Notes under the pieces: model-generated
What the model saw: the letters and a program-made list of their open reading frames with translations, nothing else
What the model was told of the DNA's origin: nothing
The model's database searches: none
Position numbers and translations under genes: made by a program
NCBI GenBank assembly: GCA_017643395.1
Contig: JAEPNP010000001.1
Coordinates: forward strand, 1,323,806-1,387,805
From: Rhodothermales bacterium
GTDB taxonomy: Bacteria; Bacteroidota; Rhodothermia; Rhodothermales; UBA10348
DNA length: 64,000 bases
Direction: 5' to 3'
In this document: positions 1 to 64,000 of the stretch, piece after piece
Numbering within the stretch: position 1 is the first letter of the stretch
Layout of the letters: each line of letters starts with the position of its first letter

Positions 1-921
1 TACCGCCAGGGCACCGTGGAGGTGCGCCTGGTAGAGAAACCGAATGGCGGCAAGGCCACGGCCCTGAACGCCGGAATCCAGGTCTCCCGGTACGACTACG
101 TACTGAACGTGGACGGCGACTCGCAGCTGTCCCCTGACACGCTTCGCAAGACCATCCGGCATTTTGTGGATCCCCGCCTGGGGGCCATCGCCGGTAATGT
201 GAAGGTGCTCAACCGCGACAACGTCTGGACCACGCTGCAGGCGCTGGAATATGTGGAGGGCCTCAATATGGCGCGCTCCGCCCAGTCCATCGTCAAGCTG
301 GTCAACATCATTCCGGGCCCGCTGGGGCTGTTCCGCAAGCAGGCCATTCTGGATGCGGGCTGGTACAGCAGCGACACGTTCGCCGAGGATGCGGACATCA
401 CGCTGAAGATCATCCGCGCCGGCTGGCGTGTGGAGTACGAGCCGGATGCCAAGTCGTACACCGAGGCTCCGGACACCATCGTGGACCTCCTGAAGCAGCG
501 GTACCGCTGGACGCGGGGCATCATTCAGGCTGTGCGCAAGCACAACGACCTGTTCTTCAATCCCACGATCAACTTTGGCGGCACCATTGTGATGTGGTCG
601 ATGGCCTTTGAGGCCCTCATCTGGCCCATCATGAACATCTTCGCCAACGCCTACTTCATCTTCATCGCGCTCGTGTTCGACATGAGCTACTACCTGGTCT
701 ATTGGTGGCTCAGTCTCACCATTCTTGACCTGATTGCCGCGTTGTACTGCGTGGCGGTGGAGAAGGAAGAGGCGCGTCTGGTCTTCTACTCGCTGTTCTA
801 TCGCCTCTTCTTCATCCTGATTGTGGACGTGTGTAAAACGTTCGCGACGGTGGAGGAATTCCTCGGTATCGGCATGAGCTGGGGCAAGCTGGAACGCATC
901 GGAAGTGGCTCAAAAGCCTGA
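1..921 (+). CDS. Processive family 2 glycosyltransferase (PgaC/cellulose-synthase-like), 5' end outside window
   Basis: Membrane polysaccharide synthase of the GT2 family, probably polymerising a nucleotide-sugar into an exopolysaccharide at the inner membrane. The frame is open from base 1, so the N-terminus is missing; 306 residues are visible. Seen motifs: the NGGKATALNAG donor-binding segment, DGD (metal/UDP aspartates), the acceptor-side ED in FAEDADITLK, and QRYRWTRG (the QxxRW motif of processive synthases), followed by at least three hydrophobic membrane segments. The pattern GNVKV / PGPLG / TEAP matches poly-N-acetylglucosamine synthases (PgaC) best, but cellulose or hyaluronan synthases are alternatives. 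The next three genes run in the same direction and look like its export or modification partners. Family assignment is firm; the product polymer is not known. Confidence 0.9.
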   Translation, partial: YRQGTVEVRLVEKPNGGKATALNAGIQVSRYDYVLNVDGDSQLSPDTLRKTIRHFVDPRLGAIAGNVKVLNRDNVWTTLQALEYVEGLNMARSAQSIVKLVNIIPGPLGLFRKQAILDAGWYSSDTFAEDADITLKIIRAGWRVEYEPDAKSYTEAPDTIVDLLKQRYRWTRGIIQAVRKHNDLFFNPTINFGGTIVMWSMAFEALIWPIMNIFANAYFIFIALVFDMSYYLVYWWLSLTILDLIAALYCVAVEKEEARLVFYSLFYRLFFILIVDVCKTFATVEEFLGIGMSWGKLERIGSGSKA

Positions 922-1083
922 TCGGGCCAATCTCATTTTGATTACCAGTAGCAAGAATGAGACTGAATCCCACCCAAAAAACCCTCAAAACGGCCAAAAC
1001 ACGGGGGTGTGCGATTTGGGCACAGTGCTTGATGAACGTCCTGGTGAATTGAAACCCTAAGTGCGCCTCCCGGCGCGACTACC

Positions 1084-1524
1084 ATGGAACTAGTCCCGAT
1101 TCTCTCGACGATCATCCTCGTAGGCACGATCGCAACGTTCATTCTCGCCGTTGCTGCCTACGTCCTCTACAAGATTCGCGAAGGCCGCGCCCGCGAAAGC
1201 CAGCAGCAGCAGACCTACATGCAGCAGGAGCCGCATGTCCTGGTTGCTCCGGAAGGCTCCCGCCCGGCCATCGCCATCAACCAGTACCAGGGTCAGCCGC
1301 AGCAGGCCGCCATGTATCAGCCGGCTCCGGGCCAGCAGGTGCAGCGCCAGCAGCTTCAGGCTCCTCCGCAGGGCCAGAACCCGAACTCGTTGTTCTGGGA
1401 GTACACTGACAAGGGCTTCGTCCCGGTCGATCCCCAGGAAGAGCAGGTTCAGGCTCAGCAGCAGCAGCAGGCCCAGCAGTCGCAGCAGCAGTCCCAGCAG
1501 GACGAAGGCTACGCCTGGCTGTAA
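1084..1524 (+). CDS. Gln-rich single-pass membrane protein of unknown function
   Basis: 146 residues. A single hydrophobic helix (about residues 5-29) is followed by a basic stop-transfer segment (YKIREGR) and a long low-complexity tail very rich in Gln and Pro, with runs of CAG codons. Near the end is a more ordinary patch, FWEYTDKGFVPVDP, and the protein ends in GYAWL. The predicted topology is N-terminal anchor and extended tail. It lies 162 bases after the glycosyltransferase and 44 bases before a large membrane protein, all on the same strand, so it is probably part of the same polysaccharide operon. I do not recognise a family. Frame choice is supported by the membrane segment and by the position between two clear genes. 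Confidence 0.7.
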   Translation: MELVPILSTIILVGTIATFILAVAAYVLYKIREGRARESQQQQTYMQQEPHVLVAPEGSRPAIAINQYQGQPQQAAMYQPAPGQQVQRQQLQAPPQGQNPNSLFWEYTDKGFVPVDPQEEQVQAQQQQQAQQSQQQSQQDEGYAWL

Positions 1525-1568
1525 GCCGACCCAACCGAGTATCCCTGTAACCCCGACCACCTGAACCG

Positions 1569-3881
1569 ATGGCACTGCCACGCCTGGAAAGAGTCAACAC
1601 GCTGTGGTTCCTGACGCTTGGCGTCACGGCCCTGGCCGCGGCCATCCTGGTGTACATCCTGCTCCTGGAGTCTGCGCTCGGCGCCTTCTCCATCCGGGAT
1701 GCCTCACCGGCCGCCATCGGCCAGACGTCGCGCCCGAGTGTGGCTCTCCTGCAGAGTGACTACACCAAGACGGTGCACCAGCGCCTGAACCTGAGTGACA
1801 CCACCACCACCTGGCTGGACGAGACCCTGCTCTCGTGGCGCCGGTTCCTGGTGGAGAAGGAGCGTCAGATCTCCTTCCAGGACATCAGCGATCAGGACCT
1901 GGAGAATGGATTCCTGGACGACTACGACGTCCTGATCCTGCCTTCGGTACGCGCGATGAGCGATGTGCAGATCCAGCGCATCCAGGAGTTCATGCAGCAA
2001 GGCGGCAGCGTGCTCGCCACATGGACCCCGGGCGTATACCGACCGGACGCATCCTGGCGTGGCTGGAGCTTCGTGGAAGAGACGTTCGGCGTCGAATTCC
2101 AGGAGTTCGTCGAGCGCGGCGTGGGGAATTACAGAGTATACACGGACACCTTCCCGGGCATCACGCCCGAGGGCATCTACCTGCCTGAGTACCTCGCGGA
2201 GAATGGTACCTCAGAACCCATCAATGGGACTGGTTCCGAATTCATTTTTCGCGAGGCTCAGCGGGCAGAGGCCCGAGCCGCCGACTTCCCGCCGCTCCGT
2301 ACCTACGTCTGGAGCGACACCCTGAATACCAACCCGCCCACGCGGGACTACGCCCGGGCCGAGATCGTGCGTGCGCCGATCCGCAACACCGAAGGCGAGC
2401 TGGTAAATCAGCAGGCGGTGAAAGTCACCTACTTCACCTGGATCGGGGGCGACCCGAGCTCGGAGATCCCCTTCCCGCGCACCAACGCCGGTGTGCGTCG
2501 GTTCACGTTGCGTGGAAACACGCCGCTGACCGCCAACGTGCCTTCCGGCTACCGTGTCAAGGTGCAGGTCTACAACCCGGGTGTAAAGGTCCGCGTGACC
2601 GAGCCCCAGCGCACGCAGGCCGCCGGGTTCTGGTACGACTTCGCTACGGATGATCTGGTATCGTCCGATGCGGTCGAGAACACCACCGGCATGGCCTACG
2701 GCACGTACGGCGAAGGCCGCTTTGTCTACATGGGCTTCCAGCGGAATGCCATGGGCATCGGCCCGGAAGACCGGGAAGACTGGCAGCAGCTGGCCCAGGT
2801 GTTCGCCAACGTCATGAACTACCTGCGTCGCCGCCCGGTGATCTGGGTGCATGACTGGCCGCATCCCTACACGGCTGCAGGCATGATGACCGGTGTCGCC
2901 AATGGCGATCCGTCCGGCCTGGAAACGGCCGTTTCCACGCTCGAGAGCGAGAACTTCCCGGGCACCTTCTTTGTCGATCCTGCTGCGTCTGACGGCGCGC
3001 GGCCGCTGCTGAACCGGATGTACGATCTGGGCGATGTGGGTGTGCTCGATACGCTGCGGACCCGCAGCGACGGCAGTGCCGATGCGCAGGGACGTCGTCT
3101 CCGTGAGCGTCGCCAGATGCTGGAGGGCCTCGTCAACGGCCGTGCGATTCGCGGCTACAAGGCCACAGATCGGGGCGAACTCAGCAAGGACTACACGCTG
3201 GGCGGTCTGGTTGATGCAGAGGTGTACACCTACTTCATGCCCGACTCCATTGGTCGGCGTACTACGCCGAAAATCATGGGCAAGCCGGTCGAGGCGCTGA
3301 CCCGGATCGGTGTCAGTTCCCGAAGCGACCGCGATATCCTGGGCGGTGATGCCACCGTCTCCATGGACCTTGCCTCCAGCCTGATCCAGGACGGCATCCG
3401 CCGCGCCGAATATGAAGGCGGTCTGTTCAATCTGGTCTACAGCGAGGATCTGCTCGGCCAGAACAGTGGGGTCCTGCGCGGCGTGGCCCGCAGCCTGAAG
3501 GGCGGCACCTTCTGGAATGCCTCCGGTGACGAGGTGGCCCACTGGTGGCGCCTGCACCGCGGCCTGGAAGCGGACGTTGAGCAGCGCGGTCCTTCCCGAA
3601 TCTTTGTGCGCGTCTCGAACGGCAATGGCGACATCGCCCAGAACGCGTCCATCTCCATCTCCCTCGGTCAGTCTGTCGAGTCGGTGAACATCCGGCCGGA
3701 GCTGATCAACATCCTCAAGGTGTTCGGCGAGGGCGAGGACATTCCGAACTACGAGCTGAAAGAGAACGGTACCGTGCTGGTCATGGAGATCGAAGAGCTC
3801 AAGCCTCAGCAGTACCGAATCTTCCACATTGACCTGCTCGGACCCAACACGGATCCGTTCCGGGTCTCCGACGGCCAGTAA
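1569..3881 (+). CDS. Large membrane-anchored protein with GATase-like and degenerate NodB-deacetylase-like domains
   Basis: 770 residues. An N-terminal membrane helix (about 9-33) is followed by a GATase1/Rossmann-like region (about 55-150; DYDVLILPSVRAM...QGGSVLAT), a beta-rich linker, a region resembling a polysaccharide deacetylase (about 425-600; FPGTFFVDPAA is the NodB 'TFF' strand) and a C-terminal beta-sandwich-like domain. No Cys nucleophile is visible in the GATase-like part. The NodB Asp-Asp and His-x3-His metal sites are not recognisable, so it is likely a non-catalytic or highly divergent deacetylase-like protein. The next gene starts 2 bases after its stop and has the same domain order. 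With the upstream synthase this suggests a role in periplasmic handling of a polymer. Function is inferred from fold-level resemblance only. Confidence 0.72.
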   Translation: MALPRLERVNTLWFLTLGVTALAAAILVYILLLESALGAFSIRDASPAAIGQTSRPSVALLQSDYTKTVHQRLNLSDTTTTWLDETLLSWRRFLVEKERQISFQDISDQDLENGFLDDYDVLILPSVRAMSDVQIQRIQEFMQQGGSVLATWTPGVYRPDASWRGWSFVEETFGVEFQEFVERGVGNYRVYTDTFPGITPEGIYLPEYLAENGTSEPINGTGSEFIFREAQRAEARAADFPPLRTYVWSDTLNTNPPTRDYARAEIVRAPIRNTEGELVNQQAVKVTYFTWIGGDPSSEIPFPRTNAGVRRFTLRGNTPLTANVPSGYRVKVQVYNPGVKVRVTEPQRTQAAGFWYDFATDDLVSSDAVENTTGMAYGTYGEGRFVYMGFQRNAMGIGPEDREDWQQLAQVFANVMNYLRRRPVIWVHDWPHPYTAAGMMTGVANGDPSGLETAVSTLESENFPGTFFVDPAASDGARPLLNRMYDLGDVGVLDTLRTRSDGSADAQGRRLRERRQMLEGLVNGRAIRGYKATDRGELSKDYTLGGLVDAEVYTYFMPDSIGRRTTPKIMGKPVEALTRIGVSSRSDRDILGGDATVSMDLASSLIQDGIRRAEYEGGLFNLVYSEDLLGQNSGVLRGVARSLKGGTFWNASGDEVAHWWRLHRGLEADVEQRGPSRIFVRVSNGNGDIAQNASISISLGQSVESVNIRPELINILKVFGEGEDIPNYELKENGTVLVMEIEELKPQQYRIFHIDLLGPNTDPFRVSDGQ

Positions 3882-3883
3882 GC

Positions 3884-5743
3884 ATGAAAGAGCGCCTTAC
3901 ATCTCTGTTGGCAGCGGCCGTCCTGGTCTTCGCTTTCGCGGCTCCGGCCGCGCAGGCTCAGGCAGTGGACGCTACGCTGACCCTGAATCAGCCCGCACCG
4001 GGCGTGGCTCACCTCACCGGTGATCTGTTCGATGTGGACGAGCCGCGCGTGGCACTTCTCGTGTCTGAGCAGGCTCGCGGCGACAATGAGCTTACCCGGG
4101 CCCGGGCTCGCGATGCGGTCTACTACTGGGAAGTCTTCCTGCTCGGCCTGCAGCTGCCCTACCAGACGGTGGGCGACGGCGACGTGGCCAAGATCTCCCA
4201 CAAGGACTACGATCTGCTGATCATGCCGGTGGCGGATGCCCTGAGCAGCCGCCAGCGCAAGGCCCTGCTGAAGTTTGTGGACCGGGGTGGATCGGTGATC
4301 GCTTCCGGTGACCTGGCCACGGATGATCGCGGCGATACGTTCTTTGCCGAACTGCTTGGTTCCGAGCTCGTGAGCCGTGTGCCTGAGCAGCCGTTCGGTC
4401 TACTGCATTCCATCGATACCGCCACGCCGGTGGGTCAGGGCGTTCCTCCGGGCTTCCGCCTGAACCTGGCGCCCATGGGCACGCTGACGGCGGCTCGCCC
4501 GATCGAGGGCATGGCGCTTGGTACGCCCTATTCCTACAGCGGCCGGGACGATGTGCGTCTGGCCGATCTCACGCTGGCCGTGCTGAATCGCCGGGGCGAC
4601 GGATTTGCGATGTGGACCCGCTTCGGTCCGCAGGACGTGTCTCGCGAGCGTGCCCACCAGGCCGCCTACCAGCGCATGATGGTCAACGCCATGGCTCGCA
4701 TGACCGGTGCCCGCACCGTGTCTGTGCGTCCCTGGCCGGAGCTTGCGCAGTCCGCGCTAGCCATCGCCGCACTGCCGACCGTTGGTTTTGAGCCGCTGTC
4801 CTACCTGGCCGGTTGGGAGGAATTCCTGGGCCTGCTCAACATGGAGGGCATGCCTGCCACCTTCTTTGTGACCACCGAAGAGGCTGCCGGCTTCCCGGAC
4901 ATCGTGGCCGAAATGGGTCGCCTGGGTGAAGTGGCTGTGGCCGGTGAGTCCGACAACGTACTGCTCGGCCAGCCGTACGAAGTGCAGGAGGGTCGCATGG
5001 CCCGCTCCCGCAACACCCTTGGTGGCGTGCAGGTGGGCATCTACCCACCGGGCGGCTACCATGACGGCAACACGCTGCGTGCGGCCGTCGAGGGTGGATT
5101 CAACTATGTGCTTCTGCCGGGCGCCAACAGCCTGGCTCCGACCACCGTTCGCTGGTGGGAGGACGTGGATTACCGCAGCCTGCAGGCGACGGCCACCGAG
5201 CAGGTGGACCTGGCCTTCCTGCGGTCCCGCCGCCGCGCCCAGCGCGAGCCGACTCGCCGTGAGGCCCTGGAGCCTACGCCGGCCGTGCTCATGCCGCTGG
5301 ACGCCGGTACCCAGGACTACGTGACCCGCTTCAACGCGGTGGAGCGAGCCGGCGGCCTGTACGTGCTGCCCTTCTATCCCGAGTCCGAGCGTGCCGGTTC
5401 GGTGCGCACCGGCCAGCTGCGCGATGTCCTGGCGATGGCCCAGGAGCGCGGCACCTGGACGGCGACCGTCAATGACATTCTGCGCTGGTGGACCCAGATG
5501 GGTGGCATCTCCGTGGCCGTCGCGGATGGTCCGGATGAGGAGTTCGTCATCGATGTTACCAACCGCGGCAACGAGTCCGTCTCCGGCGTGACGCTGGAGT
5601 TGCACCTGGGTGATGTCGGGTTCGACAACCTGGAAGGCGATGTCGGCGCGAACCTCGTGGCCGGCGACCTCGACGGGACCTACCTGCTGCTCATCGATCG
5701 TTTGCCCACAGGAACCAGCCGATTCAGCCTGAACCTGTTCTGA
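3884..5743 (+). CDS. Exported paralogue-like protein with GATase-like and degenerate NodB-deacetylase-like domains
   Basis: 619 residues with a clear signal peptide (about 1-25, ending AAQAQA). The domain order repeats that of the preceding gene: a GATase-like region (about 50-140; DYDLLIMPVADAL...RGGSVIASGDL), a NodB-like region (about 285-460; EGMPATFFVTTEEA and later IYPPGGYHDGNTLRAAVEGGFNYVLLPG, which matches the RPPxG / 'Gf-yVl' end of deacetylases) and a C-terminal beta domain. The Asp pair of motif 1 is replaced (IAALPTVG) and the His pair of motif 2 is not seen, so metal-dependent deacetylation is doubtful. It starts 2 bases after the upstream stop and ends just before a strong terminator, so it is the last gene of the polysaccharide locus. 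Confidence 0.75.
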   Translation: MKERLTSLLAAAVLVFAFAAPAAQAQAVDATLTLNQPAPGVAHLTGDLFDVDEPRVALLVSEQARGDNELTRARARDAVYYWEVFLLGLQLPYQTVGDGDVAKISHKDYDLLIMPVADALSSRQRKALLKFVDRGGSVIASGDLATDDRGDTFFAELLGSELVSRVPEQPFGLLHSIDTATPVGQGVPPGFRLNLAPMGTLTAARPIEGMALGTPYSYSGRDDVRLADLTLAVLNRRGDGFAMWTRFGPQDVSRERAHQAAYQRMMVNAMARMTGARTVSVRPWPELAQSALAIAALPTVGFEPLSYLAGWEEFLGLLNMEGMPATFFVTTEEAAGFPDIVAEMGRLGEVAVAGESDNVLLGQPYEVQEGRMARSRNTLGGVQVGIYPPGGYHDGNTLRAAVEGGFNYVLLPGANSLAPTTVRWWEDVDYRSLQATATEQVDLAFLRSRRRAQREPTRREALEPTPAVLMPLDAGTQDYVTRFNAVERAGGLYVLPFYPESERAGSVRTGQLRDVLAMAQERGTWTATVNDILRWWTQMGGISVAVADGPDEEFVIDVTNRGNESVSGVTLELHLGDVGFDNLEGDVGANLVAGDLDGTYLLLIDRLPTGTSRFSLNLF

Positions 5744-5807
5744 TTTTCGCCGCCTGCGAGGCGGCACTGAATACACGTCCCTCGCAACCGGGACGTGTGC
5801 GTCGGGG

Positions 5808-5854
5808 AGAGGCGTCCTGTAGTCCGAAAGGATTGCAGGACGTCTCTATTTTTT
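5808..5854 (+). terminator. Strong intrinsic terminator, 18-bp stem with GAAA loop
   Basis: Bases 5808-5825 pair with 5830-5847 over 18 positions (a few G-T wobbles) around a GAAA tetraloop at 5826-5829. An A and six T residues (5848-5854) follow at once. It lies 65 bases after the stop codon of the last polysaccharide-locus gene and closes that operon. Confidence 0.88.
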
Positions 5855-5900
5855 GGGGGTTGGTGCGGGAGGGGCTGGTGCGGCTCGGGCGCAGTTCGGG

Positions 5901-5970
5901 CGGCTCGGGGACTCGGCGCGGCGCGGCGCGGCGCGGCTCAGGCTGGGGCGGCTCGGGGACTCGGCGCGGC
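5901..5970. repeat. 22-base direct repeat in GC-rich simple sequence
   Basis: The 22-mer at 5901-5922 (begins CGGCTCGGGGACTCGG) recurs exactly at 5949-5970, with period 48. The bases between are GCGCGG-type simple repeats. This could be replication slippage in non-coding DNA. Confidence 0.75.
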
Positions 5971-6021
5971 TCGGGCCAGGCCAGGCCCGGTCGAGCGCTC
6001 CGGAGTGGAATTGCGACCCCT

Positions 6022-6132
6022 GATTCCATGTTTGGCGGCTGTGCCTGGGGCTCGATGTGGACTAGCGGCCCTGATTCCACAAGCACGGCGGGCGTCCGGC
6101 GGTTCCGGGTGTAATGGCGGGCCAGGATTCCA
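6022..6132. repeat. Three spaced GATTCCA words
   Basis: GATTCCA occurs at 6022-6028, 6073-6079 and 6126-6132, i.e. at spacings of 51 and 53 bases. Each is preceded by a C-rich CCTG or CCAG. An inverted TGGAAT lies at 6006-6011. It may be a decayed tandem array or protein-binding sites. Confidence 0.45.
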
Positions 6133-6148
6133 CAACTGGGGCTCATGG

Positions 6149-6192
6149 CCGCCGCTCACGGCGGGAATGACCGCCGCTCACGGCGAGCATGG
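6149..6192. repeat. Tandem pair of 22-base units, the first with a perfect hairpin
   Basis: CCGCCGCTCACGGCG begins at 6149 and again at 6171. Unit one forms CCGCCG-CTCA-CGGCGG; in unit two the last pair of the stem is lost. There is no T tract, so it is not a terminator. Confidence 0.6.
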
Positions 6193-6315
6193 CTGCCGGA
6201 CCAGGCCAGAATAGTGTCAAACTGCCATTGCCCGACGCGTGGGAAGGCGCATCTTACGGTGTCGGAGACCCCGGCAATTCTCCGTTGTCTACGTTAGGCA
6301 CCTTCACCCTCAGGC

Positions 6316-7551
6316 ATGAGCAGACCCCAACCCTGGCAGTGGGCCGGCGGCGTCCTCCTGGTCGCAGTCCTTGGCCTTCTGATGTACGGCTTCTGGCCAC
6401 AACTGACCGGTGCGGCTGATGAGGCGGGTCCGGAGCGGCCGGAATCCGAAGGCTCCTCCAGACGCGCCAATGTCGACGTGCAGATCATCGAGCCGCGCGA
6501 TTTCGTGCTTCGTGCCGAAGCCACCGGTCACCTGCGCCCGTGGCGGGCTACCAAAGTCAGCGCCGAAGCGTCCGGCCGGGTAGTCGCGAGACCGCATGAG
6601 GAGGGTGACTTCGTGCGTCAGGGCACCGTTCTCCTGCAAATGGACTTCAGAGAGCAGGAAATCGCGCTGGCCGAGGCAGAGAGCGAGCTACTCAAGGCCC
6701 AGAGCGAGTTCGCAACATTCACCGCGTTTCGCTCTGATGTCGAGGTCGACTCCAGCGCCGTGCGCATCGCCCGGGAGCAGTTCGCGAACGCGGTGCAAGC
6801 GCGCGAAGAGGGTCAGATCACCGAACGAGAATTGACCCAGGCTCGTCGCACTCTCGACATCGCCTTGCTCCGTGCGGGAAATAGGCGCTCGGAAGTCGAA
6901 GCGGTCGTGTCCGGGCTCGCTCAGGCAGAAAGCCGCGCCGCCCGGGCCCGCCTCAACCTGGAGCGCATGCAGGTGGTGGCTCCATTCTCCGGATTCATCG
7001 CAGACATCGAGGTGGAGGTGGGCCAGCGCATCGGGGCGGGACAGGAACTGCTGCAGCTGCTCCAGACCTCCCGGATGCGCGTCCAGGTGGATGTCCTGGA
7101 GTCGGACCTGGCGCGTATCAGCCGTGGCGGGACGGCCCGCGTTCGCATCCCCGCACTGGACGATGAGGTCGTGCAGGGCCGTGTCCATGCCATAAATCCA
7201 AGCGTCGATCCAGACAAGGGTACCGGGCGCATCACGGTTGCCCTCGACAATTCTTCCGGCCGCCTGGTTTCCGGGCTGTTTGCCTACGTGGAACTGGAGG
7301 CCGGTCGTCTCGCAGACCGCGTAGTCGTGCCGACCGAGGCCTTGCTTGTGCGCCAGGGCAGGGACCTGGTTTTCCTGGTCGATGGTGGGCGCGCCAAGTG
7401 GACCTACGTCACGGTGGGTCGGCGCTCCGGCGACGCCGTGGAGATCGTCGAGCCACTCGTGGCCGGCGATTCACTGGCCGTGTCGGGACACCACGCACTC
7501 TCCCACGATGCCGCTGTGCGCGTGGAAAAGGTAGTAGCGCACGCCCAATGA
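6316..7551 (+). CDS. RND efflux periplasmic adaptor (HlyD/AcrA-type membrane fusion protein)
   Basis: 411 residues. It links an inner-membrane RND pump to an outer-membrane channel. Seen: an N-terminal anchor helix (about 10-27), a barrel-sandwich half (LRPWRATKVSAEASGRV...EGDFVRQGTVLLQMD), a long coiled-coil hairpin (about 115-215, rich in E, Q and A), the returning lipoyl strand (VVAPFSGFIADIEVEVGQRIGAGQELLQL), a beta-barrel domain and a membrane-proximal end (VVVPTEALLVRQGRDLVFLVD). This is the usual AcrA/MexA order and length. The stop codon overlaps the next start by 4 bases (ATGA). The likely partner permease is the RND gene at 10016; no TolC-type channel gene is in the window. The substrate is unknown. 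Confidence 0.93.
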   Translation: MSRPQPWQWAGGVLLVAVLGLLMYGFWPQLTGAADEAGPERPESEGSSRRANVDVQIIEPRDFVLRAEATGHLRPWRATKVSAEASGRVVARPHEEGDFVRQGTVLLQMDFREQEIALAEAESELLKAQSEFATFTAFRSDVEVDSSAVRIAREQFANAVQAREEGQITERELTQARRTLDIALLRAGNRRSEVEAVVSGLAQAESRAARARLNLERMQVVAPFSGFIADIEVEVGQRIGAGQELLQLLQTSRMRVQVDVLESDLARISRGGTARVRIPALDDEVVQGRVHAINPSVDPDKGTGRITVALDNSSGRLVSGLFAYVELEAGRLADRVVVPTEALLVRQGRDLVFLVDGGRAKWTYVTVGRRSGDAVEIVEPLVAGDSLAVSGHHALSHDAAVRVEKVVAHAQ

Positions 7552-8621
7552 GAAAGCCGCTTCAAACGCGTCTGGTGTGGTTGGCGTTGTGCATGCCATT
7601 GGTGCTGCCGGCAAGCGCGCAGGACCCCAACCCGTTCCTCGCGCACATCACGCCCATGGCGGAGGCTGAGGACATCGAGTCCGGGGCATTTGCCCAGTAC
7701 TTCGAGCGTGTAGGCCGCTGGGACTTTGCACCGGACGTCATGATCGCCGACTGGAATGGGGTCAGGTTCGGACCTGACGGCCGATTCGTCGGACTGGATC
7801 TGGGCGCTGGAGTGGCGCAGTACTTCGCGCCAGACGGCCGGCTCCTGAAGACGCTGGATCTCACTGAGTGCGAGCCCGGCTTCGCAGGTCAACTCACGAA
7901 GGCCGCCGTTTTCGACGACGGCAGTTTTCTGATCATGCCGTCGGGCGGAGTGCCCGGCTTCTGGTTCGATACATCCGGCACCTGCACCGGCAGGTTCGAC
8001 TACGGCCGTTTCTTCCCGCTATATGCCATCGCGTCACTGGGTCACCGCCTGATCACCGTGCGACGGGTTCCTCCGGTGCTGGAAATCGAAGAACGCGCGG
8101 ACGGAGACGTCCTCAAACGGACCATTACGTCCATCGACCGCCACCCGAACCTGAACGGCATCATTCCGGGTGGGGGACTCCACAGAACCTCTGAAGGTCG
8201 GCTCTATGTGGGCATGACCACGGGTCTCGACTATGCGGTGTTCGACTCGACCGGCCGCTCGCTCGGCGCGATCGGGGAAACGCCCGCATTCTTTCGGGGC
8301 GTGACTCAAGACGCTGAATCCCACGCTACTGCGTTCGGAGAGTACATGAGCCGGGTGTCGAAACTGAACAGCATTCGAGTGCGCTCTTTTCTGGTGGGCG
8401 ATGCGCTGGTCAGCCTGGCCCAGAACGGCTACGAACCCGAAACGTCTCCGCGCCGCCACGCGCTGCACGCCATCAGGATCACCGGCGAGTTGATCACAAG
8501 CGAGGATGTGTACCTGCCGAGGTCCGTCGTATTCGTTGGCGCGTTCGACGACCTGCTGTTCCGCCTGATGGTGCCAGACGACGGCGAGCCGTTCTTCGCG
8601 GTCTACCGGATTCGCGGATGA
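7548..8621 (+). CDS. Exported beta-propeller-like protein
   Basis: 357 residues from the ATG that overlaps the adaptor stop (ATGA). This start gives a good signal peptide (RLVWLALCMPLVLPASAQ). The mature part shows propeller-like repeats of the type 'VRFGPDGRFVGLD...QYFAPDGRLLKTL'. It is the most divergent of the six propeller proteins in the region and lacks the GxGPGE signature. Position and translational coupling to the adaptor suggest a periplasmic or surface partner of the RND system; the molecular role is unknown. Upstream in-frame codons lie inside the adaptor gene and were not used. Confidence 0.8.
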   Translation: MRKPLQTRLVWLALCMPLVLPASAQDPNPFLAHITPMAEAEDIESGAFAQYFERVGRWDFAPDVMIADWNGVRFGPDGRFVGLDLGAGVAQYFAPDGRLLKTLDLTECEPGFAGQLTKAAVFDDGSFLIMPSGGVPGFWFDTSGTCTGRFDYGRFFPLYAIASLGHRLITVRRVPPVLEIEERADGDVLKRTITSIDRHPNLNGIIPGGGLHRTSEGRLYVGMTTGLDYAVFDSTGRSLGAIGETPAFFRGVTQDAESHATAFGEYMSRVSKLNSIRVRSFLVGDALVSLAQNGYEPETSPRRHALHAIRITGELITSEDVYLPRSVVFVGAFDDLLFRLMVPDDGEPFFAVYRIRG

Positions 8622-8734
8622 GGACCGTTCTATTGCAGCGACCCGCCCCAGCCTGCCAACAAACAACGGTGTCACGTGCCGATGGCACTTTCGCCAGGGA
8701 GCCTCGGAGATCGTGGCCCCGACAACCCAGACCC

Positions 8735-9928
8735 ATGCGTAGTCTTCTGCCCTGTTTGGTACTCTCGACCCTGGTCGCCTGCAGCTCCGGCCCCGTGGAT
8801 AAACCGTCCCGACGCACGCTGGCCAACGGCGCCGTCGAGGTGAACCACAGCTCTCTGGCCAACACCCCGGGCCTGCAGTTGTCCGAGGAGCTCAGGATCG
8901 GAGTGGCCGGGTCAGGGTCCGATTCGGCCGATGACCCGTTCATATTCGGCGACATCCGGGACCTCGAGGTCGGCCTCGACGGCACGATCTACGTGCTGGA
9001 TTATCAGGCTGCCCAGATCCGCATGTTCGATAGCACTGGCGAGTTCATCGGCCTTCTTGCGGACAAGGGCGAGGGGCCGGGTGAGCTTGGAAGGACCAAC
9101 GGGATTCGGCTGGACTCTGATGGCTTTCTCTGGGTCAATGATCACGGCAATCGGCGCGTGACGCTTTTCGACAGCGAAGGGGCCATCGTCCGTGAGATGC
9201 CTTGGCGGGCGCGCGGCTATGGATATAGCTGGCGCGGCATGGGCCATGGTGGACGCTACTGGTATTTCTCCTCCGGGGAGCTCGATCCCGCAGAATTCGA
9301 CAAGCGGGGAGTCGTCGAAAGCACCTCCGAGACGTATCTGACATCGCTCGGGGAGACGGAGGAGGAGGACGTGAGTGTGTATCTGGGCTCGAACACGGGC
9401 AGCTATCTGCGTTTCCCAAGGGGCACCACCGGAATTCCGTTTTCAGGCGGCGGCGGCTCGTATTTGGACCCCGGAGGCCACGTCTGGATGGCAGCAAGTG
9501 CGGAGTACAAGCTCGTTCGCATGGATCTTGAGGCTGACACGACGCTCATGATCACGGCCTCGGTTGATCCGGCCCCCGTGTCGGATTCCGAGCGCACAAT
9601 GGCCATCGAGAACTACGAATCCATGATGGAGCGCATGGGTCAACTGGATATTGACTGGAGCATTATTCCGTCCCACAAACCCATGATTGGCGGGATTACC
9701 GGGACCGCGGAGGGCGGCGTTTGGGTCAGAAGGGATACCGACACGGGGCCGGTCTTCGACATTTTTGCGGGCGATGGGACCTATGGCGGAACAGCCGACG
9801 CGGGCGCTCTCGGAGCGTTCTCGGGTGTTGAACCGGTGATCCGGGGAGACAGAATCTGGGGTAAGGCCATGGACCGGGACGGCACCCCTGTGGTGATTCG
9901 CGCGAGGTTGATGCCCGCTGATCGGTAG
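8735..9928 (+). CDS. Six-bladed beta-propeller lipoprotein
   Basis: 397 residues from the ATG at 8735, which opens a lipoprotein signal (RSLLPCLVLSTLVAC, lipobox LVAC). An in-frame ATG at 8618 overlaps the previous stop (ATGA) but would add 39 unlikely residues in front of the signal. NHL/6-bladed propeller repeats: DLEVGLDGTIYVLDYQAAQ, IRMFDSTGEFI, the signature GEGPGEL, then FLWVNDHGNRRVTLFDSEG. The family (PF17170-like) is common in Bacteroidota; its biochemical function is mostly unknown. It sits between the adaptor and the RND permease on the same strand and is probably co-transcribed. Confidence 0.85.
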   Translation: MRSLLPCLVLSTLVACSSGPVDKPSRRTLANGAVEVNHSSLANTPGLQLSEELRIGVAGSGSDSADDPFIFGDIRDLEVGLDGTIYVLDYQAAQIRMFDSTGEFIGLLADKGEGPGELGRTNGIRLDSDGFLWVNDHGNRRVTLFDSEGAIVREMPWRARGYGYSWRGMGHGGRYWYFSSGELDPAEFDKRGVVESTSETYLTSLGETEEEDVSVYLGSNTGSYLRFPRGTTGIPFSGGGGSYLDPGGHVWMAASAEYKLVRMDLEADTTLMITASVDPAPVSDSERTMAIENYESMMERMGQLDIDWSIIPSHKPMIGGITGTAEGGVWVRRDTDTGPVFDIFAGDGTYGGTADAGALGAFSGVEPVIRGDRIWGKAMDRDGTPVVIRARLMPADR

Positions 9929-10015
9929 GGGCCCGGCGGGACTACTGTAGTCGAGCTTGAATATGAGCACACCAGGCAAGCGGAGAACCACACAACCAAA
10001 GAAGCGCCTGGCCCG

Positions 10016-13000
10016 ATGAGGACCTTCATCCGGCTCTGCTTCCGAAGACCCGTCGCGGTCACGGCGTTCTACACCCTGGTCGTCGTCGCCGCGGCGGTGG
10101 GGTACTGGCGCCTGCCGGTGACACTCCTTCCGGATGTGCGCTATCCCACGCTGGTGGTGTGGACTGCGTACCCGGATGTGCCGCCGGAGCGCGTTGAGCG
10201 GGCGGTAACCGAACGTGTGGAAGAGGCGGTTGCCGGCACTGACGGCCTCAGGAACCTCACATCCCGCAGTATGCTGGGGGGGAGCCTGGTCCGATTGGAC
10301 TTTGGCTGGAATACGCGCCTCGATCTGGCCATGCTGCATGTGCGCGAGCAGTTGGACAAGTACGTGGCGGCCCTGCCACTAGGGGCCGAGCGTCCGACCG
10401 TGTTGCGGCTGAATCCGAACGACCGCCCCATCATGGTCGTGGCGCTGAGCGAAGACTCAGCCGACGAGACCGATCTCGTGGCCCTGAAGCGCCTTGGACA
10501 AGAGGTGATTGCCAGGCGCCTTGAGCAGATCCCGGATGTTGCCCGGGTTGTTGTGACCGGTGGCTTCGATCGCCGCGTAGATGTGGTCCTGGATCCCGCC
10601 CGAATGTCGGCCTATGGCCTGACACTCGGCGGCGTGCGCTCGGCCTTGGGTGCCGCCAATGTGGCCCAGCCGGGCGGCTCCATTCGTCGGGGTCCGTTCC
10701 GGTTCGCGGTCGAGGTGAGCGGCGAGTTCGAGAGCGTCGACGACGTGCGCTCGACCATCGTGCGGTTCCGGGACGGGGTCCCTGTGCGGCTTCAGGACAT
10801 CGCCGATGTCCGCGAAGGCGTGGATGAGCGGCGCGGCCTGGTTCGCTACGACGGCCGGGAAACCCTCATGCTACTCATCGAGCGCCGCCCAGACGCGAAC
10901 ACCGTGCGCGCGGCTGAGGAAGTGCGCAGCGTGCTGGCTGAGCTGGAGGCGGAGGTCACCCGCGCAAGCCTCAGCGTTGTTCTGGACGAGAGCGTGTTCA
11001 TCCGCTCGGCCATTGGTGGTGTGGCCCAGGCCGTGCTGGTCGGCGGATTGCTCGCCATTCTCGTGCTCCTGGTGTTCCTGCGACGCCGGCGCGCGCTCAT
11101 GGCCGTTGCGGTAGCAGTTCCCCTGTCGTTGTGCCTGACGCTGGTCATTTTCGATGCCCTCGATGTTTCGTTCAATCTGATCTCGCTCTCCGGGCTCGCG
11201 CTGGGTGTCGGCATGCTGGTGGACAATGCCATCGTGGTGGTGGAAAACATCGCGCGACTCAGAGACCAGGGCATGAGCCGCGCCGAGGCCGGTGTCGCAG
11301 GCGTGTCCGAGGTGGCGGGTGCCGTGACGGCCAGCACCCTGACCACCATCGCGGTCTTTCTGCCCATCACGTTTGTCGAGGGACTGGCCGGCCGGCTGTT
11401 CCTTGACCAATCGCTTGCTGTCATCGCGGCGCTTCTGGCCTCCCTGCTGGTGGCATTGACAGTGGTCCCGTTGGTGGCGTCAGCCGCGGGTTCGGAACGC
11501 GAAGACGAAGGCGCTCGAGGGCTCCTTCGCAGCGCAGGTGGTTTGGTCGATGGCTATGAGCGGGTTCTAGCCTGGTCGATTGCGCATCGTCCGTATGTCT
11601 TGGGGGCGATGGCGTTGCTACTGCTTGTGGCCGGTTGGATCGGAACCGTCCTGCCTCGCGAGTTGGTGCCTCGCACGGATCAGGGCCGCGTGGAGATGGA
11701 GATTGCGCTGGCGTCCGATGCGGACCTGCCGCTTCTGAGCGAACGGTCGGCGCAGATCGAGCAGGCCGTGTTGGAGGAGCCCGGTGTAGCGCACGTGTTG
11801 GCGGACCTCGGCGAGCGGGATGAGAACCGCTTGCAGCTTGATCCGCGGGCCATCTATGAGGGGGAAATGATTGTCCTGCTTCAGGACGATGCGCGCGCGG
11901 AGGAGGTGGACCGCAGGCTGGCCTCTATCCACGTTGCCGCGGACGTCAGCCTGGAGACCCGCCCGGTGCGTACTCAGCTCGAGGTCCTGCTGGCCAGTGA
12001 GGATGCGGACCTGCAGATTGACCTGGTCTCCGAGCGGAGAGAGGCGGCGCTGCCCGTGTTGGGAGAAGTGATGTCTGCGCTGGCGCAAGAACCGGCACTT
12101 TCGGCCGTGCGGGTGGCGGACGATTTGCGCGTACCGGCATATCGTGTGGAGTTCAAACGGCAGCCGATGGCGCGGCATCGTGTCACGACAAGTGAACTGG
12201 CAGCCTACCTGTCGGCGGCGGGGCGCGGGGTGGAGGCCACCGAACTCCGGTCGATCAACGAGGACGTGCCGGTGATTCTGCGGCGCGATGGGATCGCCAC
12301 CGTGGAGGCACTGCTTGCCCAGCGAGTGGAAACCGTCTCCGGTCCGTTGCCCCTGGGTTTGTTTGTCGAGGCGGAGTACGTGGAGTTGCCGGCGGCTCTG
12401 ATTCGACAGGACCAGGCGTCCGTGCTGCGGATTCTCGCCGACGTTGCGCCCGGCGCCGATCTCACGGCGGCTGTCGGGGCGGCAGAGGCCGTGGTGGCCC
12501 GCTTCGAATCAGTCGATGTGCGTGGCCGTGTGGGTGGCGCCTCCGATGCGTTTCGGGACAGTCTGCGGGCGGTGTTGCTCTCGCTGCTGTTCTCAGTGGC
12601 GCTCGTCTTCCTGATCCTGGCCGCGCAGTTCGAAAGCTTTCTTCAGCCGCTGGTGATCCTCGTGACCGTGCCCCTGGCTGCGGCGGGCGTAGCGGTGGTA
12701 CTGCTGCTCACAGGACAGAGCATCAACCTGATGAGTCTCACGGGGTGCATCGTGCTGGTGGGCATCGTGGTGAACGACGCGATCATCAAAATCGATTTTG
12801 CCAACCAGCGAAGGGCTGCGGGCGCCACCGTGCGCGACGCGGTCATGGCGGCGGGTCGGGACCGGCTGCGGCCGATCATCATGACGACGGTGACGACCGT
12901 GCTGGGGCTCCTGCCGTTGGCGCTTGGCTTTGGCTCGGGAGCGGAGCTGCGGGCGCCGATGGCGATTGCGATTGCGGGTGGCTTGCTGGCGGCGACGGTG

Positions 13001-13066
13001 CTGACTTTGGTGGTCGTGCCGGTCTTGTACGTGGTTGTTTCAAGGGCTGGTGGAGGAGGAAGGTGA
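10016..13066 (+). CDS. RND efflux permease (AcrB/HAE-type)
   Basis: 1016 residues, typical of the family. Proton-driven inner-membrane exporter. Seen: the N-terminal TM1 with the RPV motif (LCFRRPVAVTAFYTL), the first porter domain (PERVERAVTERVEEAV, RSMLGGSLVRLDFGW), the TM2-6 block with GMLVDNAIVVVENI (TM4 Asp kept, the second Asp replaced by Asn as in many non-AcrB members), a second porter domain, and the C-terminal TM block LIPAAQFESFLQ-like / GIVVNDAIIKIDFANQ / RPIIMTTVTTVLGLLPLALG. The adaptor at 6316 is its probable partner. The last segment VVVPVLYVVVSR is normal. Drug, lipid or signal export are all possible; the sequence does not say which. Confidence 0.95.
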   Translation: MRTFIRLCFRRPVAVTAFYTLVVVAAAVGYWRLPVTLLPDVRYPTLVVWTAYPDVPPERVERAVTERVEEAVAGTDGLRNLTSRSMLGGSLVRLDFGWNTRLDLAMLHVREQLDKYVAALPLGAERPTVLRLNPNDRPIMVVALSEDSADETDLVALKRLGQEVIARRLEQIPDVARVVVTGGFDRRVDVVLDPARMSAYGLTLGGVRSALGAANVAQPGGSIRRGPFRFAVEVSGEFESVDDVRSTIVRFRDGVPVRLQDIADVREGVDERRGLVRYDGRETLMLLIERRPDANTVRAAEEVRSVLAELEAEVTRASLSVVLDESVFIRSAIGGVAQAVLVGGLLAILVLLVFLRRRRALMAVAVAVPLSLCLTLVIFDALDVSFNLISLSGLALGVGMLVDNAIVVVENIARLRDQGMSRAEAGVAGVSEVAGAVTASTLTTIAVFLPITFVEGLAGRLFLDQSLAVIAALLASLLVALTVVPLVASAAGSEREDEGARGLLRSAGGLVDGYERVLAWSIAHRPYVLGAMALLLLVAGWIGTVLPRELVPRTDQGRVEMEIALASDADLPLLSERSAQIEQAVLEEPGVAHVLADLGERDENRLQLDPRAIYEGEMIVLLQDDARAEEVDRRLASIHVAADVSLETRPVRTQLEVLLASEDADLQIDLVSERREAALPVLGEVMSALAQEPALSAVRVADDLRVPAYRVEFKRQPMARHRVTTSELAAYLSAAGRGVEATELRSINEDVPVILRRDGIATVEALLAQRVETVSGPLPLGLFVEAEYVELPAALIRQDQASVLRILADVAPGADLTAAVGAAEAVVARFESVDVRGRVGGASDAFRDSLRAVLLSLLFSVALVFLILAAQFESFLQPLVILVTVPLAAAGVAVVLLLTGQSINLMSLTGCIVLVGIVVNDAIIKIDFANQRRAAGATVRDAVMAAGRDRLRPIIMTTVTTVLGLLPLALGFGSGAELRAPMAIAIAGGLLAATVLTLVVVPVLYVVVSRAGGGGR

Positions 13067-13161
13067 TTCGCGACAGCGTGCACCGTTCACCCGCTTTGTT
13101 GTGTGGATCAGTGGGTGCGTATCCCCTCTAACGCAGGCTCGACGTATCGTCCGGTCCTCCC

Positions 13162-14817
13162 GTGAAAGACGCCTCAGTTCCCATCGCCCTGGCCCTGATC
13201 CTGTTCGGGGTGCCGTCCACCGCGGCGCAGGACACGCCGGGGTGCGACTTTGGAACGGCCGTCGCTGTGGTACAGGGTGGGGGCGTGCGGGGAGGTGTTT
13301 TCAGCTCCGGCTTCCATTTTTACCCCCGTGTAACGCCCCGCGAAGACGTGAACTGGCGGCACCGTTTGCTTGAGAACGACGGGGCGTCGCTGGTTGGAGG
13401 AGCCGGCATCTGGCTCTCCGGCACGGTGGGCGGGACCTTGCGTGCCTCGGTGTCTTTTTGGGGGCAGCAGGATTTTTTCCCCGGGCCACTGGGTCCCGAC
13501 GGAGAGCCGGCCACTGACTGCACGCCGTTTGACCGGATCTGGTCCGTCACGAAGGCAGACCTGGAGGCCTATGGGGAGACGGGCGCCGTGTCCACTGACC
13601 TGGCCTCGTGGCCGACCGGGCTGGGAGCGCCCACGCTGGACGCCGACGGCAACCTTGTCCCTCCCGGCACGGGGTCCATAGCCGATCGGACAGCGCGGGT
13701 CATAGACCTGGAGGCGGGCGAGTTGCCGTACGTGCGCGGTGACCAAACGCACTGGTGGATCGTGAACGATGTGGCCAAGAACGCTTTTCCGGACCGCCCG
13801 CCATCACTTCGGGTGGAAGTCGGCATCTCGGCCTTCGCCTTCCCGGAGACGGGCGCACTCGGACGCACGCTGTTCTTTGAGTACACCATCCGCAAGCCCT
13901 CTGGCGACCCCATTGAAGACGCCTACGTGGGGATGTACACCGATATCGATCTCGGCCGATTCGACGATGACTTCATGGGGTCAGACTCGCTGCTCGGCCT
14001 GGCGTACAACTACAACTCCGGGCCCGAAGACCGCGACTGGGGCACCCGCCCGCCGGCGGTGGGGCTCGATTTTCTTCGTGGGCCACTGGTGGATCCGGAG
14101 GCTTCGACAGGTCAACGGATTGCGATGACTGCGGCCATCCTGCCGATCGATACCCGCACCCAACCGGAGATCGTGCGCAATTACTTCACCGGCCGCAGCC
14201 GCAGGGGAGATCGGCTGGTTTCATACGGGTATGGCAGGCCGGAAGCCGGCCGAAACGATCCTGTTACCAACTGGCAATTCTGGGGCGAACCCGGCGAGTT
14301 CTGGTCCGAATTGAACACGGACGGGGCGGGCTCCACCAGCCCGCCGAGCGACCGCCGAATTGTGTCCGGTGCCGGCCCGGTGCGCATTGGGTCCGAGCAT
14401 GGGCAAAATCTCCTGGCGGCGTTCATCACCTCGATGGGAGATGATCACCTGGATTCTGTACGGCAACTGAAAGAGGACGACCGGTTTCTCCAGCAATTGG
14501 CGGATCGGGGTGTGCTCGACATCCCGTTTATCCCCGCTTTTCAGGAGCAGCCGGATCAGCGAGTATTGTCCGCTGGGGTCTACCCGGTACCCGCGGGGAG
14601 ATCGGCTAAACTGAAGTACCACTTGCCGGAAGAGCGGGTGGTTTCTGTGAGCATCTACGACCTTCTCGGGCGCCGCCAGATTGAAATTGCGCGCGGACTC
14701 GAAGTCGGGACCCAGCAACTCCCGCTGGACCTGTCGGGGCTCGCGCCCGGACTCTACCTGGTTCAGCTGCAATTGGGAAGCCGCACCTTTGCCCTGAAGC
14801 TCCCGGTGGTTCGCTAG
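13162..14817 (+). CDS. Secreted protein with C-terminal T9SS type A sorting domain
   Basis: 551 residues from a GTG at 13162, which gives a short signal peptide (VPIALALILFGVPSTAAQ). The body has no recognised enzyme domain; it contains 'EYTIRKPSGDPIEDAYVGMYTDIDLG' type text usual in secreted Bacteroidota beta-sandwich proteins. The last 80 residues form a T9SS sorting domain (VSVSIYDLLGRR...LSGLAPGLYLVQL...FALKL), which directs export across the outer membrane and surface attachment. It follows the RND permease after 95 bases and converges with the next gene (10 bases between the stops). Confidence 0.85.
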   Translation: MKDASVPIALALILFGVPSTAAQDTPGCDFGTAVAVVQGGGVRGGVFSSGFHFYPRVTPREDVNWRHRLLENDGASLVGGAGIWLSGTVGGTLRASVSFWGQQDFFPGPLGPDGEPATDCTPFDRIWSVTKADLEAYGETGAVSTDLASWPTGLGAPTLDADGNLVPPGTGSIADRTARVIDLEAGELPYVRGDQTHWWIVNDVAKNAFPDRPPSLRVEVGISAFAFPETGALGRTLFFEYTIRKPSGDPIEDAYVGMYTDIDLGRFDDDFMGSDSLLGLAYNYNSGPEDRDWGTRPPAVGLDFLRGPLVDPEASTGQRIAMTAAILPIDTRTQPEIVRNYFTGRSRRGDRLVSYGYGRPEAGRNDPVTNWQFWGEPGEFWSELNTDGAGSTSPPSDRRIVSGAGPVRIGSEHGQNLLAAFITSMGDDHLDSVRQLKEDDRFLQQLADRGVLDIPFIPAFQEQPDQRVLSAGVYPVPAGRSAKLKYHLPEERVVSVSIYDLLGRRQIEIARGLEVGTQQLPLDLSGLAPGLYLVQLQLGSRTFALKLPVVR

Positions 14818-14827
14818 GTGTCGCTGC

Positions 14828-17581
14828 TCAACGCCAGACGGTGAGCGTTTGGTGTTGGGTATGCTCGCCGGCCTGCATGCGGATCAGGTACAGGCCGGTG
14901 GGCCAGGGCTCGACCGACAACTGCAGCTCTCCTCCCGTAGCCTGCATTGTGGATTGCCAAACCCGGCGTCCCAGCAAATCGAACGCCTGAATCTCAACGA
15001 CTCCCGTCCGGAGCGCCGCCGCGAGCGGAAGGTTGACCATGGAGGTTGCAGGATTGGGATAGGGCTGCGTCGAGACCGATTGAGGGTGCGGTTCATCCAC
15101 GCCCGTGCTCACCATGGAAGCCTGAACCACAAAGAGCTCCCGGCCGACGTAGGGGTTGTCTGCCGAAAAAATGAGCGCGTTCCCGAGAGTGGCGGCAGGT
15201 CCTGGATTGGAGGAGCCTGGACCCGGATACAGGTCGGCTACCATGCGAAAGCCCAAGTCGTCTGCTGCCCACAGTTCCTCGCCGTGCTGACCATCGTCGT
15301 ATCGCAGGAAGGCCTTTTGGCCCGCGACTCCCAACATGGTGGCACCCCATGCGGAAGAAGCAATCTCCCACGTACCCGTCGGCGTGCCGTCGGTACGCCA
15401 GACCTCACGGCGGGTCGTGAAGTACGCCAACCGGGGTCCGGCGACCGCGAAGCGCCGATCGTTGAGCTTGGAGCCGGATCCGGTCGAGGCCAGTTGGGTG
15501 GCTTGGCCGGTTTGCAGATCGAGTATGAACGGCATCCCCTGCTCCTGTCCAACGGACGCAAAGAAGAGGATCTGTGAGCCGAACTCTGTCAGGCCGTAGA
15601 CATCCCGATGCGGATTCCCGGTCCATACCGGCCTCGAACCTTCCTGAGTGCCGTCTGTCACCCATAGAGACTCGGCACCCCCCGCATCGACGGTGAAATA
15701 CAACTGGTCGTCTATATTGACGGTGGACGTGATGCGCCTTCCATTGGTGGCAACGCCCCAAAGCACCGTCGCCGTCTGATCATCAGCCGACCAGAGCGCA
15801 GTATTCCCAAAGCCGTCTTGGCCGAACCAGACTACGCGGCTTCCGGCCAGGTGCAGGTCTCCGGGTTCGACAGGTCGTCCGTCCACGCTCAGTACCCGGC
15901 GGGGTATGGCATCCCCTGAATTTGACAGTGGCAACCAGACCAGTCCAGGTGCCTGTGACGATTCTCGGCCGATGGTGGTGTACAGCCTGTCACCGGCTAC
16001 CTGCAAATCGCCCGGATGCAACCAGCCAGGACCAAAGCGCTCCGCGTTGCCGGTGGCACTCAGTCTGAACAGCCCTGCCCGGTCGGCGAAGTACAGATGA
16101 TCCTCTGACTCGGCCCATGGCATGGAGCCTCCGCAGCAACGTCTCCATCGCCCATCCGGAAGATCTGTGGTGCGTCGCGTGCCGGCGGCCGTGCCGTCTG
16201 TGACCCACACCTGGGCCCCTCCGGAGCCATCCGTTGCCTGGAACACGACGCGGTTTCCCCACGAGTACAGGTGCACGGGATCACTCGGGTCGGTACCGCC
16301 GGGCTGAACGTCGGCCGCCAGCCAGGCATTCCCGGAGTCGTGACTCGCACACCACACCTCACGACCCGTCGCACGGGTTTCAGCAGGAAGGCAGACGGCA
16401 TCGGCGGTAATCGTGCCACGGTCCGGATCCGACCCGGCCGGGTCGTCCGCGAGGTCGACCACCATCCGGGTGCCATGCGCCGTCCCATCTGTGGACCACA
16501 ACTCTCGTCCGCCGCCGTCGTCCGCGCTGAAGTACACGCGCTGCGCATCGGCCGCCACGCGGCGGGGAGCGGAGTCGGCGTCACCCGGGTGGATGTCGGT
16601 GAGCAAGGTGGGCTCCCCACCGGACGCGTCCAGGAAGAACAATTCGAGTCCATGGGCGGGGTGGCGCGCCGAGAACACCACCCCTCCGTTCAGTGGCGCC
16701 CACACCCAGAGATCCGGGTTCAGCGGACTCTCAGGACCGAGCAAGCGCCTGGTGCCCTGCTCCGTTCCATTGGAGGCGTAGATCCAGGTCTGGTCATCGG
16801 ACCGAACCGTGAAAAAGAACAGGTCACCCGAGATCACCAGGTCCCGCGGAGGAGAGGGCACGCTGGTGATGGCGATGGGCTCTGCGAATGGCTGAATCTC
16901 GAATAGCTGCCAGCCAATGCCTGTCCGGACGCCGACCACCAGGTCTCGCCCGGCAAAATGAATCCCTCCTCCGGTGAAGTTGGCAAAGTGCCCCCATTCG
17001 ACCAACCGCGTATTCTCGGCCGTGCCGTCCGTCTTCCACACCTGGGACAGATTGCTTGAAAAAGCGGTGACGAGCAGTTCGCCGTCCGAGGCGACAGCGT
17101 TTCGATAGCTTCGCGGCGTGCCCGACAGCAGCACGATCTTTTCCCGCCCAACCACGGTGTAGAGTTCATCGTCTACCGAGTCTCCAAATACCATCCCCCG
17201 GTCCGTGCGGCCGGCGACTTGGATCCACCCGCGTTCGTCTATGAGATGAGATTCGTCGCCGTTTGTGATCCAGAGCGCCGAGCCGAACTCGTCGCTGTCG
17301 GCTCTCACGTACAGCCACGTATCGTCGGCGGCCACAATGCGCGGGTCCTCGGGCAGGGGCACTTGCTGCTCGGAGCCGACAACACCGTTGGAAAACCAGA
17401 GTCCCTCCTCGCCCTCGGCGTCCTCGGCCACGAAGAAGATCCTGTCACCAAGAACCGTCACCTGACGCGGGTTGGAGGACGCGCCACGGGTATTGATATC
17501 GAGCAGAAGCTGCTGCCCCGAGGCGCTGTGGCTCAGGGTGAACAGGAGTGCAAGGAGAGTTGGAAGACGCAGGCAACGCAC
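14828..17581 (-). CDS. Secreted ELWxxDGT-repeat protein with T9SS sorting domain
   Basis: 917 residues from a GTG at 17581; signal peptide RLPTLLALLFTLSHSASGQ. It carries many copies of the ELWxxDGT repeat (VWKTDGTAENTR, ELWSTDGTAHGT, VWVTDGTAAGTR, LWVTDGTQEGSR, VWRTDGTPTGTW), each on a propeller-like blade (for example VYFSADDGGGRELW). The end is a T9SS type A sorting domain (PYPNPATSMVNLPL...IQAFDLLGRRVW...WPTGLYLIRMQAG). Predicted to be a surface-attached beta-propeller; ligand unknown. Transcribed opposite to both flanking plus-strand genes; its 5' end faces the propeller gene at 17747 across 165 bases. Confidence 0.9.
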   Translation of the reverse strand: MRCLRLPTLLALLFTLSHSASGQQLLLDINTRGASSNPRQVTVLGDRIFFVAEDAEGEEGLWFSNGVVGSEQQVPLPEDPRIVAADDTWLYVRADSDEFGSALWITNGDESHLIDERGWIQVAGRTDRGMVFGDSVDDELYTVVGREKIVLLSGTPRSYRNAVASDGELLVTAFSSNLSQVWKTDGTAENTRLVEWGHFANFTGGGIHFAGRDLVVGVRTGIGWQLFEIQPFAEPIAITSVPSPPRDLVISGDLFFFTVRSDDQTWIYASNGTEQGTRRLLGPESPLNPDLWVWAPLNGGVVFSARHPAHGLELFFLDASGGEPTLLTDIHPGDADSAPRRVAADAQRVYFSADDGGGRELWSTDGTAHGTRMVVDLADDPAGSDPDRGTITADAVCLPAETRATGREVWCASHDSGNAWLAADVQPGGTDPSDPVHLYSWGNRVVFQATDGSGGAQVWVTDGTAAGTRRTTDLPDGRWRRCCGGSMPWAESEDHLYFADRAGLFRLSATGNAERFGPGWLHPGDLQVAGDRLYTTIGRESSQAPGLVWLPLSNSGDAIPRRVLSVDGRPVEPGDLHLAGSRVVWFGQDGFGNTALWSADDQTATVLWGVATNGRRITSTVNIDDQLYFTVDAGGAESLWVTDGTQEGSRPVWTGNPHRDVYGLTEFGSQILFFASVGQEQGMPFILDLQTGQATQLASTGSGSKLNDRRFAVAGPRLAYFTTRREVWRTDGTPTGTWEIASSAWGATMLGVAGQKAFLRYDDGQHGEELWAADDLGFRMVADLYPGPGSSNPGPAATLGNALIFSADNPYVGRELFVVQASMVSTGVDEPHPQSVSTQPYPNPATSMVNLPLAAALRTGVVEIQAFDLLGRRVWQSTMQATGGELQLSVEPWPTGLYLIRMQAGEHTQHQTLTVWR

Positions 17582-17746
17582 GGAGTCACAATAGGGCCGT
17601 GCGCGCCCGGCGTCCGGGTTTCCCCTCTCATCGGCTGGCGGGCTGTCGCGAGGCGACGCCTTGGTGGGCCGAGGAGTCGATTGCCAAAAGGTTGCCAGGC
17701 GGGGCGAAGTAGTCGTACTTGCACAGAATCACCCATCCCAGACCCA

Positions 17747-18904
17747 ATGTCCAGTCAACGTCTCGATGTCGGCTCCTGGCAAATTGTCGGGTTGCTCCTC
17801 CTCCTTGCAGCCAACGCCGCCTCTGCGCAACGGCTGACGGAGGACCTGATTCTGGGCACGGGGGAGCATCACGCTACCGAGGACTTCTACCGAAGCGTGG
17901 GGTCCGTCACTACGGACTCCAACGGCAGAATCTTCGTCACCGAGTACCACGGAGGCGACATTCGCGTGTACGCTCAAGACGGCGAATACCTAACTACACT
18001 CGGCAGTCGAGGTGCGGCGCCGGGTGAGTTTCAGACCATCAATGCCCTCGGCATGACCCCGGACGGCCGCCTGGTGGTGCTCGACCAGCGCAATCATCGC
18101 TTCACGTGGTTTGCGCCGGGGCTCGACCACTACGACATAGCGCCAGTGCATGGGGAGCGGCAGCTGTGGGCATCCCAGATTCTGAACCTGTCGGAGAAGG
18201 AGTTTCTGCTCAGTCAATCGTCGTTCAGGTGGGGCGAGCCCGAGGGCGCCGCGTCCGACTGGGGGGTGCTGCACGTGCATGCACCCACCTTCGAACGCAC
18301 GGCGAGCTTCGCTGACGGAGAAGACTTTTCGCCGGACGACGAGATGGGCGAGGCGAGGCTTAAGAGCGGGCTTCGTTACCTGAACCCCCTGGTGCTGCAT
18401 GCGGACAGCGTGCTCGTTTCGGAGGAATACTATCCGGGATACCTGACGCTTTTTGTTCGGAAAGACGGAGCCTGGAGGTGGGCGCAGACCTGGCAGGGCA
18501 CGCCGGTGGAGCGGCGTTACCGCGTGCTCGATCAGCCCCACACGGTTGAGTGGGAGGATCTGCCATGGCAGTCGATTCCGACCGGCTGGGCAGGCCCGGG
18601 CGGCAGTTGGAGGGTCGACGTGTGGAGTACGTCGCGAGGCCTTGCCCTCAGCCCGGCAGGTACCATACTGCACTTTTCGTACATCTTCGACGGCCGTCAG
18701 GGCGTCTTTGGCGTCGAAGAGTTCGCTCGCGACGGGCAACTCATCGCCTATCACAAATTGCAACGCTCGCGCGAGGGCCACACAGCCGTTCCGCTGGCAC
18801 ACGCCATGGTCATGCATCAGGACGCGCTGGGAAACATCTATTTCTCGCACGGCGAGGACGGCGCTCCGGTGGTCAGGCGCATGCAATGGCGGCCCGCCGG
18901 CTGA
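17747..18904 (+). CDS. Exported six-bladed beta-propeller protein
   Basis: 385 residues from the ATG at 17747, which gives a signal peptide (SWQIVGLLLLLAANAASAQ). Upstream in-frame codons overlap the opposite ELWxxDGT gene and were rejected. Repeats: SVTTDSNGRIFVTEYHGGDIRVYAQDG, LGSRGAAPGEF (a variant of the GxGPGE signature), LGMTPDGRLVVLDQRNHRFTWF. It is not a lipoprotein, in contrast to the convergent gene just after it. Role unknown; part of the six-member propeller group around the two RND permeases. Confidence 0.85.
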   Translation: MSSQRLDVGSWQIVGLLLLLAANAASAQRLTEDLILGTGEHHATEDFYRSVGSVTTDSNGRIFVTEYHGGDIRVYAQDGEYLTTLGSRGAAPGEFQTINALGMTPDGRLVVLDQRNHRFTWFAPGLDHYDIAPVHGERQLWASQILNLSEKEFLLSQSSFRWGEPEGAASDWGVLHVHAPTFERTASFADGEDFSPDDEMGEARLKSGLRYLNPLVLHADSVLVSEEYYPGYLTLFVRKDGAWRWAQTWQGTPVERRYRVLDQPHTVEWEDLPWQSIPTGWAGPGGSWRVDVWSTSRGLALSPAGTILHFSYIFDGRQGVFGVEEFARDGQLIAYHKLQRSREGHTAVPLAHAMVMHQDALGNIYFSHGEDGAPVVRRMQWRPAG

Positions 18905-18923
18905 GCGACCAACCGCTGGAGCC

Positions 18924-20120
18924 TCACATCCCGGGTCTGCCAAGTGCAAACTCCTGGACGATCTCCTGGCCCTGGCTCCCCTCTGCCTCCACTAGCACAT
19001 AGTCCGCTCCGAATTCCACAATCTGGTAGCCCGGCTCTTCCAGCGAGCAAAGAAGCTGTCCGTCTCGATCAAAGGCGAGCCAGGCATCCATTTCCTCCCC
19101 CGGTTTCTGGTAGATCTCGACCCAGAGCGTGCCGTCCCGCCCATAGCCCATGCCCGTGAAGACGGGGAACGTATCGGCCGCAGGGCGGCTGGGGCGGACA
19201 CGAGGTTCAACGAACATGCGGATTTCCTCTTCCGATCGGTCTGCGGAGGCCGCCAGGATGCGCTCTCGCTCCCGTTCGACGTCGCGCTGAGTGACACGCT
19301 CAGGTTCGGTGTCCCAGGCCAACCTGAACAGCGGCGCAAACGGCGGTGACCCCTCCCGCACCTCGATCTCTGCGCGGTCCCCTCGCCCAAGAGCAATACG
19401 GTCGGGACCGGCAGCCAGCTCAAATCCGGACTCAAAGTGCGGAGCGCCGACAAAATTGCTTTCGGCAGACAACAGGCCTCGTCTCATCCCTCGGAAGGTT
19501 CCGAGAGTGTCGACCACGTTGCCTTGAGGGTCGTACACGACGACGTTGTGCATCTCCGGCTCGTAGTCGGTCGGGAATCCCTCGGCGACGGTCGGGGAGG
19601 TCACAAAGAACCCGGCTCCAGTCAGCCCAAACGGGTAGGGAGGATTCAACAGGTCCGGAGAGGGACGCATACCGCGCACCCACGTCCCCTGGGCATCAAA
19701 TACCTCGAATTCCCAGGGCCGGTAGTCGCCCACCCAGAGCGAGTCACCGCTCGCGGCCACGTGCAGCGTGAAGGCGGCCCGAAACTCTCCGGGTCCCTCG
19801 CCCTGGCGGCCGTTTGCGCCCAGGAACCGCCCCTCGGAATCGAACATGCGGAGTTCCTGAGTCCCCTGGTTGACTACGGCAATCTGTCCTGCACTGGTCT
19901 TGGCGGCACCGAATACCCGATACAGCTGGTACTCGGGTTCTGAGTCCTCCTCGCCGATTGTCAGTCGGGGCGTCGATTCGATGGCACAGGTGCCGGGAGG
20001 ATTCGCCAGGCTGCTCATCACGACGGGGATTCCTTCTCCCGAGTTCGGGCTCTCGGATTCGGCAGGTGAGCACGCTGCGAGAAAGAGGCAAAGGACGACG
20101 GTGTGTCGCATGGGGAGCAT
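18924..20120 (-). CDS. Six-bladed beta-propeller lipoprotein
   Basis: About 398 residues. The start was set at 20120 (MLP-MRHTVV...); 20111 and 20138 are equally possible and all three keep the lipoprotein signal (VVLCLFLAAC). Propeller signatures: FDSEGRFLG, GRQGEGPGEF, SLWVGDYRPWEFEVFDAQG, and a blade near the end, MGYGRDGTLWVEIYQ. Convergent with the propeller gene ending at 18904 (19 bases between) and divergent from the RND gene at 20242, so its promoter lies between 20121 and 20241. Function unknown. Confidence 0.85.
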   Translation of the reverse strand: MLPMRHTVVLCLFLAACSPAESESPNSGEGIPVVMSSLANPPGTCAIESTPRLTIGEEDSEPEYQLYRVFGAAKTSAGQIAVVNQGTQELRMFDSEGRFLGANGRQGEGPGEFRAAFTLHVAASGDSLWVGDYRPWEFEVFDAQGTWVRGMRPSPDLLNPPYPFGLTGAGFFVTSPTVAEGFPTDYEPEMHNVVVYDPQGNVVDTLGTFRGMRRGLLSAESNFVGAPHFESGFELAAGPDRIALGRGDRAEIEVREGSPPFAPLFRLAWDTEPERVTQRDVERERERILAASADRSEEEIRMFVEPRVRPSRPAADTFPVFTGMGYGRDGTLWVEIYQKPGEEMDAWLAFDRDGQLLCSLEEPGYQIVEFGADYVLVEAEGSQGQEIVQEFALGRPGM

Positions 20121-20241
20121 AGGGGTTGGGTTGACCATGGCGGACAACCTAGCTCGTCCACCAGCCCGGTGAAATAAGGCGAAACGACTATTGCGCTGCC
20201 ACAGGCCGTGCTCAATACTGGGCGATGCCCTCGCAACGCCC

Positions 20242-23200
20242 TTGAACGCCTCCTCCCTGATCACCCGGCTCCAGCGCCGCCCCGTCGGTGTGCTGGCGTG
20301 GTCCACCGCGCTGCTCTTGGCAGGAGCATGGGCAGCCACCCAGGTCCCCCTGGAGTGGGCACCCACGGTCGAGTTGCCGGAGGTGACCGTGTCAGCGACC
20401 TGGCCGGGTGCGTCCCCGAGGGCGGTGGAGCGGTATGTGACGGCCCCCATCGAACGCGCCGCAGCGCGCGTGGCGGGCACGGAGCGCATCGCCAGTTACT
20501 CGACCGAGAACAGCGCATCTGTCACATTGGGCATCAGCCAGGAGACGGATGTGGGGTTGTACGTGGCTCAGCTGAATGAACAGCTGGCCGTGCTCCGTGA
20601 AACGCTGCCCGACCGCGTCTGGCCTCGGCTGACCAAGCGCATTCCGGAGTCCCTGAAGGACGAGCAGGGGTTCATGGAGCTGCAGGTAATCGGGCCGCGC
20701 GGCCTGGATGAGCTCCGGCAGTTGACGGAGCGTCGGGTCAAGCCGCGGATCCAGGCGATCCAGGGCATTGCCGAGATCGAGGTTCGTGGAGGCACCGAGC
20801 GCGAACTCCTGATCGAGCTGGATCCGGACCGGCTGTCGACCTACGGGCTCGGTCCACAGGATATTGAGCGGCAGGTGCGCGATCTGTTTGCGGACGAAGC
20901 CTATGGGCGATTGCGCGGCGCCGGCTCGAGTGCTCTGCTTATGCGCACGCCCGAGCAGGAGGTCGACGGATATCGAGACCTCGTTGTGCACGTTCCGCCG
21001 GGGCTTTCGGCGCCGGTGTACCTGCGGGACGTAGCCTCGGTCGAACTCGGGCCCGCGCCCGTTCGCAGCATCAGCCGGATCGACGGGAATCCGGTCGTCT
21101 CCATGCGACTGGATCGGGCCAAAGCCAGCAACCTCGTCGCCGTAGCCGAATCTGTGTATGACGCCATCGAGGCCCTGCGATCGGAGCTCCCGGACGATGT
21201 GCGTGTGCTGGTCCCTCAGGACCGCAGCGAGCACGTACGCGCCCAGCTGCGCGACCTCACGTGGCGAGGAGGACTCGGGCTGATTCTGGTAGTCTTTGTG
21301 CTTCTCTTCATGCTGAAGTCCGTCCGGGCGACCGGCGTGGTGCTCTTCAGCGTGGCGGTGTCGATAGCCGTGGCATTTCTGATGATTGGTCCGGCCGGAT
21401 TGTCGCTCAATCTGCTGACCATTGCCGGGCTGGTTCTGGTTTTCGGCCTCCTTGTGGACAACGCAGTGGTCGTGGTGGAGCAGCTGATGCACCACCGGGG
21501 TCCGAATGCCGGCGAGCGGGCTCTTCAAACCGTCTGGTTGCCGCTGGTGGGGGGCACCCTCTCCACGATGGTGGTGATGCTGCCTCTGGTTTACCTGTCG
21601 GGCGATTTGCAGGCGCTGTTTCTTCCGTTTGGTGTGCTGGTCTGCGTGGTGCTGGCCGCGTCCCTCGTGAGTGCGGCGGTAGTAGCGCCGGTCGCAGGCC
21701 GACGCCTGAAGCCGCTGGAAGTGCGCCCTGGCCGGTCACGAAGGCTCAGGCGATGGGCGGCGGCCCCCTATCGGCTGGTTGCCCGGTTCCCCAGGACCAC
21801 AGTTCTGGCCGCCGTGCTTGCGGTGGGACTCCCGGTCTGGTTGCTGCCCTACCAGATTTCCGTCGTAAACGACCCGGAGGCGGATCCCCGTTCTCCCACC
21901 GTGCGGCTGGCCAGTTTGTACAACGAGACGTTCGACCGGTCGTGGGTGCGCGATCTGCGTGACTGGACCGACCCGGTATTGGGTGGTCTGAGCCGGAAGT
22001 TCAAGCGTGAAGTCACGTTCGGTGAGCGCTGGAGGTATTCGCCCCGGCCCTCGGTATACGTGAACCTGGGATTTCCGCCGGGACACCCCATCGCCCGCGC
22101 AGACTCTCTCATGCTGGTTTTTGAGCGTGAGGCGCTGGCTTCCCCGTCGGTCGAGAAAGCGATCACTCATATCAATGAATCCAGCGCGAGTCTCAGGCTG
22201 ACCTTCAGCGAGCAGGCTCTCCTTGAGGCCGAGCCGTACCTGCTGAGGGAGCGCCTGATCTCGCACGCGGTCAACACGGGAGGCCTGCGCATCAGTGTCG
22301 GGGGTCTGATTCCGGACGGCTATTTCTCGGGGGTCGGCTCCGGCATTTCGGGCATCCGTCTGGACGCGATGGGGCCTAACTACGAAGACCTCGACCGGCT
22401 CATGCAGGCCTTCGCCGACTACGTCAGTGGCCGGAGTCGGCGGGTGGCAGGCGTTGAGTTGAATGCAAGCAGAGGCTACGGATTCGATCAGGCGCGCCAG
22501 GTCCTGCGCTTTGACTGGACCTCGGATTCCCAGCTCCGCAGTGGAGTCACCGCGGGCCAGATGGCGCGCAGCCTGTCGCCCGTCTTTCGCGCTCAGACGC
22601 CGGTAGGCCATGTGGATATGGGCGATGAGGTCCAGATGGGCGTGCGGCTCGCCGTGAAGGGCGTGGACGATCTGGACGTGGAGCGGCTCATCCAGCAGCC
22701 TTTTCCGGTCACCGATACCAGCGCGGTGCGGCTGGCGGGCCTCGCAACCTACGTGGTGGAGGAACGCCCTTCGGCCATCCGGCGCGAGGACCAGCGCTAC
22801 GTGCGCACCATCCAGATTGATTTCCGGGGACCCGGTCAGATGGCAAACACCTTCATTGAGTCGGCCCTCGAAGGCTTCGCCGTGCCGGTGGGGTACGACA
22901 TCCAGCGATCCTCCTTTTCCTTCTTCACCGATGAGGTCCAGCGCCAATTCACGTGGCTGCTGTGGGCAACCATTGCACTGGTATTCCTGATCACAGCCGC
23001 CGTGTTCGAGTCCTGGAGACTGCCCCTGATTGTGCTGCTGAGCGTGCCGACGGCGCTGATCGGAGTAGCCACCGGATTCCTCTGGACGGATGCGGCCTTT
23101 GCGGAGGGCGCCTTCATTGGTGCCATTCTCATGGTTGGAATCGCCGTCAACGACAGCATTTTGCTTGTCGACCGATTCCGGCAACTACGCGAAGCGCGAC

Positions 23201-23445
23201 CGGGCGGTCAGGCTTCCGTGCTCATGCGCCTGGCGGTCCGGGAGCGGTTGCGTCCCATGATCACCACCACGCTGACCAGTGTCGTCACCATGCTGCCCAT
23301 GGTCGTGTTTCCCTCCGAGACCGATTTCTGGCTGGGGCTCGCAGTGACAGTCATCGGGGGCCTGACCGCGTCTACCCTGTTCGCGCCCCTGGTAAGCGTG
23401 GCCGTGGTCAGCATGGGCTCAAACAAACAGGTGCAAGCCGCATGA
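20242..23445 (+). CDS. RND-family efflux permease, second copy, divergent type
   Basis: About 1067 residues. No ATG is available; the TTG at 20242 (NASSLITRLQRRPVGVLAW) gives a normal RND N-terminus, while a TTG at 20191 would add 17 residues. Seen: TM1 with RPV, a porter domain (GASPRAVERYVTAPIERA), TM4 GLLVDNAVVVVEQL (single Asp), and a C-terminal block with FITAAVFESWRLPL, GIAVNDSILLVDRF and RPMITTTLTSVVTMLPMV. The second periplasmic half is unlike that of the first RND gene (for example a Gly/Ser-rich DGYFSGVGSGISGIRLD stretch), so the two are not recent duplicates. No adaptor gene accompanies it; its stop overlaps the next start by 4 bases. Confidence 0.9.
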   Translation: MNASSLITRLQRRPVGVLAWSTALLLAGAWAATQVPLEWAPTVELPEVTVSATWPGASPRAVERYVTAPIERAAARVAGTERIASYSTENSASVTLGISQETDVGLYVAQLNEQLAVLRETLPDRVWPRLTKRIPESLKDEQGFMELQVIGPRGLDELRQLTERRVKPRIQAIQGIAEIEVRGGTERELLIELDPDRLSTYGLGPQDIERQVRDLFADEAYGRLRGAGSSALLMRTPEQEVDGYRDLVVHVPPGLSAPVYLRDVASVELGPAPVRSISRIDGNPVVSMRLDRAKASNLVAVAESVYDAIEALRSELPDDVRVLVPQDRSEHVRAQLRDLTWRGGLGLILVVFVLLFMLKSVRATGVVLFSVAVSIAVAFLMIGPAGLSLNLLTIAGLVLVFGLLVDNAVVVVEQLMHHRGPNAGERALQTVWLPLVGGTLSTMVVMLPLVYLSGDLQALFLPFGVLVCVVLAASLVSAAVVAPVAGRRLKPLEVRPGRSRRLRRWAAAPYRLVARFPRTTVLAAVLAVGLPVWLLPYQISVVNDPEADPRSPTVRLASLYNETFDRSWVRDLRDWTDPVLGGLSRKFKREVTFGERWRYSPRPSVYVNLGFPPGHPIARADSLMLVFEREALASPSVEKAITHINESSASLRLTFSEQALLEAEPYLLRERLISHAVNTGGLRISVGGLIPDGYFSGVGSGISGIRLDAMGPNYEDLDRLMQAFADYVSGRSRRVAGVELNASRGYGFDQARQVLRFDWTSDSQLRSGVTAGQMARSLSPVFRAQTPVGHVDMGDEVQMGVRLAVKGVDDLDVERLIQQPFPVTDTSAVRLAGLATYVVEERPSAIRREDQRYVRTIQIDFRGPGQMANTFIESALEGFAVPVGYDIQRSSFSFFTDEVQRQFTWLLWATIALVFLITAAVFESWRLPLIVLLSVPTALIGVATGFLWTDAAFAEGAFIGAILMVGIAVNDSILLVDRFRQLREARPGGQASVLMRLAVRERLRPMITTTLTSVVTMLPMVVFPSETDFWLGLAVTVIGGLTASTLFAPLVSVAVVSMGSNKQVQAA

Positions 23446-24578
23446 AGTACATCGCACTGCTGATTCTGTCCGTTCCGATGCTGGTCTCCGCTCAGCACGT
23501 GATGGTCGACGGTCCCCCGAAATGGGGCGATGGACTCCGCGTCATCGAGGAGGTACGCATCGGAGACCGGCCGGATGAGGTGCACCTGCTCGGTCGCATC
23601 GCGGATGTGGCGGTCTCTGCAGACGGCACGATCTGGGTGGCTGACGGCTCAGTGCCGCAAATCAGGCTGTACAGTGCAGACGGAGACTACCTGCGGGATG
23701 TCGGTGGGCCCGGGCAGGGACCCGGTGAATACCGGCGCATCATGGGCCTCAAGTCCACGAGCAATGATGAGATGGTGCTGTTCGACCCGGGAAATCACAG
23801 AATCACATTCTTCAGTTCCAGCGGAGAGTACCTGCGATCATTCCCGGTCGACTCCGGCCTGCACGCCAGCGATGTGCTAAGCGTTGACGCCAAGGGCTTC
23901 GTCTACGTGGCCAAGAGGGATCTGGCCGCGCCGCGTCAGGAGAACGGGGCTTCTCCCAAGGTCTGGTTGAAGATCGATGCGCAGGGCGACGTGATTGAGC
24001 GCATCCCCGTGCCGGCGCGCTCCAGGAAGCGCGGCTTCGTACTGGTGACTCCTATGGGATATCGCGGCCCGTTCCCCAGTGAAACCATCAGTGCCGTGTC
24101 AAGTGAGGGGCGACTCCTGGTGGCCGACAACCAGGCCTACACCATTTCCAATGGCTCCATCACACTTGAGCGGCCCTACGAGCCGCTGTCGGCCCTGCCT
24201 GAAGAAGTAGCGTACTGGAAATCCGTCGCGAGGCGTTTTGAGGAACGTTCGCGGTCGGGAGCCGATCTGGTTTCTTTCGTAGAGGAAACCAAGCCGGCGT
24301 TCCGCCGCATGTCCGTCGATTCCGATGGGCGGCTCTGGTTCAACATGTACGCGGAGGCGGAGGCGCGGCCGCGTTCGTCCGGTCAGGGGGAGACTTGGCT
24401 GGACTGGTACCCCGAGTTTGAGGTATTGGGCGGAGACGGCACGTACTTCGGACGGATCAAGCTCCCCGAGAAGACCTACTTCTATGACGCGCGCGGCCCC
24501 TTGATCTGGGCCGAACTCGAGGCGGAAGATGGCAGCCCGGTGGTAGTACGCTACCGGACAGAACGCACGGATTCGTGA
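23442..24578 (+). CDS. Exported six-bladed beta-propeller protein
   Basis: 378 residues; the ATG at 23442 overlaps the RND stop (ATGA). Signal peptide KYIALLILSVPMLVSAQ. Repeats: DVAVSADGTIWVADGSVPQIRLYSADG is one blade, then GGPGQGPGEYRRI (family signature) and MVLFDPGNHRITFFSSSGEY. Translational coupling to the permease argues for a joint function, but none is described to my knowledge. Its own end overlaps a possible GTG start of the next gene. Confidence 0.88.
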   Translation: MKYIALLILSVPMLVSAQHVMVDGPPKWGDGLRVIEEVRIGDRPDEVHLLGRIADVAVSADGTIWVADGSVPQIRLYSADGDYLRDVGGPGQGPGEYRRIMGLKSTSNDEMVLFDPGNHRITFFSSSGEYLRSFPVDSGLHASDVLSVDAKGFVYVAKRDLAAPRQENGASPKVWLKIDAQGDVIERIPVPARSRKRGFVLVTPMGYRGPFPSETISAVSSEGRLLVADNQAYTISNGSITLERPYEPLSALPEEVAYWKSVARRFEERSRSGADLVSFVEETKPAFRRMSVDSDGRLWFNMYAEAEARPRSSGQGETWLDWYPEFEVLGGDGTYFGRIKLPEKTYFYDARGPLIWAELEAEDGSPVVVRYRTERTDS

Positions 24579-24607
24579 GCACTTTCTCAAGAGTATACCG
24601 CCCTGCC

Positions 24608-25720
24608 ATGACCAGATACCCCATCCTCGTTCTCGTCCTGATCTTCCTGGGCTGTGGCGCAGAGCCGAATGGAGGGGGCGTTGTCGAGAATGGCCCGGTT
24701 CCCCAGTGGATGGCCGACGGATCGCCGGCCGTTCGCCTGGTGCGCGAACAGACCTACGGACGAGAGGACGGCTCGATTGAGGAAATGCTTGATACTCCCC
24801 GTCGAGCGGTCGTCGATGCGCAGGGCACGCTGTATCTGCATGACGGAGAGCGCCTGGTGGCATTCGATTCGGCCGGCGAGGTGCTGTGGCAGGTTGCTGC
24901 GCAGGGCGAGGGTCCAGGAGAGCTTCACCGCGTGAGAGGCCTGACCCTGGGCCAGGACGGTCATCTGCTGGTCACGAACCAGTCGGGCACCCGGCTCGAC
25001 AGGTTCACCGCGGAGGGATCGTACACAGACTCGCGGCCCGTTTCTTCGCTCGGACTGACGCGCGGTACGGTGCAGGGTGTGTTTGCCAACGGGCACTATT
25101 TGATGAGCGCCACGCTGCCGGGTGCCTACGGCGCGCGCCTGCTCCTCGTGGCCGACGAGGATCCGTTGCGCCTGGTAGACAGCCTCAGCGTCAGGCAGAA
25201 GGGCAGCCGGGAGGAAATCGAGGCCATCTCTGTGGGCTCGGCGATGGGAGTGGTCGCGGACCGCATCGCCCTTGCACTCATCCACGAGTACGGCTACATC
25301 ATCATGGATCAGCAGCTGGACACACTGTCTATTTCCAAGCGGCCGGATGTGCCCAAGCCCGCTCCCTACGGATTCCTGCACAACGGCAATCCTTCGATGA
25401 TCATGCTCGGGTCCAGCTTCGATCCCCTTCCACTGGCCGAGGGGCGCTGGCTGGGAGGGGCGTCCTGGGCGATGGACGTGGAGAACATCGAAGAGTTGGC
25501 GCCTCGGCTGTTCAGTCCGGACGGACCAACCATCGAGTACACGCGCTCCCTCGATCTGTACGACCGGGATGGCACGCTGCTCTATGCCTGGACGGAGGAA
25601 GCCATGGAGGCGGCCGGCCTTCGTTCGGTCCTGGCATCGGACGGCGAAGCGCTGATCTGGGCGCGTACCACGGACGACGTGCCGACGGTGGCGCGCTTTC
25701 GATTGGAGATAGACGGGTAG
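24608..25720 (+). CDS. Six-bladed beta-propeller lipoprotein
   Basis: 370 residues from the ATG at 24608 (TRYPILVLVLIFLGC, lipobox FLGC). A GTG at 24575 overlaps the upstream stop (GTGA) and would add 11 residues; it cannot be excluded. Signatures: AVVDAQGTLYLHDGERLVAFDSAG, AAQGEGPGELHRV, LGQDGHLLVTNQSGTRLDRF. Last gene of the second RND group and convergent with the BlaR1-like gene (14 bases between). The arrangement permease, exported propeller, propeller lipoprotein mirrors the adaptor, propeller, propeller lipoprotein order at 6316-9928. Confidence 0.87.
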   Translation: MTRYPILVLVLIFLGCGAEPNGGGVVENGPVPQWMADGSPAVRLVREQTYGREDGSIEEMLDTPRRAVVDAQGTLYLHDGERLVAFDSAGEVLWQVAAQGEGPGELHRVRGLTLGQDGHLLVTNQSGTRLDRFTAEGSYTDSRPVSSLGLTRGTVQGVFANGHYLMSATLPGAYGARLLLVADEDPLRLVDSLSVRQKGSREEIEAISVGSAMGVVADRIALALIHEYGYIIMDQQLDTLSISKRPDVPKPAPYGFLHNGNPSMIMLGSSFDPLPLAEGRWLGGASWAMDVENIEELAPRLFSPDGPTIEYTRSLDLYDRDGTLLYAWTEEAMEAAGLRSVLASDGEALIWARTTDDVPTVARFRLEIDG

Positions 25721-25734
25721 TCTGCCGTCGGTCG

Positions 25735-27618
25735 CTAGTCGCGGCCGACTTCCTCCAGGTACACCTGCTCGACCTTGTGCAGACGCACGATGGATCCGTC
25801 CGGGCCGCTCACGGTGACAGCCAGATCTCCGGAAACGGTGGTTCGCAGGGGTTGGCGGGACGACTCGGGCTCAAATCGGACCGTGGTGCCGTCCGCATCG
25901 TCGATCTGGATGGACACGGCCAGAGGCAGCAAGAATGTCAGTTGGGCGTGCCAGGTCGAGGCCGCAGGCTCAAGCTCCACGATGGAGGTATCCGCCCTCG
26001 CCCCGGCCCGCATGATCACGTACCGGTCGAACTGGTGATCGGTATAGACGATGGCCATGGAGGCGCTGTCCGCGGTCGTTTGCATGGCGCGTCCCAGATC
26101 TTCCACCCGGCCAACGACGATGGCATCCGCCTTATTGATTCGAGCCAATCCTTCCAGGTATTCGGGCTCGAACGGGGGACCGGTAAACACGGGAAGCCAG
26201 GTCCGCTTTATCTCCGCAACGGAGCTGTAGTGGTCGATGGTCCAGGTGTCATCCAGGGGGAGCAGCGCTCTTCGCAGATCCCGGGTGACGGCCTCAGAGG
26301 ACTTCGCCTCTCTCGGAGGAAGCAGGCGAACCGGAATCGACAGTTCTGTCCAGACCCGTTCGCCATCGACCACGCCAGGCAGCCATCGGCTTTCCTTCAC
26401 CGCACGAATGGCTTCGGCATCGCATCCCTCGGTGAGCCCGAAGCGCGTCTCCGGATTGTGCACGAACCCGTCGGGGTCCAGTATGAATTCAACCACGACG
26501 ATCCCGCCATATCGGGAGGGACAGGCATCGGAGGGATAGACCAGCGTGCGATTCAGCGAGTCGACTCCACCCGGCAACTCGGGCACCTGATCCGTGGTGC
26601 GGAATCGTTCCGAGGAACTGGAGACGGGCAACGCCAGCCTTTCGGCCAGTCCTGGCACCACAGCGGGTTCAGCAGGGGCACCAAGGCAGCCTCCGGCCAA
26701 TCCGGAAACCAGAAGCACCAGGGCGCCCAACCCCAACGCCGTCGCGGGCCTTGACTGCCGAGCCGCACGAGAACACTGGTCAAGGCGCTTTCGCAGGTCA
26801 GCGAACGAACTCATGGGCACGACAAGGTCTCCAGCCGGAGCGGTGCCGGCCGCTGCCAGGAGCGCGCGTCCGTATCGGCCGCGACTGACTGCCTGCCGCG
26901 TCAGCAGCCGCCCATCGCACGATAGCTCGCAGAGCGCGCGAAGCTGTCGGTCCAGCACGTGCGCCAGCGGGTGGAAAAAGAACACGGCTTTGATCAGACC
27001 GGCAGTCGCTGCCCGGAAGAGATCTCCGCTTCGAATGTGTTCATCCTCGTGGGCGATGGCCTCTTCGGGGTAGGGGAACGATGCGGGCAGCACCACGACC
27101 GGAGAGCGAAGGCCAAACGCGAACGGCCCGGCGGCCTGGGGAGACACCACAACCAGTCTGCCGGAGTTGAAGGATCGTTGACGGTCTGGAAGCGCGTGCC
27201 GGATGCACGCACCGAGGCGGATGGCCGAGACCGCGAATCGTGTCATGCCGAACAGGGAGAGCAGCAGACACGCGGCGGTGAGAAGACCGAGGGCCAGATG
27301 GAGGGGGTCCTGACGTGGTGGGGCCGGAGCAGCTTGAGCCGGCAGTTCGGGCGCCGGTGAGGGCGCCACCTCGCCCGCAACGAAGGCCGGCATGGGCTCG
27401 GGGACCGGGGCGGGCAGGCCCGGCACGATCTGGGCCAGGATGAGGGTCAACGGCAACGCGACCAGAATGGCCAGGCGGGCGTCCATCTGGAGCTGCCAGT
27501 CCCGGCGCCGCATCACTTGAAGCACGACGAGCAGAGCGGCTGCCAGCAGTGTCCACACAATGATCGGCTTCCAGAGGGGAAGCCATGCCGCCTGCCCGAG
27601 ATCTGCCAGTGCCATCAT
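25735..27618 (-). CDS. BlaR1-like M56 membrane metallopeptidase with TonB-type C-terminal domain
   Basis: 627 residues. Membrane-embedded zinc protease that in known systems cleaves its partner repressor after a signal. Seen: TM segments near 17-36, 48-66, 106-130 and 294-314; the zinc motif HEDEH at 190-194; ELSCD at 231-235 (third ligand region); then a TonB_C-like domain at about 352-433 (GGIVVVEFILDPDGFV...AIRAVKESRWLPG) where classical BlaR1 has a penicillin-binding sensor. The last 190 residues are beta-rich and unassigned. It overlaps the BlaI-like gene by 4 bases. No beta-lactamase gene is near, so the inducing signal and target genes are unknown. Confidence 0.9.
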   Translation of the reverse strand: MMALADLGQAAWLPLWKPIIVWTLLAAALLVVLQVMRRRDWQLQMDARLAILVALPLTLILAQIVPGLPAPVPEPMPAFVAGEVAPSPAPELPAQAAPAPPRQDPLHLALGLLTAACLLLSLFGMTRFAVSAIRLGACIRHALPDRQRSFNSGRLVVVSPQAAGPFAFGLRSPVVVLPASFPYPEEAIAHEDEHIRSGDLFRAATAGLIKAVFFFHPLAHVLDRQLRALCELSCDGRLLTRQAVSRGRYGRALLAAAGTAPAGDLVVPMSSFADLRKRLDQCSRAARQSRPATALGLGALVLLVSGLAGGCLGAPAEPAVVPGLAERLALPVSSSSERFRTTDQVPELPGGVDSLNRTLVYPSDACPSRYGGIVVVEFILDPDGFVHNPETRFGLTEGCDAEAIRAVKESRWLPGVVDGERVWTELSIPVRLLPPREAKSSEAVTRDLRRALLPLDDTWTIDHYSSVAEIKRTWLPVFTGPPFEPEYLEGLARINKADAIVVGRVEDLGRAMQTTADSASMAIVYTDHQFDRYVIMRAGARADTSIVELEPAASTWHAQLTFLLPLAVSIQIDDADGTTVRFEPESSRQPLRTTVSGDLAVTVSGPDGSIVRLHKVEQVYLEEVGRD

Positions 27619-28004
27619 TCCGATGCCTCGAGGTCTTCGACGAGCTTGCGCAGGGTTGCCGTCTCTTGCTCAGAGAGTTCCACCCCGTCCGCAAGTGCGC
27701 GCACCAGTTCGCTGCGAGAGCCCCCGAACACCGAGGCGACCATCTGCCTGAGGATGCCGCGCTTTACTTCATGCTCGGGCTTGCGGGGGGTGTAGAAATG
27801 CGTTTTGCCAACCAGCTCGGCATGCAGGTAGCCCTTTCGAGAGAGCTTGCGCATGATGGTTTGCACCGTGTTGTGCGCAAGGTCCCGCTCAAGTGAGTCC
27901 CGTACCTCCGCAACGGAAACGCGACCCAGCCGCCACACTGCGTTGAGGATGTCCATCTCGGTTTCCCCGAGGGAGGTCAGAATGCTTCGCGAACCTGGTG
28001 CCAT
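27615..28004 (-). CDS. BlaI/MecI-family transcriptional repressor
   Basis: 129 residues. Winged-helix dimeric repressor of the BlaI/CopY family. Seen: LGETEMDILNAVWRLGRVSVAEV (helices 1-2), HNTVQTIMRKLSRKGYL (recognition helix, near-canonical), the wing region KTHFYTPRKPEHE, and a C-terminal dimer helix ending in SELSEQ-type text (LSEQETATLRKLVEDLE). In known systems the M56 partner cleaves in the dimer domain. Two palindromic sites lie directly upstream and over the promoter, so it almost certainly represses its own operon. Confidence 0.93.
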   Translation of the reverse strand: MAPGSRSILTSLGETEMDILNAVWRLGRVSVAEVRDSLERDLAHNTVQTIMRKLSRKGYLHAELVGKTHFYTPRKPEHEVKRGILRQMVASVFGGSRSELVRALADGVELSEQETATLRKLVEDLEASE

Positions 28005-28007
28005 GGA

Positions 28008-28029
28008 ATCTCCTATCAGGATAGGAGAT
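28008..28029. promoter_or_regulatory. BlaI-type operator 1, perfect palindrome
   Basis: A 22-base perfect palindrome with half-site ATCTCCTATC and a 2-base centre, starting 4 bases upstream of the repressor ATG. It overlaps the -10 hexamer and the expected transcription start. Confidence 0.85.
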
Positions 28030-28056
28030 GGTACGCAGCGCTATCTCCTATGTCAA
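28028..28056 (-). promoter_or_regulatory. Sigma-70-like promoter of the BlaI/BlaR1-like operon
   Basis: Reading the minus strand: TTGACA (28056-28051), a 17-base spacer, then TACCAT (28033-28028). A perfect -35 and a 4/6 -10, each overlapped by one operator. It resembles the housekeeping consensus rather than the Bacteroidota TAnnTTTG type. Confidence 0.65.
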
Positions 28057-28064
28057 TAGGAGGT
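28043..28064. promoter_or_regulatory. BlaI-type operator 2, near-perfect palindrome
   Basis: Half-site ATCTCCTAT against ATAGGAGGT (one mismatch) around GTCA; the centre is 35 bases from operator 1. It covers the -35 hexamer. Two sites flanking a promoter is the classic bla/mec arrangement. Confidence 0.82.
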
Positions 28065-28096
28065 CTAAGTCGGGTTGCGAAAGACCCGGCCGCGAG

Positions 28097-28525
28097 TCAG
28101 TCGGTGACCGTCAGCAGGACGGTATGGGCGCGTCCGGGCAGCGAGCCGGAGTCAAAGCGCATCGGAATATGCTTGTCTCTTCGCACGTCCACGGGGAGCT
28201 GCAGGGCGCGTCCAGGGACCAGATCCAACCGCTGGGACAGCACGTCAAGATCGAGTCCGGCATCGGACACGGCGGTGAGCTTGGTCCTTGCCCTGGGGTG
28301 GGATCGCACCGTGAGAAATGATTCCGCCTGTCCATCCAGGATGCGCACGCGTTGTGCTTCCGGCGTCAGGTAGTGGCGCTCCTTGATGACCACCGTCACC
28401 ACCTGCCGGGCGCGGTCCTGCCCCAGGGCAGTGCCCGCGCACAGCAGCGCCAGGCACAAGGCAGCGAGGGCGCGCTGCGGCCATCGGTTTTGAAAGGGAA
28501 TCATCCCTTTCAGAAACGATGGCAA
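28097..28525 (-). CDS. Small exported protein, possible minor subunit of the pilin-like group
   Basis: 142 residues from 28525 (or 135 from the ATG at 28504). Signal peptide AALCLALLCAGTALGQ. The mature part is short and Arg-rich (VVTVVIKERHYLTPEAQRV) and ends AHTVLLTVTD, close to the C-terminal strand of the pilin-like proteins upstream (TVTLTITS, TVTLTLTAE, TILLTIAAQ). It lacks their Gly-Ser-Pro-Asp motif. It follows a terminator, so it may be expressed separately. Membership in the system is inferred from the shared end strand and position. Confidence 0.65.
   Translation of the reverse strand: MPSFLKGMIPFQNRWPQRALAALCLALLCAGTALGQDRARQVVTVVIKERHYLTPEAQRVRILDGQAESFLTVRSHPRARTKLTAVSDAGLDLDVLSQRLDLVPGRALQLPVDVRRDKHIPMRFDSGSLPGRAHTVLLTVTD
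28492..28511 (-). promoter_or_regulatory. Hairpin over an internal start codon
   Basis: GAAAGGGA and TCCCTTTC pair perfectly over 8 bp with a 4-base loop. On the minus strand the AAAGGG before the ATG at 28504 lies in the stem and the ATG straddles stem and loop. This could mask the second start codon of the small exported protein. Confidence 0.4.
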
Positions 28526-28544
28526 TTCCGGTTTTTGCGGCGCA

Positions 28545-28582
28545 ACAGAAAAGGGCCGGGCATCATCAGATGCCCGGCCCTT
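28545..28582 (-). terminator. Intrinsic terminator after the pilin-like gene
   Basis: A 14-bp perfect stem (28551-28564 with 28569-28582) and a 4-base loop. On the minus strand the stem ends in CCTT and continues TTCTGTTG, a T-rich tail. It is placed 29 bases after the stop of the gene ending at 28611. Confidence 0.8.
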
Positions 28583-28610
28583 AAAGAAGCGTCAAACCGC
28601 CAGGGGCGGC

Positions 28611-29093
28611 TCAGCTGGTAATCGTCAGCGTGACCGTCTGCGCTTCACCTGCTCCGTTGGAGGTCGCGGACGGGGTGGCTGAAGCGGTATACGAGATACC
28701 GATTCCGCTCTCTGCGAGGTTGGAGATGCCAGTAACCACCTCTTGTGCACTTGTCGTCAGCGTGGTCGAACCGGCAGACGTGCCACCAGAAGGTGCCGTC
28801 AGGTTGATGGCCAGTGAGATGCCGGTGGCGTACGCGCTACCGAGTGCAGCGGTAATCTTTTTCGCCGACCCGTTCGTTGTGATCGAATAGGACGTCGAGC
28901 TGTCGGTCGCGTCATCCGGGTTGCTACCGGCCGTCGCGGAGTTGACGGTCAGGGTTACCGACCCGGAGGAGACGGAAATGGAATTGATGTCGGACACCAC
29001 AACGGTGACCGTCTGGTTGGCGGTTTGCGCCGAGACGGGTGCGGCAGCCAGCAAGGCCGCAACAGTCGCCAGAGTGTAGAAGTATTTTTTCAC
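28611..29093 (-). CDS. Pilin-like small exported protein
   Basis: 160 residues from a GTG at 29093, which gives a good signal peptide (KKYFYTLATVAALLAAAPVSAQ). The mature protein is a Thr/Ser/Gly-rich beta-strand sequence. It shares with the proteins at 33138 and 33611 the motif A-T-x-G-S-x-P-x-x-x-x-x-x-S-T near mature residue 40 and the end strand TVTLTITS. It is closest to the 33611 protein (both have VTGISNLAESG / VTGVSKVAESG and PSATSNGAGE / PSAAPNGAGQ). No cysteines are seen. Likely a structural subunit of the neighbouring chaperone/usher-like system; DUF4402-like surface proteins are an alternative. It is set apart from the usher-like gene by a 106-base leader with hairpins. Confidence 0.8.
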   Translation of the reverse strand: MKKYFYTLATVAALLAAAPVSAQTANQTVTVVVSDINSISVSSGSVTLTVNSATAGSNPDDATDSSTSYSITTNGSAKKITAALGSAYATGISLAINLTAPSGGTSAGSTTLTTSAQEVVTGISNLAESGIGISYTASATPSATSNGAGEAQTVTLTITS

Positions 29094-29130
29094 GGTTATC
29101 GCCCAGAGGGATCGGGTGACAGGACTCACT

Positions 29131-29195
29131 GCGGGCAATAACCCGCACTCCTTTCCATCGGCCGTCAGACAACCCGACTTAAGTCCCCGGGACTT
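29131..29195 (-). promoter_or_regulatory. Leader with two hairpins between usher-like and pilin-like genes
   Basis: GCGGG-CAATAA-CCCGC at 29131-29146 and AAGTCC-CCG-GGACTT at 29181-29195, with the latter followed by T residues only on the plus strand. In this co-directional operon they could stabilise or process the pilin-like message. No promoter motif was recognised. Confidence 0.35.
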
Positions 29196-29199
29196 TTTC

Positions 29200-32100
29200 C
29201 TACCGTGCGCGGTACCGCAGGACCCAGCTACCCTCAGGCAACTGTGGGCCCAGTGACGTGATAGCGGCGGCTGCGTGCCCGAATCTGGGGAATTGTCCCA
29301 TCGCTATCCGGAACCTCGACCGGGACTCTACTTCCATCTCAAGGACCTTGACCGGCAGGCCTAGCTGCTCGACGAGGGCCACCAGGCGCTGGGCATCCTG
29401 GGCGGTCGTGGTGGAGCCGACCACGATGGTGTACGGCGGGGCGGAATCGCCTTCCTGCCAGGCCGCTGTCGGCAGCGCGACGTCGGCGCTCGCTCGTGCC
29501 TGAGGTGCCTCGGCCTCGGCCTCCACCGGACGGGGAGAGGTGGCGGTCGGCACAGCCTCGACAGGCTGGTTCGGTGCAACGGCCTCGGCGGACCGCTCCG
29601 GCGAGGCCTCGACGGACTGCTGACCAAGCACCAGCGCCGGGGAATCCCCGGCATTTTCCTGGGTGATCATTCTGATTCGCGGTGCGTCCTGCACCAGCAG
29701 GAACTCCACCGCGCCCGTAGCGCCACCTTCCAGATCAACCTGCATCGTTGCAGGTTCCAGCCGGTGTCTTGGGGGCAGCGGGGAAATGGCCCTCAGCGTA
29801 TAGCTGCCCGGCACCACATGCCTGAATACCACGCGCCCCAGTCCATCCGACCGCACGCGGTACCGGAATGGTGCCGCCAATAGCTCGAACACCATGTTTG
29901 AGACGGGCGTCGTCTCTTCGTGATCAGCCCGTTCGGCCTGACCGAATCCCGCATCTGACCCCAATACGACCTTGTGTACGGTGGCCTCGAGGGAAGCCGA
30001 GCGCGTAATCGGAATCTCAATCGGGGCCGCGATCTCCGATGTCGTCGCTTCTATCGGCATGGTCAACTGCGGCACGTTGCCAAGGCCGATACTGCGCTGG
30101 TCAACACGTAGAAAGACATGGCCGTGGCCGGATCCTGCGAGCCGGAAGCGCCCCTGGGTATCCGTGATGGCCACATCGTCGCCGGAAAAGATGAGTACGC
30201 CGGAGAGGCCTGCCCCCGTGGCAGCGTCAAACACTCTCCCCGTGATATAGTCCTTGTGCGACGGAACCCGAGGTCCGGGAAGACCGATAGGCATGGAGTA
30301 GCTGACTCGATAATCCGTCCCGATGGGGGCAGAACCATCGAACACTGATCGCTGCACCTGAAGGGAGAGCCGGTGGCCTGCCCTTAGCGTGCGCCGTGCC
30401 TCCGCTCGCCATGTCACGGATTGACGCCGCGACGTTCCGGTGTACACGTTGTAGTAGGCGTTGGCGTAGAGCGCCGTGCTTCCGCGGCGATATCCAACGC
30501 GGCCGTTGAACAGGCGCCGCTTGTAGGCCGGAGTGAGGTCGCTCAGTCTCCCGGAAGCGTATTCCCAGTTGGTCCAGACGGAAATCGCCCGAGACAGGGC
30601 GGCCTGCACGGAGATGCTTGCTCGGAGGGACGGCGTGGAGGTCCCGGAGGCCCGCCCCTCTACGCTTCCGGCGTCGAGCGTGGTTCTGAAGGACAGTGCC
30701 GAACGGTATAGACCTGCCTGGAACCGCGCCAGACGCTCACGCAGTCCCGAGACGGCCGTAAGCCCGTCATAGGTCTGGTTACGATCCAACCATCCGCCGC
30801 TCAAGAATACGCGGGAAGCACCGAGGCGATGATGGAAATTCAGCCACACCTGTTGTTGGAGCGAGGTGCGGGAGGCAGAGCCTGCGTAGGACTGCGCCTG
30901 CTGCTGGAACGAGGCGTCCAGACGAAGTCGCTTCATCAGCTGAAAGGTGAATCTGCCGGACGCTTGTTCACTGCCTGCCATGGCACCCGGGAAGGAGGGA
31001 GCCCCGCGGAGCACGCGTCCTTCCAGGGAGAGTCTGCCGGTCCGAGCCGACAACGAGGTGAGGCAGGAGGGAGAGCGCGCGGATGACTCGACGCCAACGC
31101 CGCACTCCAGGTCAAGGACCCAGTCTGCCCGCTTCGGACGAACTACGCCCCGCCAGGAGGCGAACGAGCCGTCGTACAACCCACTTCGGTGGAATCCGTT
31201 GAGGCTCGCTTCGAGGGGGCCCTGTGTCCAGGCCAGCGAAAGTGCATGGAGGCCCTGCCGCGGATACATGTGGCGCGTTGCCTGCGAGGTGCCGCGAACG
31301 CGGACAGCGCCATGCTCGAGATCCACACCTACGCCTGCGCCACCAAATCCGCGCGGGGCGAGTTGCGAAACGAACTGACGATGATCGCCGACCTGAACGA
31401 TGGCATTTCGGGACGACCACGTCGCGTGGTACCGGTCACGGGACCCGAGAAGGGAGCTACGACCCGGACCCGCCAGTACATCGAGCTGGACCGTGCCCCC
31501 GAGAAGCGAGGAGCTGCCGGTGGCACCGATCAAACTTCCGCTACCGCGCTCATCGCCGGCGGTCTGTACGCTGAGGTTAATGGGCACTCGCGATCGTTCG
31601 GTCGCCGTGCGCTCGAAGCCGGGCACCACGTGCACACGACCGGTTGCCGCCGAGAAGGCGTTTCCGGATCCGGAGGCCGAGACGTACAGCTTGTGCACAA
31701 CCCGCTCTTCACCGGTAGCGCTCGTGGTAAGTGAAGCCCACACGATGCGCGAGGAACGGGGTTTCAGTCGGAGATCCTGTGCGGCGAGTGACAACGAGGC
31801 GCCGGACAGGCCTCGAGTGGAAAGCCGCACCTCCAGACTCACGTTGCCCTCATTGAAGACCTCCACAGGAAATCTGAGCGTGTCACCGGCCGATACGTAT
31901 TCGTCTTCGATGGGCATGCGCAGGGCGAGCCGGTGCGTGGCGCGCACGGTCACTCCGGCTTCTGCGCGGGCGGAATCGGCGAGGGTTGAAATGTGAACGG
32001 CCACCTCGTGGCGTCCGGCTGCCGCCGCATGACCGACGCGGAAGGTGAGCAGACCAATGGCAGAAGCCTCAGTCGCGACCGGAATCTCGGTGAGCTGACT

Positions 32101-32319
32101 TGCGAGCACCCATCCCAACGGGAGCTCCAGCGCTGCACGTGCAACCACATCCTCGGACCCACGGTTGTGTACCCGATAGACCAGGGTGAGCAGATCGCCG
32201 GGGTTTGCGATGAGGCTGTCCTGCTCCACCAGCTCGACCGAGAGATCTTGCGCCGCCATCGGAACGGCCAGCAGGCAGCTCAAAAGGAGCAGAGCCGGGA
32301 TATGGGCCCGCGGCGCCAC
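29200..32319 (-). CDS. Usher-like outer-membrane protein with CARDB-like, carboxypeptidase-regulatory-like and SPOR domains
   Basis: 1039 residues; signal peptide IPALLLLSCLLAVPMAAQ. Residues 27-235 hold two beta-sandwich domains of the CARDB/NEW3 type (ANPGDLLTLVYRVHNRGSED; SAGDTLRFPVEVFNEGN). About 245-690 is rich in alternating polar/aromatic strands with Arg/Tyr/Trp, as in an outer-membrane barrel (for example YRRGSTALYANAYYNVYTG). About 688-750 is a carboxypeptidase-regulatory-like domain (GRVFDAATGAGLSGVLIFSG), with a further small beta domain at 805-855. The last 80 residues are SPOR-like (PYTIVVGSTTTAQDAQRLVA...RFRIAMGQF). It lies 3 bases after a PapD-like chaperone gene. Length and context suit an usher, but no PapC-family motif was identified, so 'usher-like' is an inference. 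Confidence 0.7.
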   Translation of the reverse strand: MAPRAHIPALLLLSCLLAVPMAAQDLSVELVEQDSLIANPGDLLTLVYRVHNRGSEDVVARAALELPLGWVLASQLTEIPVATEASAIGLLTFRVGHAAAAGRHEVAVHISTLADSARAEAGVTVRATHRLALRMPIEDEYVSAGDTLRFPVEVFNEGNVSLEVRLSTRGLSGASLSLAAQDLRLKPRSSRIVWASLTTSATGEERVVHKLYVSASGSGNAFSAATGRVHVVPGFERTATERSRVPINLSVQTAGDERGSGSLIGATGSSSLLGGTVQLDVLAGPGRSSLLGSRDRYHATWSSRNAIVQVGDHRQFVSQLAPRGFGGAGVGVDLEHGAVRVRGTSQATRHMYPRQGLHALSLAWTQGPLEASLNGFHRSGLYDGSFASWRGVVRPKRADWVLDLECGVGVESSARSPSCLTSLSARTGRLSLEGRVLRGAPSFPGAMAGSEQASGRFTFQLMKRLRLDASFQQQAQSYAGSASRTSLQQQVWLNFHHRLGASRVFLSGGWLDRNQTYDGLTAVSGLRERLARFQAGLYRSALSFRTTLDAGSVEGRASGTSTPSLRASISVQAALSRAISVWTNWEYASGRLSDLTPAYKRRLFNGRVGYRRGSTALYANAYYNVYTGTSRRQSVTWRAEARRTLRAGHRLSLQVQRSVFDGSAPIGTDYRVSYSMPIGLPGPRVPSHKDYITGRVFDAATGAGLSGVLIFSGDDVAITDTQGRFRLAGSGHGHVFLRVDQRSIGLGNVPQLTMPIEATTSEIAAPIEIPITRSASLEATVHKVVLGSDAGFGQAERADHEETTPVSNMVFELLAAPFRYRVRSDGLGRVVFRHVVPGSYTLRAISPLPPRHRLEPATMQVDLEGGATGAVEFLLVQDAPRIRMITQENAGDSPALVLGQQSVEASPERSAEAVAPNQPVEAVPTATSPRPVEAEAEAPQARASADVALPTAAWQEGDSAPPYTIVVGSTTTAQDAQRLVALVEQLGLPVKVLEMEVESRSRFRIAMGQFPRFGHAAAAITSLGPQLPEGSWVLRYRAR

Positions 32320-32322
32320 CGC

Positions 32323-33141
32323 TCAGTTGACTTCGAGGTTGTATTCTGCTCCAAACACGTCTTCTCCGCCGCCATCGAAAATGACCAGTGCGCGGTAGCG
32401 GCCCGGCGCCAATGTGCCCAGACCAATCTCCTGGCGCACGGATGTGCCGGGATAGATTCTGTTCTGAACCCCGTCGTGCTTTCCGAGCGCCGACCCGTCT
32501 TCCGCGTACACTTCGACCCAGACCTCAGGGCGGATCATGCGTGTGCCCTGGTTTTCGACAAGGACCTGGAGGGCCGTCTGGCCACCGTCCAGGAGCTTGA
32601 GTTCGCTCCCCGTGATGTTCAGGCTCGGTCCGCCTGTACCCCGGATATGGGTTGCGACCTGAATGCCATAGCGCATGATCTGCAGCACATAGTATTCGGG
32701 TTCTCCGTTCTCCGGGTTGATCGTGGATTCGGGTGATTCAGGGGGCACGGCCTCGACCATGATCATGCTCCAGTAGGAACCCTCAGGCTCGGCGCCATTC
32801 ACGGATTCGGGAACGGCTACCCGGTAGTTCACCGGTACCGACTGCTGGGGCGGAATGGTGATGGTGCCGGCCGAGACCTGGGTCCAGAGGGCGTTTGACC
32901 TTGGCTCCGATCCGGGCTCTCCATACACATTGGTTCCGTCGGCGAAGAACCGGTAGTCGGTCTGATAGACCTTTGCCTGCTGGATGACGTCAGTCTCGTT
33001 CCAGACCTCCACCACGCCGTCATAGGTAGTCCCGGGGGCGACCCTTCGATCGTCCGACAAAGCCGTTCGAATGGAAATCTGAGCCTGAACCGCTGCAGGC
33101 ACACTCAGAACGCAGAGTAACAGTATGAGGCGAAGCATCAT
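32323..33141 (-). CDS. PapD-like periplasmic pilus chaperone
   Basis: 272 residues; signal peptide LRLILLLCVLSVPAAVQAQ. Two immunoglobulin-like halves. The first matches the chaperone plan: RRVAPGTTYDGVVEVWNETD (strand A/B with conserved N), YQTDYRFFADG, SAGTITIPPQQSVPVNYRVAVP (the 'PPqs' strand before F). The second half contains SLNITGSELKLLDGGQTALQVLVENQGTRMI, again a typical NEW3/chaperone-like strand set. In known systems such proteins cap pilus subunits before the usher. It overlaps the upstream pilin-like gene by 4 bases and is 3 bases from the usher-like gene. A WxL-type/DUF916-like protein is the main alternative. Confidence 0.7.
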   Translation of the reverse strand: MMLRLILLLCVLSVPAAVQAQISIRTALSDDRRVAPGTTYDGVVEVWNETDVIQQAKVYQTDYRFFADGTNVYGEPGSEPRSNALWTQVSAGTITIPPQQSVPVNYRVAVPESVNGAEPEGSYWSMIMVEAVPPESPESTINPENGEPEYYVLQIMRYGIQVATHIRGTGGPSLNITGSELKLLDGGQTALQVLVENQGTRMIRPEVWVEVYAEDGSALGKHDGVQNRIYPGTSVRQEIGLGTLAPGRYRALVIFDGGGEDVFGAEYNLEVN

Positions 33142-33614
33142 TGCGCAGCTATGGTTAGCAGAATGGTGTGCACATCATCGCCCTCGTCGACGCTTGCTCC
33201 CTGCGAGGTCGTGGCGCTGGCCCGGTACGTGAGCGTACCCGAGCCCTGTCCACCGGGCGATGTGGTTGGAATGTCCCGGAACAGATCTGTGTCGAGCATG
33301 CCGTCCGTCAGTTGAATCTCACCCTGCTCGGTTCCGCTCGTGCCCGAGCCCCAGGAGGTCACGGTCAACTCGACGTAGAGGCCGAACGACTGACCGGGAC
33401 ACGTCGTGGATACGGTGATCTTGGAGGTCGCCGATCCCTGTGAGTCCCAGCTCAGCTCCGTGGAATTGTCGGTTGCGTCCGTCGGATCGCTGCCCGTGGT
33501 AGCGGTGGTAATGCTCAGGTTGAGCGCACCGCCACCGGCGGTGAAGCTGACGGTCTGGGCGGATGCTTCGACACTGACGGTCATGAGCCCTATGAGCAGC
33601 AGCAGACCTTTCAT
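33138..33614 (-). CDS. Pilin-like small exported protein
   Basis: 158 residues; signal peptide GLLLLIGLMTVSVEASAQ. Beta-rich and Thr/Gly/Ser-rich, with the group motif ATTGSDPTDATDNSTELSW and end strand HTILLTIAAQ. One Cys (VSTTCPGQ), so no disulfide. It diverges from the two other pilin-like proteins in the middle, which suggests a tip or adaptor subunit rather than the major subunit. Both ends overlap neighbours by 4 bases (start with the 33611 gene, stop with the chaperone), so it is translationally coupled. Confidence 0.78.
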   Translation of the reverse strand: MKGLLLLIGLMTVSVEASAQTVSFTAGGGALNLSITTATTGSDPTDATDNSTELSWDSQGSATSKITVSTTCPGQSFGLYVELTVTSWGSGTSGTEQGEIQLTDGMLDTDLFRDIPTTSPGGQGSGTLTYRASATTSQGASVDEGDDVHTILLTIAAQ

Positions 33615-34165
33615 TCCGCCGTCAGTGTCAGGGTGACGGTTCGGCTCTGACCCGCTCCGTTCGGTGCGGCCGACGGGGTGCCGGTGGCCGTGTAGGTCAG
33701 GGTCAGGCCGGATTCGGCAACCTTGGAGACTCCTGTGACCAGATCCTGAGGGGTGGTACTCAGCGTCACCTGGGATGCGCTGCCTCCGGAGGGCGCGGCC
33801 AGGAGCAGTTGCACGGTCAGGCCGGCGGAGAACCCGGAATCCAGGCTGCCGGTAATCTTCTGCCCCGCCTGATTGACGGTGATGCGGTAGACCGTTGAAG
33901 CGTCCACGTCCGAATCCGGACTGGACCCGGCTGTCGCAGCGTCAATGGTTAGCGTGACGTTCCCGGAGACGGAAATCAGGCTGATCGCAGAGACGCTCAC
34001 CGTGACGGACTGCGTCAGCGTCGTGCCATCATACGCGGTCACGGCTCCCGGGAGGGCAACCTGGGCCGCGGCCGTCTGCCCTGCAGGAAGAATCAACCAG
34101 CAGGCGGCAAGAAGTCGCACGAATCGTCGTGCGTCGATAAGGGGTATGGGGGAGGCGAACGCCAC
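33611..34165 (-). CDS. Pilin-like small exported protein
   Basis: 184 residues; signal peptide FVRLLAACWLILPAGQTAAAQ. The mature part has the group motif ATAGSSPDSDVDASTVYRITV and ends RTVTLTLTAE. It is clearly related to the 28611 protein. First of five tightly linked genes (34165 to 29200) with 4-base overlaps to the next. A palindrome (TTCTGCC/GGCAGAA, 34194-34212) lies 28 bases upstream in the gap after the giant T9SS gene. Likely a pilus or surface-fibre subunit. Confidence 0.8.
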   Translation of the reverse strand: MAFASPIPLIDARRFVRLLAACWLILPAGQTAAAQVALPGAVTAYDGTTLTQSVTVSVSAISLISVSGNVTLTIDAATAGSSPDSDVDASTVYRITVNQAGQKITGSLDSGFSAGLTVQLLLAAPSGGSASQVTLSTTPQDLVTGVSKVAESGLTLTYTATGTPSAAPNGAGQSRTVTLTLTAE

Positions 34166-34229
34166 TGAGGGAGTGGACCGACCGCAATTCCGATTCTGCC
34201 GAGGGGGCAGAAATGCTCAAAAAGCGACC

Positions 34230-37200
34230 CTAACGGGCCAGAATCATGGTTCGTGTAAGGACAGTCTGTCCGGCATGAATGCGATAGAAGTAGTGACCGC
34301 TTGGTAGGCCACCTGCAGTCCATCGAACATCATGCCACCCTGCCTCGCGCGTGCCGTCAACCAGGGTCTGCAGGCGCCTCCCCAGGAGATCGAACACCTC
34401 GACCTGCACGTGGTCCGCCTCGGGCAGGAAGAAGCGAATGGACGTGCGCGGGTTGAACGGGTTGGGGTAGTTCTGGGCGAGGATCATCTCGTTGGAGGCG
34501 ACCTCGGGATCGGGCATCGTGGCGAGCGCCGGATCCACGACGACCAGTCGGAACCGGGCAGAGGGCTTGTAATCCTCAAAGTCGGGCGAAGGCACGACCT
34601 CATCGTCGGTGAGAACCACCCAGACCCCATCGGCAATGCGCAGGTCGAGCGTGCGGAAGTCCTTGAGATCCTGCAGTCGCAAGTGCCAATCTTCCGGGAT
34701 GTCGGCCAGCGCAGGCCAGCTGAGACGGTAGCGGCCTGGCCTCGAGGCCAGAAGGGCGATGTCGTACGTGGCCATACCCCCCGACATATCGCGGTGGTCG
34801 AACGCGAGTGAGCGATCCGATTCCAGGGAGGCGAGCGTGACGTAATCGGGTGCCAGTGGTGCCGGCCTCGGGGTATCGCCCGAATCCGCCCCCTGCTTCG
34901 CGCCTTCGGCGAAGGTGAGATAGGTCTCGGAGTCGGCGACGCCCTCCCCCTCAATCCAGAGCTGCACGTAAGCGGCCGGTTTGCCTCCCTTACCGAAGTA
35001 GTCCGAGGTGCCCAGATTCGCGGCCTCACTCGTGGGGAACGCGATGGAGCCTCCCGTCGCCGTGGGCCTGACCATCATGGCGGTGAAGGGAGATATGTAT
35101 CGGCTGGCAGCCCCCACCTGACTCGTCGAGTTGTAGAACTTGTAGCCGGTCAGGCCGCCTCCCGTCGTGAGGGAAGGGTCCCAGGTCGCATAGGTCGCCG
35201 CCAGATTGGTAGACGCGGCGACCACGGCATGCCAATCCAGCTTCGAGGGTGTTGGATTACCGATAAAGCTGTAGGAGTCGGTCTCCTGCGTATTCCAGGG
35301 CAGACTGACGGAGCTCGCTCCCCAGAGCGTCCCGGTGACTGACCACGTGGCAGGCAGCAGGGTGGTGCTGTTCACCTCGTTGAACATGTAAAGGATGTAG
35401 CCCCCAGCCTCGGAGAACGCCGCGTCGGAGCCGCTCAGCTCGGTCCAGTCCTGATTGGAAAAGTCCGGGGCCTGCAGGGTCGCGGAGCCCTGACTGAAGT
35501 CGGCCCACGATGCGCCCTGCGTGTGGAAGGCCGCATTGAGATCAGAGTAGTTGACCCCCGAAAGGGGTGACGCAATCATGCGCCACCCGTCAGAAGCCTG
35601 CGAGTAGGTCCGCTGCATGGTGATGGTCCCGGAGACGGTGCCACCATTGTACAGGGTGGCGCCGTGCGACAGCTGGAGCGTGTTTCCGTTGACGTTCAGG
35701 GTCCCTGCACGAACGGCCACGGTGCTCGACGCCGTGAGATCCGTGGCCAGGGCCAGGGTCGAGCCGGACTTGTCGACGGCCAGGGTCGGAATGGTCAGCG
35801 TGCCTGGCGAATACGTCAGCGTGGCGACGCTGGAGCCGGTCATGGTCAGCGTCGCGGCATTGGAGATCGCGGTCCCGGCCGTGAGCGATCCAGCGAGACT
35901 GACATCGTTGTTGTTGAAATCCAGTGCGCCCGAAGTGGAGGTCAGATGTCTGATTCCTGCCAGGCCGGCATGCAGCACGATGCCGCCCGTGTTCTCGACA
36001 TAGAGATCGATCTCTCCGTTGAATCCCGACGCGGCCGTGATGTCCTGCGCACTGCTGCCGTTGAACTTTACCGATGCCGTGGAGGAGCCGATTTCTTCGA
36101 GCGTTCCGCCGTTGAGCACGAAGTCGCCGGTAACGTTGAAGGTGGGCAACGCCGCCCCGTCCGTGAGGCGCACCGTACCGCCAGTAATGGAGACGTCCGC
36201 GGCGGTGAGCGTTCCGGCGGCATCCGAGAAGAGAAACGTGCCCCCGGTGACCGCGAGGTTTCCCCCGAGAGTGAGGTCGTCAGCCGAACCCCATTGCAGG
36301 GTGCCGGAGCCGGTCGACTGCACCGTGAGGTTGCCGGACACGGCCGCAGGGCTGCCGTTCAGGTCAAGACTGGCGGATTGGCTCGTGACATTCCAGGTAA
36401 GGTGAGCATAGCTGTCCGTAAAGTTGCCCGGCAGCGTGCCGGTGACGCCGGTCACGAGCAGCGTCGAGCCGGACGCCCAGGTAGTATTTGCGACAGGGGG
36501 CAGGTTGCCGCCGTCCTGCGCGTGCTGCCAGACACCGCCGCTCTGGATGGTGATGGTCGGGCTTCCAGCGACAGCGAACGTACTGGCATTCACCACAGTA
36601 CCCGACACATCGAGACCGGGAGTGTCTGCATCCGTCAGCCGGAGGGCGGCCTGCAGACTAAGGGTCCCTCCTGAGGCCACATAGGTCTCGTCGGACGTTG
36701 TCGAGACGTCTACCGTCACCGTGTGTCCACTCTGGACCGTGATGACTCCATCGCCAAAGTCGGGCGCTTCGACCGCGCTGATCCACGTAGAGTTGTCATT
36801 TACTTCCCAGGTGGCCGCAGCACTCCAGTTTCCGGTGGCGGCGGAGCGGTAGCTCAGGTCCGACGTGTCGACTTCGAGCGTCACGCCGCTGGAAGTTGGA
36901 GAATCGCCGGAGGCGTTGGCGTGCACGGCGGTGATGGTGTGCGTGCCGCCCATTAGCACGCCAGTGGTGATGGACCACGTGCCTGACGAAACGGTCGTGG
37001 TGGGGGATAGCGTGCCCTGAAGGCTGGAGGTCAGAGTGATGGTGCCGCCGTCCTCGGTGCCGGTGCCGGAGATCGTCGGCGTGATGTCCGTGGTCGGCGT
37101 TGTCGGCGGGGTGATGGTCGGTGCCCCGGGCGGCGTGAGATACGAGATATCCAGCCGCGGGGCGTTGGACGACTCGCCATCATAGGCTTCGGCGGTCCGG

Positions 37201-38384
37201 ATTCCGCTGCCGGACGCACTCTTGAAGATCAGGACGATGTCGTTGCCCGAGTTCCAGCCGCTCCGGTCGACCACCTCCTGGATGACGGACGAGAGGTCTG
37301 GAGTCTGTTGATCGGCGCCCTCATCCGAGACCGATTGCCAATGGGGGATCGACCAGCTGACGCTGGCGGTCGTCTCCGTTCGAGAGCCGATGTTGTTGTT
37401 CGACGAGGTGAAGGTCGAGGCATCGTCCACGTCCTCTGCCCGGATAGTCACCTCAATGGCGGTATTGGCTTCGGTCTCGTCGACGTGGAATTGAACCGTC
37501 GCTGACGAAATGGAGGCTCCCTGAGGAATGGCGATGGACTGGAAGCGCATGCCCACATACTGCTCGCCACCGTCAGTCATCAGTTCGAGGTCGGAGCTGT
37601 TGAGGTCCATGGAGCCCCCGCTGACCGCCTGCTCGGCGTCATCGCTGGACTGGGAAACCGAGCTGGAAACGCTGCCGCCTCCGGGGGTGGTATATGAGAC
37701 CTCCAACAGGGGAGCCGATCCCGATTCGCCGTCATAGGCCTCGGCCGTGCGCTTGCCGCTTCCGGAGGACTTCTTGATGATCAGCACAATGTCGTTGCCT
37801 GAACTCCAGCCACCCCGGTCTACGATTTCCTGGATAATCGCCGACAGGTCGGGCGTCTGCTGATCACTGCCTTCGTCATTGACGGACTGCCAGTGTGGAA
37901 TCGACCAGTCCACGGTTGCCGACGTCTCCGTGCGTGAGCTGATATCGTTGTTGGAGCTCGAGAACGTCGACGCGTCGTCGATATCCTCTCCGCTGATGGT
38001 GACCTCAATCGCCGTCGACGACTCCGTCTCGTCGACGTGAAACTGCACCGTGGCGGACGTGATGTTGGCCCCAGCCGGAATGCTGATCGACTGGAATCGA
38101 AGGCCGATGTACTGGTCGCCTCCGTCATCGACCAATTCCAGATCGGTGCTGTTCAGATACATGGAGCCGCTGCTCGCATCCTGCTCGGCATCATCGCTGG
38201 ACGAACTGACGCGGACCGAGACGCTTTGCGCGTGGCCGACTTGCCCGGTCAAGAGACTCAACGGCACCAGAGCGGCCGTGAGCAAGAGCACACGTCGACA
38301 GACCCGAATCAGCCAGGGCTCTCGGGAAAAGGGGGCGCGATGTGAATTGAGGGCACGCACGCTCGCACGCGCAGCGCAAGGCAC
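34230..38384 (-). CDS. Giant secreted multidomain protein with tandem repeat domains and T9SS sorting domain
   Basis: 1384 residues. After a 31-residue N-tail comes a signal peptide (VLLLTAALVPLSLLTGQVGHAQ). Two tandem 170-residue beta domains (62-234 and 246-416; period 184) share SSDDAEQ, GLRFQSI/GMRFQSI, SATVQFHVDETE, SIPHWQSV, DQQTPDLS and RTAEAYDGES. Then an Ig-like domain (about 420-505), long Ser/Thr/Gly-rich stretches with lamin/beta-helix flavour (TATGNWSAAATWE), and a terminal T9SS type A sorting domain (QNYPNPFNPRTSIRF...VFDLLGRRLQ...GLPSGHYFYRI). Surface-attached; adhesion or carbohydrate binding is likely. It precedes the pilin-like/chaperone/usher-like genes by 64 bases on the same strand. 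Confidence 0.9.
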   Translation of the reverse strand: MPCAARASVRALNSHRAPFSREPWLIRVCRRVLLLTAALVPLSLLTGQVGHAQSVSVRVSSSSDDAEQDASSGSMYLNSTDLELVDDGGDQYIGLRFQSISIPAGANITSATVQFHVDETESSTAIEVTISGEDIDDASTFSSSNNDISSRTETSATVDWSIPHWQSVNDEGSDQQTPDLSAIIQEIVDRGGWSSGNDIVLIIKKSSGSGKRTAEAYDGESGSAPLLEVSYTTPGGGSVSSSVSQSSDDAEQAVSGGSMDLNSSDLELMTDGGEQYVGMRFQSIAIPQGASISSATVQFHVDETEANTAIEVTIRAEDVDDASTFTSSNNNIGSRTETTASVSWSIPHWQSVSDEGADQQTPDLSSVIQEVVDRSGWNSGNDIVLIFKSASGSGIRTAEAYDGESSNAPRLDISYLTPPGAPTITPPTTPTTDITPTISGTGTEDGGTITLTSSLQGTLSPTTTVSSGTWSITTGVLMGGTHTITAVHANASGDSPTSSGVTLEVDTSDLSYRSAATGNWSAAATWEVNDNSTWISAVEAPDFGDGVITVQSGHTVTVDVSTTSDETYVASGGTLSLQAALRLTDADTPGLDVSGTVVNASTFAVAGSPTITIQSGGVWQHAQDGGNLPPVANTTWASGSTLLVTGVTGTLPGNFTDSYAHLTWNVTSQSASLDLNGSPAAVSGNLTVQSTGSGTLQWGSADDLTLGGNLAVTGGTFLFSDAAGTLTAADVSITGGTVRLTDGAALPTFNVTGDFVLNGGTLEEIGSSTASVKFNGSSAQDITAASGFNGEIDLYVENTGGIVLHAGLAGIRHLTSTSGALDFNNNDVSLAGSLTAGTAISNAATLTMTGSSVATLTYSPGTLTIPTLAVDKSGSTLALATDLTASSTVAVRAGTLNVNGNTLQLSHGATLYNGGTVSGTITMQRTYSQASDGWRMIASPLSGVNYSDLNAAFHTQGASWADFSQGSATLQAPDFSNQDWTELSGSDAAFSEAGGYILYMFNEVNSTTLLPATWSVTGTLWGASSVSLPWNTQETDSYSFIGNPTPSKLDWHAVVAASTNLAATYATWDPSLTTGGGLTGYKFYNSTSQVGAASRYISPFTAMMVRPTATGGSIAFPTSEAANLGTSDYFGKGGKPAAYVQLWIEGEGVADSETYLTFAEGAKQGADSGDTPRPAPLAPDYVTLASLESDRSLAFDHRDMSGGMATYDIALLASRPGRYRLSWPALADIPEDWHLRLQDLKDFRTLDLRIADGVWVVLTDDEVVPSPDFEDYKPSARFRLVVVDPALATMPDPEVASNEMILAQNYPNPFNPRTSIRFFLPEADHVQVEVFDLLGRRLQTLVDGTREAGWHDVRWTAGGLPSGHYFYRIHAGQTVLTRTMILAR
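37137..38201 (-). repeat. Tandem duplicated domain-coding segments (two copies)
   Basis: Copy 1 covers 37683-38201 and copy 2 covers 37137-37649 inside the giant T9SS gene, period 552 bases. Protein identity is high over the core, with conservation of whole phrases such as SATVQFHVDETE and RTAEAYDGES. Confidence 0.8.
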
Positions 38385-38606
38385 GTTCCATCGCGCCTTC
38401 CTGCGGTCAGATGCGTGCGAAGACGGCTCGCGGCGCGGACACCAGGAAAAACATGCCCCCCTTGGGCAAGACGCGGCCGTTCCTGCAGAATGGGCGGCCG
38501 GTGCCCGCGGCGACCTGAGCGGAACTGCAACAGACCGTTACAGGAGTCGACCTGTGCGCCTCCAGATGTTAAGAGGAACAAGTGCACCACAAAACGAATC
38601 ACATGA

Positions 38607-38623
38607 TGTCAAAATTGATGACA
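38607..38623. promoter_or_regulatory. Possible autoregulatory site of the antitoxin gene
   Basis: Inverted repeat TGTCA-N7-TGACA ending 9 bases before the antitoxin ATG. The placement suits an antitoxin operator; the site is short and could be chance. Confidence 0.3.
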
Positions 38624-38632
38624 GGCTGTGCC

Positions 38633-38830
38633 ATGCGCACCACGGTCAACCTTGACAAGAGTCTCCTGGAGGAGGCGGAACGACTCACTGGAATCGAATC
38701 GCGTTCGCAACTGCTCAATGCCGGCCTGAGATCACTTGTCGAACGAGCAGCGGCTCGCCGGCTGGCTGCGTTGGGCGGCAGCTCTCCCGACATTACCCCG
38801 ATCCCAAGACGTCGCGACTACACGGCCTGA
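38633..38830 (+). CDS. VapB-type antitoxin without partner toxin
   Basis: 65 residues from the ATG at 38633 (RTTVNLDKSLLEEAERLTG); upstream in-frame ATGs would add a tail unlike the family. The start is the ribbon strand of a ribbon-helix-helix protein, followed by two helices (SRSQLLNAGLRSLVERAAARR) and a Pro/Arg-rich toxin-binding tail (DITPIPRRRDYTA), as in VapB antitoxins of the MT2191/VapB family. In a normal TA operon a PIN-domain VapC gene would follow; here the next bases run straight into the oppositely oriented bshB1. So it is an orphan, or the toxin was lost. Confidence 0.75.
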   Translation: MRTTVNLDKSLLEEAERLTGIESRSQLLNAGLRSLVERAAARRLAALGGSSPDITPIPRRRDYTA

Positions 38831-38834
38831 CCGC

Positions 38835-39611
38835 CTACCGCACCTCTCGCCCGCGCACCAGCACTTGCATCAGGTCCGTCACCCCCACGGGTCCGTGACG
38901 GTACAGGAAGCCCTCGCCGTGCGATGCCCCGATGCGATACCCCAGCGCTACAGCCCGGGACTCGATGAACTTCAGAAAGCCAGGGTTCGAGATGAACGTC
39001 TCCGGTTCGTCCTCCCCCGCCTTATAGTCCTCGGAATGGAACTGCGATGAGTATGCCAGCAGCGCGCGTGTCCGCTGCTCCCAAACCTCCCCCACGTCCA
39101 CCACGAAGTCCGGGATGAAGTCGATGGACTGCATGTAGTGCAACACGTGACTCGGCCGCCACGGCTCCTGATCCTGACCGAATTCCTGGCTGGTGATCTT
39201 GATCAGTCCGGCCTGGAAAATGGCATCGGCCACCAGCTGCGCACCGGCCGGGTGATCCGGATGCCTGCAGTCCGGAGCCCCGATCAGTACTATGTGTGGC
39301 CGGTACTTGCGAATCGTGCGCAGCACGCGCCACCGATTCTCGACGGTGTTCGTGATGTCGCCGTCGGCGAAGCCCAGGTTCTCTCGGGCGTGTACGCCCA
39401 GAATGCGCCCCGCCTCGGCGGCCTCCTTGGCCCGCAGGTCCACGCTTCCCCGGCTGCCGAGCTCGCCGCGGGTCAGGTCCACAATGCCAACCCGGTAGCC
39501 CTGCTTCACCAAGAGGGCCACGGTGCCGCCTGCACAAAGCTCCACGTCATCCGGGTGCGCCCCGAACGCCAGGACGTCAAGGGGCTCGACGCTGATGGGA
39601 GCCGCGGCCAT
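38835..39611 (-). CDS. bshB1: Bacillithiol biosynthesis deacetylase BshB1
   Basis: 258 residues. Zinc-dependent LmbE-type deacetylase that removes the acetyl group of GlcNAc-malate in bacillithiol synthesis; cytoplasmic. Seen: FGAHPDDVE (metal motif near the N-terminus), TRGELGSRG, RENLGFADG, and PDCRHPDHPAGAQLV (HPDH, second metal site). Length and the closing GEGF-type segment suit BshB1 rather than generic LmbE proteins. The start overlaps the leuS stop by 1 base (TGATG). BshC lies just beyond leuS; BshA is not in the window. Confidence 0.93.
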   Translation of the reverse strand: MAAAPISVEPLDVLAFGAHPDDVELCAGGTVALLVKQGYRVGIVDLTRGELGSRGSVDLRAKEAAEAGRILGVHARENLGFADGDITNTVENRWRVLRTIRKYRPHIVLIGAPDCRHPDHPAGAQLVADAIFQAGLIKITSQEFGQDQEPWRPSHVLHYMQSIDFIPDFVVDVGEVWEQRTRALLAYSSQFHSEDYKAGEDEPETFISNPGFLKFIESRAVALGYRIGASHGEGFLYRHGPVGVTDLMQVLVRGREVR

Positions 39612-42304
39612 CAGTTCGCGACGAAGTTGACGATGCGCCCCGGCACATAAATCTCGCGGCGCATGGTCTTTCCGTCGATGTGCCGGGCCACGTTCTCCTC
39701 GCCCCTGGCCTGCGCCAGGATGGCGTCCTTGGACGCGTCGGCCGGCACCTGGATGTTGGCCCGGAGCTTTCCGTTGACCTGCACGGCAATTGCCATGGTG
39801 TCCTCCACCAGATACTGCTCAAGCGCCTCGGGGAAGGGCTCATAGGCCAACGATTCGCCGTGACCCAGCCGGGACCACAGCTCCTCCGCCATGTGCGGTG
39901 CCAGCGGTGCCAGCATCAGTACGAATGGCTCGGCCACGTCGCGTGGTACCGGCGCCTCCAGCTTGGCCAGCAGCTCGATGAGCGCGGCAATCGCGGTGTT
40001 GAACCGCATCCCGTCAAAGTCGTCGCCGACCTTGCTGATGGTCTTGTGCAGAGCACGCAGCACATCGTCCGAGGCGGCCTCTTCGGAGACCTGTAGACCG
40101 TCATCGCCCACAAACGTGCGCCACACCCGCTTCAGGAAGCGGTTCACGCCCACAATGTCGCGGGTATTCCAGGGCTTGGAGGCGTCCAGTGGACCCAGGT
40201 ACATCTCGTAGAGGCGCAGCGTATCGCAGCCAAAGCGATCGTTGATCTCGTCGGGGGAGACGGCATTCTTCAGGCTCTTGCCCATCTTGCCGTACTCCTG
40301 AGTCACCGGCTCCCCCTGGTAGAAGAACTGCCTTCCGGGCGCGTCCTGCACCTCGAGCGCAGGCTTGCCGTCCTGATCCACGACCTCTTCGGCCGAAACC
40401 GCGATGCCACGCGCATCCCGGTAGGCGAAAGCCTGGATGTAGCCCTGGTTGAACAGTCTGCCGAAGGGCTCCGGGGTCGACACATGACCGAGGTCGTACA
40501 GCACCTTGTGCCAGAAGCGGGCATAGAGCAGGTGCAGCACCGCGTGCTCGACGCCGCCCACATACAGATCAACGCCGTTCTCGCCCATCCAGTACCGCTC
40601 CTGCTCGGGATCGACGAACTGGTCGGTGTTGGTATTGTCGATGAAACGCAGGTAGTACCAGCACGACCCCGCCCACTGGGGCATGGTGTTCAGTTCGCGT
40701 TCGTACCGCACACCGTCAAGCTCCACAAACCGCCAGTCCTGATCTGCCCTGCCCAGCGGTGGCACCGGCGGTGCATTCGGGTCGTCGGAAGCGGTGGGCC
40801 GGAAGTCGTCCATCGGCGGAAGCTCCACGGGCAGCTGCTCATCGGGCACCGCGCGGATTGTGCCGTCCGGGGCATGAAGCACCGGGAACGGCTCACCCCA
40901 GTAACGCTGCCTGCTGAAAAGCCAGTCACGCAGCTTGTAGGTCACCGCACGCGTGCCATGGCCCTTCTCCTCGAGCCAGTCGATCATGCGGCTCTTGGCC
41001 TCAACCACGCCGAGTCCGTCCAGGAATCCGGAGTTGATGGCCGGACCCTCGCCGGTGAACGCCTTGCCGTCAAAACCCTCGGAGGGCTGAACCGTGCGGA
41101 TGATCGGCAGGCCGAACACCTCGGCAAACTCCCAGTCCCGCTCGTCCTGACCCGGCACGGCCATGATGGCCCCGGTGCCGTAGCCCATCAGCACATAATC
41201 CGCGATCCACACGGGAATGCGCTCCCCGTTCGCTGGGTTGAGGGCGTAGCCGCCCGTGAACACGCCGGTTTTGGTCTTGGCGTCGATCATGCGGTCCCGA
41301 TCGGTCTGGCGGGCCGCCTGCTCGCGGTACGCCTCAACGGCCTCGCGCTGCTCGTCGGTGGTCAGCTGATCAACAAGCCCGTGCTCCGGCGCCAGCACCA
41401 TGTAGGTGGCGCCGAACAGCGTGTCCGGGCGCGTGGTGAAGACCTCGATGATCTCCGAAGATCCATCCACCTCAAACCGGACGTGCGCGCCTTCGCTGCG
41501 GCCCACCCAGTTGCGCTGCATCAGCCGCACGGGCTCCGGCCAGTCCACATCATCCAGGTCGTCGGCCAGGCGGTCCGCGTAGGCCGTAATGCGCAGCATC
41601 CACTGCTTCAGCGGCCGCTGGAAGACCGGATGGTTTCCACGCTCGGAGCGCCCATCGTTCGTGACTTCCTCATTGGCCAGCACCGTGCCCAGCGCCGGGC
41701 ACCAGTTTACGGGCACCTCTGCCAGGTAGGCCAACCGGTGTTCGGCCAGGCGCTGCTCCTGCTGGGCATGTGTGAGCGAACGCCAGGCCGGGTCGTTGGC
41801 CTCGAAGCGATCGCGAAGCTCGGCAATCGGCCGCGCCCGACCCGCGTCCGCGTCATACCAGGAGTCGAACAGCTTGAGGAAGATCCACTGCGTCCACTTG
41901 TAGTAGTCGACGTCGGTGGTGGCCAGCACGCGGTCCCAGTCATAGGACAACCCGAGCGCCTTCAGCTGCCGCAGCATGTTGGCGATGTTGTTCTCGGTGG
42001 TCACTCGCGGATGCACACCGTGCTCCACCGCAAACTGCTCCGCCGGCAGGCCGAATGCATCGAAGCCCATCGGATGCAGCACGTTGAAGCCCTTCATGCG
42101 CTTGAACCGCGCGGTGATATCCGTGGCGATGTACCCCAACGGATGCCCCACGTGCAGCCCCACACCGGACGGATAGGGAAACATGTCCAGCACGTAGTAC
42201 TTGGGCTTGCTGGTGTCTACATCAGCCGGCACGCGGAAGATTTTCTTCTCCTCCCAATGCTTCTGCCAGCGGGACTCTATCTCCTGAAACGGGTAGTCTG
42301 CCAT
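39611..42304 (-). CDS. leuS: Leucyl-tRNA synthetase
   Basis: 897 residues. Class I aminoacyl-tRNA synthetase that charges tRNA-Leu; cytoplasmic and essential. HIGH motif as HVGH at 51-54 (PYPSGVGLHVGHPLGY); an editing domain insert in the middle (TTRPDTLFGATYMVLAPEH); WGEPFPV before the catalytic half; the KMSKS loop is KMGKS at 673-677; then the anticodon-binding helix bundle and the C-terminal domain. The length is normal for bacterial LeuRS. Flanked by the bacillithiol genes bshC (35 bases upstream) and bshB1 (overlapping stop). Confidence 0.97.
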   Translation of the reverse strand: MADYPFQEIESRWQKHWEEKKIFRVPADVDTSKPKYYVLDMFPYPSGVGLHVGHPLGYIATDITARFKRMKGFNVLHPMGFDAFGLPAEQFAVEHGVHPRVTTENNIANMLRQLKALGLSYDWDRVLATTDVDYYKWTQWIFLKLFDSWYDADAGRARPIAELRDRFEANDPAWRSLTHAQQEQRLAEHRLAYLAEVPVNWCPALGTVLANEEVTNDGRSERGNHPVFQRPLKQWMLRITAYADRLADDLDDVDWPEPVRLMQRNWVGRSEGAHVRFEVDGSSEIIEVFTTRPDTLFGATYMVLAPEHGLVDQLTTDEQREAVEAYREQAARQTDRDRMIDAKTKTGVFTGGYALNPANGERIPVWIADYVLMGYGTGAIMAVPGQDERDWEFAEVFGLPIIRTVQPSEGFDGKAFTGEGPAINSGFLDGLGVVEAKSRMIDWLEEKGHGTRAVTYKLRDWLFSRQRYWGEPFPVLHAPDGTIRAVPDEQLPVELPPMDDFRPTASDDPNAPPVPPLGRADQDWRFVELDGVRYERELNTMPQWAGSCWYYLRFIDNTNTDQFVDPEQERYWMGENGVDLYVGGVEHAVLHLLYARFWHKVLYDLGHVSTPEPFGRLFNQGYIQAFAYRDARGIAVSAEEVVDQDGKPALEVQDAPGRQFFYQGEPVTQEYGKMGKSLKNAVSPDEINDRFGCDTLRLYEMYLGPLDASKPWNTRDIVGVNRFLKRVWRTFVGDDGLQVSEEAASDDVLRALHKTISKVGDDFDGMRFNTAIAALIELLAKLEAPVPRDVAEPFVLMLAPLAPHMAEELWSRLGHGESLAYEPFPEALEQYLVEDTMAIAVQVNGKLRANIQVPADASKDAILAQARGEENVARHIDGKTMRREIYVPGRIVNFVAN

Positions 42305-42339
42305 CTATCGGTCCGGGGCCGCGCTCGCGGCGGCGGGTT

Positions 42340-43971
42340 CTACAGGTCCACCAGGAGGTGGCTGCGGGTATCGGTGTCGAGTCTGTCCATCAGACAGACG
42401 TAGAAATCCATGCCGTACTTGGTAGTGAAGTACAGCGGGGAGAGCACGCGCTCCTGCGGTTTGCCCATGGGGAAGAGCCCATCGGCCACTTTCTCGACCT
42501 GCGCGCGCAGCTGGTCGTGATTGCGCCGGTCTGCCTTGAGCACGCGCTCCTTGAGACGAATCAGCTCTTTTTGCATGGCCGCGCGGGTGGCGTCCACGGA
42601 CTTCTTGAGCGATGGGTCCACAGCGGTCGCAACCGGGGCCAGCGGGCCGATCAGCTTATTCACCTCGCCGATCGTGCGGCCGAAGGTGCCCTCTACATCC
42701 ACTTCCAGGCGCTCGCGGGCAATCTCGGCAAACAGCTTGTCGGCGTCCTTGCTGAAGCGGGCCGGGGGTTCGCCCAGTTTGTCGAGCGAGCGGCGGATGC
42801 CGGGCTCGATGAAGGTCAGGCTCACGCGCGGGAAGATGACCGGCATGACCAGGTCTGCCCACGCGTACACACCCCTGTATTGCCCGAAGTAGGCGGTCTC
42901 ACCAGGGCCACCGACATAGGCGGCCGTCGGAAACAGCCAGTCCTGGGTCAGGGGCCGCGTAACCACGTTCGGACTGAACCGCTCGGGTTCGGCGTCCAGG
43001 AGAGCCTCCAGGTCCGAAGCACTCCAGGACTGGTCAGTGCCGCGCAGGTGGAACCGCCCGTCGTCGACATCCAGTGGCAGCCGCTGCCCCTCGTGGATCA
43101 TGAACAGGTTGCTCGGCCGGATGTGCACCTGGGCGTGGTATTCCCGGGCGATGTGCTCCGTTGCGCTCCTCAGCGCCGCATCGGACCCCGCCGAGTCGCG
43201 GATTTCTTTCCGCCAGAGCGGCGTCGCCAGGCGTTTCACGCGCGGGTCGTCCTGGGCAAAGATCACCAGGCCTGTGCCTGGCAGGAGCATGCGCATCAGG
43301 CGGGCAAACCCGTCCCGGAAGGTCTCGCCCTCCCGGTAGCAGTTGCGCACAGCGCCCATCACCTGGCCGCGGAAGTCGGTACCGGGCAACGCCGCCTCGA
43401 GCGCATCGACCAGCTCATTGATTTCCGGGCCGAACGTCAGTGCGCCGACCGGCCCGGTGTTATCCACCGGAGGCTTTGGATAGGTAAAGGAGCCGCCGGG
43501 CACATGCGCGGTGGCCATCTCCTCAAAGTCGTGATCCTCGGATCCAAGCCAGAAGACTGGCACGAACGGCCGGCCGGAGGCCGCCTCCAGCTCGCGTGCC
43601 AGCAGCACGCTGGTCATCGCCTTCAGCACCGAATAGGCCGGACCGCCGAACAGGCCCACCTGCTGGCCGGTGACAATGGCTGCCGCCTCGGGGTCGGCGA
43701 GCTTCTCGATGTTGGCAAGTGCGGACGGGTCGTCCCCCCAGAGCCGGTGCTGATCTCTCAGGATCTGAACCAGCGCTTCGCGGTCGGCGTGCGGCGCCGC
43801 GGCGGTCTCCCGGGCGCGGGCCAGCAGCGTCTCGCGGTCAAACCCGCCTCCGTAAAAGCGAACAGCCTCTTCGCGAGAGGCTGTGTAGTCCACAAACAGG
43901 TCCGAAAAGCCGGCTATCTCACCGTAGGGGACCCGCTGGATATCGCTTGCGACGCTACAGTCCGCTTCCAC
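42340..43971 (-). CDS. bshC: Bacillithiol biosynthesis cysteine-adding enzyme BshC
   Basis: 543 residues. Last step of bacillithiol synthesis: adds Cys to GlcN-malate. Seen family phrases: ASREEAVRFYGG near the start, AAAIVTGQQVGLFGGPAYSVLKA (nucleotide-like loop), PVFWLGSEDHDFEEM, WLFPTAAYVGGPGETAYFGQ, and near the end PQERVLSPLYFTTKYGMDF. Length agrees with the family. The ATG lies 1 base past the DUF151-nuclease stop, so the two are co-transcribed. With bshB1 it shows that this organism makes bacillithiol. Confidence 0.95.
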   Translation of the reverse strand: MEADCSVASDIQRVPYGEIAGFSDLFVDYTASREEAVRFYGGGFDRETLLARARETAAAPHADREALVQILRDQHRLWGDDPSALANIEKLADPEAAAIVTGQQVGLFGGPAYSVLKAMTSVLLARELEAASGRPFVPVFWLGSEDHDFEEMATAHVPGGSFTYPKPPVDNTGPVGALTFGPEINELVDALEAALPGTDFRGQVMGAVRNCYREGETFRDGFARLMRMLLPGTGLVIFAQDDPRVKRLATPLWRKEIRDSAGSDAALRSATEHIAREYHAQVHIRPSNLFMIHEGQRLPLDVDDGRFHLRGTDQSWSASDLEALLDAEPERFSPNVVTRPLTQDWLFPTAAYVGGPGETAYFGQYRGVYAWADLVMPVIFPRVSLTFIEPGIRRSLDKLGEPPARFSKDADKLFAEIARERLEVDVEGTFGRTIGEVNKLIGPLAPVATAVDPSLKKSVDATRAAMQKELIRLKERVLKADRRNHDQLRAQVEKVADGLFPMGKPQERVLSPLYFTTKYGMDFYVCLMDRLDTDTRSHLLVDL

Positions 43972-43972
43972 G

Positions 43973-44587
43973 TCAATTGGAGCCCTGCATGCGGGCGATT
44001 TCGTCCCGCAATTTTGCGGCCTTCTCGTAGTCCTCTTCCGCGATGGCCTTCTCCAGATCGGCCGTCATCTTGTCAATCCGGGAGCGCGGGGCCTCGGCGG
44101 TGGCGGCCTGTTCCTCGACGGCCTCCTCTTCGTCTCCGTCTTCGGAGGCAGCGGCCGGCGCGCCTTCCAGTTCATCATCCTCCGTGGGAATGCCGGCCTC
44201 ATCCAGCACGCCGGGGGCCACGAAGATGGGCGCATCCACACGTACGGCCAGGGCAACGGCATCCGAAGGCCGGCAGTCCAGCTGACCCTCTTCGCCGGCC
44301 ACCGTGTAGCGGATCTTGGCGAAGAACGTGCCCTCACGCAGCTCGTCGATGATGATGTCGATCACATCGCCCTGCACCGCATCGAACAGATCCCGCAGCA
44401 GGTCATGGGTCATCGGGCGCGGAGGCTGGATCTTCTCCAGCTCCAGCGCGATGGCCTGGGCCTCAAACGCTCCGATGATGATCGGAAGTCGGCGATTTCC
44501 ATCCACCTCGCCCAGGACCAGCGCATACGCACCGCCGCTGGAGGGGCTGGTGGAGAGACCAATAATGTCAACCTGAATGAAATCCAT
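43973..44587 (-). CDS. Bifunctional nuclease (DUF151) with C-terminal UVR motif
   Basis: 204 residues. N-terminal DUF151/BFN domain (about 1-145: GGAYALVLGEVDGNRRLPIIIGAFEAQAIALEL, RPMTHDL, RPSDAVALAVR), reported in other organisms to have DNase/RNase activity. An acidic Ala/Glu linker follows, then a UvrB/UvrC-type motif at 165-200 (LEKAIAEEDYEKAAKLRDEI). Such UVR-tailed forms are usual in Bacteroidota. It lies 23 bases after hisC. Physiological role is not established; the nuclease label comes from the family name. Confidence 0.9.
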   Translation of the reverse strand: MDFIQVDIIGLSTSPSSGGAYALVLGEVDGNRRLPIIIGAFEAQAIALELEKIQPPRPMTHDLLRDLFDAVQGDVIDIIIDELREGTFFAKIRYTVAGEEGQLDCRPSDAVALAVRVDAPIFVAPGVLDEAGIPTEDDELEGAPAAASEDGDEEEAVEEQAATAEAPRSRIDKMTADLEKAIAEEDYEKAAKLRDEIARMQGSN

Positions 44588-44610
44588 GAATGGAGGTCTT
44601 GCGGTGGGAT

Positions 44611-45714
44611 CTAACCGACTACCGGTTCGGCTATAGCCCGTTGCAACGCACGCAGGAATAGCCTGTTCTCATCTTCTGTGCCGCTGGAAACGCGCAGGTA
44701 GCCCCGCAATTCCGGGTAGCCACCCATGTTGCGCACAAGAATGCCTTCTGCAGCCAGCCGATCCATCATGGCGCGCGGCTCCAGCGGCGTGCGGAACAGC
44801 ACAAAGTTGGTATCGGAGGGCAGCACCTGCACCCCGTCCACGTCCTGCATGGCAAGGGTCAGCTCTTCGGTCCACCGCTTGATGTCACGCGCGCGGCCCG
44901 CCACCAGATCAACGTGTCTCAGCAGCGACAGCGCGGCGGCCTCCGCCACGCGATCCACCATGAACGGCAGCCGGGACTTCATCATTTCCCTGATAATGCG
45001 CGGCTGGCCGAGCACAAACCCCAGGCGCAGGCCCGCCAGGCCGAACGCCTTCGAAAGGGTGCGCATGACCAGCAGGTTCGGATATCGGGCGATGAGGTCT
45101 GCAACAGTCCCGTGCGGATTGAACTCCACATAGGCCTCGTCCACCACGATCGCGCCGGGTGCGCCCTCGATCAGGCGCACCACGTCCTCGCGGGACAGGG
45201 CCAGGCCGGTGGGATTGTTGGGCGTGGTGACCACTGTCAGAGGAGCCTGCGTGCGGTCCATCGCGGCAAGCAGCCCATCGACATCGAAGGAGAGGTCAGG
45301 GCGAGGCGCCACGGGTACCACCTGGCCACCATGCAGACGCACCATGGCGTCATACAGCGAAAACATGGGGCGCGGCAGCACAACGGGAGTCGCCGGCCCG
45401 ACGAAGCACATGCCCAGCGTGTAGGTCAACTCGTTCGAGCCGTTACCGATGATAATCCCCTCTTCCGGGTGATCCAGCCGGGCGGCGAGCTCCGCGCGCA
45501 GCGTGCGCGGGATCTCGCTGGGGTAGCGATTCAGCGCGGTGCCCAGGAGGGCATCAGCCAGATCCCGCTTGATGGCATCGGGCACATCGAGCGGGCTCTC
45601 GTTCTGGTTCAGTTTGACCGATACCTTGGGCGCGGAGCCCACCACATACTCGTGGGCGGCGCGCACTTCCGGGCGCATCAGTCGGACCACGTCGTCGGCG
45701 TCGGGACGGGCCAT
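44611..45714 (-). CDS. hisC: Histidinol-phosphate aminotransferase
   Basis: 367 residues. PLP-dependent fold-type I enzyme of histidine biosynthesis (imidazole-acetol phosphate to histidinol phosphate). Seen: KLNQNESP (substrate arm), GNGSNEL (PLP phosphate loop), TPNNPTG, VDEAYVEF and the Schiff-base lysine K222 in TLSKAFGLAGLRLG. Length normal. No other his genes are nearby, so it is a lone his gene here. Aromatic or tyrosine aminotransferase activity in the same subfamily cannot be excluded; pheA lies 9 kb upstream in the same run. Confidence 0.92.
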   Translation of the reverse strand: MARPDADDVVRLMRPEVRAAHEYVVGSAPKVSVKLNQNESPLDVPDAIKRDLADALLGTALNRYPSEIPRTLRAELAARLDHPEEGIIIGNGSNELTYTLGMCFVGPATPVVLPRPMFSLYDAMVRLHGGQVVPVAPRPDLSFDVDGLLAAMDRTQAPLTVVTTPNNPTGLALSREDVVRLIEGAPGAIVVDEAYVEFNPHGTVADLIARYPNLLVMRTLSKAFGLAGLRLGFVLGQPRIIREMMKSRLPFMVDRVAEAAALSLLRHVDLVAGRARDIKRWTEELTLAMQDVDGVQVLPSDTNFVLFRTPLEPRAMMDRLAAEGILVRNMGGYPELRGYLRVSSGTEDENRLFLRALQRAIAEPVVG

Positions 45715-45739
45715 GCAGCCTTGCAGTTGGTGTCAGAGG

Positions 45740-46069
45740 TCAGTGCTCGTACGAGCTCGGCTCCACATCCGGGAGCCCGCGAAACTCGTAGTCGGGGAGA
45801 CATTCCTCCTTTACGAAGTCCACGGCCTCCAGGATCGCACTTACAAACTTGCCGAAGTCCTCTTTGTACAAGAAGATCTTGTGTTTGTCGTAGTGCTCTT
45901 CGCCGACGCGCTTGGACTCGGTGATGGTGATAAAGAAGTCCTCACCGGATCGCGTCTGCTTGACGTCGAAGAAGTAGGTGCGTTTACCGGCGGGCACCCG
46001 GCGGGAGAAAACTTCGTCGCGATACCCACCGCGGTGATCGTGATACCCGTTCTCCTTGTCGTACGCCAT
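45740..46069 (-). CDS. PUR-family DUF3276 nucleic-acid-binding protein
   Basis: 109 residues. Single PUR-like domain of the DUF3276 family found in Bacteroidota and spirochaetes (structures show PUR-alpha fold and ssDNA/RNA binding in relatives). Seen: VFSRRVPAGKRTYFFDVKQT, ITITESKR, KHKIFLYKEDFGKFVSAI. It sits between hisC (25 bases after) and the purine nucleoside phosphorylase (27 bases before). A role in RNA or DNA regulation is inferred from the family only. Confidence 0.9.
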   Translation of the reverse strand: MAYDKENGYHDHRGGYRDEVFSRRVPAGKRTYFFDVKQTRSGEDFFITITESKRVGEEHYDKHKIFLYKEDFGKFVSAILEAVDFVKEECLPDYEFRGLPDVEPSSYEH

Positions 46070-46096
46070 GGCCGCCGCCTTCTGCTGGCGGGCAAC

Positions 46097-46903
46097 TTAA
46101 ACGCTTGCCACCCCCCGCGCCACTAGTCGTACCAGCCGTTCCAGGGTTTTGCGCACCATGCGGCCGGTTTCGACGACCTCTTCGTGGCCGAGCGGCTCCG
46201 AATTCAGACCGGCCGCCGGGTTGGTGATCGTCGACAGGCCCAGCACGCGCATACCGGCGTTGTGAGCCGCGCGGGCTTCCGGCACGGTGCTCATGCCTAC
46301 GGCATCGGCTCCAAGACCCCGGAAGGCTCGGATCTCGGCTTTGGTTTCGTAGCTGGGGCCGGCGGTCCACAGGTAGACGCCGCGCTCCACGGTGATGCCG
46401 GCTTTCGCGGCGGCCGCCCCGGCGGCATCGAGCCACGCGGGATCGTAATGATCACGCTCAACGCCCTCGAATCGCAGATCCGGCCGTGGTCCGGTCCAGT
46501 CGATGTGCCCATCGATCCACATCAGCGTGCCGGGCGGGAAGTCCACGTTGATGCCGCCCGCCGCGTTCGTCAGCAAAACATGGGTAGCGCCAAGCGCCGC
46601 GGCCAGGCGCACCGGAAACGTGACCCGGTCCAGCGCATGCCCTTCGTACATGTGGACGCGACCCTGCACAAAGAGCACAGGACAGCATTCCATGTCCCCC
46701 AGGAGCAGCCTGCCCTGGTGGCCCTGCACGGTGCTGGCGGGATATCCGGGAATGTCTGCCGCCGGGATGATGACCGGGTCATCGAGGGTCTCCGCCAGCT
46801 CTCCAAGACCTGAGCCCAGGACCAGTGCCAGCCTCGGTACACGGTCGGTACGTTCCCGTACGGCTGCAGCGGCGGCCCGGATGTCGGCGGTGGGCTCCGT
46901 CAC
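46097..46903 (-). CDS. punA: Purine nucleoside phosphorylase (trimeric type)
   Basis: 268 residues from a GTG at 46903 that overlaps the AI-2E-family transporter stop (GTGA). Reversible phosphorolysis of inosine/guanosine in purine salvage; cytoplasmic. Seen: LALVLGSGLGELAE (phosphate loop), GHQGRLLLG, RVHMYEGH, LLTNAAGGI, AGPSYETKAEIRAF and GADAVGMSTVPEA (purine/ribose sites, 'MST' strand), and TNPAAGL. Length fits the trimeric PNP group (PunA/DeoD-II). A longer in-frame extension upstream lies inside the transporter gene and was rejected. The symbol follows the usual name for this group. Confidence 0.93.
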   Translation of the reverse strand: MTEPTADIRAAAAAVRERTDRVPRLALVLGSGLGELAETLDDPVIIPAADIPGYPASTVQGHQGRLLLGDMECCPVLFVQGRVHMYEGHALDRVTFPVRLAAALGATHVLLTNAAGGINVDFPPGTLMWIDGHIDWTGPRPDLRFEGVERDHYDPAWLDAAGAAAAKAGITVERGVYLWTAGPSYETKAEIRAFRGLGADAVGMSTVPEARAAHNAGMRVLGLSTITNPAAGLNSEPLGHEEVVETGRMVRKTLERLVRLVARGVASV

Positions 46904-47979
46904 GCGACGCGCAGGTTGCGGTAGGTGCGCATGCTCCAGAGGATCTCGCGCACCAACACGGCCAATGTGGTGGTCAGCGGGATGGCCACGAGCATGCCAA
47001 GAATGCCGGCCAGTTGGGCGCCGATCAGGACAACAAACAGAATCACCAGTGGATGAGCGCGCGCGGCTTTCGAGAAAATCAGCGGCTGCAGCACGAGGTT
47101 GTCCGTGAGCTGCGTGATGCCCATCGCAATCAATACGCCGAGGAAGAGCGAGAAATCTCCAGTCTGGGAGATTCCCACCACGGCTCCGGCCAGAAGGCCG
47201 ATAATCGGGCCGAAGTAGGGAATCGTATTGGCCAGTCCGGCGAAGATGCCGACCGCCAGCGCGTAGTCGAGGCCGACGACCCACAGAAGCAGCGTGGCGA
47301 TGGATGCAATCGAGAGGCTCTGCAGAAACAGCGCTCGGAAGTAGCGGCCGATGCTGGTTTCCACCTTCTCGACGATGCCGAGTGAGATCTCGAAGTACTT
47401 GTTCGGGATCATCTGCAGCAGGCTGGAGCGAATCCTCGAGCCGTCCTTCAGGAAGAAGAAGGCCACGAAGGGAATCACCAGCACGGCGTAGAAGATGTTG
47501 GCGAACAGGTCGAGAACGCTGCCGGCCATAGCCGTCAACCGATCCTCCTGTACCAGCGTATCGATGGCCGAGAACATGCCGTCCCGGACTCGCTGGGCGT
47601 CCACCGGGAGCCAGAGGGCGATGCGCTCGGCGACCGTGCGGGCCACGTTGTCAGGACTGAGCGTCTGCGATACCTCGGTGATCTGGCCGGCTGCAAATGG
47701 CACGAGGTACGTGAGCAGAAGCCCGACCAGCCCGAGAAACGAAACGAACGTCAGTACAAGCGACGCGCCTGACGAAAACCCGAAGCTCTGCACCCAGTCC
47801 TTCAGCGGGCGCATGATGTATGCGAGGGCGATTCCGATGACCAGATAGACCAGCAAGCGGGCGAAGTACCAGGCCAGCAGCAGCGCGCCGATGCCCAGGA
47901 CGGCATACACCACCCACCGCACTACACGCTCGGGCGTGATGCGGGAAACTGCCGTTGGCGTGGCCTGCTCAGGAATCAT
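46900..47979 (-). CDS. AI-2E family (PerM/UPF0118) transporter
   Basis: About 359 residues from the ATG at 47979, 13 bases after the recX stop; a start at 48033 would overlap recX. Polytopic inner-membrane protein of the AI-2E exporter/PerM superfamily (PF01594): N-terminal TM pair (VVYAVLGIGALLLAWYFARLL), GIALAYIMRPLKDW, a periplasmic segment, a conserved IPFVAFFFLKDG, then the C-terminal TM set with NTIPYFGPIIGLLAGA and LVILFVVLIGAQLAG. Family members have been linked to quorum-signal, sodium or unknown substrates; nothing here shows which. It overlaps the PNP start by 4 bases. Confidence 0.9.
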   Translation of the reverse strand: MIPEQATPTAVSRITPERVVRWVVYAVLGIGALLLAWYFARLLVYLVIGIALAYIMRPLKDWVQSFGFSSGASLVLTFVSFLGLVGLLLTYLVPFAAGQITEVSQTLSPDNVARTVAERIALWLPVDAQRVRDGMFSAIDTLVQEDRLTAMAGSVLDLFANIFYAVLVIPFVAFFFLKDGSRIRSSLLQMIPNKYFEISLGIVEKVETSIGRYFRALFLQSLSIASIATLLLWVVGLDYALAVGIFAGLANTIPYFGPIIGLLAGAVVGISQTGDFSLFLGVLIAMGITQLTDNLVLQPLIFSKAARAHPLVILFVVLIGAQLAGILGMLVAIPLTTTLAVLVREILWSMRTYRNLRVA

Positions 47980-47992
47980 GGCACTCAAACGG

Positions 47993-48703
47993 TCAGGTGG
48001 CCTCCCGGAGTTCCGAAGCGGCCTCCCGCTCACCCGGTTCCTTGAGGCGAGCCAGAGCGTCGCGGATGGCCTCCGGCGAGAATCCGCGCCTTGCCAGGTG
48101 AGCGTAGAGTCGCTGCCTGCGTTTCATGGGCTGAAGGGACGCCGGCAGCGCACGGTCTCGCTTTTCGGCCGCGGCCAGGGCATGAGCCCCTTCATCCTGG
48201 TCTGCCCGGGCCTCCTGGATTACCTGCTCTGCCAGGTCAGCCGCAATCCCCTTCTTCCGCAAATCGGCCATCACCCTTCGCGGTCCGTGTCGCCCGGACA
48301 GGAGACGCTCCCGCGCGAATGCCCTGGCAAAATCCGCATCGTTCAGGTAGCCGAGTGACCGCATGCGCTCGACGGCCAGTTCGATCGCGGGCTCGCCGAA
48401 GTCAGCCATGCGCAGCCGGCGACGGATCTCCGTTTCCGTACGCGGACGATGGGCCAGCAGGCCCAGTGCACGCTGGCGGGCCCTGAAGGACTCGTCTGCC
48501 GCAAGGCACCGGTCCAGCAGTTCCTGATCGAGGACCTGACCCGTGTGGATGCGGAGCTCGAAGGCCGCATCGACCGGCATGCCGAATGAGAACGATCCGT
48601 CCACATACACCGACAGGCGGTTCGCATCGCGCACCTGCACGGACGTGCCGGTCACGGTGCCCGGGACGGGGTCTGGGCGTTCTTTGCGCGCACGTCGGTT
48701 CAT
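47993..48703 (-). CDS. recX: Regulatory protein RecX
   Basis: 236 residues. Three-helix-repeat modulator of RecA. Seen: DRCLAADESFRARQRALGLLAHRPRTETEI, a RecX repeat, then LNDADFARAFARERL (second repeat with the conserved DxxFA), KKGIAADLAEQVI, and a third repeat near the end (KRRQRLYAHLARRGFSPEAI). The N-terminal 65 residues form the usual beta extension (SVQVRDANRLSVYVDGSFSF). No recA gene is in the window. The start overlaps the DUF4249 stop by 4 bases. Confidence 0.9.
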   Translation of the reverse strand: MNRRARKERPDPVPGTVTGTSVQVRDANRLSVYVDGSFSFGMPVDAAFELRIHTGQVLDQELLDRCLAADESFRARQRALGLLAHRPRTETEIRRRLRMADFGEPAIELAVERMRSLGYLNDADFARAFARERLLSGRHGPRRVMADLRKKGIAADLAEQVIQEARADQDEGAHALAAAEKRDRALPASLQPMKRRQRLYAHLARRGFSPEAIRDALARLKEPGEREAASELREAT

Positions 48704-49548
48704 CGCACGTAGACGCGTGTCGAGTCCAGTGCGATCCCGGTGATGATGCCAGCACCGCCCAGTACATTTCCTTCCGGCTCACGCCGATCGGCCTGGTCGC
48801 GCGACAGGGCGAACCGTGCATAGTCGACCGTGCCTCGCACGGCGGCGACGCGAATCTGGTGCTCAGGCATCGGATCTTCCCGGCCGGCTACTGGCACGGC
48901 ATAGATACCGGTCCAGCTGAGTGCCTGGCCGGCGGGCTCTTCGAGCACCGACCGGGGGCGCAAAAAGAAATCAATCAGGCTGCTGGAGAACGCCGCTTCC
49001 GGCTGAATGCTGGTTTCCACCCAGAAATTTCCTGCGAGAGCGGGAGGGGCCTGCCACCAGACGGTGACTTCCACCGGATAGATGAATCCTGAACGTGCTG
49101 GCAGCGCCAGACTGTCCAGTCCGACAACCAGCGAATCAAGCAGGACCGCGGCGATCGGCTCTGCCGGCGTGTTCACCCGCACGCTGTCGAGCCGCAAGCG
49201 GGGTGGCACCTCCCCCGATGCCCGCGCCGTGCGGCCCTCTGCAGTCACCTGCACCGAGAACCCATCGCCCGTTTGCACGACCGTTGAATCCAGCGGCAGG
49301 TACCATCCGGGCGCCTGTTCCGCAAACGACACGATCCTGCCGTTGATGATCGTCGACACAGAGGCGCCCGCGACGGGCTCAGGAGACCGGTCGGCGCGCA
49401 GTGGGACCGACCGCGAGACCCGAATCCCCGGCAGGGGCTGCCCGGGCTGCACGTAGCCCTCCAGAACCAGAGCCTCCGGCTGGGAAGGGACCGTATCGCA
49501 GGCCACGACGGCGGTCAGTGCGAGCAGTATGATCAGAGCGCGCGTCAC
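48700..49548 (-). CDS. DUF4249-like lipoprotein partner of the TonB receptor
   Basis: 282 residues from a GTG at 49548 overlapping the receptor stop (GTGA). Lipoprotein signal (RALIILLALTAVVAC). Contains LEGYVQPGQPLPGIRVSRS and GASVSTIINGRIVSF, which is the DUF4249 layout (Ig-like strand followed by small beta domain). In Bacteroidota such lipoproteins follow TonB receptors and take the place of SusD. Likely outer-membrane surface or periplasmic binding partner. Substrate unknown. Confidence 0.82.
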   Translation of the reverse strand: MTRALIILLALTAVVACDTVPSQPEALVLEGYVQPGQPLPGIRVSRSVPLRADRSPEPVAGASVSTIINGRIVSFAEQAPGWYLPLDSTVVQTGDGFSVQVTAEGRTARASGEVPPRLRLDSVRVNTPAEPIAAVLLDSLVVGLDSLALPARSGFIYPVEVTVWWQAPPALAGNFWVETSIQPEAAFSSSLIDFFLRPRSVLEEPAGQALSWTGIYAVPVAGREDPMPEHQIRVAAVRGTVDYARFALSRDQADRREPEGNVLGGAGIITGIALDSTRVYVR

Positions 49549-52169
49549 AGGTCCAGGCGAAGTTCAAAGAGCGGCAGGATCGGCAGCCCTCGCTGATTGC
49601 GTGTCACAACACGGCTGCCCTCTGGCTCATAGAACCTGTCGATCACGTTGCGATGGTTGAGCACATTGTATAGCTGCAATCGCACGTGCCAGGCCGCGTC
49701 CAGCCAGCGAAAGTCCCGTGCCGCCGAGATGTCGATGCGCCCGTACGCAGGCAGACGTCCGTTGTGCACGGTCGGGCGATAGAGGTAGGTGACAGGCTCC
49801 TGGTCCAGGGGTCCACTCAGTTCATACCGGGCTTCCGGCACCGTAATCGGGTACCCGGACCGCAGTACCGCGGCGCCTCCCAGGGACCACGCTCCCCATC
49901 GTCTCTCCACGTACAGCCTGCCCGCCAGAGGCACGTCGAACCGCGTGGGCCGGAAGGGCTGATTGCCCGTTTCAGGCCTGGCATCGGAGCGCTCGGCCGT
50001 TAGCGAGAGCTGAGACATCCAGCGCCGACCCGCATGCCCGAGCCCGGCCTCCACACCGAAGGCGCGGGCCTCTCCCGGTTCGTACTGGCCGAGCAGGGTG
50101 CCCACTTCGATGCCCGGTCCGGACAGATCGTCCTTGGACTGGAAGACATCGCGCGGAAGCAGCACGCGGTGCTGGCGCCGGAGATATCCGCCCAGCCGGA
50201 TCGTGTAGGCCCGCGGCCGAGTCTCCAGCCCGACGGCCCACTCGGTGCCCCTGGCGGGATCTGCCGACCGTGACGACGGAATCCAGCGGCTGCTGACGAT
50301 GTCGTACAGGAACGAGTGCCGGTCTCGAATGCGATGGAGGTACTGGTAACTGCGCGTGAACGAACCTCGGGCAAGCAGCAATCGCGGGTGAAGCGTCCAC
50401 TGAGCGCTGAGGCGGGGTTCGAGCCGGATCTGCCGGTCCGAACCAAATGCCACCGCGCGCAGACCGGCCAGAACCTCCAGGTGTCGGCTCGGCCGCCAGG
50501 TGTCCTGCGCATAACCGGACAACTCCACGGAGCGCACATTGCTTTCCTCCTGAAGGCGCTCAAACAGGTCGGGGTTGTACCGGATGAGTGCATCCACGTC
50601 CGAGTCGAATTCCCGAGAGACGGCCTGCCAGCCCATACGGAACTCGTGGCGGTCCGACCGGAAATAATCCATGTCCACGCGCAGTCCCGCGTCACGGATG
50701 TCGACACCATACGTGGAGCGCACATCGGAGGCGAGCGTAGGTCGCAGGTACGCTCCCTCCCGGGCCTGATACCTGGAATCGTAGCTGGTGGCGGTGAGGT
50801 ACCAGCGCGTTGAGAGCAGTCGCTCATAGCGCACGCTGACCACACGGTTGCGCCACCATTCGCTGACTTCAAACAGCAGATCGGTGGGTCGAAGCCAGGA
50901 ACTGAGATCCAGCGACACGTCGAAAGGCAGGCGGAGATCGAGATCATCCCGCCCCCGGTAGGAGGTAATCGAAACCCGACTCAGGTCATCCGGACGAAAA
51001 ACGAGCTTTGCGGTCCAGTCGTAGAAGTAGTAGCCGGTCTTGAGTGTGTCCTTTCTACCGAGGTCGTCCTCCACGGGGTGCTCTCTGCCAATGAGACGAT
51101 CCACATACGACCTCCGGCCTCCGAGCATGAACGAGGCGCGCTCCGACAGTGGTGCTTCTATGAGAAACCGTGCGGAGTGTGTATTGACGGCACCTGAGGC
51201 TCGGGGCTCGGGTCCGCGACCGTCAGACAGTTCCGCATCGAGCACGGCCGACAGGCGGCCACCGAATTCTGCCGGAAATGCGCCTCGAAACACACGCACG
51301 GATCGAAAGGTCTCGGTTTGGAAGGTGGAGATCAGACTGAAGGCGTGCCACGGGTGGTACACCGGGGCCCCGTCCAGGAGATAGAGGTTCTGATCCGGTC
51401 CTGCGCCACGCACCAGCAGTCCGCCGGTCACTTCACCGGCACGCCGGATGCCGGGCATCCAGGTCAGTGCCTCCAGCAAATCCTGTCCGCCCAGGCTTGC
51501 CGGCAGACGTTCCAGACGGGCGATGGGCGGCGCGACCATGCCCGGCAACGGAGTGCGATCCCCGGGGCGGGGTTCACTGGATTCGACCAGGACATCCTGT
51601 GCCGACACCGCTTCGGTGCGAAGTCGGATCGCGGCCGGCCGATCACTGGCCGCAATCAGCGTATCGAGCGGGGCGAACCCGAGGAACGAGATGCGCACTC
51701 GGTGCAATCCACTGCGCATGTCCGGAAAGGTGAAGAAGCCGGTGCGATTGGTGATCGCTCCCCTGCTCAGGTCGGTGAGAAACACGTGCGCGCCTGCAAG
51801 GGGCAGGCCCGAATCGTCGCTGACCAGTCCTGAGACCGTGCGCCGCCGGATGGGCTCGGCGGCTTCGACGATCACAATCTGGCCTGGGCGGGTCGTGCGG
51901 GCGTCCAGCCCGGTACCACGCAGGAGGCAGCGCAGGGCGTTGAGTGCACTCGGTCCGGTGTAGGCACAGCTGATCGTGACATTCTGGACCAGGCTTTGCG
52001 CATAAACCAGGTCTACCGAGGTCTGACCGGCCAGGCGCACCAGCGCTTCAGCCAGCGGCGTCGTCGTTTCCTGCAGGCGGATCTCCTGGGCCTGCGCAGG
52101 CGCGGCCATGGCACCCAGGAGCGCCATGATTACGATCAGAATGCAATTGCGGCCCGCCTCATGCCCCAT
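49545..52169 (-). CDS. STN-domain TonB-dependent outer-membrane receptor
   Basis: 874 residues; signal peptide ILIVIMALLGAMAAPAQAQ. Order: STN/secretin short domain (about 33-100; LAEALVRLAGQTSVDLVYA), carboxypeptidase-regulatory-like domain (about 110-190; VSGLVSDDSGLPLAGAHVFL), plug (about 205-300; GGQDLLEALTWMPGI, GGLLVRGAGPDQNLYLLDGAPVY) and a 22-strand-type barrel with the final strand LFELRLDL. The STN domain is the hallmark of receptors that signal to a FecR anti-sigma protein, and a fecR gene lies 69 bases upstream on the same strand. The ligand is not visible from sequence. Confidence 0.95.
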   Translation of the reverse strand: MGHEAGRNCILIVIMALLGAMAAPAQAQEIRLQETTTPLAEALVRLAGQTSVDLVYAQSLVQNVTISCAYTGPSALNALRCLLRGTGLDARTTRPGQIVIVEAAEPIRRRTVSGLVSDDSGLPLAGAHVFLTDLSRGAITNRTGFFTFPDMRSGLHRVRISFLGFAPLDTLIAASDRPAAIRLRTEAVSAQDVLVESSEPRPGDRTPLPGMVAPPIARLERLPASLGGQDLLEALTWMPGIRRAGEVTGGLLVRGAGPDQNLYLLDGAPVYHPWHAFSLISTFQTETFRSVRVFRGAFPAEFGGRLSAVLDAELSDGRGPEPRASGAVNTHSARFLIEAPLSERASFMLGGRRSYVDRLIGREHPVEDDLGRKDTLKTGYYFYDWTAKLVFRPDDLSRVSITSYRGRDDLDLRLPFDVSLDLSSWLRPTDLLFEVSEWWRNRVVSVRYERLLSTRWYLTATSYDSRYQAREGAYLRPTLASDVRSTYGVDIRDAGLRVDMDYFRSDRHEFRMGWQAVSREFDSDVDALIRYNPDLFERLQEESNVRSVELSGYAQDTWRPSRHLEVLAGLRAVAFGSDRQIRLEPRLSAQWTLHPRLLLARGSFTRSYQYLHRIRDRHSFLYDIVSSRWIPSSRSADPARGTEWAVGLETRPRAYTIRLGGYLRRQHRVLLPRDVFQSKDDLSGPGIEVGTLLGQYEPGEARAFGVEAGLGHAGRRWMSQLSLTAERSDARPETGNQPFRPTRFDVPLAGRLYVERRWGAWSLGGAAVLRSGYPITVPEARYELSGPLDQEPVTYLYRPTVHNGRLPAYGRIDISAARDFRWLDAAWHVRLQLYNVLNHRNVIDRFYEPEGSRVVTRNQRGLPILPLFELRLDL

Positions 52170-52238
52170 GGGCGGAAGATAGGGGTGGCTGCCGGCTCTG
52201 ACGTGTTATGAAACGCTCGGCGGCGTTCCCGCGCGAGC

Positions 52239-53294
52239 CTACTGCGCGACCAGCAGGAGGCGGCCGTCTTCTGACTGGTTCACAGTGGCACCGAGTGCGG
52301 CTGCAAGAATGTCCAGGACTTCCCGCGTGGTCTGCTGTGGCTCAAACGTGCCGGTGACCAGCTGCGTCTCCAGACCCCGGTCCAGCTCAACCACCGTCCC
52401 GCGTCGGGCCTCGAGCACATCGACCACCTGCTGCATGCTGCTCTCCCGAAACACAAGCAGATCCGACCAGGAGAGCTCCTCGCTGACGTCCACGGGCGCC
52501 GGATTCTCAGGAAGCCCTTCAGTAACAACGGTGCGTTCGCCGGGCTCGAGCACGACGACGGCGTTCCGGTTTGTGCGTGATGCCACGGCGACGCGGCCGG
52601 AGACCAGCGTTACCTCGGTGGCCTCGGCCGTGCTCTCGACTCCGAAGCGGGTGCCGAGCACCGTAGTCACTGCCGTGGCCGTCTCAACCGCAAATCGTCG
52701 GGTTTCCTCGGCGACATCGAACCAGGCGTGCCCATTCAGGCGCACCAGGCGGTCGAAGTCAGAGCCTTCAGCAAACGTGAGGGAGGCGCCGGGGGAGAGT
52801 CGTACCTCCGTGCCGTCGTGCAGCCGAACCACTTCATACGCTGCGACCGGGGCGGTCACAGTGGTTCGTTGCACCTCACCCATGATGGTGAGATAGAAGA
52901 TCCCGGCCAGCACCAGCGCCGAAGCGCCGAGGCCGATGCGCGCAGGCCAGCGCATCAGGGAGCGGCGAGACGAGCGCACGCCACGACGGTTCTTGCCCAG
53001 GTCCGCCGGCCACATGCTGTTGAACAGCCGGATGTCCTCCTGCAGCTGGTCACAGGCGGCATCGAGTCCGGGGTGAAGGGAGCGTGCTTCGTCGAAGGCC
53101 GTCCGCCCCTGCTCGAGGTGACCGCGCTCTTCGGGTGTCATCGCTTCCTGCTCACCGGCAGCATCAAGCGCAGCGAGCACAAGCATACCGTCGCCCGCGG
53201 CCGCTTCCATGCGGTCACGCAGCGCATCGGTGAACTCCGCCAGAAGGGCGGAATCACGCGCGTTCAGCTCGTTCTCAGGGTGCGTCTTGTGCAA
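52239..53294 (-). CDS. FecR-type anti-sigma protein
   Basis: 351 residues. Inner-membrane protein that in known systems holds or activates an ECF sigma factor. N-terminal cytoplasmic part (1-110), one TM helix (about 120-139), FecR domain (about 147-245; VVRLHDGTEVRLSPGASLTF, FDVAEETRRFAVETATAVTTVLGTRF) and a C-terminal STN-like/DUF4974 segment (about 270-350; VVDVLEARRGTVVEL, REVLDILAAALGATV). Only 24 bases separate it from the ECF sigma stop. The N-terminal part is longer than in simple FecR proteins and lacks a clear Trp-rich anti-sigma motif. It probably senses the STN domain of the receptor downstream. Confidence 0.93.
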   Translation of the reverse strand: MHKTHPENELNARDSALLAEFTDALRDRMEAAAGDGMLVLAALDAAGEQEAMTPEERGHLEQGRTAFDEARSLHPGLDAACDQLQEDIRLFNSMWPADLGKNRRGVRSSRRSLMRWPARIGLGASALVLAGIFYLTIMGEVQRTTVTAPVAAYEVVRLHDGTEVRLSPGASLTFAEGSDFDRLVRLNGHAWFDVAEETRRFAVETATAVTTVLGTRFGVESTAEATEVTLVSGRVAVASRTNRNAVVVLEPGERTVVTEGLPENPAPVDVSEELSWSDLLVFRESSMQQVVDVLEARRGTVVELDRGLETQLVTGTFEPQQTTREVLDILAAALGATVNQSEDGRLLLVAQ

Positions 53295-53318
53295 TGTCCG
53301 TGATGTGGGCGGTCCCCA

Positions 53319-53951
53319 TCAGATCTCTAGCCGCATGACAGTGGCAAAAAGTAACAGTGCAAATGAAAGACCGGTCAGCAGCTGAACAAGCAGTCCGGCC
53401 GGAAGGAGCCAGGCTACCGCCGAGGCCAGGATGGCGCGCATTTTCTCCAGGGCGCGCTTGACCTGCATCTTGACCGCCGCTTCGGTGGTGTCCACCATGC
53501 CGGCGATCTCCTCGTACCGGTAACCAAGCGCTTTCAGTTCGATGATTTTGCGCGCCTTGGGCGTGAGCACAGACAGGGCGCGGTCCAGATCCAGCTGTAC
53601 GCCGGACGTCTCCGGCCGTACAGAGGGCTCCGGCAGATCTTCCAGCACCGTAGCCTCTCGACTTCCGTAACGCCCGCGGTACAGATCCTGCAATTCGAAG
53701 AGTGCCGCCTTCAATGTGAAACCGCGGATGCGGTGTCCGTCCTGCACATCTGCCAGACCGCGAAAGACTCGAAGCAGCGTATTCTGCACGAGGTCATCCA
53801 GCTCGGCGTGATCGCCGACACGTCGTCGGAAATAGGACCGGATTACCGGTTCCAGGGAGGTCAGCAGCGTTGCCTCGGCATCCCGATCCCCTTTACGTGC
53901 TCGGTCCACCAGGCGCGCAAGCGCGGCATTGGTCTGCGGACGTGAGGCCAT
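53319..53951 (-). CDS. ECF-type RNA polymerase sigma factor with C-terminal membrane helix
   Basis: 210 residues from the ATG at 53951 that overlaps the methyltransferase stop by 1 base (TGATG). Region 2 at about 30-95 (LDDLVQNTLLRVFRGL, IRGFTLKAALFELQDLYR) and region 4 at about 122-172 (LSVLTPKARKIIELKALGYRYEEIAGMV, EAAVKMQVKRALEKMRAIL) are clear. After region 4 comes a hydrophobic stretch (about 176-205; AVAWLLPAGLLVQLL...FALLLFATV) long enough to cross the membrane, which most ECF factors lack. FecR and a TonB receptor with an STN domain follow. The target genes are unknown. Confidence 0.92.
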   Translation of the reverse strand: MASRPQTNAALARLVDRARKGDRDAEATLLTSLEPVIRSYFRRRVGDHAELDDLVQNTLLRVFRGLADVQDGHRIRGFTLKAALFELQDLYRGRYGSREATVLEDLPEPSVRPETSGVQLDLDRALSVLTPKARKIIELKALGYRYEEIAGMVDTTEAAVKMQVKRALEKMRAILASAVAWLLPAGLLVQLLTGLSFALLLFATVMRLEI

Positions 53952-54685
53952 CAGGAGTGAAGGTCGGGAGGGATGGGGCGTGCCACGGCCAACAGCGAGA
54001 CGCCGGCGGGCAGGTCGAAACGCGCCAGTAGACGGGACTCCGACGCCAGCAGTTTCATCAGCATGCGGTTGATGCGATGCGCGGGCAGCCCGGTGCCTGC
54101 GTGGTCCTGTCCTACGAAGCGCCCGAGCACGCGCACCACGGCCACCAGTGGGAGAAGCCACATATTGAACGCACTGATCCGCTGAACGTGCAGGCCGCCC
54201 GCTTCGAGCACCTGCCGCAGCGTGCGGCGCGTGTACCTGCGAAAGTGCCCGTTTCGCGTGTCGTGTGCACTCCACAACCACGGGCCGGCGGGCACCGTGA
54301 CGACAACAACTCCGTCGGCGCGGCAGGCGCGGGCGAGACCGCGCACGGCAGCCTCGTCGTCTTCGATGTGCTCGATCACATCCAGCGCCAACACGGCGCC
54401 ATACCGACCCGGCTCTACCGGCAGATCCGGCAGGGCCCCATCGACTACCTCTGCGGTGCGGCGAGCTCCGGCACGCGCCCGATCCTGGGGGTCGGGCTCC
54501 ACGCCCGTCACCGGCCCGAAATCGGCCAGCATGTCCAGGTTGGCTCCGTTGCCGCATCCAACTTCCAGCAAAGGTCCGCGCACCTCGAGGCCACGGAGGA
54601 TGCCGGCGAGAATGCGTCGCCGGCCCTCAAACCACCAGTGACGGTCCTCGGCCTGCGCGAGGGCGTCCCGCAGTGCCTTGTCCAT
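53951..54685 (-). CDS. Class I SAM-dependent methyltransferase
   Basis: 244 residues. Rossmann methyltransferase: HWWFEGRRRIL near the N-terminus, motif I LLEVGCGNGANLDML, acidic VTGVEPDP, motif LALDVIEHIEDDEAAV, and DGVVVVTVPAGPWLW. The 'HWWF' plus 'DVIEHIEDD' pattern is common in small-molecule or cell-surface-glycan methyltransferases. The substrate cannot be named. It overlaps both neighbours by 1 base (pheA stop and sigma start). Confidence 0.88.
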   Translation of the reverse strand: MDKALRDALAQAEDRHWWFEGRRRILAGILRGLEVRGPLLEVGCGNGANLDMLADFGPVTGVEPDPQDRARAGARRTAEVVDGALPDLPVEPGRYGAVLALDVIEHIEDDEAAVRGLARACRADGVVVVTVPAGPWLWSAHDTRNGHFRRYTRRTLRQVLEAGGLHVQRISAFNMWLLPLVAVVRVLGRFVGQDHAGTGLPAHRINRMLMKLLASESRLLARFDLPAGVSLLAVARPIPPDLHS

Positions 54686-55530
54686 CAGCCGGCCGGCCGG
54701 CGCTCGTAGGAGCCGAGCACCTTCACAAAAGCGGCGATCTCCTGCAGATGGCCGATGGCGTTGCTGACGGTTTCGTCCGCCACAGAGCCCGCCAGATCCA
54801 GGTAAAAGATGTACTTGCCCGGACTGCCTACAAGCGGGCGGCTTTCGATCTTGAAGAGATCGATGTCCCGCAAGGCGAAGACGGCCAGACTCTTGAAGAG
54901 CACGCCTGGAATGTTGTTGCCCGGCACGTAGAGCACGGACGTCTTGGGATCAGACAGCCTTCGCCCATCGCCCGCCTCCCGCTCCAGGGCCAAAAACCGC
55001 GTATAGTTGTTGGGATTGCTCTCAATGCCCGAAGCAAGCGTCGTCAGGCCGTATTCGCGGGCGGCGCTTTCGCTGGCGACGGCCGCCTGGGCAGGCTGTG
55101 CATCCTGGGCCACGCGCTTGGCGGCACCGGCCGTGTCGTAGGCGGGCACGGCCTCCGCATGAGGGAGCTCCCGTTTCAGGAAGTCTCGGCATTGGCCCAG
55201 CGCCTGAGGATGGGAGAGCACCGTGCGCACCTGGTCAACTGTGGTCCCGGGAATCCCGAGCAGGTGGTGCCTGATGCGCAGTTGCCATTCGGCACGGATA
55301 TGCACATCGTGGTCGCGCAGCAGGTCGTAGTTCGCGTGCACACTGCCGTGCAGCGAGTTTTCGATGGGCACGACCGCGGCGTGCACGGCTTCGCCTTCCA
55401 GGGCCTCGAACACCGCGTCGAAACTTGCACACGGCACGAGGGCCGCGCCGGGATAGAGCTTCAGCGCCGCCTCCTCGGAATATGCTCCGATCTCCCCCTG
55501 GAACGCTATGCGTCGCCCGGCGCCCATCAC
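54685..55530 (-). CDS. pheA: Prephenate dehydratase
   Basis: 281 residues, monofunctional type. Prephenate to phenylpyruvate in phenylalanine biosynthesis. PDT domain with IAFQGEIGAYSEEAAL, VVPIENSLHGSVH, LSHPQALGQC and the catalytic NNYTRFLAL (Thr-Arg-Phe), then an ACT regulatory domain at about 195-275 (PGVLFKSLAVFALRDIDLFKIESRP, the ESRP Phe-binding motif). There is no chorismate mutase domain. It overlaps argS by 4 bases and the methyltransferase by 1. Confidence 0.95.
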   Translation of the reverse strand: MMGAGRRIAFQGEIGAYSEEAALKLYPGAALVPCASFDAVFEALEGEAVHAAVVPIENSLHGSVHANYDLLRDHDVHIRAEWQLRIRHHLLGIPGTTVDQVRTVLSHPQALGQCRDFLKRELPHAEAVPAYDTAGAAKRVAQDAQPAQAAVASESAAREYGLTTLASGIESNPNNYTRFLALEREAGDGRRLSDPKTSVLYVPGNNIPGVLFKSLAVFALRDIDLFKIESRPLVGSPGKYIFYLDLAGSVADETVSNAIGHLQEIAAFVKVLGSYERRPAG

Positions 55531-57200
55531 ATGCGCTCCGGCGCTGAAATCCCCAACACACCCAGACCCGAAGCCAGGACCTGCTGGGCAGCACGGGCCA
55601 GCTGCAGGCGCGCGACCGCGATGCCTTCCTCCTCACCAATGATGCGGCAATTCCCGTAGAACTGAGTGAAGGCCACGGCAACCTCACGCAGGTAGGTAGC
55701 CAGCCGATGGGGTTCGTAGCTGGCCGCGCTCCTTTTCAGAACGGCCGGATAGCGCATCAGCTCCTTGATGAGATTCTCCTCGGCCTCGTGCACCAGCAAG
55801 GTCAGGTCGGCCTCGCCGCCGGCCTGCAAGCCGACCTCTTCCGCCTTGCGGATGATGCTGGCGATGCGTGCGTGAGCGTATTGCAGGTAGAATACCGGGT
55901 TCTTTTCTCCGGCCTCCTTGGCCAGATCCAGATCGAACTCCAGGTGGGTGTTAGGGGAGCGCATCAGGAAGAAGAAGCGCGTCACGTCTTCCCCTACCTC
56001 GTCCATGAGGTCATCCAGCGTGACGTAGGTGGCCTTTCGCGTGCTCATTTTTACGGGTTCACCGCCGCGAACCAGCGTCACGAACTGGTAGATGACCACG
56101 TGGATGCCGTCCGTGGCATGCCCCATGGCCTGCACTCCGGACAGCACATCCGGGAAGGTGGCAATGTGATCGGCCCCGAAGATGTCGACAATCCGGTCGA
56201 AGCCCCGCTTCACCTTGTCGATGTGATAGGCGATGTCGGGCAGGCGGTAGGTCGGCTCGCCAGACGACTTCACCAGCACGGTGTCCTGGTCCTTGCCGAA
56301 TTCGGTGGTCTTGAACCAGACGGCCCCGTCTTTTTCGAAGGCCAGTCCCTTGTCTTTCAGCGCATCGACGATCTCCCAGATGGCGCCCGATTCGTAGACG
56401 GTGCGCTCGTTGAAGTAGCCGTCCATGTGGATACCCATGCGGCCGAGCGTGCCTTCGATCTCCTCAAAGATGCGCTCCTGTGCGGCACGTCTGAAAACGT
56501 GCGCGTCATCCAGGCCGGCGCCGTGGGTCTCGAACAGCGTGCGCGCTATCTCCTGGATGTAGTCGCCCTGATAGCCATCCTCCGGAAAGGACTCGGGCAC
56601 GGTGATGGTTTCGCCCCCGGCAGCCTCGATTTCCTTGCTGGCATGTCCGGGGTCGGCGAGCGCGTTGTAGCGGGCAGCGACCGAATCGCCCAGCACCCGC
56701 ATCTGTCGACCCGCATCGTTGAAATAGTACTCGCGGGTAACCGCGAAGCCCTGGGTTTGAAGCAGGGTAGCCAGCGTGTCGCCCAGCACGGCGTTCCTTC
56801 CATGGCCTACGGTCAGCGGGCCCGTAGGATTGGCGCTGACGAATTCCACGATGGCCGTCTTTCCCGTCGGTGCGACGCGGCCATAGCCCGAACCGGCCTT
56901 CAGCATGCCACGCAGCGCGTTGGACAGGTAGGCCGGAGCAAACCGGAAATTGAGGAAGCCGGGGCCGGCTACCTCGACGGAGGACACCTGCTCCGGGTCC
57001 AGTTCCACCTGGGCCGCCAACTCGTCGGCGATGGCGCGCGGCGCCTTGCGGAAATGACGCGCCAACTGCAGGGCGGCGTTGGTGGCCAGGTCTCCGTGGT
57101 CCGGATTGTTGGGCTGCTGGAATTCGACCTCGAATCCGTCCGGGGCTCCGCCCATGGTATCGAGGGCGGCCAGGATCTGGGCCGACAGGTAGTCGCGCAT
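55527..57200 (-). CDS. argS: Arginyl-tRNA synthetase
   Basis: 557 residues from the ATG at 57200; an upstream in-frame start at 57296 would add a basic tail with no homology features and overlap the CBS gene. N-terminal Add1 domain, HIGH-type motif SANPTGPLTVGHGRN (VGHG at 131-134), then YYFNDAGRQMRVLG, and a C-terminal DALR anticodon-binding domain with RYPAVLKRSAASYEPHRLATYL. There is no KMSKS, as in many ArgRS; MSTRK is present near residue 380. Charges tRNA-Arg; essential. First gene of the tight run that continues through pheA. Confidence 0.96.
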   Translation of the reverse strand: MRDYLSAQILAALDTMGGAPDGFEVEFQQPNNPDHGDLATNAALQLARHFRKAPRAIADELAAQVELDPEQVSSVEVAGPGFLNFRFAPAYLSNALRGMLKAGSGYGRVAPTGKTAIVEFVSANPTGPLTVGHGRNAVLGDTLATLLQTQGFAVTREYYFNDAGRQMRVLGDSVAARYNALADPGHASKEIEAAGGETITVPESFPEDGYQGDYIQEIARTLFETHGAGLDDAHVFRRAAQERIFEEIEGTLGRMGIHMDGYFNERTVYESGAIWEIVDALKDKGLAFEKDGAVWFKTTEFGKDQDTVLVKSSGEPTYRLPDIAYHIDKVKRGFDRIVDIFGADHIATFPDVLSGVQAMGHATDGIHVVIYQFVTLVRGGEPVKMSTRKATYVTLDDLMDEVGEDVTRFFFLMRSPNTHLEFDLDLAKEAGEKNPVFYLQYAHARIASIIRKAEEVGLQAGGEADLTLLVHEAEENLIKELMRYPAVLKRSAASYEPHRLATYLREVAVAFTQFYGNCRIIGEEEGIAVARLQLARAAQQVLASGLGVLGISAPERM

Positions 57201-57238
57201 GCGTGGGGTGGTTCGCGGGGAGCCCGCAGGTGTGGCCG

Positions 57239-57667
57239 TCAGGCGGCGTCTTCGTCTTCGGGGCTTTCTACGAAATGATCCAGCAGATCGTGCCATGTCA
57301 CGATGCCGATCAGCGAACCTTCAAGATCAATTACCGGAAGCGCCGAGATGTCCAGGGCCAGCAGCATCTGTCCGGCGGATTCCACCGACGCCGTCGAGAG
57401 AATGGTGTAGGGCTGGGGGGTCATGACCTGATGCGCCTTCTTCTGCAGCGTGCGCAGGTCGCGGGAACGCTCGGAAGGTGAGTCGAGGAATGGGCTCAGG
57501 GCCCCCAGCACGTCTCGATCGGAGATGATGCCGAGCAGTTCACCCCGGTCCATGACCGGCAGGTGGTGGAAGCCGCCCTTGCCCAGCTTGTGCCGCACCA
57601 CGTGAAGCGGATCGTCCGCGTTGACGCGAACCACGTGGTGGGTCATGATGTCGTCGACGGTAGCCAT
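57239..57667 (-). CDS. Tandem CBS-domain protein
   Basis: 142 residues made of one CBS pair: MATVDDIMTHHVVRVNADDPL ... HLPVMDRGELLGIISDRDVLG and KAHQVMTPQPYTI ... ALPVIDLEGSLIGIVTWHDLL. Such stand-alone CBS proteins bind adenosine nucleotides and often regulate other proteins. It lies 38 bases upstream of argS on the same strand, so it may lead that operon. The upstream minus-strand sequence contains GTAATTTG near the ATG, which only partly matches the Bacteroidota -7 motif. Confidence 0.9.
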   Translation of the reverse strand: MATVDDIMTHHVVRVNADDPLHVVRHKLGKGGFHHLPVMDRGELLGIISDRDVLGALSPFLDSPSERSRDLRTLQKKAHQVMTPQPYTILSTASVESAGQMLLALDISALPVIDLEGSLIGIVTWHDLLDHFVESPEDEDAA

Positions 57668-57775
57668 GCCGCCAAATTACGGAATTGGGCCGCGTCAGGC
57701 GCGGGCCGGGTTTCGGGGCGACGGAAGGCGAACGAACCGCAAAACCTCCCGGAGTAACCTCCGTATGAGGCCGTC

Positions 57776-58435
57776 ATGATGCGCACTCTGCTCCTGTTGC
57801 TTCTCCTGACTCCGACGTCCGTGCTGGCCCAGGCCGAGCACGACTTCACGGTAGCCAGGGTCAAATACGCCGGAGGCGGTGACTGGTACAGCGACCCCCA
57901 GTCGCTTCCGGAGTTGCTGCGGTTTGTCCGCGCCAACACCCACATCGACGTGGCCCCGGAGGCAGAAACCGTCGAGCTGTCTTCCGAGAAGCTGTTTACG
58001 TTCCCGTACCTGTACCTCACCGGTCACGGCAATATGGTGCTCACCGAGCGCGAGGCGGGCCAGCTTCGCGACTATTTGCTGGGCGGCGGCTTCCTGCACG
58101 CGGACGACAACTACGGGCTGGACCAGCATTTCCGCCGGGAGATCAGGAAGGTATTCCCGGACCGTGAACTGGTTGAGTTGCCGTTCAGCCACGACATCTA
58201 TCACAACCACTTCGAATTCCCGAACGGCCTGCCGAAGATCCACGAGCACGACGGCAATCCGCCGCAGGGCTTCGGTATTCTGGATGACGATGGGCGGGTG
58301 ATGCTGTTCTACACCTTTGAGTCCGATCTGGGCGACGGCTGGGAGCCGGAGGCCGTGCACAACGACAGTCCTCAGCTCCGAATGGCGGCCCTCCGCATGG
58401 GTACCAACATCCTCACCTACGCCATGATGCGATGA
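57776..58435 (+). CDS. DUF4159 exported protein
   Basis: 219 residues; signal peptide LLLLLLLTPTSVLAQ (ATG at 57776, another in-frame ATG next to it). DUF4159 domain: FTVARVKYAGGGDWYSDP, LFTFPYLYLTGHGNMVLTE, LLGGGFLHADDNYGLD and LPFSHDIYHNHFEFPNGLPKI. Many DUF4159 proteins in Bacteroidota lie in gliding/aerotolerance operons, but none of those genes is here. It overlaps the next gene by 4 bases (ATGA). Function unknown. Confidence 0.88.
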   Translation: MMRTLLLLLLLTPTSVLAQAEHDFTVARVKYAGGGDWYSDPQSLPELLRFVRANTHIDVAPEAETVELSSEKLFTFPYLYLTGHGNMVLTEREAGQLRDYLLGGGFLHADDNYGLDQHFRREIRKVFPDRELVELPFSHDIYHNHFEFPNGLPKIHEHDGNPPQGFGILDDDGRVMLFYTFESDLGDGWEPEAVHNDSPQLRMAALRMGTNILTYAMMR

Positions 58436-58767
58436 AGACGACCCTGCGCCTGATTGTCGTGCTGGGTGTGGCTGGTTTCCTTTATGTGACCAATCCTGCG
58501 ACGCCGGAATTTGAGGCGTTCATCCAGCAGCGGGTTGAGGAGCGTCTGAGAGAAGAAACGGGCGATCGCACGCTGGGTCGACTGCTCACAGACCTCGGAT
58601 CCGACATTGTCGGCTCGCTCGCGGCCCGTGTCAGCGAGCGCTCCGACTACGGGATCTTCAGTGTGTACACGGTGGATGTCGGTGCCGACGGCGATCCTGA
58701 CGAGGCCTGGAAATTCCTTGGGATTGCCGGGCAATTCGTCGAGTTGTCGAGCCCCAATGCGGACTGA
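58432..58767 (+). CDS. DUF4359-like small membrane protein
   Basis: 111 residues. One N-terminal helix (LRLIVVLGVAGFLYVTNP), then a helical and mixed region and a short C-terminal beta part (YGIFSVYTVDVG, FLGIAGQFVEL), typical of DUF4359. The start overlaps the DUF4159 stop by 4 bases. Function unknown. The gene ends shortly before the putative glyA promoter. Confidence 0.75.
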   Translation: MKTTLRLIVVLGVAGFLYVTNPATPEFEAFIQQRVEERLREETGDRTLGRLLTDLGSDIVGSLAARVSERSDYGIFSVYTVDVGADGDPDEAWKFLGIAGQFVELSSPNAD

Positions 58768-58783
58768 TTGCGGCCTCAGGCGT

Positions 58784-58791
58784 TAGTTTTG
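58784..58791 (+). promoter_or_regulatory. Candidate Bacteroidota-type -7 element of glyA
   Basis: TAGTTTTG fits the TAnnTTTG consensus and lies 30 bases before the glyA ATG. The nearest TTG upstream (58768-58770) is only 13 bases away, short for the usual 19-21, so the match is partial. A small TTGGGT/ACCCAA hairpin overlaps its end. Confidence 0.4.
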
Positions 58792-58821
58792 GGTATCCAC
58801 CCAAGACCGGCCTGCTCCGCC

Positions 58822-60129
58822 ATGTCCCAGCTCCAGCATTCCGATCCCCAGGTCTTCCAGATCCTCGAGAAGGAAGTTCGTCGCCAGAACGACGGCCTTG
58901 AACTGATTGCCTCGGAGAACTTCGTATCCCGCCCCGTTCTCGAGGCGATGGGTTCTCCGCTCACGAACAAGTACGCGGAAGGTCTCCCGGGCAAACGCTA
59001 CTACGGCGGATGCGAGTTCGTGGATCAGGTGGAGGACGTGGCCCGAGACCGTGCAAGGCAACTGTTTGGTTGCGACTGGGTCAACGTGCAGCCCCACTCG
59101 GGTGCAAGCGCCAACGCCGCAGTCTATCTGGCCTTCATGGAGCCGGGAGACACCCTCCTCGGGCTGGACCTGGCACACGGTGGGCATCTCACGCATGGCA
59201 GCCCGGTCAACTTCTCCGGGATCCTGTACAACGCCGAGTACTACGGCGTGGAGAAGGAAGGCCCTCTGGCCGGCCGCATCGACATGGACAAGGTGCGCAC
59301 GCGCGCGTTGCAGGTGCGTCCGAAGATGATCTCCATCGGGGCCAGCGCCTACTCCCGGGACTTCGACTACCCCGCGTTTCGAGAGATTGCCGATGAGGTG
59401 GGTGCGTTCCTGTGGATGGACATGGCCCACACCGCGGGGCTCATCGCCGCAGGCGTGCTGAGCGACCCGATGCCACACTGCCACGTGGTGTCCACGACGA
59501 CACACAAGACGCTGCGTGGTCCCCGGGCGGGCATGATTCTCATCGGCAAGGACTACGACAACCCGTTCGGCAAGGTGGCGCCCAAGTCGGGGCGGGTGAA
59601 GCAGATGTCCGAACTGCTCGACTCTGCGGTATTCCCCGGTTATCAGGGAGGCCCGCTCATGCACGTCATTGCCGCCAAGGCGGTCGCATTCGGAGAGGCG
59701 CTGGACTCCAGCTTCCACGACTACGCTCGCCAGGTGGTCGACAATGCCCAGGCGATGGCCGCGGCGTTCGTCGAAAAAGGCTACGACCTCGTGTCGGGCG
59801 GCACGGACAATCATCTCATGCTGATTGACCTTCGCAGCAAGGGCCTGACCGGGAAGACCGCAGAGCAGGCGCTCGGCCAGGCGGAGATCACGGTCAACAA
59901 GAACATGGTGCCGTTCGACACGCAGAGCCCGTTCGTGACCAGCGGCATTCGGGTCGGCACGCCGGCCATGACCACGCGGGGCTTCGGCGAAGATGAATTC
60001 CGCCTTGTCGTGGACCTGATGGACCGTGTTCTGACCAACGTGGGCAACGAATCGGTGGCGACTGCCGTAAGGAACGAGGTCCGCGAACTGTGTGACCGAT
60101 TCCCACTCTACGATTTCGTGGTTGCCTGA
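58822..60129 (+). CDS. glyA: Serine hydroxymethyltransferase
   Basis: 435 residues from the ATG at 58822; the in-frame GTG/ATG stretch before it lies over the promoter region. PLP enzyme that interconverts serine and glycine and charges tetrahydrofolate with one-carbon units. Seen: [64 protein letters not shown] and the Schiff-base lysine K229 in [15 protein letters not shown]; then [19 protein letters not shown]. Full-length and intact. Confidence 0.97.
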
Positions 60130-60196
60130 CCGGTAAGGCAGGCGGTCATGGAATCTGGCGTTTGGGTTCGTACTCTGTAGTGATCCCTGGATCCCC

Positions 60197-60796
60197 ATGC
60201 CCCAGTCCGCCCTGAACTCGACCGCCTATGCCGAGCTGCTAGATCTCGGCCGACGCCTGTATGATCGGGCGCTCGTGCGGCGTGAGCAGGAGCTGATCAC
60301 GGACCCCAGGGGTCAGCCGATAGGCTGGTTGCTGGATACGCGCATGCCGATGCTGGATGGCGCGTTGTTTCGCGAGGTCGGTTCCGTGGTGGCCTCCCGG
60401 CTTCGCAGCCGCGGTGTATCGCAGGTGGTGGGATTCGGATTCGGAGCATTCCCGCTGGTTACTTCCGTGCTGTCTGCGGAGTCTCATCCCGCGTTTCTGG
60501 GTGGGTTCGTGCGTGAGCAGCGCAAGCCACACGGGAGGCGGCGGCTGGTGGAAGGCCCCCTCGATCGATCCAGGCCCGTGGTCCTCGTTGACGACATCCT
60601 GAATTCAGGCCGCACAGCGAGCCGTGCTGTGGCTCTTTTGCGAAATGATGGTTTCCGCGTGGACGGCCTCATGACGCTGTTTAACTTCACCTGGAGCGGC
60701 GGGCGTGCCCGCATGGAGGCCCAGGGCCTCTGGGTCGATACGCTGCTGGATCTGAACCTGCGCGACAGTCAGCCGGGGAGTTCGGACTCGTACTAG
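60197..60796 (+). CDS. Phosphoribosyltransferase-like protein
   Basis: 199 residues. PRTase fold: DTRMPMLDGALFREVGSVVA resembles orotate PRTase N-terminal regions, and VVLVDDILNSGRTASRAV is the PRPP-binding loop. The core matches OPRT-like proteins, but the N-terminal hood is not that of PyrE and no other pyrimidine gene is near. Could act on a base, or be a PRTase-fold regulator. It lies between glyA and tatC (20 bases to tatC). Confidence 0.78.
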   Translation: MPQSALNSTAYAELLDLGRRLYDRALVRREQELITDPRGQPIGWLLDTRMPMLDGALFREVGSVVASRLRSRGVSQVVGFGFGAFPLVTSVLSAESHPAFLGGFVREQRKPHGRRRLVEGPLDRSRPVVLVDDILNSGRTASRAVALLRNDGFRVDGLMTLFNFTWSGGRARMEAQGLWVDTLLDLNLRDSQPGSSDSY

Positions 60797-60816
60797 GAAC
60801 GGGCGCCCCTTCCAAG

Positions 60817-61677
60817 ATGAAGCGGTTTTTCTCCGGGCGACGGACCCAGTCCGGGCCGCCCATTCCTGAAGGCCTCGAAGGCGCGTTCCCGCAACAGGCG
60901 GGGCTCGCGGAAATGGGATTCCTCGATCATCTCGAGGAAATGCGATGGGCCATCATCAAGGCCGGCATCGGAATCCTGCTCTGTACGATCGCGGCCTTCT
61001 TCTTCCGCCGCTGGATCATTGAGGTGCTGCTCCTGGGACCCAAGGACCCCGGGTTCTTCATGTACGAAGTCTTCGGGATCGATGCCGTCGAGTTCGTGCT
61101 CCAGAATCGCAACATCACCGGCCAGTTCTTCGCGGACATCGGCACCGTGTTTGCCGTGGGCATCATCATCGGCAGTCCGATCGCAGTCTACCAGTTGTGG
61201 AAGTTCATCGAGCCTGGCCTCTATCCCGGGGAGAAGAAGGGGCTACGCTTTGCGGCCGTCTTTGCGACGTTCTTTTTCATCCTTGGCATCAGCTTCGGCT
61301 ATCTGATTATCACGCCGCTGGCCCTCCAGTTCTTTGCCCAGTACTCCATCAGCCCGGAGATCACGAACGAGTTCGATATCTCCCGGTACTTCTCGATGAT
61401 CACATTCTGGGCTTTTGGTGCAGGGGTGCTGTTTGAGTTGCCCGTGGTGATCTATTTCCTGGCCAAGCTGGGCATCGCCACCCCGAACACGCTGCGAAAG
61501 TCCCGTAAGTGGGCCCTGATCTCGTGCCTGATTCTGGCGGCCTTCTTTACGCCGCCGGATCCCCTGAGTCAGATCCTGGTGGCCATGCCGCTGCTATTGC
61601 TCTATGAGGGCTCCATCTTCATCGCAGCTGGCGTAGAGAAGCGGCGCGAGCGGGAGTTGAACGAGGCTCTCGCGTAG
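60817..61677 (+). CDS. tatC: Sec-independent protein translocase TatC
   Basis: 286 residues. Twin-arginine translocase core. N-terminal cytoplasmic tail of 30 residues, then FLDHLEEMRWAIIKAG (conserved E in the first cytoplasmic region), six predicted TM helices, KFIEPGLYPGEKKG with the conserved loop Glu/Pro, and RYFSMITFWAFGAGVLFELPVVIYFL, then PPDPLSQILVAMPLLLLYEGSI. All are TatC hallmarks. No tatA/B gene is in the window. Its 3' end overlaps a possible small minus-strand gene. Confidence 0.96.
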   Translation: MKRFFSGRRTQSGPPIPEGLEGAFPQQAGLAEMGFLDHLEEMRWAIIKAGIGILLCTIAAFFFRRWIIEVLLLGPKDPGFFMYEVFGIDAVEFVLQNRNITGQFFADIGTVFAVGIIIGSPIAVYQLWKFIEPGLYPGEKKGLRFAAVFATFFFILGISFGYLIITPLALQFFAQYSISPEITNEFDISRYFSMITFWAFGAGVLFELPVVIYFLAKLGIATPNTLRKSRKWALISCLILAAFFTPPDPLSQILVAMPLLLLYEGSIFIAAGVEKRRERELNEALA

Positions 61678-61885
61678 AAGTCAGATCTGTCGGCTCTCGA
61701 TCGGCGAAGGAGTTGTCGGAGACACCGCCGGCGTGTCTGGACCTGGACGGAATCTGCTCCACTTTGCGGGTCATACGGTCCATGGCCTCGTTGTAGGCAC
61801 GCGCGTGGATGGACGCGCCTATCAGGACGCCGCCGAGGGCACCCCCCAGAACCACTAGCACAGTGATGGTCATCATTGTCGTCAA
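61619..61885 (-). CDS. Possible small membrane protein overlapping tatC end
   Basis: 88 residues. N-terminal hydrophobic helix (TITVLVVLGGALGGVLIGASI) then a polar, Arg/Ser-rich tail. The last 59 bases overlap the tatC 3' end on the opposite strand. No family recognised; the overlap and low-complexity tail keep confidence low. If real it would be translated toward tatC; its 5' end is divergent from the S41 gene. Confidence 0.4.
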   Translation of the reverse strand: MTTMMTITVLVVLGGALGGVLIGASIHARAYNEAMDRMTRKVEQIPSRSRHAGGVSDNSFADREPTDLTSTREPRSTPARAASLRQLR

Positions 61886-62024
61886 CCGGTTTCACCGCCG
61901 GGGGGAAGCGGCTGTGAACCCATGGTATCGGCCGCGGGCAGGGCGATTTTTAGTACCGCCGCCGGAAACTGAATCATCGCAGGCCGGAGGCCGTCTGAAA
62001 CCGACCAGCCAATCGACGCCCGAA

Positions 62025-63647
62025 ATGCGCAAGCCAACCGTGTTGATCGCCGTGCCCGTGCTGGCCGCGGCACTCTTCTGGAGCGGATTCCAGACCGCCC
62101 GCGATGACGACTTTTACGCCATGCGGAAGAATTTCGAGCTCTTCGGTTCGGTGTACGAGGAAATCGTCGGTTCGTACATGACACGTGTGGACCCCGAGCG
62201 GTTCATGCGCACCGGTATGGATGCCATGCTGCAGACGCTGGATCCGTGGACGGACTTTCTCGACGAAGCCGACAACGTGGCCATGGAGATGCGTGGTCAG
62301 TCCGGGCTCGGTGAGGTGCCCGTCAATCTGGGTTCGAAGGGCGGCCGGGTGACGGTGCTGGCACCCGATGCGTTGACGGGTGCCTACCTGCAGGGAGTGC
62401 GTACCGGTGACGTCATTCATTCGGTCGATGGGGAGGTCGCCGACAGCCTGTCGGTTGTTCAGGTCCGGGAGCTCCTGCGGGGAGAGCCCGATACAACCGT
62501 ACCGGTCATTGTGGATCGGGCGGGCGATGGGCAGCTCGAGTTCCAGCTGAAGCGCGAGCCGCCCGTCATCAGTTTCGTTTCGACGACCATGCGCATCGAG
62601 GGCACGGATCTTGCGCTGGTCAAGCTGGATGCCTTCGGGCCGGGTGCCGCCTTCGAGATCGACAGTGCCCTGGAGGACCTGCATGAGGAGAGGCCCATCG
62701 AAGGCGTGGTGCTTGACCTGAGAGGCAACCCGGGAGGACTCGTGAATGAGGCCATCAAGCTGGTCGGGCTGTTTGTGCCCAAGGCTACGCCGGTTGTTTC
62801 GACGCGCGGCCGCAGCCCGGAATCCAACCGGCTGTATGCCAATCAGGACGAGCCCGACTGGCTGGAGATGCCGCTGGTCGTGCTGGTGGATCGGGCCTCG
62901 GCGTCGGCCAGCGAAATCGTGTCCGGCGCCCTGCAGGACCTGGATCGGGCGGTTGTGGTCGGGCAGCCGTCCTTTGGCAAGGGGCTCGTCCAGGTGGTAC
63001 GACCGCTGCCGTATCACACGGCCGTAAAGCTGACCTATTCCCGCTATTTCACGCCCTCAGGCCGCGGTATCCGCAAGGACGCCCTCGAGGAGGGTGCCGA
63101 ACCGATGCAGACGTTCCGGACCAGAAGGGGTCGGGAGGTTCGCGAAGGCAATGGTATAGAGCCTGATGTGGCGCTGCCCATGCCGGACGCAGGTCCTCTG
63201 GAGCAGGCACTTCTTCGGGAGGCGGCTTTCTTCCGGTTTGCCGGTGTGCTCGTGCAGGCGGAGGGCGATGCGATCCGCGCCGCGACCTCGGCGTCCGGCA
63301 GGCTGGAGCTCCCGGACGATGCCCTGGATCGCTTCGCCTTGTGGCTGGATGCGGAAGGGTTCGCACTGACGACATCCTTCGACGAGGCCCTGGCCGAACT
63401 GCAGGCCGTGGCACCGGAATCGGCCACAGGTCAACTGACCGAGTTGCGCGCGCTGGCCTCCCGACAGACCGACGAGGCCCTGGCCGAAGAGGCACCCGCA
63501 CTGCTGGCTCGCCTGGCGGATGAAGTGGGCGCCCGACTTCTGGACCCGAATGAGCGCTCGCGACTCCAGATGCGCTCGGATGCGTCCATGCTGGAGGCCG
63601 TATCGGTGCTGACGTCGAACCGCTATGCCTCGATACTCGGTACCTAG
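62025..63647 (+). CDS. S41-family C-terminal processing protease
   Basis: 540 residues from the ATG at 62025 (MRKPTVLIAVPVLAAALFW, signal/anchor). Order: N-terminal helical part (LFGSVYEEIVGSY, LDPWTDFLDEAD), a PDZ domain (about 90-180; GSKGGRVTVLAPDALTGAYLQGVRTGDVI), and the S41 catalytic core with VVLDLRGNPGGLVNEAI, catalytic Ser294 in RASASASEIV and Lys319 in SFGKGLVQV, spaced 25 residues as in Tsp/CtpA. The C-terminal 130 residues are a family-specific helical extension. Periplasmic protease. Convergent with the next gene: the two stop codons share the bases CTAG. Confidence 0.93.
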   Translation: MRKPTVLIAVPVLAAALFWSGFQTARDDDFYAMRKNFELFGSVYEEIVGSYMTRVDPERFMRTGMDAMLQTLDPWTDFLDEADNVAMEMRGQSGLGEVPVNLGSKGGRVTVLAPDALTGAYLQGVRTGDVIHSVDGEVADSLSVVQVRELLRGEPDTTVPVIVDRAGDGQLEFQLKREPPVISFVSTTMRIEGTDLALVKLDAFGPGAAFEIDSALEDLHEERPIEGVVLDLRGNPGGLVNEAIKLVGLFVPKATPVVSTRGRSPESNRLYANQDEPDWLEMPLVVLVDRASASASEIVSGALQDLDRAVVVGQPSFGKGLVQVVRPLPYHTAVKLTYSRYFTPSGRGIRKDALEEGAEPMQTFRTRRGREVREGNGIEPDVALPMPDAGPLEQALLREAAFFRFAGVLVQAEGDAIRAATSASGRLELPDDALDRFALWLDAEGFALTTSFDEALAELQAVAPESATGQLTELRALASRQTDEALAEEAPALLARLADEVGARLLDPNERSRLQMRSDASMLEAVSVLTSNRYASILGT

Positions 63648-64000
63648 CCGGCCAGTCTGAGAGCGGCCTGAAGCAGCGCGTTTGCACCTGCTTCTACATC
63701 CTCGGGTGAACTGTACTCGGCGGGGTTGTGGCTGACGCCGCCCCGGCTCCGCACGAACAGCATGCCGGAGGGACAATGCCGTGCGAGAATCTGCGCATCG
63801 TGACCTGCGCCGGAGATGAGTTCATGCACAGGTAGGCCCAGGGCCGCAGCGCCGTCCCGCGCGGCCTGCACCACGAGGTCGTCGAACTGCACCGCTGGCG
63901 CGCTGGCCGTTTCGTGGATGTCGTAGCCGACCCCTTCGGCCTCCGCGAGTCCTGCAACTGTGCCACGCATGCGCTCGACCGCATGGTCCAGGGTGTCCTG
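63644..64000 (-). CDS. M20-type Zn amidohydrolase (allantoate amidohydrolase / N-carbamoyl amino acid hydrolase-like), 5' part outside window
   Basis: The frame is open from the right edge to the stop at 63644; 118 residues visible. Seen: QDTLDHAVERMRGTVAGLAEAEG, ISGAGHDAQILARHCPSGMLFVRSRGGVSHNPAEYSSPEDVEAGANALLQAALRL. The GAGHDA segment and 'RGGVSHNPAE' are the C-terminal part of AllC/HyuC/HydC hydrolases. N-terminus and metal site are outside, so substrate cannot be judged. Confidence 0.85.
   Translation of the reverse strand, partial: QDTLDHAVERMRGTVAGLAEAEGVGYDIHETASAPAVQFDDLVVQAARDGAAALGLPVHELISGAGHDAQILARHCPSGMLFVRSRGGVSHNPAEYSSPEDVEAGANALLQAALRLAG

Follow-up and report, generated by a model that had tools for sequence, protein, structure and literature searches.

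A six-gene locus in the genome of a Rhodothermales bacterium (4.5 Mb, 21 contigs) probably encodes a chaperone-usher-like pathway belonging to a separate, unnamed branch. The locus runs on the minus strand from 34165 to 28097 of the window, the 64,000-nucleotide stretch of DNA that was analysed, and contains three or four exported Ig-like subunits, a PapD-like chaperone and a barrel protein. From its upstream end it encodes the subunits S184 (184 aa; 33611-34165) and S158 (158 aa; 33138-33614), the periplasmic chaperone (272 aa; 32323-33141), the usher-like outer-membrane gate (1039 aa; 29200-32319), the subunit S175 (175 aa; 28611-29138) and a probable divergent subunit (142 aa; 28097-28525). 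The first four genes are packed: S158 overlaps S184 by 4 bases, the chaperone gene overlaps S158 by another 4, and a 3-base gap separates the chaperone gene from that of the gate. This layout had been put forward in an original prediction made from sequence alone, and it held, as an ORF check recovered all six genes and codon usage marks all six as coding. Signal-peptide-like N-termini are visible in 6/6 proteins, and the true start codons of the 175-aa and 142-aa genes are likely to be internal, at about 29093 and 28504. The remark that obvious Pfam usher or fimbrial features are lacking was also upheld: Pfam and NCBIfam name none of the locus proteins apart from CarboxypepD_reg and SPOR domains in the gate, no PapD-family, usher or fimbrial Pfam model is matched over threshold among the window proteins, and Usher (PF00577) has no match anywhere in the source genome. 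The central claim, that this is the gene content of a chaperone/usher pathway, is supported by predicted folds, conserved gene order and the subunit family.

The arrangement of the genes is not a matter of chance, since same-order orthologues occur in many relatives. Of 100 genomes related at the level of the order or closer, 27 carry the chaperone, and in 29 of 32 same-order loci the gate gene was identified directly after it. Scanning GTDB genomes gave 96 relatives, of which 80 were retained; the gate gene directly follows the chaperone gene in 79 of these wider loci, and in the sole exception the contig stops 85 bases past the chaperone. Carriers span 16 phylum-level groups in the tree, which by record titles are Bacteroidota, Rhodothermota, Ignavibacteriota, Pseudomonadota (Chromatiaceae), Myxococcota, Thermodesulfobacteriota, Spirochaetota, Bacillota (including Orenia), Verrucomicrobiota, Planctomycetota, Armatimonadota, Acidobacteriota, Gemmatimonadota, Synergistota, Krumholzibacteriota and Rifleibacteriota. 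Single phylum placements are unsure because many carriers are metagenome bins; named isolates are also found among them, and cultured carriers include Salinivenus, Thiohalocapsa marina and Orenia metallireducens. Plasmid 2 of Deinococcus deserti (5402-9250 of its locus, L167) holds a small exported-protein candidate, a chaperone and a gate, and this one annotated record examined names the family members as something else: the chaperone as FimB/Mfa2 and the gate as “carboxypeptidase regulatory-like”. Omp85 was matched in each of the 16 carrier genomes tested, in 15 of them above the cut-off, so these carriers have outer membranes; the possibility that the Bacillota carriers are monoderms was ruled out by the presence of Omp85. 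The family is widespread in diderms and not peculiar to Rhodothermia, which corrects the original prediction. No description of it was found in the open literature searched, most subscription journals being outside the scope of that search.

The large protein would have spoken against the pathway had it been predicted as a soluble multi-Ig protein without a barrel, and it was not. Its mature core (residues 24-905), modelled by AlphaFold2 with 54 relatives at a pLDDT of 88.8, has two N-terminal Ig-like (NEW3-like) domains (31624-32250), a predicted 26-strand beta-barrel (30277-31590) and two C-terminal beta-sandwich domains (29680-30249; CarboxypepD_reg-like by domain match and model), all on the minus strand. 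No domain-sized insertion that could represent a plug lies between the barrel strands of the model. Foldseek ranks 1-9 in the PDB are all FimD or PapC ushers, with E values down to 1e-12. By VIA, PapC aligns at Z 16.8 over model residues 220-854, spanning the barrel and the C-terminal domains, and the FimD barrel scores Z 17.3 against the gate barrel. Beyond the core, the window's gate ends in a SPOR domain (29251-29439, minus strand), a peptidoglycan-binding domain that is replaced by LysM in some relatives. Among 28 gates with tails of at least 60 residues, SPOR occurs in 12 and LysM in 6; another 38 full-length gates stop at the core without a tail, so peptidoglycan tethering is a lineage-specific addition.

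The top VIA match of the gate barrel alone is not an usher: it is MtrB (chain B of the Mtr complex), at Z 21.4. MtrB is 26-stranded. Could the locus be a barrel-plus-Ig secretion or conduit module, such as an MtrB-like conduit or a type IX accessory, in which the small proteins serve as accessory plugs? Besides the MtrB match, this alternative draws support from a neighbour: a 1384-aa protein with a type IX secretion tail is encoded directly upstream on the same strand (34230-38384), and a protein with such a tail regularly opens the cluster within the window's clade, in the window itself and in 6/6 close relatives tested. However, no haem protein or cytochrome is encoded at the window locus, the gate, unlike MtrB, has Ig-like domains on both sides of its barrel, and most other phyla lack the type IX neighbour but keep subunits, chaperone and gate in one cluster. 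A conduit module can be discounted almost entirely. The type IX link may be functional or only positional, as the source genome has 136 such tails together with SprA. At its other end the operon is adjoined, on the same strand (25735-28004), by genes for a penicillinase-repressor-like regulator and an M56 BlaR1-like peptidase with a TonB C-terminal domain; that these regulate the operon is no more than a possibility.

Sequence comparisons with named ushers and chaperones give weak signals or none. Searches of the PDB by phmmer with the window's gate and with its chaperone found nothing, hhalign of the chaperone profile against E. coli K-12 chaperones gave no signal, and profile comparison of the gate with five E. 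coli K-12 ushers reached a probability of only 20% (0.3% for FhuA and LptD). In a relative of the same class (genome G260; L149:2598-8778), a gate encoded next to a chaperone of the family has a match to Usher PF00577 at E 3e-4 and 20.1 bits, below the 27.1-bit cut-off, and the chaperone of another locus, L152, matches WxLIP_PGBD just above cut-off and PapD_N weakly. These two matches make distant homology to the known chaperone-usher families likely, but membership of the named usher and PapD families is not shown. The L149 locus may stand between this family and the canonical systems; a DUF4402-like subunit (a weak match) lies close to its gate, a hint that DUF4402 proteins might be fibre subunits.

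A second alternative is that the locus is a canonical archaic (sigma) chaperone-usher system that has merely diverged. The gene content is the same, CsuC and CfaA are among the top chaperone folds, and archaic systems are known from Deinococcus-Thermus and Cyanobacteria (PMC4654587). The likeness extends to classical as well as archaic systems (FimC/FimD, PapD/PapC, CsuC/CsuD), which share with the locus a two-domain PapD-like chaperone, a wide outer-membrane barrel that leads into two C-terminal sandwich domains, the gene order, and small exported subunits of which some have an N-terminal extension and some do not. Against this, profile similarity is weak, no Usher match over threshold exists in 198 genomes of the phylum, and the window proteins match neither PF00577 nor PF00345 over threshold. 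The window gate has 26 predicted strands rather than 24, no plug, NEW3-like N-terminal domains and a tail of the SPOR/LysM kind, and the window subunits are unrelated by sequence to the known ones. Simple divergence from the archaic type is thus very improbable.

The chaperone was modelled from an orthologous locus (L076), whose “near” subunit and chaperone were folded as one chain, in frame across the subunit stop codon under NCBI table 6, purely for the purpose of modelling and without any claim of read-through. The L076 chaperone is 47% identical to the window's 272-aa protein, and its part of the model (AlphaFold2, pLDDT about 97) adopts a two-domain PapD-like fold. The predicted PapD-like chaperone therefore held, and the absence of that fold, which would have counted against it, was not seen, but its closest structural relative proved to be the Gram-positive WxLIP (Z 16.6). 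CfaA, of the alternative pili, is the best fold after WxLIP (Z 12.9), followed by FimC (12.6) and CsuC (12.2), with YadV, CupB2 and SfaE also at Z 12-13 and PapD at Z 10.9. A profile of 25 chaperone sequences gives a full-length match to EfmWxLIP1, through both the PGBD and HBD domains, at E 1.5e-5, and WxLIP_PGBD is detected in 8 of 25 family members at E<=1. The chaperones have no C-terminal transmembrane helix and end in a beta strand.

Arg157, Gln161, Trp86, Trp124 and Pro231 are invariant in 81/81 chaperone sequences. The first two lie in residues 149-166 (32644-32697, minus strand), the predicted G1 strand region. The G1 strand donates in PapD, and a donor role for this region is inferred from the PapD-like topology. 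The subunit-chaperone model, a single chain with the signal peptide as linker, leaves the F1-G1 loop (263-284) unstructured at a pTM of 0.63; no strand is seen to enter the subunit, so donation remains an inference. It is supported by a published prediction (PMC10599100) that the WxL sandwich is completed by a WxLIP hairpin, which adds a parallel strand. In domain 2, the chaperone has in common with EcpB the pattern N-x-G...R...P-G-x-S (N197, G199, R204, P231, S234), noted by eye. The profile comparison with EcpB was negative; EcpC gave a weak signal of 22.5%, confined to its C-terminal part. Arg228/Tyr249 had been considered as a copy of the CsuC/EcpB carboxylate anchor and was dropped after alignment with EcpB by the N-x-G and P-G-x-S motifs, which puts EcpB Arg148 opposite Arg204 and the anchoring Tyr169 opposite Arg228. 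A carboxylate anchor in this chaperone may at best be similar to that of CsuC/EcpB.

The G-S-x-P motif described for three exported pilin-like proteins was confirmed in the 184-aa (AGSSP), 158-aa (TGSDP) and 175-aa (AGSNP) proteins, and is absent from the 142-aa protein. The subunits fall into two types. “Far” subunits (S175, S184) have an extension such as QTVTVxVxAINEI followed by an LTIxxATAGSxP core; “near” subunits (S158), whose genes adjoin that of the chaperone, begin almost at the core. The extension is QSVTVSVSAISLI in S184 (about 34012-33974) and QTANQTVTVVVSDINSI in S175 (about 29027-28977), both minus strand and donor-strand-like. Most subunits bear such an N-terminal extension and the chaperone-adjacent one does not: the median distance from the mature N-terminus to the AGS motif is 33 residues in “far” subunits versus 21 in “near” ones, although individual lengths are rough because signal cleavage sites were set by a simple rule. 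Alternation within the extension is not counted as evidence, because the segments for that test had been picked in a biased way, and the function of the extension as a donor strand is inferred. Both types end in an alternating C-terminal strand (HTVTYTIxxQ). The 142-aa protein has QVVTVVI near its mature N-terminus and AHTVLLTVTD at its C-terminus, weakly matches the “far” profile, and is likely a divergent subunit. The incomplete Ig fold proposed for the subunits is consistent with these data and possible, but has not been demonstrated.

The same neighbourhood, proposed as a check, was found in other genomes, where the subunits form one family and almost every relative encodes them ahead of the chaperone gene. 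Usually two or more small exported proteins occupy this position. A subunit profile trained only on near relatives (loci L063-L089) and the window found an upstream subunit within 4 kb in 48 of the 49 held-out loci (from L090-L142) that had room for one, and 94 of 99 held-out matches were on the operon strand. At one locus (L152:8687-15817), several near-identical tandem subunit copies, the same in their first 40 residues, surround the operon, which may point to subunit duplication or variation.

Likeness of the chaperone to WxLIP raises a third alternative, in which the locus is a diderm relative of WxL/WxLIP clusters: the Ig protein would stabilise small subunits exported through the barrel, which would remain non-polymeric, bound to the surface or to peptidoglycan, without fibres. 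The full-length chaperone homology and structural match favour this alternative, as do the SPOR/LysM tails that link the gate to peptidoglycan, and both kinds of cluster have small exported partners with a predicted strand insertion (PMC10599100). In contrast to WxL/WxLIP systems, however, this family is found in diderms only (among those tested), its chaperone is without the membrane helix, and a wide outer-membrane barrel is always present. WxL-domain membership of the subunits was rejected, with no match in Pfam, NCBIfam or PDB sequences. The presence of an N-terminal extension on some subunits and its absence from others is, moreover, what polymerisation needs. A non-polymeric WxL-like system is therefore unlikely. 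A further comparison is with the type V pili of Bacteroidia (FimA/Mfa1 of Porphyromonas), which are Bacteroidota fibres made by strand donation, as is inferred for this locus. Type V pili use lipoprotein precursors and no usher; the window subunits have a dedicated chaperone and gate.

The preferred reading, a chaperone-usher-like pathway, can be set out as a mechanism. What computation shows is the folds (as predicted by model), the conservation of the family, and the presence or absence of the extension; complementation, exchange, polymerisation, the tip role and the fibre are inferred, and no fibre has been observed. Subunits would cross the inner membrane by Sec and be bound in the periplasm by the 272-aa chaperone, via the conserved G1 strand of its first Ig domain. 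This strand would complete a subunit sandwich missing one strand, and the C-terminal strand of the subunit (HTVTYT-type) would be held. The complex would be delivered to the 1039-aa gate, with the Ig-like N- and C-terminal domains acting as usher periplasmic domains, the wide 26-strand barrel as the exit, and the SPOR domain fixing the gate to peptidoglycan. In donor-strand exchange, the incoming “far” extension (Q/H-[ST]-V-T-V-x-V-x-x-I-N) would displace the chaperone strand in the previous subunit. Being without an extension, the “near” subunit could only accept, and would start the fibre; S158 is thus the putative tip or first subunit, by analogy with chaperone-usher pili.

Chaperone-usher pili are said to be limited to Proteobacteria, Cyanobacteria and Deinococcus-Thermus (PMC4654587). 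The family described here extends them by a second lineage, which no family model matches, in Rhodothermota, Ignavibacteria, Planctomycetes, Spirochaetes, Verrucomicrobia, Armatimonadota and others, and it suggests gates tethered to peptidoglycan. A bolder reading, towards which the balance tips slightly, is that this is a separate branch of the chaperone-usher superfamily across many diderm phyla, with a plugless 26-strand gate that is peptidoglycan-anchored in some lineages and a chaperone that links diderm pili to monoderm WxL/WxLIP systems; the branch would have been overlooked because every component falls outside family models. With sequence and structure bridging WxLIP and PapD chaperones, the origin of pilus chaperones becomes testable. 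If the bolder reading is true, one strand-donating pair of chaperone and subunit would predate the usher or have existed alongside it.
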